From Polytrichum commune (Eukaryota > Streptophyta > Polytrichopsida > Polytrichales > Polytrichaceae), in the NCBI GenBank assembly GCA_950295325.1, contig OX485804.1:8990001-9054000 (forward strand): a DNA stretch of 64,000 nucleotides. The letters run 5' to 3'. This document shows, in pieces, positions 1 through 64,000 of the stretch (positions within the stretch are counted from its first letter, which is position 1; every line of letters begins with the position of its first letter). Both the position numbers and the translations under genes were made by a program. Below the pieces are notes generated by a model that searched no databases, was not told the DNA's origin, and was given only the letters and a program-made list of their open reading frames with translations.

Positions 1-2190
1 TGTTGGTGGTTACGGATTTCATTTAAAATGGGATGAGTTTGCCAGTGTGGGTTGTTTCTTGCGATATATATCATTTTTCTAATAAGATGGTATGTGTCTA
101 GGTGTCGTTTCCATTCTTTGGATAGTTTCCGTGGTAGGAAACCACCTTGCTGAGCTGTTCTGTTTGTAAGGGTTGGTATTGGGGTAGCTTTGCAGGTTTT
201 TTCAATGGTTACTGAAATTTTTTCTACAATGTCGTCTAATGCTGTACAAGCTTCTTGCCATTGGTCCGGGGTGAGGTTGTTATGGTTTTCTAGTAGGATG
301 GTTAGTTCGTTGACTTGCGTGGTATTTGTCTCAAAAAATTCTATATTAAATTTTTCTAAGTTTTCCGGCGGGATTGGATTTAGTATTCTAGTTGTAATAT
401 TTGCGGGGGAGGTGGTCTAGCTATAAGTAGGTTTTAAGGTATGTGTAAGGTGACTGGATAGTGGTCTGAGTTTAGGTTTATGTTTGTATTAGTTGTAGAG
501 GCGAATCTGTCGTTATCTGGTGAGTTGATATAGAAACCGTCTATAAGGCTGGTTGACGTGTAATTATAACCTCCTTATCTTGAAAAATTAGTGTTTGTTG
601 GAATATATTCTAGGTTTAGGGTTGTAGTGAAGTTTTTCCATTGGATGTCGTCCTCTTGTGGTGGCGTGTGATTGTTGTTATTTTGTCTTCCGGTGAGTGC
701 AATATCTTTATTAAAATCTCCACATAAAATGTGCGTGTGGTTAGGGTGCGCAGTTATTTGGTTGGTAATTGTGGTTTTGAGGTAGGGAATGAGGTGGGTG
801 TCATCTACGTGTGTGGGCATATACATATGTATGATTAGCCATGGCAGGAGTGGATGGTTGTGTATTTTTATTATTTGTAGATAAGGGGAGATATTTGTTG
901 GTGTGGGTATCTTGGTAACATTTCCAGGAAATGCGTATTTGTTATGAATAAGTGTAAGAAGACCACCTCTACCGGGGGTGTAAGGCATTCTTTGTTGTAT
1001 GCATCTTGTGAGGGCGTGTGTGTTGTTAAAAATGAGCTTGTATTCAGGGAATTGGTTCTGAATGTATTTTGTGGATTTAGTTGCTGTGAGCTTGGTTTCT
1101 TGGATATGTATAATCGCTATGTTGTTAAAGGAATGGTTTATTAAGCTTTGTAGGTTTGGTAAGGTTGTGTTAAGTGATGAGGCATTCCATGTTATTATAT
1201 TTGTTTCGTGGTTAGTGTTTGTAATTGTTCTTGGGGCTGGTGTGGGGATGTTTGGGAGTGAAGGTGGGTGTGAGTATTCATCTATGTTTTCTAAGCACCG
1301 GAGTGACTCGGTAATCAATTTTACAAGGAGAAAGGGGAATTTCCTTTGGAGTGTGGTTAGTGTAGGTGGAGTCTCTTGGTTGTGGATAAATTTATATAAC
1401 TCGGTATGTATAGAGTTTTTGGGGTGTATTATATCTTGGTTATTTTCGACAAATATTGTGTATGGGTGTTGTATAAGAATGTGTCGCTCGGGAGGGTTGT
1501 TAAGGTTGGCTAGTCTAATGATTAGGGTATTGGTCCATATGTCGTTAAAGTGGTAAATGCGGGGTTGGGCTAATATGTTGTTGCATGTGTCTATTGAGGG
1601 GTTTATCGTAATGACTAAAGCATATAATATATGAGTTGATTAGGAATGACTTTGTGTTAGAATGTATTGATGTAGGTATGGATACATGATGGTTGTTTGG
1701 TGATGTAGTGGGTGATTCCGTTTTAGTATGGGAGCGAACGTGTTTGCTATTTGTTGGTACTCAGGTTGTAGTTTTATCGTGTTTGGGATAAAATATGTTT
1801 TGGCTCTCTTTTTATGTGTGGTGGGGTGTGTGCGTAGGATATCAGGCATTGGGCCGGGGTTAAGTTCTATATCTCCACATTGTAATAATGTTAATTTATT
1901 GATGAAGAAGTATCCGTGGACTTTAAGTAATTTTGGTTTTTTCTTATGTGTTTTTTGATATTTATTGAGTATGAACTTAGTTGTAGTGAATATGTTAGGT
2001 AAGGCGGGTATTGTGCTTTCTAGTTGTTTAGTTGAAAAGTATGTACTTGTGTTGTTTTTAGGTTCGTGATTTGTTATTGTGTTGGGTGTCCAGATGTTTG
2101 TGAATTGGTATTTTTTTTTTAGTTTTGTGGCGAGGCCGGGAGGCCGAGGCCGTTTTATTCTGTGTAAGAGTGGGCAATCTGCTTTTCCCA
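1..2190 (-). pseudogene. LINE ORF2, N-terminal part: basic linker, 2A-like motif, AP endonuclease
   Basis: Read from 2190 downward, one frame runs through KRPRPPGLA (about 2126-2152), a Lys/Thr-rich stretch, the 2A-like motif (1850-1876) and the start of a protein beginning MPDILRTHP. The AP-type (exonuclease-endonuclease-phosphatase) domain follows, with NIITWNAS, IQETKL, GRGGLLTLIHNK, IIHMYMP, CGDFNKDIAL and, nearest the left edge, NSDHYPV. These are the usual metal-binding and catalytic blocks (N, E, D, SDH). An in-frame TAA at 1640-1642 and another at 575-577, inside the endonuclease between GDFN and SDH, break the frame. The 575 stop sits at the same codon position as a TAG in the other LINE copy. 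Reverse transcriptase is not in the window. Confidence 0.8.
1850..1876 (-). other. 2A-like ribosome-skipping motif (GDIELNPGP)
   Basis: The codons read GDIELNPGP, matching the D-(V/I)-E-x-N-P-G-P consensus of 2A/2A-like peptides, at which ribosomes fail to form the Gly-Pro bond. The residue after the final Pro is Met of the endonuclease part (MPDIL). The same motif occupies the same place in the element at 35981-50512 although flanking residues differ, so it is under constraint. 2A-like signals are established in trypanosomal ingi/L1Tc elements and in some animal AP-endonuclease LINEs; use here is inferred. Confidence 0.8.
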
Positions 2191-2199
2191 GGTGTATAG

Positions 2200-3264
2200 G
2201 GCACTTGTTGGTGGTATTTTGTAGGTTTATTACTGGTTGTTTGGTTATTACTTTTGACGTGTTTGGTAAGTGATTTTGTTTTGGTTTTTGTTTTAGTTGG
2301 AGTATTATTGAATGTTGTGTTTATATGTATCTTTTGTATGGTATTTAGTATTAGTTTGTAATATTTTATTATAGCTTTGTTGTTGATGAAGTAGTGTTCG
2401 TGATTTGTTTAACTTTTAAGTCGGTCGTTTGGTGATTTTGTATGAGTGTGCATTTGCTTGTGAAAAGTGAGTTAGGTGATATTGGATGGTAGTTGTGTGG
2501 CACATGGAGTTTTGTTGTTAGTTTTGGGTTTTGGGTTTGGTGTTGTTTTTTATATTGGTTTTGGTGTTGGTGGTGGTTTTGATGTTGGTATAGTTGTGGG
2601 TGATGGTGGTTGTATTGATATCTGGTTGGGTATTGGTTTAGATGTTGGTATTGGATTTGGTATTTAGTTTGGTATATGTTTTGGTTTTTGTTTTGGTGTA
2701 GGTACTTGTTTTTGTATTTGATTTGGAGTAGGTATTTGATTTGGTATTGGTATTTGGTTTGGTATTTGGTTTGGTTTTGGTGTTTGATTTGGTATTTTAT
2801 TTGGTATTGGTCTTTGAAAAGATGTAGGTATTTGGGTTGGTATTTGATTTGGTGTTGTTATTTGGTTGGATTTTGGTATTTGATTTGGTATTCGGTTTGG
2901 TATATAGTTGTTTTGGTATATAGTATTAAGGGGTTTTGTTCAAGGGTTGAGATAAATAGTTTAATAAGGTTAGGGGTAAGAATTTTATGCGTTGTGATAT
3001 GTATTGGTTTTATATATTTATGTGTGTGATTAGTTTTCTTTCTATTTTTGGATTTATTGATAAGTGTTTCTTGTTTGAGGGGGGTATTTATAAATACATT
3101 TTTATTTTGTTTTTGTTGGTATCTTTTTGGTATTGAAGTGTTGAGCTTATTTAGTTTATCGTCATTAGGTCTTCCTTGTCGCTTGATGAATCTTCTTTGT
3201 CGAGCATTTCCAAGGAGTCTAAGGCTGCCATGGTTTTGGTGAGGGCTTGTCGGAGTGTAGCCAT
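2200..3264 (-). repeat. A/C-rich inter-ORF linker of LINE copy 1
   Basis: On the minus strand this stretch is nearly free of G and made of degenerate units reading like accaaatacc repeats (plus strand: ggtatttggtttggt). It corresponds to the 2.6-kb Lys/Asn/Thr/Gln-rich linker of the full-length element. The long open frames on the plus strand here, rich in Trp, Tyr and Leu, are artefacts of this composition. No independent gene is seen. Confidence 0.6.
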
Positions 3265-4763
3265 CTATATTTTGAGTCCCCTAGCTGCCTTTTCTGCTGC
3301 GTACGTTGCAAAGTTTTTCGCTTGGCTTGTTAAGCGAGTCTCCATGGTTTGCATTTGATCTCGCACAATAGCGGTTTCTTTGGCCACAGCTTCCTCACTC
3401 ATTTGGTGTATATCTTTCTTTCTTAGTCCATTGGATGGGGCATTTTCCATGGCTTCTACGGTGTTTGCTAACACGGTGTTCATATCATTAAAGCCTAGTC
3501 GTGTAAGCTCCTATCCCGAAGGTTTAGATATTCCATTTAAGCTTTTTGGATGAGGAACAAATTCGACGTATTTATTACATATTTTGTGATTATTTTTTAC
3601 AATTTTTTTATAGACAGCTGCACTTAAGCATTGCACATTGCATACACCAGTGAGTTTGCCTTTGTCATCCGTTTTAAAGAAGATGTTTAAGATGTTTTTC
3701 TCACCCATGCATGCCCTTATTTCGGTTTCAAGGGCCTCTTTAGACTTTAATCTATTTAAATTTTTGGAATGAGGATGAGTGCATTCTTTTTAGCTAAGTC
3801 ATCGCCCAAAGATTTTCCTATCGTAACATCAATGCTTTCATGCCCGAATGTTATTTTGTTCTTTCTTATATTTTCTACTTGTTCCGGGCTAGTTGCAACG
3901 ATCCAAGCAAAGTTGTGACTTTCCCCTTTTCGCACATGGGTAATTTCAAAATTGTGCCCTCTATGAAATCCTTCTTTTACCACTTCATCAAATACTTTGT
4001 ACCATGTCTCATCTTTGATGCTATCAGTGATAATTTTGACTGATAACATCTCGCTTGAGGCAATGGTGTCGTAGGACTTACAAATTTTACCTCTGTGCAA
4101 TTTATTATCCGGGAGCCGGATAATAAATGGCCTAAGTCCTTGAAGCATGGGAATACCGTCTTCTTGTATATTTTTTAAGTGTATTTTAGCGTGTCCCGAC
4201 CATTGCTTGCCTCCATGTGTGCACATTATAGCGATTGGGTCACTTATATCATTACCTAGAGGAATTCTCATTTCATTCAACCTCTTTGTGATGCTTATAA
4301 GTGCTTCCTCTTTGGGAATAATCATCTCATCTAACTCAAAGAATAAAGCTACGTGGTAGTCCATTGCAAAGCCATCACAAGTTTCTATCTCTGAAGGAAT
4401 TTGTGTGTGGTGATAGTTTTGTTTACCTAGGTTATTCATACTAGGCCATAATTCTTGAGGTACATACGGATATGAGACAGCACTATCCTGGCATTCTAAT
4501 GCTTCTCCTTCATACATGCCCATTTTGACTAGCTCACTAACACTCTTATGCTTTTCTTTTGCTAGTTTGTTGCTTGCATTCAAAGCATTCATTGCTTTGA
4601 ATCCAAGCCACAACGGGAGGGATTTTTCTTGTGTGCTAGACCGATTTTTAGTTTTATCCACAATAGTTAGGCATGCATTACTTGATGTCCTTTTTTTTGT
4701 TTGAGTTACTTCCATATCTTTTACCCCATCCAATGACTTTTCAAGACTACGAGCATATGCCAT
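3265..4763 (-). pseudogene. LINE ORF1 (nucleic-acid-binding/gag-like), decayed
   Basis: Homologous along its length to ORF1 at 37798-39975: shared blocks include TQTKKRT near the start, LWLGFKAM, FAMDYHVALFFE, LKGLRPFI/LQGLRPFI, GKICKSYDTIA, GFHRGHNFEITHV, CNVQCLSAAVY and VEFVPHPKSL. The likely start is the ATG at 4763 (MAYARSL), because similarity begins there; the frame is open further up to 5093. It is broken twice: a one-base frameshift near 3760, and an in-frame TAG at 3511-3513, after which homology continues to about 3267. No CCHC knuckle is visible. Function is inferred from position only; I do not recognise a named domain. Confidence 0.75.
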
Positions 4764-6840
4764 TCTGCAAAAGTAAAGTATGTTGTTATTGCATATTTTC
4801 GATGTTTTTTCTTTGCTCCACAACCCATTCCCTTTCCACTTATAAATAAGTGGGCTTTGTAGGGGGGGTATTAGGAAGATGTTATTATTTATGTGTGTGT
4901 GTTGCTTACTATCATTTACAAAATACCATGCAATTTGGTTAGATGTTCCTTTAAATGTAGCTATAGCAGTAAAACATGTTTGTGCATAACATTTCCATAG
5001 AGTGTGAGAGAGGACGATGTGAGAGTTGTTCCAATATAGTGTGGTAATGAGCAACCACATGAGAACAAGGCATGATGCGGTTGCACCCTTCATTTTTTAA
5101 TCTAATCTAACAAACTAACAGTTCTAAGTGCCTATTACTAACAGTCTATCTCCTATCTTTGACAAAGAGTTATTATGTGACTGATTCTACTTCTAGGAAA
5201 CACAAGTGATATGTGCCCAGCTAGTTTATTAGGTATGTATCTAAAAGGAATTTTAGCATAGTTTATGTGTGTGTATTGTATGTGTCTAAGTGTGTGTGAA
5301 ATCTAATGATTAGGTGTGTGCCTATGTGTGTGGAATCTAGTGTTTAATTGAGTGTGTGCATCTAAGTGTCTATCTGTGTGTGATTTGGGGGTGAGATTCT
5401 TACCTGGTAGGCAGCGGTGGTAGCAGACTCGGCAGGTATCAGCAGCTCTCCTTCACAGAATTCTCCTTAATTCTTCTGGCAGCAGGTTTCCTCGGTTTCC
5501 GGGGCAGCACTCTCCTCGGTTGTCTGGGCAACAACTGTCCCTGCTTTCACTGGGCAGCACACTCCACGGTTTGCTGGACAACACTCTACACTGCAGTACT
5601 CTTCTCGGTCTCCTGGGCAACACTCTTCAAGCCTTCTAGGATTTGTTGGCACCAACTCTCCTTAGCTCGTCGGGCAGCTATCTCCTCGATTTCCAGACGG
5701 CTCTCTTCCTCGAATCTCCGGTTGCGAATCACCTCGGCCTTCCTTGTGATGGCTTTTGTTGTCTGTAAGCGGGCAGGGGTATTGGGTCACAATTCTTCCT
5801 CGTAGTGGGTGTGATCTGTTAATTAGATCAGGGATTTCGGCAGTGCTTGCAAACGTTTGGCAGCAGCGTGGTGCTCTGAGTATCTGATGGCAGCAACTAA
5901 TCTGCAATGTTTAATCTAAGAGGGTCGTCTAATGTCGGCAGGAGCTTCCGGCAGAGTTTCGAGGTCTAAATCTCTATCTCCGCGATGTACATACTATCAG
6001 TACGGAGGTCTGTATACTTCGGGGATCTGTTATTTTGACCAGGGATTTCGGCAGTGCTTCTTCTAATGTATGGCAGCAGCGTGGTGCTCTGAGTATCTGT
6101 TGGCAGCAGCTAATTTGCAGTGCTTAATCTAAGGGGACCGTCTAGTGTTGGCAGTAGCTTCCAGCAGGATTTCGAAGTCTAGATATATATCTCCGCCAAG
6201 TACTCACTATCAGTAGGGGGGTCTGTATACTTCGAGGGTCTGTGTTTGTCGGCGGCAGAGATCACAGCGATGTATTCGCTGTTGGTACTGTAAGGGAGGT
6301 CCTAGATCTACTAGAGACTATATGTTTGCACTTTCTAAGATCTGAGATGACTACCGCATCAAAATCTTCGAGGTACAGCAGCGGCAATCTTCGCAGCAAC
6401 AACGATCTTCGTAGCAGCAATCTTCGCGGGAGCAGCAATCTTCTCAGCATCAGCAGTCTTCGCCGCAGCAACAGATGGCGTTGTTGCTAGCGTGTTCAGA
6501 GTAGAGACGTTTTCGGAGTAGAGACCGTGAGATTTGGATGCAACAATGACGCTTTCCAGCAGCAGCAACACTATATGATAGTTTTTTTCGGAGTAGAGAC
6601 GACGAGATCTGGTAGTAGCAGCGGCGTAGCTCTTCCTTGGTAATGTTGCTAGAGGCTTATGGGGAGAGAAGATGAGGTGGTTGCGGGAGCGGGGGGGGGG
6701 CTATATATTATGTGGCGAGTTAGGGTAAGCCGCTACCGGCGCCCTTTCGGGACCTGAGAGGTGGGTGGCCAGGAGAGGAGTTTCGAGGAGCAACGGATAG
6801 CTGCCGCTTCGACTCTAGTTCCCGGGCAAGTAGCACATCA
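4764..6840 (-). other. Leader region of LINE copy 1
   Basis: No coding potential. Next to ORF1 (about 5100-5400) the sequence is rich in TGTGTG-type stretches. From 5400 to 6650 it is rich in GGCAGCAG and TTCGGAG words with tandem monomers (5826-6247). The open frames here (for example 5467-5655 and 6242-6490, rich in Glu/Cys or Ser/Asn/Arg) reflect the trinucleotide-like repeats. The region probably holds the element's promoter and 5' UTR. Confidence 0.5.
5826..6247 (-). repeat. Two tandem 211-bp monomers in the LINE 5' leader
   Basis: Copy one starts at 5826 and copy two at 6037, each beginning ga(t/c)cagggatttcggcag and containing ggcagcagcgtggtgctctg, gcttaatctaag and tgtatacttcg in the same order. 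They lie upstream of ORF1 on the element's sense strand, as promoter monomers do in some mammalian L1 families. Promoter activity is inference. Confidence 0.7.
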
Positions 6841-6855
6841 TAATGCACATCTTTA

Positions 6856-7092
6856 ATGGTTAGGGCTATATCACATCACCTTGTGAGGTTTGTTGGTGCT
6901 AATATTTTCCGATTAAAAGTAAAGAAAGGCAACAACACTTTGATATTAGGCAATGGTGATCAAGTTCCTACATACAAACATATTAAAGTCCATGTTAAGA
7001 TACAACAATATCTTAGTCAAATTAATTGCCTTGTCTCTAAGTTGAGTGATGGTATTGACCTAATATCGGGTAACCATTGGCTAATCCAATGA
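6856..7092 (+). pseudogene. Ty3/gypsy retrotransposon aspartic protease fragment
   Basis: The translation starts AISHHLVRFVGANIF, then has TLILGNGDQVPTY, VHVKIQQYL, INCLVSKLSDGIDLISGNHWL. This matches the second half of the retropepsin domain of plant Ty3/gypsy elements (…FIS.xLV, GNG..V, DVILGxDWL). The catalytic DSGA is upstream of the fragment and not found, and the frame stops after NHWLIQ. It abuts the leader of LINE copy 1, which probably interrupted it. No reverse transcriptase or integrase was recognised downstream to 7980. Confidence 0.6.
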
Positions 7093-8058
7093 ATAGAGGG
7101 ATCTGACAACTACACTGATTATCCCAATTAGTGTGTGTTACTATTCGAAGTAGTGTAGTGCTTTTATTATTTATTGAGAAAGTATTATTTTACCGAGAAA
7201 AGTCGTTTAGGTCCTAAAATGCTCAACAACCCAGTAACCCCTAAATGTTGAAGCCTTCACATCCCATTTTCGGGCATTTCCAACATCAGTGATGGGCATT
7301 TTTGTTATGTACCAAAACAAACTTTGTTTTCCTAAAATCCAATCGTATGGATGTGGATTAGATTACCATAAATTCCTACTATGAAAATTTCAAGTTAGTT
7401 GAACCATGTTTTCTAAGTTAGTAGCACACGATCCATTGACAAATGTCAAGTCTGATCTACATTTGTCATAGATTGCATTCAATTCGGATCAAGCATTACG
7501 ATTCTCAACAATTATCACAGTTGTTTAACAAGCAATCCCAAATTGACTTTGTTGAAAGCCTCTAAACCAAGCTCATCCAACCAAATGACAATGACTACAT
7601 GTCTGCATCATTGTTCATGTTCAAAGTCTATATTTTCACAAAGTCCATTCTTGGTACAGTCAAGACTCTATAAGTGTTACCCCTATATGCGTTATAATTT
7701 CATATATGTTAAGAAAATTTAACTCTCCTACAAAAACACAATTGGTAAGACTAGTGAGCGTTATGTGTTAAGTGTTATAACATGCTCTACTCCCTCCTTT
7801 GTTAATTGCATCTTTATAAGTGTTAATTTTGAGAAAATCAAGGTAATAATATATGAGAGCATACATTTTGAGCATGTAATCACATTTATCCCATATTCTT
7901 TGTGAACAATTCAAAATTGTTGGAGGCACACGGGTGTTCTTTCGATCTTTATTGAGAGGGAGATAGAGGAAGCTAGGCACTTGGTAAAGGTTGATAAAGT
8001 TGCTACTCTACTTCATCAACTGACATTGTTGTCATCTGATAGTGAGGTGGGTGACGTG
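7093..8058. other. AT-rich intergenic sequence
   Basis: No gene, RNA or repeat boundary recognised. It may be the decayed continuation of the gypsy element, but no conserved motif supports that. Confidence 0.4.
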
Positions 8059-8301
8059 ATGAATACTCATGAATACCTCAACTATGAGATGGAGTTTGAT
8101 TTAAACAACCCTGACGAGGAGTTTTTGGATATGTATTCCTTAGAACATCAAGAAATTGATGTTGATGAGGTTATGGCTGATGTGGTAGAAGAAGTTGTAG
8201 GATTTAGTATTGTTAAACATTCTCTAGAGAATTTGAAGAAATACTTTGACCAAAGACCAAATGATGCACTATCACACATCATGAGCATTCAAGGACTCTA
8301 G
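8059..8301 (+). CDS. Unrecognised acidic open frame, 80 aa
   Basis: An ATG at 8059 opens an 80-residue frame rich in Asp and Glu (DLNNPDEEFLDMY, EIDVDEVMADVVEEVV); the same frame is open upstream to about 7900 without another convincing ATG. No domain is recognised, no splice partner was found and codon use does not stand out. It may be a retroelement remnant. Listed because the acidic composition is unlike chance frames here. Confidence 0.2.
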   Translation: MNTHEYLNYEMEFDLNNPDEEFLDMYSLEHQEIDVDEVMADVVEEVVGFSIVKHSLENLKKYFDQRPNDALSHIMSIQGL

Positions 8302-10230
8302 AAGGAAGTTTCATCTCATCATTTGGAAGCTTCTCGTCATTCTATTATAGACTCTTTCTTTCGGTTAGTTTAGTTGGAAGAATCTTGTCAAGTTACTACT
8401 CTATAGATTATTTCTTTCAATTAGTTTAGTTGAGTTATGTATTATCATTTGTACTTTCATTTCTTACTTTTTATAAAACGTTATGTAACTTCGAATTCAA
8501 AAACATCAAGTTTTATTTCTATAAATGATATTAATCATCGGTATGGATTCTATAAGTGTTACTTGTTATAATTCTATATATGTTATTTTTTCGCTACTCC
8601 TAGCATGTAACATTTATAGAGTCTTGATTGTATGCAGATTGAAATAATTTTGAATAGAATGTTCATGTCAAATATATTTCCAATCTATAATTGTGCATTG
8701 AGTTAGGACATTTTATTATATGTAGCCCTAGAGTGGGCACATCCATCCAGCCTGGTAGATATTTGTGACTGTTGGATTGGCTCCGAAAATGTCTCATCTA
8801 CATTGTAGTTGCAAATCACGAGGATTTCACATTTTGTATTCATGAATATATATGCAAAACTTAAAAATTCAGTCCAAAGTGAAGAGTTTTCCACCCTCTT
8901 TGACGATCACATAAAACAATCTAGTTGCATTAAGGCTATAATTTACACTCAGACCTTTGAGAGAGGCCCTCTATGACATGATTGGTTGATGTCATAGAAG
9001 GCCCTCTATTCCAACAACAATGATCATCTTCTCCTTGACATATGGGCATGTTTCAGATTTCAAAGAGAAGATAACATTTTTTTCCTTTTTTTTTTTCTCT
9101 CTCTCAAAAAAAAGATTATCTTCTCCTTGAATCTGACACATACCCACATGTCATTTTTGCATTGGAGGGGACCACCTGAATCACACATAGATTCAACTAT
9201 ATTCCGACACTAGTAAAGAGTGCCCACTACGATAATAACAATTGTAATTATATATGGACTTTGAAGGTGGGACATTGCATAATGCGGTCCTGCCTTGAAA
9301 GACCTGAAATGTTCATGGTAGACACCAATACACGGCTCCACGAGTGGACATACCCTTTTGTGACGATACCTATACGTTAGAGCTCGCCAAGATGGTCTTC
9401 TACCATCACGATCCTAGCCCTCCCCTTATGCTAGGGATTTGTGCGTTCTAAATACGAAGGTCAAAACTTGGCATTAATTTTAGTCTAAATGCCTACTTAT
9501 AGGCCAGTTGACTCTCGCAATCGCATCAAAAACCCCAAAGTAGTCAAGTGGGTCATGTTGGAATGAATTGATCCTCAACCTTGTACATGACTTGTTATTA
9601 TTAGAATCCCTTCATCCATTATGGATGCGCGTATATAGACGTCACGAACCGCAAAGCCCTCCCCCTGATCATGAAGACTTTGTCTTTCAAGCCCATGTTT
9701 GAGGGTGCCATTTGTATGAGCCCCAGCAGTGGTGACGCCCTCAGGGCTGCTAATTCGTCACACCAGCATCAGCTTCTAAGTTGAAGGAGTCAGTGTTTAT
9801 TGCTAAAGATGGGCGATTAATCTTGTGGCCTCAAAAAACTACAGCCCAAAAATATGATTCTTATCAAAACCGAAACGAAGCCCTTGGGAAAACGGTAATT
9901 ATAGTGGATGCCTTGGAGCTTCAAGTTGAGTGGCATATTGGGTTCTGATCTGAAGCAGGGGATCCAAGAGCCAAGTGACAATCCGATCAGCTGTCAAATG
10001 TTCACTGACACGTTCAATTAGGCTGCTCCACGTACTTTATCGACATTGTACACTATTTCGATTATTACTATTATTACAGTAAGAAAACACAAGGTTTTTG
10101 TTACTGTGGTTGCCATACGGATTGATATACAAAGTTAAAAGTTTTTGGTGAAGTGATTTTGACCAAGGTAATTTGCATGGGTAAAAAGGCAATGCATTCA
10201 CAAAGGCAACCTAGCTAATTGCACATCTCA
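8302..10230. other. Intergenic, no gene seen
   Basis: AT-rich DNA without supported coding sequence. A pyrimidine-rich tract lies at about 9077-9105. Nothing else is assigned. Confidence 0.4.
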
Positions 10231-10751
10231 TGCCCCCTCCCCACCTGACTTTATCAAATAACCAAAGTCTTTCCTAAAACCCGGGTAAAGCTCCCTTGGT
10301 TATAGGGGAGGCATCCGGCTATCCCAAAGCACTTACAAGAACTTGCTCTGGAGATTTTTGAGTAAGTTTTAGTTAAGTAGCTTTCACACATGTTCATGGT
10401 TTTATCTACCAAGCAATGAATGTTGGGTAGTTTTTGTCCCATCCCCAAGTCCCTTACTACTCATCTATCTTACCATCGGTTTTTGTTAATGGAGCTCCTC
10501 GTGCCCTCATAGCTAAGACTAAAAAGCAACCAATCACAAGGGCGGGAGGCGACACTTTTAAAAGTTCTATACTCTTGCCTCATGTCTAGGTACTGATGGG
10601 AGGGTCGGTGCTTGGGGCTTAAACCCTCCACTTTTAAGCCATGCCACATCATTTGCCAACTAGGCTCGGCACTTGATAATGTTGATGGTGTGGAGGCTGT
10701 GTTTTTAGAACCAACTTTTAGGCTTCCCTAAAGTCAGGTGGGGAGGGGGCA
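10231..10751. mobile_element. Non-autonomous DNA transposon (521 bp)
   Basis: The ends form a perfect 23-bp terminal inverted repeat beginning TGCCCCCTCCCC (10231-10253 and 10729-10751). It is flanked by the trinucleotide TCA on both sides (10228-10230 and 10752-10754), a 3-bp target duplication as made by PIF/Harbinger-type elements. The interior has no transposase. Superfamily is inferred only from duplication length. Confidence 0.7.
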
Positions 10752-11438
10752 TCAGTGTAGATAATAGAATGTTGGAATATGGCCAGGGCCACTTATGAAA
10801 AATCTCAAGAGATCAAGTCCAGACTTCACGTCGATCGATAGACTTATGGTGATGAAGACCAACTTGGAATTGCACATGAGAACTTAAATGGAAGGGGAAT
10901 TACACATGTATGTGGTCAGAGCGAGCATGTAATCACAACTGTAACCGGAGAGTCCACTGCGAATTAGTGCATCAAGTTACAAAATCTCAGCACTGAGTCG
11001 AAAGATGTGTTGGGCGCGCACTTGTGGCCGGTAAGTGCCTCACACTCTCTGTGGATGCAGGCAGGGGCAGTGGTGTGTGAATTCTTGGGCTTCTAAGCTG
11101 TGGAGTTCTACTGGAAACCTCTGCTGATCCACCGTGACGCCTTGCAGCCGGCATAGAATGTTGGCTGCCCATGGCCACTCATGGAGATTCCCAAGAGAAG
11201 GCGAGTACATCCATCGACAGACACCGACATCAAGTCTAGGAGAATTATTTATGGTGATGATCAGGAGTAACTTCATCGGTATTGCACGTAAGAAAGTTAA
11301 ATGGGAGTGTAATACTGAACACATGTTGTCATACAGTCAGAGCGTCTTGCAACTGCAACTGGAGAATCATCAGCACACTCATAGCATTATCCCCACTATG
11401 AAGTGCAGGTTATAATATTTCGGTCCCTGAGAGAGAGT

Positions 11439-14142
11439 TTAAGAGGGGGAAGAGATGAGCATCTTGGGAAGCCAAGAGACATGTGCACTAGAATTGTCAG
11501 GTTTTCTGCTAGACTCATCTCCGCTGTCACGAGCTGTATTGTGGACTGGAGATGAGGGTCGCTGCTGCTGCGAGGTCTCCGGTTCTGGTTCTAAGTCGTA
11601 AGATGTGTTGGGGGGTGCGATGGGCTCTTTTTGGAATTGCCTCACACTTTCCGGGGATGGGAGGGGCAGTGGATGTCTTGGGCTACTAAGGTCTGGGGTT
11701 CTAGTGGGCGTCCGCATGGGTTGCCTTCGAGGGGATCTCATGGTACCGATCCCGGAGGCACTATTGGAATCCAGATCTGGAGCTGATCCACCACCATGAC
11801 CAGGACCAGTAGTACTAGTACTAGCACGCTTTGTGACAGCTGCTGCAACATTAATATTATCCGTGGCCTGGAATCTTGTTCCCGGGTTTTCCCAGGTGAA
11901 CGTCATCTCAAGCACCTTTCGCAACCCCTCCACGACATCGCTCATCTTGGGACGCCCCTTGGGCTGCTTCACCAGGCAACTGGTGGCGATGTTGGCGAAC
12001 TTGACGGCTGCCTTGATGGGGTAGCGCCCTTGCAGTTGGGGGTCGATCACGTTGTGGAGCTTTCGCTGGTCGGAGATGTAGGGCTTCACCCACTCCAGGA
12101 GCTTCTGTTCCGACTTGGGGCGGTTCCTGTCCATCACCTTCCTGCCGGTCAGCATCTCCAGCATCACCACCCCAAAACTCCAAACATCGCTCTTGAATGT
12201 CAGGTGGCCAGTTTGTATGTACTCTGGAGCCGCGTACCCATACGTGCCTTTCACCTGCGTTCGAGAGTTAAAGTGAATTAGGAGCCTGCACTGTTACCAT
12301 GTTTGTAGCCCATCACCTGTGAGAAAGAAAGAAAAGGAAAGAAAGACGACTCCGATGGTGGCACCGGCATGAACTATGGTGTTGCTCCATTTTTGAGTTG
12401 GTGTAAGTTTATATGTAATGCCAACAGGCATTGCAAGAATTAAAGGCCCCTAAAGACTACTGCCTCCTTTCAAAGGTGAACACCTTTAACGGTCACGGAC
12501 AAGCCGGCCAGCCCGCACCTATGAAGCCCCTAAGTTTCCACCTGGTTAGTTGAATATATCCAGTTCACCTAAATACCCACTATGATGGGTTTGGGAAATC
12601 AAAGTTCTTGGGAGGTACTATTCCGGCCTTAGGCGGCTTAACCTGGGGGTTCCCATGAGATCCGGAAGAAGGCCTTGGGTTTAAGCCATCCATCCATCAC
12701 CTGCATTGGTGGATTTGCACGACAAAGACAGAGGTTCAAAGGGTGTTGTGAATCTGCAGTTCATTGCCAGCCATTAATATTGGTGCCCCTGCAGTGAGTG
12801 CTCACTAACATTTTCGAGTAGGTGCTCGAGTGTGAAGTGCAAGCCCTTCATCCTCAATCTGGTTTGCAATGTCCTAGACATGTGTCTGATGATTATCCGT
12901 CCGCATTATGTGGAATTTTTGCCATGGCTCAGACTGCAACCGCACACAGACATCACGGGGAGAGTATCGTAGCTAAGCAACTACCAGTATCAGGCATTTG
13001 TTTTTCTGAATCAACTCTTTAGGGAGATTACATGAACACCAGAACCAAGTCCTCCTATAACTGTTGCCCCTCTAATTCGAGTCTCCAAATATTCATACCT
13101 AGAGAGGAAACTACAATATTTGTGTCAAGGCTAATGCTGCTTAGCGTCATTTGCTTCCAGTGCTAGGCCAAATAGGTCGGTTTCAAAAGAGCGGGACAAA
13201 TTCCTTTCCTTTCTTTCCAGAGGAACAGAAGAGTACCAAATTCTTGGAGAAATTTTGTCAGCTGTGCCATTTCCATCCTATAAGGTAGACTCCGAATGAA
13301 TATTCCCTGTAGGAATTGAAAGAAGACCTGGCCGTTCCATTTGAAAATTAAGAAGCTCACTCAGTGCACTGGTGTGGCTCACCCCTCTGCAGTTTTCTGA
13401 TATGTGATTCGCTCTCTCAACACTCAAATTAGAAGGGTCAAAAGCTGAGAGGAGCACCACAAAGAACTTACGAGGGATTGGTGAGGTGTGCACATGGTTT
13501 GGTACAACACCCTTACAGAGGAAATGAGACGAAATTATGGATTTATGAGACCTTTTAGAGATGAAGGGGCAGCTATGGTGTAAAGAACCACATATGAAGG
13601 AAATGAAATTCCAAGGAGCAATCTCCAGAGTTCGTGAAAAACGTACCCCAGTGGTGACGTGACTTTTACCAATGTCAGGCCCCTGTCTTGCGAGCCCGAA
13701 GTCGGAAAGCTTTGGATTGAAATCCTCATCAAGTAACACATTGGCTGTTTTGAAGTCTCGGAAAATCACCTGCAGAACAGACCGAGATTACATTGAGTTA
13801 TAAATTGAGTCCCTCTTCAATTTGAGTTTCTCAGCATGAATCTTGCAGGGAGTACTTACACCGACTAACTGAGCTTTCAAGAATTTGACTGTAACTACAT
13901 GGACGTCCACCTTTGAACTACTGAACCGCTTTAATAAGTGTACGAAGTAATTTCCAAGTAAAGGTGAAACCTTTGACTAATCTGTCAAAGTTGTACCACT
14001 CAATCAGGCGCACCCCACTCAGTGCATGCCAAAAGTGACGGTCCCAAGTCTAATCAACAGCACATGATTAATAATTTAGAGAAATCTTGTGGTCGTTTAG
14101 CTTTTAGTTTAGAATGCAGACTCATTCCACTAAGATTAATCA

Positions 14143-14181
<39 letters not shown>

Positions 14182-15091
14182 CTCCTCACATGAACATCCA
14201 TCTCTTCATGCAAGTAGGCAAGCCCTCTTGCTGCCCCAAGTGCGATTGACACCCTCGTCTGCCATGAAAGAGTAGGAGGGTGGGTGCGGAAGATATGGTC
14301 ATCCAGACCCCTGTTCGGCATATACTCGTACACAAGCAGCCTTTGTATCCCTCGCTCATCGTCATCCGCACAGTACCCAATCAGCTTTACCAAATAGGGA
14401 TTATCCACCACCCCTAAGAAGTGAACCTCCGTCATCCACTCCTTGTGCCCCTGCAAGCATCAGAAGCAACGCAGGAGTGAATTCACAACAGATTTTTTTA
14501 AAAGAAAAAGAAAAGATGTCATCAAGACTCCTCAAGGGGGAGGGAGGCAGGAATGCCATCAGAAATAGAAACTTGTTCTTCTTCGATTCGTATGCACAGA
14601 AACCCCTTGGAATCACTTTGGCCCCGAAATTACACAATAGGTAAGGCAGGTTAGAATCCAGGTGGGTTGCTTACCTGGGCGCCATTTTTGTTGAGCTGCT
14701 TCACCGCCACGTCCACTTTCTGTTCCTCTCCATTGTGAAACTTGGACTTCTGCTTTATAACCCCTTTATAAACCTGGCCGAAGCCCCCCTCGCCAATTAG
14801 ATTCTGCTGGGCGAAATTCCTTGTGGCGGCTTTGAGCTCCGCGTGTGTGAACTCATACAAATCGTCTGACTTCTTCTTTTGCAGGTAGGAGAAATCGGTT
14901 CGCGAAGATTGGCCTGCGTGGAATCCAGGGTCAGAGATGGAGATGTGAGTGGCAGGTCGGGGCCCCGCCTCCGGTGCACTGGTTCGCCTCACCACTTCAG
15001 GATTTGAATCTATGCCAGACTTCCTCCACAAGTGGCGGTGAACATCGCTACTGCTGGTCGAATGCCTCCTGCCGCGCCCGAAACAATTCAT
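11439..15091 (-). CDS. Receptor-like cytoplasmic kinase VII (PCRK1/PBL-like), 538 aa, four exons
   Basis: Exons 15091-14675, 14450-14190, 13769-13647 and 12254-11439 join with GT-AG introns and intact phase to 538 residues ending in TAA. It is a Ser/Thr protein kinase: glycine loop G100-EGGFG-105, VAVK with ATP-binding Lys131, FRDFK in place of HRD (Asp231), DFG at 249-251, and AAPEY of the activation segment at 275-279. [21 protein letters not shown] and [21 protein letters not shown] are typical of RLCK-VII, kinases that act beneath pattern-recognition receptors at the plasma membrane. The MNCF start lacks Gly2, so palmitoylation at Cys3 is more likely than myristoylation, as in the PCRK1 group (MKCF start). 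The tail after about 400 is Ser/Pro-rich and probably disordered. The intron before exon 4 carries a 5S-derived SINE. Family assignment is firm; the orthologue is not. Confidence 0.93.
12320..12693 (-). mobile_element. 5S rRNA-derived SINE-like element, in kinase intron
   Basis: Flanked by a 10-bp direct repeat ccatcacctg (12310-12319 and 12694-12703). Read on the minus strand it contains a 5S rRNA-like block (12663-12614): CGGATCTCATGGGAACC, CCAGGTTAAGC and AATAGTAC match the order of 5S rRNA, although the segment after AGTAC has diverged. It then shares about 300 bp with the element at 27821-28228 and ends in a CTTT-rich tail. Tail plus 10-bp duplication fit a SINE better than a solo LTR (5-bp duplications). 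A Cassandra-type TRIM, which also carries 5S sequence, is the alternative. Confidence 0.65.
14142..14181 (+). repeat. (TG)n(AG)n microsatellite in kinase intron 2
   Basis: A TG dinucleotide run followed directly by an AG run, just inside the intron beside the exon 2 donor site (14189). On the transcribed strand it reads as a CT/CA tract. Confidence 0.9.
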
Positions 15092-16292
15092 GCTTAATCA
15101 TGCGACTCCCCACACAGACAACCACACACCCGGGTCGTCTACGCTCCAATCTGCGGGGGCCCTAGATAGCCCTCGGGCTTGGCCTTCCGCACCACCACTG
15201 CTGCTAAGCTACTACCACTACTAAGTCCTCCGCACCAAATTAGTGTCAGTTATTGCCTTGCCAGCGGCCTCTATCACGCACGAGGTTACCAAAGTAAGGA
15301 GCTGACGAATCGTCTGACGCAGTCCAACGTATTCACATAATCCAACCCTAATTCCTGAATGAACAGTAGAAACTCCGCGTCTTCTTCGCCCTGCACCCTT
15401 GAACGAAGTTTTGTAGCTTCGTACTGATGATCATGAGTGAAAATGAATTAAGTCGAACTTGACCCCGGTCGGCTCCGAATCATGCCTTGCTCGCCGGGCC
15501 TCACATGAAATGGGAAACTCCTTCACTGAAAATGGTGACCGCGAGAAAATTATTGCAGACACTCCCAGCTCCTCAGATACCTCCTCACAATTCGCCCACC
15601 TAAGAATGGTCATTCCCAACCAACTCTAAGTTCTCAGTAGCCACCTAGATCGCCGAATTTGCAACAACATCCACCAAGCATACTCTAAGCCTCTCTGATA
15701 TATAAATCTCGACCAGCTGTTGGGCCGGTCGGAATGTCTGTCTGTCTGTCTGTGCAGCAACAAACACACAAAACCGCTAGTCTACTTCTAACATTGGGAA
15801 CGGAGCCGCTACAGTAGGACTAGCTAGTACACGAAAATCCGCGGCCCATAAACCTTTCACCAATCCACCTGCCCTCGTCAGCTTCCTGCCCATTTGCAAT
15901 GAATCCCGCCACCAAGAATTTCCTTGGTTCGTACGCCACACCCCACCGAACGCCCCAGCTACCCAGAAATTCCTACCTTCTAAACCCCTCCTCGGTCGCT
16001 GCCTCGTCAAGTGTTCTTCGTCTTAGTCTTAGTCTTCTTCCTCTTCCCGACACCACTAGAGCTGCCCAGCCATTAGCACACGCTTGCTGCAGGTTATATT
16101 GGCCTTGCCCACCCCCCTCGCCTGGTCCTACCGACAACTACAATTCCCGGCACCACGGACGTTATATAATCCAGCTGATCTGACAAATTGCACCATATTC
16201 CAAGTGGCTCTTTATAACTTCAATCGATAAAACATCATCGTATTTACCTGCTCAGGCTCAATCATCGACTCTCCAGCCTGACAATAACAAGC
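15092..16292 (-). promoter_or_regulatory. Upstream region of the kinase gene
   Basis: Non-coding sequence upstream of the ATG at 15091, more GC-rich than the intergenic average, with a short TGTC microsatellite at about 15735-15753. A tatataaat string at 15699-15707 is TATA-like but lies about 600 bp from the ATG; I cannot fix a transcription start. Confidence 0.3.
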
Positions 16293-16509
16293 ATGGGACA
16301 ACAACAAGACAAGGATTTAGCTCTTTGTGGTCTACTAACCTCCGCAGCCGCTGTAAATCAGTTTATATGTGCGGGGCTCCGTGGATCTGGGAAGCGCTTC
16401 AGACGAAATTTGGGCAGGACGCGTGGACTGGCTTGCAGTTTGAGCGTGGGTGGGCTGACTGGTGATCGCGTGAGGTTCGAACCCACGCGGACTGGCCTAG
16501 TCCCGCACA

Positions 16510-16944
16510 CATCGGACGGTCGAGATCTCATCGGAGCCCAAAGCCGGGATCCATCGGACGGTTCAGAGGCGATATCCTTTCATCGGACGCCTCACGTGCC
16601 CCAGGCTGGTCTCGCTCTTTTGGGAGGGAGCCATCGGACGGTTTAGAGTCCTGCTCTAAAGACAAGGCCGGCGCCATCGGACGGTGTGGATCTGGGCCTC
16701 AGCGTAGTTGGACGCCAAGTGCGCGGTGTGTATTTACGCCAGGCCAGCCGGGAGCCATCGGACGGTTTCAATTCGATCTTGATCCTCAGGCGGGCACCAT
16801 CGGACGGCTAGCGTGTGTGGTGCGTAGTTGGGCCGGTCTTTCTTTGGACTGGAGGAATCGACGGCCGAGATACGGTCTGAGTGGGAAGGCGGGGGGGAGG
16901 GTGGGCGTAGGCAAAGAACGGGGGGCTACGTGAGATCGGACGGC
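16510..16944. repeat. Cluster of eight ATCGGACG(G) repeats
   Basis: The word (c)catcggacg, mostly followed by g and often a T-rich trinucleotide, starts near 16510, 16551, 16580, 16631, 16674, 16755, 16797 and 16934. Several spacings are about 41-43 bp or twice that. The DNA between copies is GC-rich and not repeated. It lies 1.4-1.9 kb upstream of the kinase start. It could be a degenerate minisatellite or clustered binding sites; no function is shown. Confidence 0.75.
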
Positions 16945-17139
16945 GGGAATGACAGATCGTAGTTAGTTGGGCTGTATTTCCGCGGGAGGGACGGTCGGGA
17001 TGAGACCAGGGCCCACGCGGTAGACGGCATGACGTCACCGGTCCTCGAGGGTCGCATGAGTCCTCATGCTCTCTGGAAAGAAAGCGACCAGGTCTAGGTG
17101 GTATCTAGGGCAGTAAACTTGAGCAGGAGAGGACCTCTC

Positions 17140-17155
17140 TCTCTCTCTCTCTCTC
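17140..17155 (+). repeat. (CT)n microsatellite
   Basis: A run of CT dinucleotides at the left edge of the duplicated block. Confidence 0.85.
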
Positions 17156-17471
17156 TAGTGGCGGGTCTGGCCTGGTGATTCTCAAACCGCGTGATTCCCA
17201 CCATCGATAACGTGGACCATGGAGGGTGAGGATTGCGTAGACGAAATGCATTGAAAATTAAATGAATTCCAAGCATGGAGAGGGAGGGGAGTCTTGTGAC
17301 GAAGTCCATCCCATGGCCGCGTGAGTGTGTCCCCCGTCGGGAATGGTAACGGAAACCGTGTTGTTTTCCCTTTCTATTTTCTATACTGTATGCAACGGTG
17401 GCTGTCATGTGATGTAAGAGCACGATTACCCCAAACACTAAAACACAAAGGTGTGTTAGTCAGGGAACACT

Positions 17472-17610
17472 ACACTAAATAGGATATTTAGTGTTGGATA
17501 CACTAAATATCAATAACCCTACGAAAGTAAGTAACTTTAAATGTAAAGTGAAACACTGGATGTTAACTATGGTAATATGTGGAAGTTGCATGTTTGAATT
17601 TAGTGTATTT
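17472..17610. mobile_element. MITE family A, truncated copy 1
   Basis: The left end is a perfect palindrome with 10-bp arms ACACTAAATA and TATTTAGTGT around GGA. The next 120 bp match the copies at 19101 and 22778 (caataaccct, gaaagtaagtaa, atggtaatatgtggaag). The right end is replaced by the second copy of the 390-bp duplication. Confidence 0.6.
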
Positions 17611-17684
17611 AACTTGGACCACGGAGGTTGAGGATTGCGTAGACGAAATATATTGAAAATCAAATGAATTCCAACCATGGAGAG

Positions 17685-18888
17685 GGAGGACATTAAGTTC
17701 CCCCCCCCCCCCCACACAAACTTTTCAGGGAGGAATATTCGGGCAGGGGCAACTGTCCATACAGAAAATCAAGATTTTCTAGACCCAACTGAAAACTACT
17801 ACACCCCCCCCCCTTGCATTCTTGAAGGCCACTTATTTACAAATCCCATATTGAGTGCACGTCATCTTCAAGGTCCCAAATCCAATATATATGTTCACTT
17901 CCATTGAGTAAGTAAGCAATTGACCAGGATTTCATTTTCAAAGTGAAACTGCCAATAAAGCATGAAATTAACTTGGAAGTCAAAAATATTACAAAATCCT
18001 CATTAGCACTGAGGTTATAATTTTTATGACTTACCATTGAAAGGGTCTTTGTCATTCTAAAATGGAACTAAAAATGAGTGAATTATTTTTAATGGTTTTA
18101 GTGTTATAATATTATAACATTATTATAATAATTTTGTTGATACCTTCTACGATCACAAAGTTTTCATACGCATTTAAATTAATTAGGTATGATTGAATGT
18201 AACTAAGCATAATAAAGTCTAGTTAATCTTGATTAGTTCTAACTAAGCCCAATAAAACCAGAAAGCATGCTTACCAAATTAATTCAGACTAATTAATTTT
18301 AAAATGTACTTACTGGAAGTAATCATTATTTACTGGAATTAACTCCAGAAAATACAATTTATAATAAATGATTAGACTTAGTTATATTCAATCATACCTA
18401 ATTAGTTTAAATGCATGTGAAAAATTTGTGAAAGTAGAAGGTATCAACTAGACTATAATATTAAAACTATTAAAAATAAATCACAAATTTTAGTTCCATT
18501 TTAGAATGACAAAGACCCTTTCAATGGTAAGTCATAAAAATTATAACCTCACTGCTAATGAGGATTTTATAATATTTTTGACTTCCAAGTTAATTACATG
18601 CTTTATTGGCGGTTTCACTTCGAAAATGAAATCCTAGTCAATTGCTTACTTACTAAATGGAAGTGAACATATATATTGGATTTGGGACCTTGAAGATGAA
18701 GTGCACTCAATATGGAATTTGTGGGTAAATGGCCTTCAAGAATGCAAGGGCAATGGTTTTTTCGAAGTCGGGCAAGCGGGCAAAAGTTTTCGGTCGGGTC
18801 CACAAAATCTTGATTTTCTTTACAGACAGCTGCCCTTGCCCGAATATTCCTCCCCTAAAAAGTTTGTGGGGGGAACTTAACGTCCTCC
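17685..18888. mobile_element. Palindromic (foldback) Mutator-like element, 1.2 kb
   Basis: Two arms of about 600 bp are inverted copies almost to the centre (near 18290). Matching pieces include GGAGGACATTAAG at the left end against its near-complement at the right end, aatatatatgttcacttcc, catttaaa(t/c)taattaggtat and ccagaaagcatgctt. Flanks catggagag (17676-17684) and catgaagag (18889-18897) form a 9-bp target duplication with one mismatch, the length made by Mutator-like transposases. No transposase is encoded. The uninterrupted duplicate at 17213-17605 shows the site before insertion. Confidence 0.8.
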
Positions 18889-19100
18889 CATGAAGAGTGA
18901 GAGGAGTCTTGTGACTAAGTTCGTCCCATTGCCGTGTGAGTGTGTCGCCTGGCATGAATGGTAATGGAAACCATGTGTTTTTTTGTTTATTTGTTTATTT
19001 ATTTATTTTTATTATCATATGCAATGGTGGTTGTCATGTGATGTAAGAGCATGATTACTCCAAACACTAAAACACAAAGGGGTGTTAGTCGGGGAACACT

Positions 19101-19842
19101 ACACTAAATGGGATATTTAGTGTTGGATACGCCAAATACGAACACATACACTAAACATCAATAACACTATGAAAGTAAGTAATATTAAATGTAAACTCAA
19201 ACATTAAATATCAACTATGGCAATATCTGGAAGTTACATGTTTGAGTTTAGTGTTAGTAAGGATATGAGAAAAGGGGATATAATAAGGGAGGTGGCAATA
19301 GGGAAGATAGCGGCACATTTATTTATGTCTAATATTAATTGTCAGGGAATTGTCAGGGGCCAGAGCCACAACTCACATACCCTCGATGAATGAACTTGAA
19401 ACAAAGCTTAAACTCCCTACATCACAAATTAGGAGCACATTCAAACAAATTAATATAATCGCCATACAATACACACACTCGATATTAATCCATAAAAGAC
19501 GGATAGAAAATAGACAACCCATCACAGACTTACAAAATCATAATTAAAAACAACAATAAAAATAAAAATCTATGAACCCAACACACTTCCCCCCCCCCCC
19601 CCTAACCGGTTAACCGGCAAAATCACTAGTTACTAACATAGTGCCTACTCCCTGCAAAGGGTGAAGTAGTATTACATCCAACGCCACTACCTTGGGGTAT
19701 GGCCACGGATGTCCTACGAACAGGCACTTTATTCACTCCGGCCCCCTAGGCGGGACCGGATTTCTTCTTCTTCTGTCAGGGAATTGAAAATTAATGTTGA
19801 GCAGGGTAGGGTGGTAACAACACTAGATATCTTATTTAGTGT
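19101..19842. mobile_element. MITE family A, copy 2, with nested LINE fragment
   Basis: Begins with the same palindromic end (19101-19123) and ends at 19820-19842 with its inverted counterpart (ACACTAGATA…TTATTTAGTGT). Without the inserted 434 bp it is about 308 bp, close to copy 3. The LINE tail at 19353-19773 lies inside it. A target duplication is not evident. Confidence 0.7.
19353..19773 (+). mobile_element. 5'-truncated Dualen-like LINE insertion (3' end)
   Basis: Flanked by a perfect 13-bp target duplication tgtcagggaattg (19340-19352, 19774-19786). It encodes the last ~60 residues of the ORF2 C-terminus (GARATTHIPSMNELE, FKQINIIAIQYTHSILIHKRRIENRQ), then a 3' UTR with a C-run and the conserved tail hairpin (19738-19759), ending in TTC repeats. 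The empty site is visible in the paralogous MITE at about 22990. Confidence 0.9.
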
Positions 19843-20285
19843 ATTGTATAGAGGGATAGTCTCGTTATATGTCCCAACACGCATTCATTCTAAGTCATAC
19901 AAGTTGTGAATTTTGGGTTCCATGATAAAAACTAGTAGTCGATCTTACAATACACGAGGCTTTTAACATAGAATAGTTGCAGCTAAGATTCTATTTAGTC
20001 ACAATTTATGAGGGATGGATAGTTGAAATTCTTATAAAGGAGTTCAAAGTTGGGTTGCAATATACCCAAGTTATTTTAAAGGGGAGTTTTTCTTGCGCTC
20101 CGCCAATGGAATCATCCTGGATCAAGCCAACTACTGGGAGTTTGTTTTGGACCCAATCTAGGACTATATTGTTGTGACCATGTATATTGATGACATTTGT
20201 ACAATGCTCTAAAACCCCAAATTGTAGAAATCTTGTCATCTTACTCAAGCAACTCAAACACATAGATGAATGATGTGGGTTGAAT

Positions 20286-20312
20286 CTCTCTCTCTCTCTC
20301 TCTCTCTCTCTA
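20286..20312 (+). repeat. (CT)n microsatellite
   Basis: An uninterrupted run of CT dinucleotides. Confidence 0.9.
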
Positions 20313-20855
20313 TTCACACACATATACTCCTTGTCATTATGCTTACCTTAATTAATATGCTTTTTTTTCAATCTAATGTAGGGTGTTGTCTAGTTCAACA
20401 CAAAATAATAATTTTGATCTTCTTCTTTTTTACCACGTGTTTATCCACATTGGTTAAGCCATGCCAATTCCATTTGCAAGTTAGCTTAAGGCACTCAAAG
20501 TGTTTAACCAAACATTATTATACATTTTCCAAATGATACTCACTTGCATATAATTTCTCCACGATTCCCACAAGATTGTGACTAATGAGGTTATCTCGAG
20601 ATTTTAGTGTACACTAGACCTGCCAAGGGCGGGATTGCGGTGGAAAACCCTCCCCTCCCAAGTTAAACCTGATTGAGTTACTAGACTTAATCTTATTTAA
20701 GGCCCGGTCATTCAACACACAAAATCAAAATCAAAATCAAGGTATATGATGTTTGTATAGGGTTTCCACTCTTCCTCTTGGTAGGCATCAAGAAACTTTA
20801 TGAGTGAAACACATCATTTGATGCAAAAAGTATGTCCCAAATGAGTGAGCAATAT

Positions 20856-20930
20856 AGGTCTAGGGGTGGAACGAACAGACACTTCATTCACGTCGGTCCC
20901 CTACCGGAGACCGAAGTTTCTCCTCCTCCT
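20856..20930 (+). mobile_element. 75-bp LINE-tail insertion
   Basis: Only the last ~75 bp of the LINE 3' end (gaacgaacagacacttcatt, hairpin at 20893-20914, CTC-repeat terminus), flanked by a 20-bp direct repeat starting cccaaatgagtga (20836-20855, 20931-20950; one mismatch). It is either an extreme 5' truncation or a tiny SINE using the LINE machinery. Confidence 0.8.
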
Positions 20931-22777
20931 CCCAAATGAGTGACCAATATTGTCCCATGTGGTGATTTCCTAGGGGTGCACTCTATGTTGCAATATCCAC
21001 CCACATGGGTGCACAGAAAGGTATTAAAAGAACATGCTCCATAAGTCTACATACACGTGAAAACTTGATTGTTGAAGGTGAAGCTTGGATGTATGTTTTG
21101 GGTTATTATGTGATATGTCTAATATGGAAAAATACAATAGGCCATCATCGTGACGGAAATACTTCTAAACACGAGTGGGTGCACATATGTAGAACTAATA
21201 CATATGTTCGAGGCTATGTGTAATCTCTATATTCGTGTGTCTATTATTTACTTATTTTGCAAAACAAATTGTGTGTAGGGTTATTGATTAAAACGTGATG
21301 CACACACGGTAATTATGATCATAATGAGTATGTTTCAACATAATAGAATATGAAAAATGTAATTCCCAACCTTTGTCACTACGTCATCTATTTTGTCACA
21401 AGCATAACACACTAACGATTTTTCCCACTCTAATTTTGTCAAGATGGTTTTCAATTTTACAAAGGGGTAACTCATCCTTTGTGTATCATGCCATCGTGAA
21501 GTACATACGAGGTGTTATTGGAATTGAGTATTTTTTTTTTGTAGAGGGTAGAGCATTAGATTGCTCGTAGTCAATAAAAATATAAAGGAAGAGGCATGAG
21601 AAAGCATAAGGTTAGAATAAGGCTACCATGCTAGTCTGAAGAGGGATAAGAGTCATCCCATATTGTTTGTGTGAACCAATGAAGAGAAGGAAAGCAATAA
21701 AAGGCAGAGCAAGGAGAGCATAAGACCATCTCACTCCAAGCATTGTTCGCATGCCTTTGTACAGGTGTCTATGCTGGTGCAATCTTATCTCGTATTGATT
21801 CCAATAATGTTCACGTGCAGACGAAAGTAATACGATATCCTCAAAAGTGTAAGTGAAGTTTAAGTCAATATCTTTGATGACTACATCCATGAGTGTTTCT
21901 TTTGTTAACTAGTACTGGTAACATGAGGTCTATATTCCTCAGTTATATCATCACGTCTTGAACACAATGTTTGAGAGGGTAAAGAGAGCCCAAGGAAAGC
22001 ATAAGGTGGGAAGGAAAGGGAGAGAGAGGAGAATAAATCAACAAAAGGAGAGGGAGGGAGGGAAGATTGATTGACTTTGATTTTGTTCCATTTACTTGGT
22101 TGTAATGGGGTTGCCAATTTTGTGTAAGCTCACAATCAATGGGAAAATAAATAAATAATAAATAATAATAAACATTGGCTAGAGTTGAGAGATGAGTAAG
22201 AATCTCTTGCCTTCCTCTAGATTTTTCTCGCCAATCAATCTATATACTTTTTAAAAAAAAGCATATTTTATAGATATTTTGGTTGCCACCTAAGCTCGTT
22301 TTCACCTAGGAATATGTAAGGAATGGAATATTTATGGTATATTCATATGAGGGGTCCACAATACGATTATTGCTTGAAAACATACATGTTGATAGAAATG
22401 TCACATCCATCAATTATCTACACGATACGACACTATTTTAACACAAGTTGAAATGAATTGCCTTGCTACACTTTGACTTTGGGGAGCCATGAGAAATAAA
22501 GTGCAAAGCTCATGGGGAGCTCATGAGAAACCATGGTTGCTCCACCACATGTGGGAGACCACTCTATGTTTTTATTTGATTTGAAAGTACCATAATTATC
22601 AAAATTTTATATAAATTTCTTCAAAATTGTACAAAATTTTGGTTTTTAGTATATTTCTTGAATTTTAGAAAACACCATATTATGAATGTTATCATAAAAA
22701 AAAGATAGAGTTTTTTTTTAAAATAATTTAATGGTTCCAATGGTGTAAACATGTATGACATGACTTTTAATCTCAGT

Positions 22778-23072
22778 ACAATAAATAGGATAATTAGTGT
22801 TTGATACATAATATATGAACGCATACACTATATATCAATAACCCTATGAAAGTAAGTAACATTAAATGTAATTTCAAATACTAAATATCAACTATGGTAA
22901 TATGTGGAAGTTAAATGTTTGAATTTAGTGTTAGTAAAGATATGAAAAAAGGATATTATAAGGGAGGTGATAGTAGGGAAGGTAACTGTAACATAATTGA
23001 AAATGAATGTTGAGCACGGTAAGGTGGTCACAACACTGAATGTAATCAAACACTAAATAACCTTTCTAGTGT
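22778..23072. mobile_element. MITE family A, copy 3 (295 bp)
   Basis: Ends at 22778-22800 and 23050-23072 are diverged forms of the family palindrome; the interior aligns with the other copies. A possible 3-bp target duplication AGT flanks it. It lacks the LINE insertion of copy 2. Confidence 0.65.
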
Positions 23073-23679
23073 AGTAGGTTGGAGTAAATAACCCATCTTT
23101 CAAATTAGGTACTAAAATGGGAACTTCTCGGCAATTTATGGAACCTCTAGGCGCAATGTTGATAATTGACAATATTGGATCATTGCCACTAACAATGCAA
23201 TGTGATTTTGTTGAATAATGTGGACACACTTACAGTGTGACTTGCCCTTTGCATCTTTATAGTGTGGCCCACAATATACACCATCACACATGAAAATAGC
23301 ATGCAACGTTAGTTACTCTTAAATTCTGAACCATTATTTCACTATGTTCTCATCCCTTCACTTCTACTTGTGAGCAAGGTATCAAATGAAAGCAATCAAG
23401 AATGCAAATCCAAAGAGCATAAACTCACTTTCTAAGTCTAAGTACATAGTATACACAAGGGCGAGGTATTGTTTTTCTCTAGTATGTACATTTAAAAAGG
23501 CTATTAAGAATTTTGAAGTAAAGGTAGATGTACATTGGGGGTGGGAACATGGTGTCTAGGGCTTACAGTGAGGGAGCCTCAAATGGCACCAAGGTTACTA
23601 GCAATCCCAAAAAAGGGCCTAAAATTTAGAGATACAAATGACAATAGATGTGCTAGTTTCATCCCATTTATAGTCTTTA

Positions 23680-24640
23680 CCCAATGACATGTGTTTTAAG
23701 ATCCGATTTATAAGAACCCTAAAACCTAAACCCTTATTGGCTCAATACATCAGTAACCACAGGGAACATATCTTCTGGCCCCTCACACACCAAAATCCCA
23801 ACTGCACACTATCCCATGAAAATGATAGAGACACATGGCCACACCTCCTTTCAACATGTGAAAACCCATATCTAAAAGTATTAAGAATTGCACGACACAA
23901 TAAAGTGGTACACCTTATCACTTAAACACTCCAAGCCAATAGAACCACCAGGTTCTTTACACAAGCCAATACATGAATAATTAACAATAAATCACCCAAC
24001 CAAACAATCCCAGATTGGTGACTTAAATGCACGTGCCCACAAACACAATGCAGATGTCATGCCAAACTTAGACTAAACATCCTATGCATAATCGGAGCCC
24101 CAAACCAAACACAAACACCTATGACACCCTCCCCCACACGCACAATCCAACTCATAGAATTCACGTACTGCCATGACAGATTCCCTGAACAGACCCTCAT
24201 GCACAAACATACCAAATATGATCCATTTATTAACACCGTACAAAACCAATGGGTGGAAGACCAAACCCATCATTACCATCATAGCATGAGTTAGAGGAGC
24301 CATACATGAACACTCTATAGATAAGGTGACCAAACTAAAAATCCCTAAAACCAACATCAAAACCCTAATGAAAACCCTACACCAAAACGCCATCAAGTAT
24401 CTCACATACCTAGTCCTCAACAAAAGAAAACTAGACAACAAACAAACACATGTCCCCCCCCCCACCCTAAAGAAAAAGGGAAAACTATTAAACCATTAGA
24501 GCCCACCTCCTAAAGGAGGCAAAACTCCTTATGTTGCATCACGGAACATTGTAATTAGCACAAGGCCGACGGGCTCACATTCATGCATGTACCTTGATAT
24601 AGGTGTATTATTTTATTTTATTTTATTTTTGTGGACTATA
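23680..24640 (+). pseudogene. Decayed Dualen-like LINE fragment: C-terminus of ORF2 and 3' tail
   Basis: Across stops and frameshifts the translation follows the end of the full-length ORF2: a knuckle-like stretch (RDTWPHLLSTC, ARHNKVV), then CTCPQTQCRCHAK, QLIEFTYCHDRFPEQ, HTKYDPFI and, further on, LKIPKTNIKTL…NAIKYLTYLVLNKRKLDNKQ. The PD of the nuclease motif has changed (LNILC). The 3' part ends near a TTTTA repeat (about 24605-24632). Target duplications were not found. It is more diverged than the copies at 35981 and 19353. Confidence 0.75.
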
Positions 24641-26747
24641 AGCTAATTAAATTGTCCAATTAGTGTGGGTTATGATTTGGAGTTAAGTGTTGCTATAAAT
24701 TTTTGATTGACATTATTGTTTGTTTCCAACTAAGTTATATCATATTACTTGGTTTGCACACTACTTACACTAAACAATCCTATTAGTATGTGTGGAGAAT
24801 TAACATGGAATTAATGAATGTGGCCGCACTAATTTTCTAGTCAAGTGGAATTAATGGTGGTCCAAGACCCTGGGTCTTTCTCCAAGTCTTCCATGAAGAC
24901 TTCCAACCGACACATTGAATATCAGTTATAGAACAAAAGTGGTAAACAATAAAATAATCACCCAAATTAATTTTTTAGAAAAATAATGAATGTGGTCCAT
25001 GGCGATTTATTACTAAAAATTTAGGGCTGCTTTACACCTAGAGGCCAGGCCAATTCGTTGTGTACGAGGCTTGAAATCCTCACTTGTGAATGGCTAAAAG
25101 GTTGAATTTGGCCCCAACCCCTTTACACCTAGAGGCCGGACCGATTTGGTGGTATGCTTTTTTTAATCAAAAAATGCATGGTCTGACACGGCCCGAGCTC
25201 GTTGAATTGGGTGCACCCAAAATGGAGGGCCAATCTCACATTTCAATAAAAATAAAAATACTTTTTTAAAAATAAAATAAAATAATTTCAACAAACTATA
25301 TCCATTGGATTATGTAGAAATATGAACGGCTCTATGCTAGATTATGCTAGATCCATTGGATTATGCTAGATTTATTGAATCGGCCTAGCTTCTTGACCCT
25401 AAGGCCTTTGCATATGGAAAAATTGGCCCCCATTATAATCGTATATATTATAATGTGTAGTTGAGGCCGGCCTCCAACCCAAATGGGGCTAGAATTTCAT
25501 GCAATAGGCCTCAAGCGGAATTGGCCCTTAGTGTGGGCTGACCCATATTAATTCTCATTATGCAAACTACATGCGCTCTAGAAGATTATTGTGGCCCACA
25601 GTAATAGGACTATTTAGAGTATTTATGTCATTTGCGTACATTTTTTGATACTCTTTACAACAAGGTGTAACTCCAAGTGGCAACCCACACTAATTAGACA
25701 AAAAGGTGTAGAGGGCTCATCGACAACCTGCTAACTCCTCCTAAACCGATTCTAATATTTAGCCACTAACCAATGCAATTGTGGGCTATGGTTGGAGCCA
25801 CTTGACCTTTGCTAGAAGTCATGCTCCTACGTTTGAAGTCTTTGTGAGATCCTTGCCGACGTTGTTTGCGTCCCTTCTTAGGTAGTTACTTGCACTTAAA
25901 TGTAAGGTTGTTCCTGTGATTGTTGCATGCAAGGGGCCCATAGAAGGACTCACTTGTCGAGTACGTTTTACTATGATAATTGTTGTATTCATAGCCACAC
26001 CTCATGGTACTCAAAGAGGGAACCTAGTCTTCTATGAGTGTGTGTGTGAGAGAGAGAGAAATCAAGGGCGGGTGGCTGGGGACATCCCTTTACACATGGC
26101 TCATTCTATATAAAAGTCCTAGTTATAGCTTGTTTCTACATAAGCAGTTTTCCAAGGATAAATGTGGAGAAATCAAGTTATTTCAAGTTTGTAAAGCAAT
26201 TCATGCAAGCATAAGAGGAATGGATTATATATATATTAATTGAGTTTTCATTGGCCATGGCTGAGAACAGTAAAGATTGAAGTAGGTCAATCACTCAAGT
26301 AATCATTGTTGCGGTAAAATATGCTCAGTGTTCAAGTTAGGTCGCCAATACTCAACATGTGCAAAGTATCACTCTTACATCCATGCATTTAAAACATCAA
26401 AACATTCAACCCCAAAGAGTGAAAATCCTCCAGTCTTTGCTATACATTAAAAATATCAAGTGTTCAACTTGAAGGTTTAACCTCACATGTGCTAGTCCCA
26501 ATAACACCCACAAGCATACATTGTGAGGTTAGTGAGGATACAACATATGTTTGCAACTAGAGTGCATGTGCTATAGTTGTCACAAGCATACAAACGTTAA
26601 ATATAAAAAAATGAAAAAGAAATTATGTAAGAAGACTACAAGGTATCTCTACTATACTTAATTTGCCATGTGTCCTTGTACACTATTCTTCTCTCCAACA
26701 ATAGTATTGTTCCAAGAAAGATTCAAGTGCAGCATGGAGGAGCTTGA
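24641..26747. other. AT-rich intergenic sequence
   Basis: No coding sequence supported. Phrases such as attagtgtgggt and aattgtcc recur at 31820-31860, suggesting a dispersed unassigned repeat. A short (GA)n run lies near 26047. Confidence 0.4.
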
Positions 26748-27141
26748 GAGCATCCTCAGTCGGTCTAGGTAAAGCTCACTGCAAACCAAGACCTATCTTG
26801 CTTAAAATGCTCAAAATTTAGAGGGAGTGCACCAAATCTTGCTTAAAAATGGAAAGATCCTCCCACACTCCCTCTAAATGTCAAAAATTTGGAGGGAGTG
26901 TGGGAGGATCTTTCCATTTTTAAGCAAGATTTGGTGCACTCCCTCTAAATTTTGAAAATGTGGTGTTTTCAATGAGGGATTTCACCTACGTCAAATTTTT
27001 ACAATTCTTTTTTCTTGAGAAATATCTCACGTTTATTTAGGTGTGCTTCTAATGATGGTAATTTCAGTTTCTAATTTTAGGTCAGTCAAAAGATAGGTTT
27101 TGGTTTGCAGTGAGCTTTACCTAGACCGACTGAGGATGCTC
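26748..27141. mobile_element. MITE (394 bp) with internal perfect hairpin
   Basis: Terminal inverted repeats begin GAGCATCCTCAGTCGG and extend for 40 bp or more; the flanking trinucleotide TGA is duplicated (26745-26747, 27142-27144). Inside, 26813-26874 and 26892-26953 are a perfect 62-bp inverted repeat with a 17-bp loop. No protein is encoded. The 3-bp duplication suggests PIF/Harbinger-type mobilisation. Confidence 0.85.
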
Positions 27142-27820
27142 TGAGAAGAGCATTGTATTAGGACAAGGGTTAGGGTTAGAGGATGCTTAAATATCAATAC
27201 CCTTCCCCCCCCCCCCTTTTTTCAAATTAAGATATTTTCTATGTGTCCATCTTATTTACCCTAAGTACTTGATGTTAATCCCATGAAGGGTAACTTGTAC
27301 AACGTAGGGGTATTTTGACATATATCATGCTCTTGATATATAGTTCAAGTTCTTACACGAACAAGAGATATAATCTTTTATCTAAAAAGATGAGAAATAC
27401 AAAATCAATAATTAAGCATGAGGAATTAAGCAGAATTCATGACATGTCTCCAAGTTTTGGCACAAATGTTTTTATTCTAAATTCATGTTAAGGAGGAATT
27501 TTTGGGAAGAGAAAAATATTTTGCATCGAAGTAATACAATAAACATCAGAAGAGAGATTACATGGAGTGTTGGCATGAATTGGGGGGTGCTTCACCTTAA
27601 TCACAGCCACGAGCTCATATGTAAACCTGGGACGGGTTTACCGAGCAAGATTTACTATCTCTATTACGAGCAATCCCCAAATTCTTCATGTACTTGGCAA
27701 GTTCCAAGGGGTTTGCTCTTGAAGGGAAAGTACTATAGCCCACCATGTCATGTTATAGCTGGAGCCTCGTACATGGCATGGAGGTTTTATATATTCAATG
27801 AATAAATAGATGCAAGTGTC

Positions 27821-28228
27821 CAATGGGTGGCTCAAACCCAAGGCCTTACTTAACTTGAATCCCATGACAACTCCAAAGTTAAGCCACCTAAGGCCATAAT
27901 AGTACTCGGATGGGTGACCTTCCTAGCACTTGATTCCTCATGCACCTATGATTTACACAATCATAGTGGGCATATCTAGGGGCACCAAATATTTCCAACC
28001 AACCAGGTGGGAACCTCGGTGCTTGCCCTTGGGGGAGATAGGTGACGGCCAACTTGTTTGTGCCTATTCAAGGTGTTCACCTTTGATAGGAGGCAGTAGT
28101 CATCATGGTTTCTCTAATTGTCATAACGCCCATTTCGGCATTACATATATACTTAGACCAACTTGAAAATGAAGCAACATCTTAATTCACACCGGTGGCA
28201 ACATCAATGTCGTCTTTCTTGCTTTTCT
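27821..28228 (+). mobile_element. 5S rRNA-derived SINE-like element
   Basis: The block 27858-27932 follows 5S rRNA closely in order: AATCCCATGACAACTCC, AAAGTTAAGCC, ATAGTACTCGGATGGGTGACC (A box, intermediate element and C box region of the internal promoter). About 300 bp of unrelated body and a T/C-rich tail follow. Flanks tgcaagtgtc (27811-27820) and tgcaagtctc (28229-28238) look like a 10-bp target duplication with one mismatch. Body and tail match the inverse copy at 12320-12693. The 5S start is not preserved, so this is not a functional 5S gene. Confidence 0.7.
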
Positions 28229-28238
28229 TGCAAGTCTC

Positions 28239-31200
28239 ATAAGATTTTACTTTGATTTCAATAAGAATGATGGCTTGAAGTGTTGTTAAAGTTTGTAGAG
28301 GGCCACTCAGCCTCAAAAATGAGGAGACATACTTTCTTGTCCATGAAATTTGGTTGTTGTAAGTTTAGACCATCTTAAGTAGTTTGGACAATGCTCACAA
28401 TCAAACATGCACCAACGATGGCCTTGAAGTTAATATGAGAAACATAGTCTCATTTCTAGTCCAATTTGAACAGTTTCGGTGCCCTCTACAACAAGCACAT
28501 TAACTCCAAAATAAAAGCCTCCATTTCATATTGTAATTTTCTACATATACGCCTATATTATTCTAACTTATCGTTATTCTCTCACATTTGCTGGAATAAA
28601 GAGATCTTTCTTCACACATCTACATCACCAAGTTTGTTTTCACACATGATTGACTTGTAGAAGCTCGAAATGGTGGTGGTAGTGGGCTGAAATGCCCTCA
28701 ACGTCAAGGGAGGTGAGTGGCAATTAAGATCCTTCACACCAAAATTAGGCCGGTTGAGAACTTGAACTTGGAATTTTCGGGACTTTGCTACTTGAATTTG
28801 ACAAGCATTCATCCAAAACACAAAAGCCTACTAAGAGCTTGAGTAATCCTTAGCTCTCAACAATTTGAGCAAGTGTAAAGTGGCCATGCTCAAAGTGAGA
28901 TACAGAAGGGGGAATGATACTAAAAAAAAGGAGCGTTCATGTCAAGTTAAAGAACGCTTCAAGCCCATTAGCCCGGGATCCACAAAACAAGAGCTCGAAC
29001 TCCCAACCTAAAGATGGAGAGGTTGAGTTCAAGGAATGGTTAGGTCAAGTTCAATTAGCAACCGGTTTAGATGAGTCTACAAAATTGATCTTACGGTAAT
29101 ACAAGGAAACCAAAATATATCAACATGTAACCGGTTAGACTTGGAAACACTTGGATCTCAACCAATTTATGTCCAAAATCTCTCCAGGCACCGCTCTCTC
29201 AACATATCTAAGTGACCTCCATGAGATGGCTTCGGATGATTGACCAAGAGCTTGTCAACAGTTGTTCCACGTGGGATCCATGAAGACATCGATCATTCAA
29301 GTGTTGTAAACCAAAGGTAATAAAAAACCAAGCTCACAAATTGAAAGCTCAAAGTGTGAAGTGGACTATCCATATTTAAATTAAGAGGCTCTCCACCACC
29401 AGTGACAAGCTCCCTTTCTGCAACAAGCTCTCGATCTTTGAAATTTCAACCTCTCTAGTGTACAAGGGAACGTCAGAACTCATCGATTTACCTGAAATCT
29501 GGAACTTAAAATTATATTTGAGCTTAATTCTCAAACTCAACCGACGGCTCATCTGTAACTGGTAGAGCGGTTGCATTCGAGGTGCCATGTAAGGTCGTGA
29601 CATTCAGAGTCGACCATGTCCATTTAATCTCTCACTAGGGTCATGCAATGCTCACATAGATGAGATCTATGTTTTTTAGGTGAACAAAGTTAAAGTTTAT
29701 GTGGCGGCAACTTGTGATTGATTACCTTCATAAGAGTTTTGACAATTGTCGTAGCCAATGAGTAGCATTGAGATGAGCGGTTTCAGGTTTAACCTATAGA
29801 TTAATTATATATAACCCTAAAATCTACACTTCAAAATTTTGTAACAATTTTCATATTCATGATTTTATTTATTTTGAATGCATTATCCTTGAAATTTGTT
29901 TCAATGAATGGGGAGAACCGGCTGCTAGTCACAGATGAACCGGTCACGTGTGAGGAATAACCAGTCGAAGTTCATGGCTTCAGGAAAAGTACCGATCATT
30001 TCGGAGGAATCTGTAGAATATGCCTCCATTTCATCAAGAAAACTCCAAAGATTTCCAACATGTAATGGGATGGACTTGGAAACACAAGGATCTTGACCAA
30101 TTATGCCCTAAAATAATCCCCGGACACTGACACCGATTTTCTTCGCGAGGAAGATGAACCCACTATTCCTCCTCCTTGACAGGTGCAAACTCTCTTATTT
30201 TTTTATCAGTTATATTCGCCTCAACCTTAGACAAGGACCATGTGAGTTCACGAGGAGTATTTGAAGAACTTCACTTCTTAATAACAGGTCAAAGTTTGCG
30301 AGAGTCGTCCATGGCAAGCTGAGGCAGGTCGCAATTGAGGTATAATAAAGACACGGAAGTGATTGCTTGAGAAGAGAATTAATGGGCCAGCCACCGGATC
30401 CATCTAGATAAAGTAGAGTGAGTACCAAAAGGACCCAATTAAAGCATCCTGTACGGCTTGGAATCGTAGGAGAGCGCCATTTACTAACTTAAGGAGTCAA
30501 TGTGAACTTTACGCATGATCACCGGAGCTGCAGTTGTGCTTTTCGGCTCAAACACCTTCGACCAGTGTTCAAGATTGAAGTCTTCAATGCCCTTCAAACG
30601 CGATTTGGCTCTTCAAAATATATCTCTCTCAAAACGACCCTTCAAAACGTAACTCCAAATCGAAAATGAAGACGTCACTTGAAGGTTTCAATATACTTTG
30701 CCTCTCACAAGAACCAACAAGCGTAGGGCACCGTCACTATAAGAAGTGAAGTTAGAAGGTTGATTCTTAACTCTTCACATTGTACTGGAAACATGTATTA
30801 TATAATTCATGCACAAGTTGAATATGAGTCTTGTGTTTCATTTCTATGTTTTTGAATTGACGTCTTGGATTTGCACCAACTCTTCAACTGAAGGACTGAA
30901 ATTTGATAGCCCTTCAAAATGAAACTCATATGAGGGTTTTAATCTTGAACACTGCCTTCAACCACGATGTTCTGTGTTTTGTTTTCCCTTTCACACATCA
31001 TGAGGTGGGCACTCAAATGTGTGGTAGTGGGACCCTGTTGAATTCAAAGAAATCAGAATACCTCCCACTTTGCAAATATACTTTCGATCGCATCAAGTAT
31101 TCCATCATTAGGATTATTAGAAGTGGTATTATTTCAGGACTTAATGTGGTTTGAAATCATGCTTTCTTACTTCTGAAATCAATGTGAATGATCTAGCCGT

Positions 31201-33944
31201 TAAAGACAGTGGAAATGAAGCATACCGTGATATTGAATTGGGATGTTTCACCACAATGAGGTCTCGAAGAAGAGTGGATGCATGCCCTGTGGTTTTCTTC
31301 CTCTAATTTTAAAAAGGAATATCTCATTCACTGTAACTTTTATTTGAAAAATAGTAATATGGCCTGGATAGTACTTTCCATCCACATTGCATTCTTATCT
31401 TTGTGATCAATTACACATATAATTGTATTGATTTGGATTTGTGTCGTTTTGATCCCTTGCACCTGTGCATATGACTCAATGAAGTGAGACTCTTAACCCA
31501 ACTCCCCAACCCCATGTTTCCCTCACTAGAATCATATTTTGTACCAAGGTGTCTTCCCCCCCTCCCCCCCCCCCCTTCTCTGGAATAGTGGGCAAAGGTG
31601 GGGAATGGTAGGGTGATTGCCATACCACCACTACCAATCCCTCCTTATATATAATACTTGTAGGAGAGGACCTCAATTTATAACCATACTATTGGTGTAA
31701 TTTGTGGAGTAGTTTCGAAACAATTTGAAGAAATTATGAACAAATATTTGTCTAATTATAACTACACTCAAGTACCCTGGATCTTGATCCCTAGAGCTCT
31801 CTCTTGATACCAAATTACAACTACATGGAATTGTCCTATTAGTGTGGGTGACCATTTGGAGTTTCACATTGCTACAACATTTTACTAAGTGTATGAGTTA
31901 CCAGCCTCACCAATTTTGTATGTCTGCCTATAGTTTCTACTAAACAACAATTCATAGGCATGGATCATATTTTTGGTTTAAGGTATTATCAATAAGTGCT
32001 TTTATTTCATGTAAAAATGGATACATCACAACGAAAATCACTAGTGAGAGGAATTAAACCTCTTCAATCCCCATACAGGCACTAAACTACATACTCTTAA
32101 CATTGTGGGCCACAATAATTTTCTAAAACCGATGTTGATTCTCATTATGAGAATCAATGTGGGCCACATTAATTCTCAACCCACTCTGATAGTAGAAAAT
32201 TAGCATGGGCCACATTAGTTGTTTTAATAGATAATCAATGTGGGTGATTATTATTATTTTAATTGTTAATTCATTTGTACTACTTTTGATGTAAAGTGAC
32301 TATATGATTTTATGTCAGGTTTTCATCGAAAGTCTTGAGAAACATTGAGGAGAAGACATGGGACCTTGAACCCACATTATTTCCACCCTGACCACAAAAT
32401 TAGAATGGCCCATGCTAATCTTCCACCCACCGTGATAGGATTATTTATTGAGGTACCCCTCACCCCTCTCCTCATATAGCTTATTTATTTAGTGTGCACA
32501 TAATCAATAACTATTTTGCATGTCATGTCACAAAATATTGACCTAGACAAAATGCTTGATTGTCACATTTAGATCAATAATATTAATATTTTTTCTACTG
32601 CACAAACCACAAGTTTTTACTGTTCTTCATGGCCGCTCCACATCATACTTTGATTAAGCATATGTGGAATTCTAACTCCACTCTCCTTAGTGCAGGTAGT
32701 TGTAAGATCCCTATGGAATAAACTTTTTTTTTCTCACCTTTCTTTTGCATTTTACTTCTATACATGAACCATGAATTTCCTAATTACATATCCATGGTGT
32801 GCATAGAGAGACAATGTCATCACTTGTGGTCTTTATTTTGAACCGTGTGGTAATCTTGAAGTTGGCCCGCCACGTCAACACCTCTCATATGAGCTTGGTA
32901 TTGAAATGAGAAACGGAGAAGAAGTAATTGGCTTCTTCACGATCTTATGCCATTTTTCCACAAACACAACATCATTCATGTAAATAGGTGAGATGACCAT
33001 CCCCAAGAAATTGACTGGTTTTTTGTCATACTAAGTTATTATAGCTAGTAAATTAGATGCATGCATTCCCCATAATATGTCTCCCCTCTCTAGACCCCCT
33101 TTAGCCAAAGTAATAGCTTGTGGCTATCTCTTCATGTTCTTCTCAGTGGTACCCGTTGCACCTATTCCTTTAACACCAAATCCAAAAACAATTTGGGTGA
33201 AGAAAAAATATTGTCACATTTCACAATGTGACCTTTATCTTCTATCCTTTGTAAAAGACGCATTACAACTTTGTAGCCAACAATTAGTGTTTATTCCTTA
33301 AGACTGAAAGACTCCTCCTTTTCACAATAAACCTCTAATGTTTTTACAAACCTAGATTTGGCATGGGCCAATGCAATTTCAACGAACCAACTCATACACT
33401 TGTTCCTTGTTGGATGCCTAAACCCTTGCCTTCAAGGAACCAATGTATGGGTTAATTCGCCCCAACCGGCCAACGCCCAATGCTTGAGCCTATAATGGTA
33501 AGGTTTATTTTTCATATATTACCTTATTTGATATCTTACTCATGTACCAAATCATCATCTCATCGACAGTTAGGTGTCATTCTAGATGTCAATGTTTTGC
33601 CTATAAAGAGTGGTGCTCATTCATTGACCATTCTATCTTGGCGATTGGACTATAGCTAGATTGGGTTTTTTCAATCACAACCAAATCATTGTTAGTCAAA
33701 TGGAAGCATCTAAATATTGCTTTGTCGTTTTTATCTTGTCATTGCCTTAGTGGTTTTCGGTGTTTCCCATAACAATTTTTTTGACCAATGCAACGAGTAT
33801 GAGGATAGTTTCTTCAATTCCATCACGACACAAACACTTAGAAATACTCTCATCTCATCCACACAAACATGTGCTCATTTCCTAATTACTCGATACTTGG
33901 ATGCATAGATGTTAGTGTACTTACACAACCTCGCCTATAACATA
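28239..33944. other. Intergenic, no gene recognised
   Basis: No supported exon. Two related segments (about 29120-29185 and 30058-30130; shared acatgtaa, gacttggaaacac, ggatct) suggest remnants of one repeat. Numerous short open frames lack domains. A C-run lies at about 31558-31574. Confidence 0.35.
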
Positions 33945-34350
33945 TTATTCGTGAAAACATCACATTCACATGTGATGTTTTTTTTTCCAAGGCCAACTCA
34001 ACTTTTAGTCTTGTGGATTGCACTTCAACTTTGGGAAACATTCATTTTAAAACTAATTTTGTATGAGCACCTATGGTACAAGTTCATAAAGTCTATTTAT
34101 GTCATGAATGTTCATGAATGTTATGTTTTGATTGCCATTGAGAGTGTTTGAAGTAACAATAAAGAACATAACATTCATGGTAGATAACTATCTTATCCCT
34201 TGTAACTTATCACTTGCACATGCTACTAGCATTTTAAAACTACATCTAAATGTAGTTGGCAAAATTGCCTCCAAAGACCAATTTAAGTGGGCTTCCTTGT
34301 ATTTGAGAAAAAAACATTTGTGACATTTTCACGACTATCATGTTCTATAT
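33945..34350. repeat. Direct repeat unit, second copy at about 35535-35740
   Basis: Shared in order: cgtgaaaacatca/catgaaaacatca, ttcacatgtga, T-run, caaggccaa, agtcttgtgg, then gtagttggcaaaa and gacattt. The second copy has lost about 170 bp from its middle. Nature unknown. Confidence 0.6.
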
Positions 34351-34728
34351 GTCATGTGACCCAAAAAAATTACAAAATTACAATATATATATAGCTGGAT
34401 GAACCTCTTCATGCTATCCACTAACATGTTACACTGCCTTTTCCATTCAAATCCAATGGTTGGCTCAAAGGAGAATTCCTCTTGAATTCTACATGCAACT
34501 TGCAAACCTGCCATCTTCTTTCATAGCACACAACTTTGTCAAGGTTATCATATCCTAGCTCAACCTCATTTCTTGTTTATTTCTTTCAAGGAACCATGTC
34601 CTTGATGTAGGGTAAGTTTCTCTCTTTCTAAATGGTCACCTTCATACATAATTATACTTGACACATATGACATGTTTTGATTGAACTACAATAATCTTAA
34701 GATGAAGATGAAGATGAAGATGAACCTC

Positions 34729-34815
34729 TACAAGGATCAGGGATCGTTGCCACCGGTTCTTTAGCACTACCAGGTAGAGGCAAAGAACTAGTGGCAACGA
34801 TCCGTGACCCTTGTA
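34729..34815. other. Short near-perfect hairpin
   Basis: Arms of 34 nt (34729-34762, 34782-34815) pair with about four mismatches around a 19-nt loop that itself contains CTACC/GGTAG. Size and shape resemble a plant miRNA precursor or a tiny foldback element. No known miRNA is recognised. Confidence 0.6.
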
Positions 34816-35968
34816 ATGAACTCACAATAGGTTCATCCAATTCATACATATGTTGTTTATGTGCTTAAAAATGCTAGGGTCTCTGTCATTTACCATTTGA
34901 CCTCAACCTTTGCAATATAGTGGCTAACCCTGTACCAAATAACTAAACAATTAACATACGCGCGCACTTTGTCTTCAACATTTAAAATATAGAAACCATG
35001 ACACCATACACACGGAACAACTTATAGATTGTTGAATTCATGTTCTCAATTCAAGGAGATCTCTTGTGAGAATTTTGACAATCTTTCTTAGTGTGCCCAA
35101 TTCATATTTGTCTAAATGTTGAGCATATAACCCTACACCATTTAGCCTATTGCTTATTCTCCTAAGCATTGCAAGTGATGACTTGGACACATCAAATTGA
35201 TGGGGAGCTTTATGATTAAGACTTGCAATCACATTAGGCATGTAATCATACACATGAATAATAGGACAATTCACCATAGAGGTAGATGACATCATCCTCA
35301 TAGCCTTGATTTATGCTACAAGGAACCTATAGTATGTACAAAGTTTGGAGCAACATCAAAACGATGAACATGAATATTCGGCACATAAGAGGAGTTGGGC
35401 TAGAATCCATGGACTTGTGACATTTCAATCAAAATAAAAGCATTTAAGACATGTGCAACAATATAACCAACTGGAACAAAATATGAGCCAAAATCAACAT
35501 CCACAACCCCTAGCTAATCCAATTATATTTTGTAATTGTTATAGAATATTCATGAAAACATCATATTCACATGTGACTTTTTTTTTCAAGGCCAATTCAG
35601 TTTCTAGTCTTGTGGTATGCACTTGAACTTTGGAAAAAGTTGTAGTTGGCAAAAATTGCTTCCAAAGATCAATTCAAGCCACCTTCCTTATATTCAAGAA
35701 AATGACATATGTGACATTTTTATGTGCCATATGACATTTTCATGAACACCATGTTAACAAACCCAAATTGAATTCTTGATTCAATGCATGTAATTCAATA
35801 CAATAAATTGTGAAAGGGCAATTTACTAACTTGTAATCTTTTCACTTGTCTTTTTACAGAGCATGTTGCAAAAATCACTCATGCACATCAACAACATTTG
35901 CTCAAAACCTTGGAAGCTTACTCCACCTTCATTGCATGAGCGAGTTCAATCCATGCTCAACAATCTAG

Positions 35969-35980
35969 TAGATTTTGAGG
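35969..35980 (+). repeat. Target-site duplication, left copy
   Basis: tagattttgagg, repeated exactly at 50513-50524. It defines the insertion of the 14.5-kb LINE. Confidence 0.9.
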
Positions 35981-37797
35981 GGTCGGGGACGAAGGGACTT
36001 GGAGATGAGGAGAGAGCTCTGAGAGCCGCTCGAAGGGCTGGAGGAAGCAACGGTAACGTACAATCTGTAAGCATGCTGTGAGCAAAATCTTCTGCGCTCC
36101 GGGTGAACCCAATGCCGCAAGTTTAGATCCACACACACGCTCACAGATCACAAACACTCGAAGAAACAGCTTGGGGAAATTACAACAGGGGAACGCTGGA
36201 GAAGTAGATCGGTATCATCGGAGTAGGGATCGCCGAAGAGGCAGATCCCCGGAGACCGCCTTCGGAGTACTGGAGTACTGGGGGACGATGCCCGCTACCG
36301 ATCCCGGAAGACAGCAGGAAGCACCGAGAGAGCCGACAGGTTGGAGGTCAACTCAAATCGAGGACGTCATCAGGGGACCGTCGCCGAATGCTGGAGGACA
36401 TCGCAGATCTGAGAGAACCCTATAGACCAAGATTAGTTGTGATAAAGTGCCGATTGCTAACGAAGTGGAGTGTTGTGTGAACTTGCAGGGAGGATCGCGC
36501 AGTCAGCGTGGTGACCCAGTAAGACTCATCGCTTCCCCCCCACTCCGATATCACACTCAATTGATCGCTATAGTGCTCCCCCGCAGATCCCAGATTCCCC
36601 CCACATTGCTCGGTCCGTTGGATAGCGCCCGAAGCCGTCCCCTCATATACAGACCTGATCTGCTGGAGAGGCTTCCGAAGTCATCTCCTCCATCGTCGAC
36701 TCTGTCTGCTAGGAGGCCTCCGAAGATTGACTGCCATCGATTTGGCCTGGTGATCAGCTCTCGAAACTACCTGAAGCGTCGAAGGCCTTCAGAGTTGTTC
36801 CTCCACCATCGAAGCTGTCTACTCGGAGGCACCCGCAATCCTGCTGTCTACCAACTTGAGCTCTGGTAAGCATTCACAATCGTTTTCACCGTGACTCTGT
36901 CTACTGGGAGGTCTTTGAAGTCTTGTTGCGAAGCTTGCATTGCCACAGACCTTCAAAGATATGCTACCCGTCGATTGGGTTTACTGGAAACCTTCGTAGC
37001 TGCTCCCTCTACCATTGACTCTGTCGGTTGTAAGGCCGCCGAAATCCTGTTGTGCAAACGTATACTGCCCTAGGCAGTAGTTACAGAGCGGAAAGGGATT
37101 CCAGTACGCTCCATAGAGCGTTGCTTATCTCTTTGGAACGACTACCGTTCGCGAAGCCTACATCAACACTCCGCACACTGCACTGATGACCCCATGACTG
37201 CTTGGGCCACATCCAAGCATGAAGGGTGATTCCGATATGCCAAGATAAACCCCAGCAGAGGTACGCAAGCCAACCCAGCTCTCTTGTTGTAAGGTGGTAA
37301 TGCAGATTCAAGCTAACGGATCTAAAGTCCAAACTGAGCATGCTGGGGGACTTGTGGTGTGGTAGTGAAACACAACCTCAGATCCGTAACTTGGAAATGC
37401 ATGAACACCTAACAAACAAGATATGCTAAGCTTGCACACACCCCGCCCAAGCAAGGAAGTGTACCAAACATCGACTTAGACAGGTGTGTTGATCCCGGAG
37501 TTGCAATCCAAGTAGCCCATAACTAAGCGAGCTGAAGGGACTTGGACTGAGTGGTTGGCAGTCCAAGAGGATATGCAATAGCCGGGCTTCACACTAATCA
37601 AGGTTGGCTTTGAGTACACTAACTTTGCTTCTTCGAGTGACATACGGCCAGAGCTCAGCCGCCCATCATAGCGCCTCACTAATCAAACACCGTCAACAAC
37701 TTTACAGTAGCAGCGCAGCACCAACTTCAAAATTCGCACCAACAACAGCCTAAAGGTAACTCACCTAACAAAGGTACGCTACTCCCCTCTCCAAAAA
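35981..37797 (+). other. 5' UTR of the full-length LINE
   Basis: GC-richer than the rest of the element, with no consistent reading frame. Between about 36690 and 37060 a loose repeat recurs four times: (c/t)gactctgtct…ggagg(c/t)ct…cgaag, roughly every 80-125 bp. It probably contains the internal promoter. No sequence match to the leader of copy 1 was seen. Confidence 0.55.
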
Positions 37798-39975
37798 ATG
37801 TTTATCCATTTTGTTTTGCTTTCAATAGATAGGAAAACAAATGTTATAACAAAAACAAACCATGCAACTACTCACATAACTCACAAACTCCTCTACTACA
37901 AAGCCCCACTACACGCGTCAGTGGGAGGTAGAGGAACAAAACCAAAACAAACAAATAGCATCACTAAACTAAACAAGGCATTATGTTCAAACCTCTACAC
38001 TAAACCAATCAACCCCAAACTAGTAACCAAAACTAATACCATAACCTGCATAAATAAAATGACAAAACAAGGCAACCAAACAAATAAAAGCTTTAATCTC
38101 CTCTACAAAGCCCAATTGCACGCGCAAAAAGGAGGAGGAGACAAAAGCACTAACCTAAAAACCCACCAAAACACTAACAATTATTGTGTTCAACAGATGG
38201 CAAACAGAGGCAAAGCAGTACATGACGCCATCATGAGAAGCCCCACTGATACCAACATGGAAGACACAGAAGACACAATGATGATAGAGACTACTCAAAC
38301 CAAGAGGACACAAGAAGCAAAGAAAGGAAGCAGCTCAAGCAAACGGAAGAAGAATACAGAGCTTACAACCGGATTGAAAGACACACCGAAAGACTTCTGG
38401 CTTGGGATCGTGGCTATGGAGAAGCTCGCTATTGATGAAGGGGTAAAACCCAAAGATTGTAGGCCATCAATGAAGAAAGAAGACCTCATCGAAATGGGCA
38501 TATCTGAAGGAGAAGCTGAGGAGATGAGCCAAACCTTCAAAATCGCATTTCCACATGTGAAGCAACTACTCTACCCACTAGAGAGGCCGGATGGGAAAGG
38601 TGGGCAACATTTCAACTTAACCCAATTACCCATTGAAACAGAAGTCGATCCAGGCACTGGACTTTCCTTCGATTACCACATAGCTGTTTATTTTGAAAGA
38701 CCATCAACAGACTATACTCATAATGAGATACTCACCATGACAACAGCTAGACTAGCATGTATGAGCATAGAAATGGGGATAGGACTTGCGGAACCCATTT
38801 ACATTCCATGCAAAGAGAAAGAGAAAAACAACAAAATCAAGTTCTGGATGGGGACCATTAAGATTCATCTCAAACATCCTAAAGTTGATGGAGTTGGCAT
38901 GCTTAAGGGGCTACGCCCTTTTATCTTGACACTAGACAAAACCCAAACGCTAGGAAAAATTTGCAAATGCTATGATTCAATAGCCAGAAACACTTTGCTT
39001 TCTACAAAAATCGAGAACCCCAAGCTACACCTCATCTCCTCTAGTGAGCTACAGAGAGATGTTCTAATTGAGAGTTTCAGACGTGGATATGACTATGAGA
39101 TTGCTAGCGTGCAAAAGGTCAAAGAAGAAACATGGGGATGGCTCATCTCAACCACGCCAACACAAGCAAACATAATCATTCAATACCTTGTTCCATACAA
39201 ACAAGAACTCATGCATGTAATCACACCACAAGCAGCCAAAGCAGAGAGAAGGAGCCGCGGAGAAGGACTCACAGAAGACGAAATCAAGAAGAAGAATGCC
39301 ACCATGTTGTGCCTCTATGGTCTTCACAAAATGAAGAAAATAGAAGATACAAAGGACTCCATCAAAGCAGTTCTAGGAGGGTTAAATGTAGCATCTTTTT
39401 ACTTTCCAGGGCAAGTAGGTGACCTTCACAAAGGCACGGCCAATGTACAATGCCTCAACGCCATTGTCTATAGACAATGGGTAGGCAAGACAGTAGAAAT
39501 CTTTGGCAAACATGTGAGCTTTACGCCCCACCCAAAAAGCTTACAAGGAGCAATACCACCCACCAAGGAGGAACAAGAAAAACTTGGTTTTTGTGACATA
39601 TCCACAGCAATTGCGGATACACTTGAGGCAACTCGCAATGCACCACAAAACAAAGGGAAAAGTACGATGATCACACATGACGACCTTGATGCATTAGTTG
39701 AAACCGCCATGGACAAAAGGAATGGACAACTCATAATCGAGCTCAAAACAGAACTCACAGCAGAATTACACAAGGAAATGGGAGACTTCAAAAAAGAGGT
39801 GTCCTTAGAAGCAGACGTACGAGAAGAAAGAATCACTCGAAACCTGACAACACATGTCAAACTACAACTGGCGGAAATCAGAAAACAACTAGCACTCACA
39901 TCACAAGCGGTTAACATGACAACAAAAGCGCTAGACTCCATCCTAGCCCCAACACAACCACAATTGGAAAACTAG
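37798..39975 (+). CDS. LINE ORF1 protein (up to 725 aa)
   Basis: Uninterrupted frame. The ATG at 37798 gives 725 aa, but similarity to the ORF1 of copy 1 starts at the ATG at 38197 (MANRGKAVHDAI, 592 aa), which is the likelier start. Upstream codons encode a duplicated LLY(Y)KA.LHA motif about 207 bp apart. After a basic patch (SSSSKRKK) comes a domain conserved in both copies (FWLGIVAMEKL, FDYHIAVYFE, LKGLRPFI, GKICKCYDSIA, FRRGYDYEIA, ANVQCLNAIVY, FTPHPKSLQG). The last ~150 residues look helical and charged, perhaps a coiled coil. No CCHC knuckle or RRM is obvious. By analogy with other LINEs it should bind the element RNA; that is inference. Confidence 0.8.
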   Translation: MFIHFVLLSIDRKTNVITKTNHATTHITHKLLYYKAPLHASVGGRGTKPKQTNSITKLNKALCSNLYTKPINPKLVTKTNTITCINKMTKQGNQTNKSFNLLYKAQLHAQKGGGDKSTNLKTHQNTNNYCVQQMANRGKAVHDAIMRSPTDTNMEDTEDTMMIETTQTKRTQEAKKGSSSSKRKKNTELTTGLKDTPKDFWLGIVAMEKLAIDEGVKPKDCRPSMKKEDLIEMGISEGEAEEMSQTFKIAFPHVKQLLYPLERPDGKGGQHFNLTQLPIETEVDPGTGLSFDYHIAVYFERPSTDYTHNEILTMTTARLACMSIEMGIGLAEPIYIPCKEKEKNNKIKFWMGTIKIHLKHPKVDGVGMLKGLRPFILTLDKTQTLGKICKCYDSIARNTLLSTKIENPKLHLISSSELQRDVLIESFRRGYDYEIASVQKVKEETWGWLISTTPTQANIIIQYLVPYKQELMHVITPQAAKAERRSRGEGLTEDEIKKKNATMLCLYGLHKMKKIEDTKDSIKAVLGGLNVASFYFPGQVGDLHKGTANVQCLNAIVYRQWVGKTVEIFGKHVSFTPHPKSLQGAIPPTKEEQEKLGFCDISTAIADTLEATRNAPQNKGKSTMITHDDLDALVETAMDKRNGQLIIELKTELTAELHKEMGDFKKEVSLEADVREERITRNLTTHVKLQLAEIRKQLALTSQAVNMTTKALDSILAPTQPQLEN

Positions 39976-42629
39976 ATTGGAAAAACAACCACATAGCTTA
40001 CCCACAAAAAATGTGTACCTACACAAAAAAACAAGAAAAGAAAAGAAGGAGAGGAAAAAGACAAGAAGACAATCCAATAGCATATGGAAATGCTATCAAT
40101 AAAGAAACAAACCAAATAAAAACAAATAAAACCAAAGCATTCATAAATGCTTTCACACAAATACATAAACCGAAACAACAACAAAAACAAAAACAAAACA
40201 TACCAAACCAACCAAAAACAACAAATAAAACCAAAGTATTCCTAAATGCTCTCACACAAATACATAAACTAAAACAACAACAAAAACATCAACATCAACT
40301 TAAACAAAACACACCAAATCAACCAAAAACAACAAATAAAACCAAACCATTCCTAAATGCATTCATACACAAATTAAAACATAAACAAAAACATAAACAT
40401 CAACAAAAACAAAGCATACCAAATCAACCAAAAAAAAAAGAACCAACCAAAAAAAATACACCCTAATATATACAAAACCAAAGCAACAAACCAACCCAAT
40501 TCAATAAAACCCACTCTACATACAAAAATATACAAAATGATAACTACCAAACACCAAAACATACAACAAAAGAAAATTAGGAAGAACTTACACAAAACAA
40601 AACGGGCTCGGCCAACCGGCCTTGCCAAAGAACAAAGTAAATATAAACATAAAAACTCAAAAACCACAAATACACAAAACACAAACCTAAGCAAAACAAT
40701 ACCCAAACAAAGAAGTACCAAAAGTATAATAAAAAATCATAATAATCATAATAAAAAAGATATAGCATGCATACTTAAAACATATGCAATCAACACAACC
40801 ATAAAAACAAAACACACAACTAAACACAAAAGGACAAACACCTCAACTCCCTATAACACACACCAAACAAAGAAACAAAGAAACCTCAAAAATATAATAA
40901 AAAACAAAAACCTAAAACGAGCCCGACCCACTGACCTCACCCACAACCAAAACAAACACAAGAATAGGCTCAAACAATGCACAAACTCAAACAAACTCAA
41001 ACCCAAAAATAATAAAGAACACACACAACATAAGCGAAAAAAACCCCACCCCAAAACATACCCACCACACCTACTAATTATACTATATGGAAACACTGTT
41101 GTTCAAACATTAACACAACAAAAAAGCAAAATAGACATACCAAAAACAAGCCTAATAAACCTAAAGCAAACCCCAAATAACAATAAAAAGGAAACACTTT
41201 TTAATATCTTCACACAAACAAAACAAAAAATGAATCAATACAAAATGTATAACCCAAAGCATCAAAACAACAAAAAAAACCCCAAAACATCTAAACAAAC
41301 ACAAACACACAAAACCATAAAAGACAATAAAGAAAAAACCCCTCATAATGCCCTCACACAAATGAAAATCAAAACAACACACAAAACCACAAAGTTAAAC
41401 AAACACAAACCCAAAAAACTCCGTAAAAAAGAAAAAAACATAACAAAAAAATACCCTCTCAAAACTACAAATGCACACAAAGAAGTGAAACCATACATAA
41501 CACGAAGAAAAAAACAACAAACAAGCACACCTAACACAACCTATACTACTTTAATAAACCATACAAACAAACATACAAACCCTAGCACCATCACACTACC
41601 TTCAAAAATTACCTCACAACATCATAACAAAAACACACAAAAATATCAAACACAAAAAACAAACAAAAACCACCTAAAACGGGCTCGGCCTACCGGCCTC
41701 GCCCAAAACAAAGTAACCAAAATAAAAAAATAAAAAAATAGAAAACACCAATACATAAACACACATATCAACAAACAAATACATCAAAGAAACACAAAAT
41801 ACCCAAGTCATATAACAAACCTAAACTCTACAAAAAATCATAACAACAACAAACAACGAAACCCAAACCAAAAGAAACAAGAAAATCCTCCAATAAACCA
41901 AACACCCTCCCTACACCTACTACCAACACTTAATGGAGACACTAAAACCTCACAAAAAGAAACAAACCTAAACCTTACAAACAAATACAAGGAAAAGATA
42001 AACATAAAGAAACCACGCCCCGGAGAGCTAAAAGCACACACAAAAAACCAAAATCATACAAAATACAAAAGATAATAAGAAAAAAAAAAAAAACTTACCT
42101 AAATACACCACCCTCATCAAACAACCAACCAAACATGTGCAGAAAAACAACCCTATAAAAACACCAAAACTTCCTACTCTAACCTTATACCTCATAATAT
42201 TACTCAGTGCTAAAATAAACACACAACAAAAAAACAACAAAGATAGGCCAAAAGAAAGCTCACCCAAACCCAAACAACAAAAAATTACAAATACAACATC
42301 CCACAATACTTCCACACAAACGAAGCCAACAACAAAACAAAATAAGAGCGACAACCCAAAACAAAACAACAACGGCTCAAAAAACCCTAAAAATACACAA
42401 ACGCCCAACATCAAAAACAATAATAATAATAAAGACAAAACATTTCTTAATACCTTGGACCAAACAAAACAAAAAACAAAAAACAAAAAACAAAACAAAA
42501 TGTAAAACCTCAACAAGCATAAACCTTACAAACAAACACAAGAAAAAAATAAACATAACCAAAAAACGCCTCCGGAAAGCTAAAAACACATACGAAAGAC
42601 CAAAAACATACAAAACAAAAAAGACAATA
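39976..42629 (+). repeat. Inter-ORF linker with tandem and nested repeats
   Basis: Almost G-free A/C-rich DNA. Near 40121-40430 a unit encoding TNKTK.F.NA.TQIHK…QN.PNQPK occurs three times in frame (starts 40121, 40220, 40331; 33 and 37 codons apart). A GC-rich block encoding KRARPTGLA recurs at 40604, about 40919 and 41681, and once more at 42763. Segment 41681-41965 matches 42763-43015 (offset about 1.08 kb), including a degenerate 2A-like copy at 41911-41949. Segment about 41943-42090 also resembles 42498-42640. Frames 40011-40466, 40537-41733 and 42137-42505 cover parts of it; whether they are translated is open. Confidence 0.65.
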
Positions 42630-45600
42630 ATGAAACAAACAAACACACCCTGCACCACTCCAAAAACAACAAAACACAACATCACCACACTCCTCTCAAA
42701 GAAGTCTCCAAAACACCAAAACAAAAAAATACAACATACAATCCATAAAAACCACTCAAAACGGGCTCAGCCTACCGGCCTCGCCCAAAACCAAATAAAC
42801 AAAATCAGAAAAAGAAACCAATACAAAACCAAACATACAAAACAAACACAAACAAGAACCACTAAACATCCAAGTCACATAACAAATATAGACCCTAAAA
42901 TAATAAATAAAAACAAACAACGGTACACAACCTACAAAAAATGAAAAAATCCTCTCTTAACCCAAGAATCCTTCTTACACCTACTATTATTACTTAGCGG
43001 AGACATTGAAACCAATCCGGGACCCATGCCTAATATCCTAAAGACACACCCACCCACACATAGAAATAGATGCAAAAGGTACTTTATAGAATGCACAATC
43101 AAATTACAACCCGAATACCAACACTTAGCAACACAATTCTCTCCTATCATAAATTTAACACATCCAAAACACCAAGACACAATTGTAGCTTATCCATACC
43201 TATCAAGATACATCTATAAAAATCAACACCACGCACCCCCACGCATATTATACGCACTTATTACCAAAATTAGCCCAATAATAGAAACATGCAATCATAT
43301 ACTAATACAAACCCCAGAACCAGACTGGACAACAACAGTTCTAGAACGTATGACCACACTCCAAAATCCACCTGAAAGACACATCATAACCACGCACCCA
43401 TACACACAATTCCTACAAACAAATAAAGACATTATCAACCCACCCAACACCATTCACAAAGAACTATATAACTTCATCAAACAAAGTAATGAACCACTAA
43501 CCATACAGATAATGACAGACAAATTCCCTTTTTTATCAGAAAAATTACTTACAGAATCATTAAAATGCAAAGAGCCACTGCATGAATACTCCCACCCCCC
43601 ACCACTACCCATCATACCCACAATACACCCACAAGAAAACCAAACAACAAACCACAACACACACATAATCACATGGAACGCTTCATCACTAAGCACAGCC
43701 CTATCAAACCTCCACAAACTTATATCAAATACAACAAACAACCCTGCAATTATCACTATACAAGAAACCAAATTAACCGCAACAAAATCCACAAAGTACA
43801 TACAAAATCTATTTCCACAATATAAACTAATATTTAACAATACGCATACATTGACAAGATGTATACAACAAAGAATGCCATATACACCTGCAAGAGGCGG
43901 ACTCCTTACACTCATAAATAAAATATACGCATACCCCGGCAACATTAACAAAATCCCCACCCCAGCTGCAATATCACCATACCTACAAATAATAGAAATC
44001 AACAACCAACCTCTACAACCATGGTTAATAATACACATATATATGCCATCACACGAAGAAGATATACGATTTATACCAATAATACAACAAAATATAACAC
44101 AACAAACCACTAATCACCCAAACCATATACACATTCTATGCGGAGACTTTAACAGAGACATAGCCCTAATTGGACGTCAAAACGAATATAGTACAACACC
44201 ACCACAAGTAGAAGATATAGAATGGAATACATTCATGAACAACCTTCAACTCACATACATCTCCACGAACAGCTCATACTCTAGATAGGGTGGTCAGAAT
44301 TATAACCAAACCAGCTTAATAGATGGATACTACATCCGAACACCCAACAATGCCCTATACACATCAACCATAAATAATGACCACAATCTCAACTCAGACC
44401 ACTCCCCAGTAACACTGCATATACCATCAAATACACTACTAGCACGTTGTATGCCGTCAATAATAGATAAACCCATAAGGATATTAAACCCTATCCCACA
44501 GGTAAACATTGAAAAATTCAAAACAGAATTTTTGGAAGAAAATGCACTCCAGATAAATGAACTTACAAACACACTAAGAAATGACCAAATAACAAACGAT
44601 CAATGACAATCATCTTGCACAACACTAGACCACCTAATACAACAGATTTCTGACAAAATCCAAAACACGTGCAGTGCACAACCTCTCCCAGATCTCACAA
44701 ATCGTACATCACAACAAGGAGGCTTTCTACCAAGAAAACTCCAAAAAAAATGGAAAAATTATCTCTCCACCTATCACCTAATCAGGAAAGCAATTTACCT
44801 TATAAAGAACTCACCAAACTGGCCAACACAACCAATAATAGAAGAGCTAAAAAATCACACCCAAATGGTCATCCCCACCCCCCCCCCCCCCAAATCAAGA
44901 ACCCAATCAACAAGAATGGATCAAAATAGTAGTCCAAATAGCCAAAACCGCAAATATACATGCTCGAAAAATTACCACAAAATACACCCAAGAATGTGTC
45001 AAAAAAACAATATCCAAATATAGGCAATTATATGAAAAAAATCCAAAGAAAATTAACAAAAGAGTCTTCAAAAACCAAGAAACACCCCCACTTGACTGCA
45101 TTACAGACGAATACAACAATATACTTACAAACCCAGTAGATATAGCCAATGAAATTCACAAACAACAATCAATCAGTAATAGACCCATAGTACCAACATG
45201 TTATCACCAACCAGAACACACACCACACTGTACTTGCGGAGTAAGACAATACCCATGGCATGACCTTGACGGATTCGTCCTCGACAAAAGAGGGAACCCA
45301 CAAATTCCACTACATGAATACTTTGACAAAGAAACATATGACATTTGCCTTAAAAACCTAGCAAACAACAAAACACCTGGCCCTGATAAAATTCCTAATA
45401 TAATTCTAAAAAATATGCCCGAAAGCTTCCATACACTACTTTTTCTATTCTTCTCTCACTGTTACAAACAAAAACAAATTCCTACATCATGGAAAATAAG
45501 TTTAACCATACTTTTATATAAAAAAGGAGACCCCTCAAAATTAGCAAACCATAGACCAATAGCACTCGCAAACATAATATACAAATTTTTTACGAGTACT

Positions 45601-48600
45601 CTAACATTCATACTGTTAGCATACGGGGAAAAACACCAAATCTTACACGACAGTCAAGAAGGATTCAGAGCAGAAAGAAACACGTCCAGACAACTTCAAC
45701 TCCTCATAGCAGCACTAGAAGACGCAAGATTTACAAACCAAGACATATATCTACTATATATAGACTTCAAGAACGCCTTCGGCTCTCTTGATCATGCAAG
45801 GTTATTAGCAATAACGAAAGACTTAGGGTACCCAGAAGACGCTGTGAATCTAATAGGAAACATTTATTCAAACTCCAATACCATATTCACCGGCGAACAC
45901 TTCGGAAAGACAAAACCTATACCAATACAACGAGGTACAATACAAGGCGACACACTCAGCCCATACCTCTTTCTGATATTCCTAGAACCCCTACTAAGAT
46001 GGCTACAAAAAGGGAAAAATGGATACACATTTGGTACATCCAAACTAACAATTAGCTCGGCAGCATACGTAGATGATCTAGCAGCTATCACAAACAACCT
46101 CCAATCAATACAAACTCAACTAAACAAATTGGACAAATACTGTGATTGGGCCGGAATGGACTTGGGAGTGCCAAAATGTGCCATCACAGGATGCCCAAAT
46201 AAATCAAAAACAAAACATGAAACATTCAAAGCCAAAATCCAAGCCCAAAGCATCACCTACAGAAATCAACCACTACCTATCTTACACCAAAACGAACCCT
46301 ACGTATATTTAGGCATACAGCTAGTACCTTCACTAAAATGGAAGCTCCAAACACACATCACTTTAGCCAAATTAATAGACCAATGCAAACAATTAACAAA
46401 CTGTCCAGCTACACTCAAACAGAAAATAAGCATGGTGGATACCGTCATCAGAGCCGGTATAGCCTATAGCTTCTACGCAGTCCCATATTCATTACCAACC
46501 ATCAAGAAACTAGACAAAAAAATCATTGAAATCCAAAAAGTAATCTGCGGTTTTCCCAAATGCACAGCAAACATAATAACCCAACTACCACACGACCTAT
46601 TTGGACTAGAAGCCTTCTCACTAAAAAATGCCTACCTAAGATGTATTAGTGAACAACTTAGAAACGCATTAAATGATCCAGGAAGATTAGGAATAATTTA
46701 TAAAGGACTCATACAACATATACTAGCCAAACACGGAGGGGCAGAGGACATACAAAGAATCAAATACCAAGATTGCATCAGATCCCCTACGACACGGACA
46801 CTATTTCTGATGAAAAAGGAAGGCGGGGCTCACCTCAAAAGCATAGAAGCAAACTTCCAGCTACATATGACAGAACTAAAACAAGAATGGAGAACACAAG
46901 CCACAGCTGTACTACCCCAGCTAAACACCGAATTATCCAGGAAATTACTCCACAAACTCTTAACTCACAACATACAAAAGGTACAACACATCTCTCTCCC
47001 CAATGGCACACACTTAATGTCACCAAAAGACTTTCAAAATTATTATAAAACACCAACAAAATTAGAAAAAAACGCACTACATATAGCGGAACAACTTTTC
47101 TGTCACCAAAGTTGTAACCAAAACTGCCCAAACCCATGTAATAGACACCCACAAGCCCGCACACTCAAAGCAAAATATATATCAGACAACAGAGAACTAA
47201 CATCCAGAATACAAGAATATCCCTTACACCCACCACTACCACAACAACCCCAACAACCCAATCCACCCCCTAACATAAAAAACAACCCACTTAGATTCCC
47301 CATACACATTATACGAAACCACAAATCAAACGAAACAAAAGATAAGTATAAAATAACAAAAAAATACAACACATACCTATGCCAATGGTCACTCCAAAAC
47401 AACACAATATACAACAAATGGCTACCACAATGTGAACTCTTCCCATTGAACCAACCCCTAGTAATTAAACACAACATTAAATTACTAAAAGAATATTATA
47501 CTAGACAGCAATACAATTACTATAATAACATCGTAAATACACATCTAGCCCCCACACAAGCCAAAGACCCAAGATTCATACCACCACCTACGATAATACC
47601 ACACACCCAAATATCAGTAATAGAATGCAACCCAGAAAAAGACATTGTCACCTTAGAAAATACTATACATATACAAAACGAACTAACACATATATATGAA
47701 GACACCGGGAGACACCTCATCACCATCCCAACCACCAGACTAAAATGGCTATGGCAACAATACAACAAAGACAGAAACAACACACACGATCTAGTGCCTC
47801 CCCCACAATCATTTGAAACAGAAATAGTATGGCTCTACCAAAGATATCACTCTAAAAAACCGAAAAAATACCCACTAAACACATCATAATACACTCTCCC
47901 ACAAAATCTCCTTGATTCCATCACAGAAACATTCAACATCTCACATTCATACTTCTCCTCACCAGTAACATGTTCTACACATATCACAAAATTCTACTCC
48001 CCATTTGCAAGAGACAAAGTGTTTGGATCACTAGGCACCGCCTTCCAATACAAATGGAACGGAATTGGGTATGCCCATCCACATAATGAAGAAATGACCC
48101 AACAAGTAATACACTGGGCAAGATTAGCAGCTAAACATGACCCAAACACCATCACACTACTAGTCACACCGGACGTTAATTGGTACGAAAACTACTCACC
48201 ACACACCGGACCATTTCCCGACACACATGTTCTAACCCATTTCACTGCAGATACCATCACATACGATGAACCAACAAACCCCCAAAACATAAACAAACCT
48301 CGGATAGAACCATTAGCAATACACATCTTTTGCATCCACCACCAAAACCACAACATAGGCACACATAACCAAATAGCTACAATTAAAACAACAATAGAAA
48401 ATCTACAAATAGCACAATACCACATACAAAAGGCTCCACCCACACCCCACAACACACCGGTAAACAAAAACGCTAAATGGAATAAAGTACTCTACCCACC
48501 TCATATCAACCTGTCAACCACAAACACACCACCGTTACCAAACTACGAAATAAACGCTACATTAAAATTCCCACCACAATACAGCTACTACACAGATGGT

Positions 48601-50040
48601 TCGTTTATCCCACCCATAAAAGATAACGACGGACATTGGAAAAAAAAAAAAACTGGCTACGGAATTTACAACCCAACAAAAGCAGAAATACGTATATCAA
48701 AAAGACTGCCTGGCCTACAAACCAGCTTTAGGGCCGAACTAATGGCCATACATAAAACACTCAGATTAATTACTACCAAATACACAAATGAACCAGCACA
48801 CATATTCACAGACTGCCTCAATTGTCTATATGTACTTAACACACAAATAAAACACCCTACCCACCATAACAACCATGCTGACAAAACCATATTAACATCT
48901 ATGGTAGAAATGCTAAAAATCCGAACACAACCTACTACAATATATAAGGTAAAAGCACACACAAACATTGACGGGAATGAACAAGCAGACCAGTTAGCAA
49001 AACAAGGCACTAAAAAAAGATATAGATTCGCTGCCAAAGCATACGAATTCGCACACACTACACCATACTACTTCCAAAAAGACACATGGCCTGGACCAAA
49101 TAAACGACCTGACAAGGGCCCTGTCAGATGCCTTGAAACATATATCACTAAACATGACAGAGATAACAACCTAAAAACCATGGCTGAACAATTCCCCAAC
49201 ATTAGCAAATGGACAATGAACCCTGATATAGATAATGAAATATCCAACAATTTTTGGTCTAACCTTGCAATATCAGATTCACAAAAAACATGCATACTAA
49301 AATTCCGAACCGGACAATACATGGGCAATGCTAGAAAACAACTATTTTTTGGCATAGAAAGATTCCCATCTATCACATGCCCAATCTGCAACTCCTCAGA
49401 TGCAGATACATGGCTACACGTATTGTTAAAATGCAACCAACACCACATACACGCCCTAAGAACCAAAAGACATAACAAAGCAGTATGGGAACTAAGAAAA
49501 CTAATTCTATCATCACAAAAATCAATATGTTACATCCTCATGAATGCAGGGACATTCAACAACAATCCACAAGAGAATACAATCCCCGCATGGCTCCTAC
49601 CATGTACATGTGAACAACAAAGATGCCACTGCAATGCACGATTCAAACCCGACCTCCTGTGTATTAAAGAACTCCCACATCAAAGTACCCCACCGCCACA
49701 CCCAACAGACAACCTCACGGTACAATTTATTGAATTCACATACACAAATGACAGATTCCCACACGATACAATTAACAATAAAATTCAAAAATATCAACCA
49801 CTAATTAATGACATCAGTCAGCATGGATGGAAAATAGATCCACTTATAATCATTACGGCTGGAGCTAGAGGAACCACGCACACCCCGTCAATGAACCAAC
49901 TTGAACAAACATTTAAACTACCTGAAAATTTTGTAAAACATACATTTAAAGAAATAAACACTATTGCCATACAATATGCTAGTTCAATCCTTCTACATAA
50001 AAGACGTATTGAAAACAACCAAGCAATACCAATAGAATAA
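42630..50040 (+). pseudogene. LINE ORF2: 2A - AP endonuclease - RT - RNase H - CCHC - restriction-like endonuclease
   Basis: Frames 42630-44288, 45415-47889 and 48019-50040 are successive parts of one protein. AP endonuclease: TWNAS (Asn218 counted from Met 43026), IQETK (Glu247), CGDFN (Asp374), then NSDHSPV past a TAG. Reverse transcriptase: YIDFKNAF (Asp117 counted from 45415), GDTLSPYLF, YVDD at 218-221, YLGIQL. RNase H, counted from 48019: YTDGSF Asp193, Glu240, Asp265, His314 and Asp324, a complete active site. CPIC…HVLLKC at 454 is CX2CX9HX4C. Then CTC…CHC, KPD at 543-545, QFIEFTY (Glu572), and NKIQKYQPLI at 587: the PD…E…K..KY pattern of R2-type restriction-like endonucleases. It nicks target DNA and copies the RNA there in related elements. 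Breaks: TGA 42942, TAG 44286, TGA 44604, frameshift at C-run 44878-44891, TAA 47887. Confidence 0.85.
42999..43025 (+). other. 2A-like ribosome-skipping motif (GDIETNPGP)
   Basis: Codons read LHLLLLLSGDIETNPGP (from 42975), with Met 43026 next. The consensus is complete and the upstream Leu-rich stretch fits the helical region of 2A peptides. It separates a Lys-rich linker from the endonuclease, so skipping would release the enzyme with an N-terminal Pro. In this copy a TGA at 42942 cuts the frame upstream and no ATG lies between it and the motif. Confidence 0.85.
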
Positions 50041-50159
50041 GAGAAGGGGTCATAATGATGACCATTATTTATTGAACAATATATACACCGATAGCTCAGG
50101 AAGATGGGTAGGAGCCGGTTGGTTGATACAATTTTCCTGCCTATAAATCACTAGCAGCA

Positions 50160-50275
50160 CCAAGTCATGTATAAACACACTAAACGATCAGACAGATCCA
50201 ACGGGAATCGAACCCGGACCGGCTAAAGTGTAGTACAAACATCCTCCCTCGACCAACCGAGGAAACATGACTTGG
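50160..50275 (-). other. tRNA-like block in the LINE 3' UTR
   Basis: On the minus strand 50261-50248 gives a D-arm-like hairpin (CTCGGTTGGTCGAG) and 50218-50201 a T-arm-like GGGTTCGATTCCCG at roughly tRNA spacing, resembling internal A and B boxes. A 10-bp inverted repeat CCAAGTCATG/CATGACTTGG (50160-50169, 50266-50275) encloses it. No acceptor stem pairs properly, so it is not a functional tRNA gene. Confidence 0.55.
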
Positions 50276-50473
50276 CGACCTCCAACAAAATAAATCACAA
50301 CTTATACTATACACAAACGCACCTACTTGCTAACAACTACAATGGGTTACTCTTATTTATCTTTTGGTCACTATAGTGCCCATCCTCGAAAGGGGAGAGT
50401 AGTACTGTCCAAATTTCCCCCTGTCTGGCGGGCATCGGGTCATTTGACAGAACGAACAGACACTTCATTCACG

Positions 50474-50512
50474 CCGGCCCCTAATTGGGACCGGAGTTTC
50501 TATCTATCTATC
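50474..50512 (+). other. Conserved 3' terminal hairpin and TATC tail of the LINE
   Basis: CCGG-C-CCC, loop taatt, GGG-A-CCGG (50474-50494), then gagtttc and TATC repeats up to the target duplication. Counterparts at 19738-19759 and 20893-20914 keep the stem. It is probably the RNA end recognised by the reverse transcriptase. Confidence 0.7.
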
Positions 50513-50524
50513 TAGATTTTGAGG
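50513..50524 (+). repeat. Target-site duplication, right copy
   Basis: tagattttgagg, identical to 35969-35980. Confidence 0.9.
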
Positions 50525-52059
50525 CACCTATCCCCAGATGTAGCACCCACTGAACGCCTATGATATTGAAGCCTCCATGTTTGGCATTGGGTGCAATTCC
50601 AATGAGTGCTCAATTTTACTCAGTTCCACCAACCACATTGGAGCAAGTCAAGAAGACAATTGACGGGCTCAAACAGATGGTTGAGCAAGGCAAAGAAAAA
50701 TTTCACATATGGCAATCAAGTTGTAGCAAGCTAGAGGTTGTGTTGTGAAAGAAGAAGAAGAAGAATTGGATGAAAATTACAATGATTTGTGTGCTTGGAG
50801 CAAGGAGGTAGGCAAAATTGGTATGATATAGGAATGAGCTAGGATGGATGTTGATGCCACAAAATTGCAACTATCTTTTCTAACAACATGATATATGTCG
50901 AGGAAGATCCAAATGCAATTGCTTCCTTTCAATTGAAGATTGCAGAAGTTGAGGAGCAATTGTGGATTTGTGAGGCAAATTTAGCAGACTCTTTGGGAGA
51001 ATAAAAGAGGGTTGCCTTGGAGAATTTAAATTAATTCCAAGATATGTATATTTCAAATATCATAGATCCAATAGTATTCCTTCCTTACCTTTTTGTATCA
51101 TTTATTGTCTTGCTTGTGACAGATTATGTGTAGGACATACTCCTATAATATTTGCATGATTGCATGTGGTTGTTTGTTCCACCTTTGATGGATGTGGCAA
51201 GTGCTTGGTGGGCCTAGGAAGGGGCACATGACCTATCCAAGATGCGGAACTAAAATTGTAGGTTCATGGGTGGCCCAATGGGATTTACCTTTTGCAAGAT
51301 CTAAGGAAGAAAAGGACATACAAACATTTTTTTTTTTTTCTATGGCAACAAATGCAACAATGTGGAGGCAACAAAAAGGTCCATTTGTTTGAAATGCATC
51401 TGCTGGTGGCATAACTTCTTTGCAACCCTGAGGTGCTAGTTCCTCTCCTAGAACAATTAGGATTGTGCATCCTTGTAGTTTTGTGGATTCTTCAATGCAT
51501 ACTGCAATGAAGCAACTTGCAACAATTGAAGTTGGAAAGCCATTTGGTCGTACAAAACCTTCACTATCGGAACTCTATATGTTAGAGGCAACAACTAGCA
51601 CAATGCAAAGTATTGATACTATGTTGCAAGTTGAGGTTGTGATACGCAAAGGTCTTGATCTAATGATTGATTCTCATGTCAAGAGCTTTGAAACATAATA
51701 GGAAAGTACATATAGGTTTATTTGTTGTAAGAGTAACACTGAATTGTTTCCAAAGTTCTTTAGTTGGATGGTCCATTTCACTTTGGACAATTAATACTTA
51801 GGTGTGTTTTATTTAGTATTGTGACTTTTGCAAGCTTGTTGCCTCCAATAAGAGAAGGAATGTAGTATTTTGAATCCAAAGGAGTAGGACCATTGTATTT
51901 AGAAAAAAATCGTAGCAACTTTGCAATGGCAAAGCACAATATGTGAGGTGCCAAATATGATGGATGAACAAATACCATCACAAAAGAATGGCATTTTTCT
52001 TGGATGAAAACATGACCATTCGTGTGACAATGTGTAATTAATAGTATAGATACCCAACC
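50525..52059. other. Flank interrupted by the LINE; no gene recognised
   Basis: This continues the sequence left of 35969. Joining the sides extends a short frame (LHERVQSMLNNLVDFE) by only nine codons before a stop. Pieces such as LEQVKKTIDGLKQMVEQGKEK (50632-50694) and ATIEVGKPFGRTKPSLSELYM (51498-51560) look protein-like but stops and frame changes separate them. It may be an old pseudogene or retroelement internal region. Confidence 0.3.
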
Positions 52060-52068
52060 ATATATAAA

Positions 52069-52540
52069 CCGCGTCACTGAGGCGCGGATTAGGGAGCCGG
52101 GCCTGTGGGCGGCTCCCACAATCTGAGCCGCTCACTTGCTAACATTCATCCAACGGTTGAAAAAATCCTAGGTGGCGACTCATGGTCGGGCACGGGTCCC
52201 AAACGCGGGCGGGCATGCAAGGTCTGGCACGGGTCCCGGAACGCAACTCCCCATTAACTGTGGTCCAAATTAATTGATGTCAATTAATTCTAATGCCTCT
52301 CCTCACTTGACATCAATTAATTTGGACATCAATTAATTTGGACCGCAGTTAATGGGGAGCTGCGTTCCGGGACCCGTGCCGGACCTTGCATGCCTGCCCG
52401 CGTTTGGGACCCGTGCCCGACCATGAGTGCCCGCCACCTAGGATTTTTTCAACCGTTGGATGAATGTTAGCAAGTGAGCGGCTCAGATTGTGGGAGCCGC
52501 CCACAGGCCCGGCTCCCTAATCCGCGCCTCAGTGACGCGG
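52069..52540. mobile_element. Foldback Mutator-like MITE, 472 bp
   Basis: Arms of about 210 bp (52069-52278 and 52331-52540) are near-perfect inverted copies starting CCGCGTCACTGAGGCGCGG, with a short AT-rich centre. A perfect 9-bp duplication atatataaa flanks it (52060-52068, 52541-52549), the length typical of Mutator-like insertion. The arms are much more GC-rich than the surroundings. Nothing is encoded. Confidence 0.88.
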
Positions 52541-52549
52541 ATATATAAA

Positions 52550-53450
52550 TGAACTTTTGAGCATTTGTGGCCGTCCACATCAAGATCACCACCCTATCAC
52601 CACTGCACATGTGAAATGCATGCAAGACCTATTATAACGCTTCAAGAAATGTTAAAGCCTCTCAAGCATTTATTCACGCAAAGGATTCAATTACAAGTTC
52701 AAGAATTTGACATTCTATATATAGGGCCGTTGTTCACCTTCTTGAGTATACAAGATGGATGCCCTAAACTATAAGTTGAATTGATGCTGTCACAGCTCAA
52801 GTGCAGAATTCCATGTTGAATAAATGTCACCGAAGCTCAAGGGTTGAAGATGTTCATCTGAGGTGAATTAACTTATTAACACTGCCTCAAATTTGGTACA
52901 CACGACACCCTACACTTTCATCTTCTGTGAGATTTTTGAACATGCAGACTCGTCAAATATGATACTTCAGTGCTAATAAATTGTCTTTTAGCTCCATCAA
53001 ACCTAGCTAGTAATTAAGAATCTCCAGCTCATTTGGCCACTCAATTGTCCTAAAATCAGCATCAAATAATCTAGTCGTCACTGGAAGAATGCAGGATGCT
53101 TGGACATGATACGCAACGCAGTCTTTTTCATCTTCGGTGAGATCTATGAACTTGGGCAGCCCCATGTCGAAAATACATCGCCACTTAGATGCCAGATGCT
53201 TAACTACCACACGCTCAGGCCTCCAGATTGTCATCAGACCGGTGACAAAGCTGATGGCCTACAACACTTGTCCCAGGTGATCCCTGCAGAACAATTCATG
53301 ATTCACGGGTTCTGGTAATAGGGTTGCAGATTGTAGAACTGAGTACTTGATTCATGGGGGCTTCAATTTGTCGACATGTACGTAGAGACTTGGAGAAATA
53401 GATACTACTTCATGTGGTGCATGAAGAAGGTAAGCTTGAGATGAACGAAC
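52550..53450. other. Intergenic or unresolved 3' part of the RING-CH gene
   Basis: A minus-strand frame at 53234-53007 (MTIWRPERVVVKHLASKW…) could be a downstream exon of the RING-CH gene, but no acceptor keeps the phase. An acceptor at about 53286 would instead end that protein after eight more codons. Confidence 0.3.
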
Positions 53451-53789
53451 CTGCAAACCTCACACATTAAATTCAGTTGTTTGAACTTAGCCCCCGCGAA
53501 CCATTCCACGATGCACGAGCGATGAGCCCATGCGAGGTCGCCTTTGCAAGAGCAGCCCCGTTCCATTAGTGGGTTGGTTTGCACACAATGTTGCACGTCG
53601 TAGCAGATTCTGTAGCAAATTAAAGGAGTGGTGGAATTATTGAAAGATCATTAAGTGTCAGGATCACAACACAGCAAGACATGAACTTGATAAACCTAAG
53701 AAATATTGGAATCGACTAATAAGTATAATTAGATGTATATGGTTCAACCTGCAGAAGAGATTATCGATTGGCTGGGCAGATCCATTCAT
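53451..53789 (-). CDS. RING-CH (MARCH-type) E3 ubiquitin ligase domain, partial, two exons
   Basis: Exon 53789-53749 (possible ATG at 53789, MNGSAQPIDNLFC) joins exon 53609-53451 through GT-AG sites. Across the junction it reads CRICYDV, then GCSCKGDLAWAHRSCIVEW and CEVC: the C4HC3 zinc-binding pattern of RING-CH domains, which recruit E2 enzymes and are often found in membrane-bound ubiquitin ligases. The loop between the first Cys pairs is short. The 5' start is not certain (the frame is open above 53789) and the 3' end is unresolved; no transmembrane segment was found. It could be a small soluble protein of about 75 aa or a gene remnant. Confidence 0.55.
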
Positions 53790-53859
53790 GTCTTTAGAGC
53801 TAAAGCCCTGGACTTCACATCCAATTGATTGTAATGCCCGGACGAGAATCAATCTTCAC

Positions 53860-55147
53860 CAAACATAAATTAGTCAACAATCTCTACAGCGCCTCTCAGA
53901 TTCACATGTCAAGTGAGGAAGAAGTCGCACGAGCTTTCAATATATGTATATACTTGATGTCGTCTATTAATGCTTATTTAGTGAGAGAAACAATTCATCA
54001 CTAATCTTTACCCCCAGTATAAGGGGCGATAATTGAGGTAGAGTTTACTGATCTTCACCTACAACTACACCTTGTGTGTGAAAGCTGATATTTGTAGTTG
54101 TGGTTGAAGGTGAGCCCGAACTACAACTACAATCCCACTAGTTGAGAGCAATGTAAGTCTCTCCCCAATGCACACTAAAAATTATACTTCCCTCTGAAAA
54201 CAGACAACATGAAGATGAGGTACAATGCTCCTTTCCTCTCTCTTTCTATATCTCCCCCCATGTCCAAAGAATTGAACTAAAGTTCTCTATATTTTAGCTT
54301 AGTTACATTGCATTTACGCAAAACATGTATGTGCACTATCTTACAAGTTCTAGTCCAGTTGCTAAATTAAGTTAACTGGACTAGAATTGGACAACTTACT
54401 AAATTTAGTTCTTAATTTAGTCCCGGAACCTTACATGCAACAAAGAGTGGTTGTCACTAAATTAGGTTGCCAATGAAAAAGACAATCCCATCTTGTAGAA
54501 GGCAACAACCTTGTAAGTAGTTGGACCATTTATTCCCTGATACCTGTATGCTTCATCATTCCCCATAGTTCCAGAAAGGTAGGGGGACCACATGGCCTCA
54601 CCGGGGGGGGGGGGGGGGGGATGAAAATCATGTGTTATTATGCATGGATGCAAAGGGCCGGAATGAATGGGCCATAGTAGTGGTATACAGCTCATCCAAG
54701 TTGTCCATGCATGTGACAAGGAGGTTACAATTGTATACAAGAGTAACTGCCACAAGGGAACTTGACAATTACGTTAGTTTTAGTGATGATTAACCATAAC
54801 CAATGCTCAGATTTCTACTCAATATTGAATGTCATATCAAACATCAGGATAACAATGGAGTGACTCTCAACAATCGAACCCATTCCAAACATCTCCCAAC
54901 TAGCATTTAGTACATTGCACAGGTGTAGCAGATCACATACTGCCTAAATATGCACATTGTCAAGCCAACTCATTAACAAGGATCAATCATATCACTCATC
55001 TCAAACTTGCATAAAATCAAGGACTGTTAGCTGTAACTTGAGATGAGTATTGCTTGATATGCTCCAATAACAGGAGACGGGAATGATGTCCTGAAAATAA
55101 TATACAATGTTTCATTTTCATACTGAGCTCTATTGTGCCAAGTGCAC
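53860..55147. other. Intergenic, includes MCM2 3' UTR at its right end
   Basis: No supported gene. Small inverted repeats occur: cttcacctacaactaca against tgtagttgtggttgaag near 54053-54112, and an 11-bp ctagtccagtt hairpin near 54351. A run of 18 or more G lies at about 54602. The MCM2 3' UTR should extend left of 55148; its end is not identified. Confidence 0.4.
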
Positions 55148-62096
<6,949 letters not shown>

Positions 62097-62101
<5 letters not shown>

Positions 62102-62930
62102 CTACGACCAGTTAAAGGAGATACACGCCATTATGTCCAAGTCCCAACCCAAGTAAAAGAGACCTACTCTGTGGTGCTGAAATCCAAATGTAAAAACGAA
62201 AGGAAACATATTCACCATGCGATGCATTTTCACAAGCGCCAAAACCCATAGAACATCGTCCACTTCACCCATGTCTCACCCTTACTAGAATGCCATCATG
62301 CCATACTGTTCCCAAATGATGCTAACTTAACATTATCTATGCACACTACCTACTAACATGGATGTCGTTAGCCTCGTCGGATTCCTACAAGCATTTCGCT
62401 AGCTGAAGAAGGAGATACACGCCATTATGTCCAAGTTCCAACCCAAGTAGGAAATAAGTATTCTCTGGTACCGAAATCCAAATTTTAAAAGGACAATAAG
62501 AGACACGTTCACCATGTGATGCATTTTCACAAGCTCCAAGTCGCATAAACCCTCGTCCACTTCACTACTATCTCAAGCTTACCAAAATGTCATACTATCT
62601 TTCCGAATGATGCGACCTTAACATCTTCTATACACACTGCCAACTAACTCATCGGATTCCTACAAGCATTCCACCAGCTAAAGAAGGGGATACACGCCAT
62701 AATGCCCAGTTCCCATCCAAGTAGGAAAGAACTACTCTATGGTACCGAAATCCAAATTTTAAAAGAACGAAACGAGAACTATTCGCCATGTGATGCATTT
62801 TCACAAGCGCATAGACCATCGTCCACTTCACTCATGTCTCAACCTTATCAAAGATTCATTTCTGCCATGCTATCTTCATGATGCTAACTAAACATCAGTT
62901 ATACTATCTTCCCTGGTGATGTTAACATCA
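62097..62930 (-). repeat. Three tandem ~280-bp units in MCM2 intron 1
   Basis: Units start at the plus-strand word ggattcctac at 62097, 62379 and 62654 (periods 282 and 275) and share cacgccat, ccgaaatccaaat, catgtgatgcattttcacaa and cgtccacttcac. The word is the splice acceptor plus the first codons of the exon ending at 62101, so the acceptor has been copied twice upstream of the real one. Confidence 0.85.
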
Positions 62931-62995
62931 ACATATGCTTACAGTGGCTATGGGGGCTACAAAAATCAAACCCACATCCTCCATAGCACGGGTCC

Positions 62996-63000
<5 letters not shown>

Positions 63001-63028
<28 letters not shown>
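63001..63028 (+). repeat. (CT)n microsatellite
   Basis: CT run in the putative first intron or leader of MCM2. Confidence 0.9.
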
Positions 63029-63031
<3 letters not shown>

Positions 63032-63410
63032 TGCCCGTTGTGCAAGATTCTTTACCATGCCCCCATCTTTCGACACACATTTTCCTTACTCTCACTCTCT
63101 CAAAGAACAGACCCCTTTGATTCCTTCCTCTTAGATAAGCTACCAAAATGTCGGCTACAGAGGTGTTGTGCCTTGCGTACCATGTTTAGTGCCTTTGGCT
63201 GATAGCCGGAAAGCAAGTTCCTTCACCGCAAATGGCAATGTCAGGCCCTGCGGAGACGTCTTGCGAGACCCACCAAAACACCACGAAATCCTTGTAGTAC
63301 CGGAGGTCTGAAACACAGTGGAAAATCGAATGGGAGAAGAGGCGCAATGTGAGCATCTGCAAGAGGGCCCTCACCGGAAAGGCCGGGAGCTCGGGAGAGG
63401 ACAGAGAAAT

Positions 63411-63418
63411 GGCGGGAA
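63411..63418. promoter_or_regulatory. E2F-type binding site upstream of MCM2
   Basis: GGCGGGAA on plus (TTCCCGCC on minus) fits the plant E2F consensus TTSSCGC. MCM genes are established S-phase E2F targets. It is about 230 bp upstream of the candidate ATG at 63183. A related TTTGGTGGGAA follows at 63422. Confidence 0.6.
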
Positions 63419-63499
63419 GGATTTGGTGGGAAGACGACGTGGCTGCCACTTCGGCGTCTCGCGCGTCGTTTATTCTGCGTACGTGGTTTTTTTTGTCCA

Positions 63500-64000
63500 C
63501 GTTGGCGTGTAGCTCCGCCAAAGCTCAACACAATAGGGGGAAGGGCCAAAGCTCTATACTGTTTATGGCATTTATTAGTTTTATGTACTGTTTGGGATTA
63601 CACAATGTTAGAACGTTTCAATGTAGAATTTAATTTTTTAGTGACAAAGGCCAAATAGGCTTTTCGGGTATTATAGAACATTGACGATTTTAGTTGATGA
63701 AAACTCACACTCTCAATCAAAGATACAGCATAGTTTGAGTTTGAATAGTAAGTGACATTGAATATCGTACATATTGTAGAGTTTGCAAGTCTCAAGAGTC
63801 CTATTGAGAGGAGTTCTACTACATTGATTGAGAATTATTGGGAGTGTCAAGTGAGTTGAAGTTCTTCCCAAAGACATGCAAATCCACTCACATTTCTTAA
63901 AACAATTCACATTCCATGTTCACATTATACCTAAGTTCAATATGCCATGTTGTGGGTAAAGTTTCCTGACACCTATCATAAACGCCACGGTAACAAACTG
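63500..64000. other. Upstream intergenic DNA beyond MCM2
   Basis: AT-rich, no gene or repeat recognised to the window end. Confidence 0.4.

Follow-up and report, generated by a model that had tools for sequence, protein, structure and literature searches.

The locus analysed here raises the question of whether a LINE residing in a plant genome carries two target-cutting enzymes, an AP-type endonuclease and an R2-type restriction-like endonuclease, in one protein, and to which group such an element belongs. The best explanation, drawn from sequence and predicted structure, is that the element described below as copy A, full-length though inactivated, very probably belongs to a plant lineage of Dualen/RandI-type LINEs. 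All positions refer to the window, i.e. the whole 64-kb stretch of DNA that was analysed.

Extent and organization of copy A

Copy A occupies 14,532 bp on the plus strand (35981..50512), an extent given by two flanking duplications together with composition and gene order. The 12-bp direct repeat TAGATTTTGAGG is found at 35969-35980 and 50513-50524 (+), and a 12-nt match appeared in 0 of 300 shuffles in which both 160-nt end windows were shuffled; the insertion with target duplication proposed by the first-pass annotation is borne out. The same annotation placed the element at 43026..50040. The ORF2 features named for that span are all present in the sequence, whereas its limits take in no more than the 3' half; the true extent, ORF1, the 2A motif, the PCIF1-like domain and the further copies were absent from it.

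The order of the parts, by sequence and predicted structure, runs from ORF1, linker and 2A through AP endonuclease, reverse transcriptase (RT), PCIF1-like domain and RNase H to zinc knuckle, R2-type nuclease, 3' stem-loop, short-repeat tail and target duplication. A 5' leader with a higher G+C content than the rest (35981..38196, +), whose end is set by the ORF1 start chosen, precedes the intact ORF1 of 592 residues (38197..39975, +; counted from the chosen ATG, the start being uncertain as the frame is open from 37711). No Pfam family above the cut-off and no NCBIfam family was assigned to ORF1; among the best 7990 candidates scored it has at least 62 relatives, at least 51 of them with an identity of at least 80%. 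The following A/C-rich linker of about 3 kb (39976..42944, +) contains degenerate tandem repeats and decayed 2A-like stretches.

Pfam recognizes Exo_endo_phos, RVT_1 and RNase_H in ORF2, in that order. After the 2A/StopGo motif at its head (42999..43025, +), ORF2 comprises, all on the plus strand, the AP-type endonuclease with the motifs TWNAS, IQETK, GDFN and SDH (43650..44456, interrupted by TAG 44286), the RT (45529..46320, YVDD at 46066, RVT_1 E 1.6e-25), a module predicted to fold as three strands and a long helix (47287..47649), and the PCIF1-like cap-methyltransferase domain (47653..48399), which is interrupted by TAA 47887 and in which NPPF is replaced (GYAHPHN at 48067-48087). The RNase H (48565..49026) with a complete D-E-D-D site is succeeded by the zinc knuckle and R2-type restriction-like endonuclease (49174..50025; PD 49648-49653, E 49732-49734, K in NKIQKYQ). 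The 3' untranslated region (50041..50500, +), with a terminal stem-loop at 50471-50497 and a terminus also found in copies C and D, leads into a (TATC)3 tail (50501..50512, +).

The occurrence of 2A/StopGo in AP-endonuclease-type LINEs of multicellular organisms was reportedly the subject of Odon et al. 2013, judging by the title as cited in PMC12846837. Copy A shares with such LINEs a DxExNPGP-type motif near the ORF2 start and differs in being a dual-nuclease LINE in a plant. Both GDIETNPGP of copy A and CGDIELNPGP of copy B fit the core motif (D/G/C/N)(V/I)ExNPGP given in an excerpt from PMC12846837, and ribosome skipping would take place at this site. A close form occurs in 4 of 207 proteins (P0091 GDIQPNPGP, P0092 GDIEPNPGP, P0100 GIEPNPGP and Haematococcus P0150 GDVEANPGP), many of the others being partial and possibly stopping short of the site, while P0195 and P0201 possess NPGP without the DxE part. 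In P0100 two 2A-like motifs, NPGE and then NPGP, are arranged in tandem in the N-terminal part of the protein.

Within the linker, a GC-rich motif, CGGGCTCGGCC(T/A)ACCGGCCT.GCC, is repeated in four variously decayed copies upstream of ORF2 (40600-42790; at 40600, 40915, 41677 and 42759, +). A similar stretch precedes the 2A of copy B, where it is in frame with the 2A; in the relative P0092 the motif apparently stands in another reading frame. A linker coding for a polyprotein with several 2A units was considered and is rejected for now: codon-position counts revealed no consistent coding bias, leaning to silent changes only in comparisons with the 40915 unit.

Related copies, decay and 3' ends

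Copy B (1..6830, -; the upper end is a guess) belongs to a related element that runs off the window edge, so that only its 5' part is seen. Its ORF1 matches (3211-4715, -), 2A (near 1880, -) and AP endonuclease (578-1894, -) give the order ORF1, linker, 2A, AP endonuclease, as in copy A, and it contains stops too. The 5'-truncated copy C (19353..19773, +) ends in a (TTC)n tail and is flanked by a clean 13-bp duplication, TGTCAGGGAATTG. Copy D (20869..20930, +) is a 3' end of only about 60 bp with a (CTC)n tail, flanked by the 13-bp repeat CCCAAATGAGTGA (20836-20848 and 20931-20943, +), of which the left one is separated from the copy by about 20 unexplained nucleotides. Copy E (23740..24455, +) is the 3' part of an older relative, with 35% identity in the nuclease region.

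None of these five copies is intact. Copy A is a dead copy with three stops (TAG 44286, TGA 44604, TAA 47887) and one frame change near a poly-C tract (about 44877-44891), all in ORF2. Compared across 428 AP-endonuclease codons, copies A and B differ with pN 0.245 and pS 0.746. With synonymous sites saturated, this ratio can serve only as a sign of strong purifying selection, which the sequence comparison indicates for the divergence between the two copies. An in-frame stop falls at the same AP-endonuclease residue in both (TAG 44286, +, in A; TAA 575-577, -, in B). The same residue is encoded at 62% of the aligned codons of A and B, and the shared stop position is probably a coincidence. Programmed readthrough at TAG 44286 was rejected: the site is a sense codon in the relatives P0088, P0091 and P0092, which makes two independent decays the simpler account.

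The terminus GAACAG[AG]CACTT[CT]ATTCAC with its stem-loop is common to copies A, C and D. A stem-loop is predicted in all three of these in-window termini, and in copy D both partners of one base pair are altered; though few, the three sequences would fit a 3' recognition signal for the RT. The tails are short repeats other than poly-A, (TATC)3, (TTC)n and (CTC)n, respectively, as they are for RandI in an excerpt from PMC3747384. The repeat unit differs from copy to copy after the same terminus (A 50501, C 19765, D 20921), as though every insertion event determined it afresh. ARAGORN identified no tRNA in the 3' region, and Rfam gave no match there at the gathering threshold (two weak ones, E 0.6 and 1); the region's fold has a weak z-score of -2.48, with 2 of 100 shuffles equally good. 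The 3' region of copy A also has an antisense tRNA-like stretch (50195-50275, -) that ARAGORN did not call, with GGGTTCGATTCCCG resembling a B-box and TGGTCGAGGGAGG resembling an A-box. Soon after the element lies a near-perfect inverted repeat (52069-52540) with 109-nt arms that are 100% complementary and inner 111-nt arms at 94%.

Placement of the reverse transcriptase

Dualen/RandI LINEs of green algae were reportedly described by Kojima and Fujiwara in 2005, a paper cited in PMC3636483 and PMC4640811. Copy A shares with them the AP endonuclease and R2-type nuclease in one protein, the RNase H, the short-repeat 3' tail, an RT nested with green-algal proteins, and relatives of which some carry OTU or Josephin protease domains. 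It is unlike them in its plant host, 14.5-kb length, separate large ORF1, long repeat-rich linker and 2A motif; a PCIF1-like domain has no mention in the portions of the Dualen descriptions found. R2 elements have one ORF, no AP endonuclease and no RNase H, and insert in rDNA. With R2 (9nl2, 9nl3, 8gh6), the nearest solved RT (E 9e-33), copy A has in common the C-terminal zinc knuckle, the nuclease fold and their order; unlike R2, it possesses an AP endonuclease and ORF1, copies A, C and D sit in unrelated DNA, and Rfam found no rRNA in the window. Plant L1 elements likewise have two ORFs, an AP endonuclease, an RT and often RNase H, and differ in lacking an R2-type nuclease and in their poly-A tail (an excerpt from PMC9033089).

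In phmmer searches the RT core scored 335.8 bits against a Parachlorella protein, 119.8 against R2 and 76.2 against L1. The FastTree analysis comprised 115 of 124 sequences, nine with an aligned stretch of at most 300 residues having been dropped. The window RT groups with P0088-P0090 (support 1.0) within a 97-tip clade (local support 0.998) that includes all nine Haematococcus tips, Parachlorella and Pleodorina and leaves R2 and L1 outside, the references being R2 and a single, human L1. Support is low (0.425) where the 112 non-reference tips as a whole are set apart from R2. Two Haematococcus proteins of the clade, P0152 and P0155, have both an AP endonuclease (by Pfam) and an R2-type domain (by profile), so that the dual state exists in a named green alga. 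By the yardstick of these algal proteins, two of them with both nucleases, rather than of curated Dualen entries, the RT sequence groups with Dualen/RandI.

The dual-nuclease reading of the first-pass annotation is upheld by domains, RT clade and the predicted C-terminal nuclease fold. Neither of the two outcomes that it named as refuting was observed: the tree puts the RT outside L1, as far as one human L1 can represent that group, and the C-terminus is predicted to adopt the nuclease fold. Its suggestion of a poorly known plant lineage is supported too. Land-plant LINEs are given as L1 and RTE only in an excerpt from the review PMC9033089. In available parts of other sources, Dualen/RandI is placed under green algae only (survey PMC4438587), in Chlamydomonas relatives (PMC8226300) and, as LINE/Dualen, in cryptophytes too (PMC12747079). 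Among the matches listed from open-licence PMC papers, searches combining Dualen/RandI with fern, gymnosperm, moss, conifer or Selaginella returned no report of such an element. As for the plant genes said to lie nearby, the kinase exon (11442-12293, -) matches plant RLCK-VII kinases (PBL2 E 4e-34, BIK1 E 1e-33) far better than animal IRAK4 (5e-11), and an MCM exon is present in the window; these exons would fit a land plant and may fit a streptophyte alga too. Viral and prokaryote collections yielded no relatives after 9 and 15 pattern matches, respectively. The relative P0011, a piece of the LINE family annotated as a Candidatus Nitrosocosmicus MAG protein, is probably a contamination of that MAG.

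Two other accounts of the locus have to be weighed against a Dualen/RandI-type element. RNase H is found in plant L1 as well (excerpts from PMC4640811 and PMC9033089), which would suit a conventional L1 or RTE LINE of plants with nothing more than a resemblance to the R2 nuclease at its C-terminus; this is contradicted for L1 by the RT tree and can be given hardly any credence. The 14.5 kb might also comprise two separate insertions, an ORF1-bearing element beside an ORF2-bearing one, in keeping with the repeat-rich 3-kb linker between the two frames. That arrangement is very improbable in view of the single 12-bp duplication bracketing both ORFs, the order of ORF1, linker, 2A and ORF2 in copy B, and the listing of the ORF1 relative P0265 and the ORF2 relative P0049 with one and the same longest contig (245,084 bases).

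Two nucleases, the PCIF1-like domain and a proposed mechanism

The AP endonuclease upstream of the RT is recognized by its four motifs and by PF03372 (E 6.1e-6, 26.6 bits, cut-off 24.5), and an R2-type endonuclease is located at the C-terminus of the same protein. A crude AP-endonuclease motif pattern was discarded, since it detected no more than 7 of 120 relatives, overlooking the Pfam-marked Haematococcus P0152 and P0155. The RNase H (PF00075 E 7.6e-15) has a full active site. In alignment A2 (73 rows hand-picked from the matches, 50 of them near rows including the window), its D/E/D/D residues are kept in 34/39, 41/42, 43/45 and 41/43 near rows and in 23/23 far rows each. For the R2-type nuclease, the counts are P 23/23, D 21/23 and E 20/22 in near rows and P 21/22, D 22/22 and E 20/21 in far rows. 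The lysine of NKIQKYQ is present in 20/20 near rows and 1/20 far rows (mostly Q), and an earlier lysine column in 20/20 and 9/20, respectively, so that both are candidates for the catalytic lysine. The R2-type fold of the C-terminus is predicted in a model built from the alignment (pLDDT 87.2; a single-sequence prediction of 47890-50037 reached 33.7).

The core fold of the PCIF1/CAPAM methyltransferase is found in the predicted structure. The domain shares this fold, over about 230-290 aligned residues, with the cap-adenosine methyltransferase PCIF1/CAPAM (6irv, 6irx) and giant-virus PCIF1-like proteins, and differs from PCIF1/CAPAM in having HPHN for the catalytic NPPF and in being fused within a LINE protein. 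The flanking motifs FSSPxxC and FGSxG are conserved, and the seven relatives in which at least half of model residues 151-402 are covered show 50-65% identity with the window there. The plant-only profile A3 reaches PCIF1 at only E 0.11. By profile, only P0163 among 12 named-alga proteins has the domain, which therefore does not define the group. AHPH is common to 24 of 53 aligned rows and [DN]PP[FYW] occurs in 0 of 71 relatives' segments; the column-based NPPF count passes over inserted letters, and rereading of unaligned segments revealed a PP pair at the motif place in about a dozen relatives. Far relatives have SPPF (P0111), HPPF (P0142) and LPPY (P0177) at the catalytic place, and the domains of P0111 and P0142 may possibly be still active enzymes within LINE proteins.

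A chromodomain ahead of the PCIF1-like domain (47287-47649), suggested by eye and by the strand-strand-strand-helix layout, was rejected, as none of 17 relatives has one according to Pfam; the VIA-align rows hardly cover this module. Other members possess OTU-like (below cut-off), Josephin, PHD-finger or DNA-methylase (PF00145) domains (P0093, P0155, P0110, P0141), indicating that the clade gains accessory domains often.

What the two nucleases and the PCIF1-like domain do can be read in more than one way. Most likely the two nicks are shared between the two nucleases. Duplications of 12-13 bp without a shared target sequence resemble those of AP-endonuclease LINEs. Such duplications, with no evident common target at copies A, C and D, and the far relatives without a clear catalytic lysine would agree with an AP endonuclease making both cuts and an R2-type domain reduced to a DNA binder, a vestigial nuclease; given how little its P, D and E residues vary in either near or far rows, this is a minority reading, unlikely yet worth keeping in view. 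The reverse assignment, cutting by the R2-type nuclease beside a vestigial AP endonuclease, would accord with R2 being the closest solved structure for both RT and C-terminus, and is distinctly improbable given that the AP-endonuclease motifs are retained in copies A and B, stops aside, and that pN is far below pS in this region. For the PCIF1-like domain, the preserved fold and flanking motifs, along with the near-catalytic sequences of some far relatives, speak for an adenine methyltransferase with an altered motif, still marking the RNA (or DNA) of the element. The PP pairs in about a dozen relatives raise the odds of such activity, which nevertheless seems improbable beside HPHN in the window and the AHPH and [DN]PP[FYW] counts. 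In this lineage the domain, which has kept the fold and exchanged NPPF for HPHN, most likely acts as a non-catalytic RNA binder, perhaps binding the capped 5' end.

In the proposed mechanism, capped element RNA would give the ORF1 protein and, through ribosome skipping at the 2A, a free ORF2 protein. One nuclease would nick the first target strand, and the RT would begin at the 3' stem-loop and copy the RNA by target-primed reverse transcription; this start would also give rise to the short-repeat tail. The RNA would then be removed by RNase H, and the second strand cut by a nuclease, yielding the duplication of 12-13 bp.

A plant-resident dual-nuclease LINE, with five copies or pieces in 64 kb, widens the range of Dualen/RandI and offers a system for asking why one element retains two target-cutting enzymes. 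Among the matches listed from open-licence PMC papers, no report combining a PCIF1 domain with LINEs or transposons was found, and within that scope it would extend the accessory domains of LINEs by a new type and provide a way to test whether a LINE protein recognizes the 5' end of its own RNA. According to an excerpt from PMC12846837, evidence that plant viruses naturally use StopGo is lacking; the 2A of this element is a candidate for natural use within a plant genome. A broader picture can be offered only tentatively, and may well prove wrong: plants would hold a separate lineage of giant dual-nuclease LINEs that has persisted for long and uses a natural 2A skip in a plant genome; its ancestors would have captured a PCIF1-type cap methyltransferase, which was disarmed in the plant lineage and which selection preserved to read the capped RNA end, so that the RT protein would hold the full-length message by both ends.
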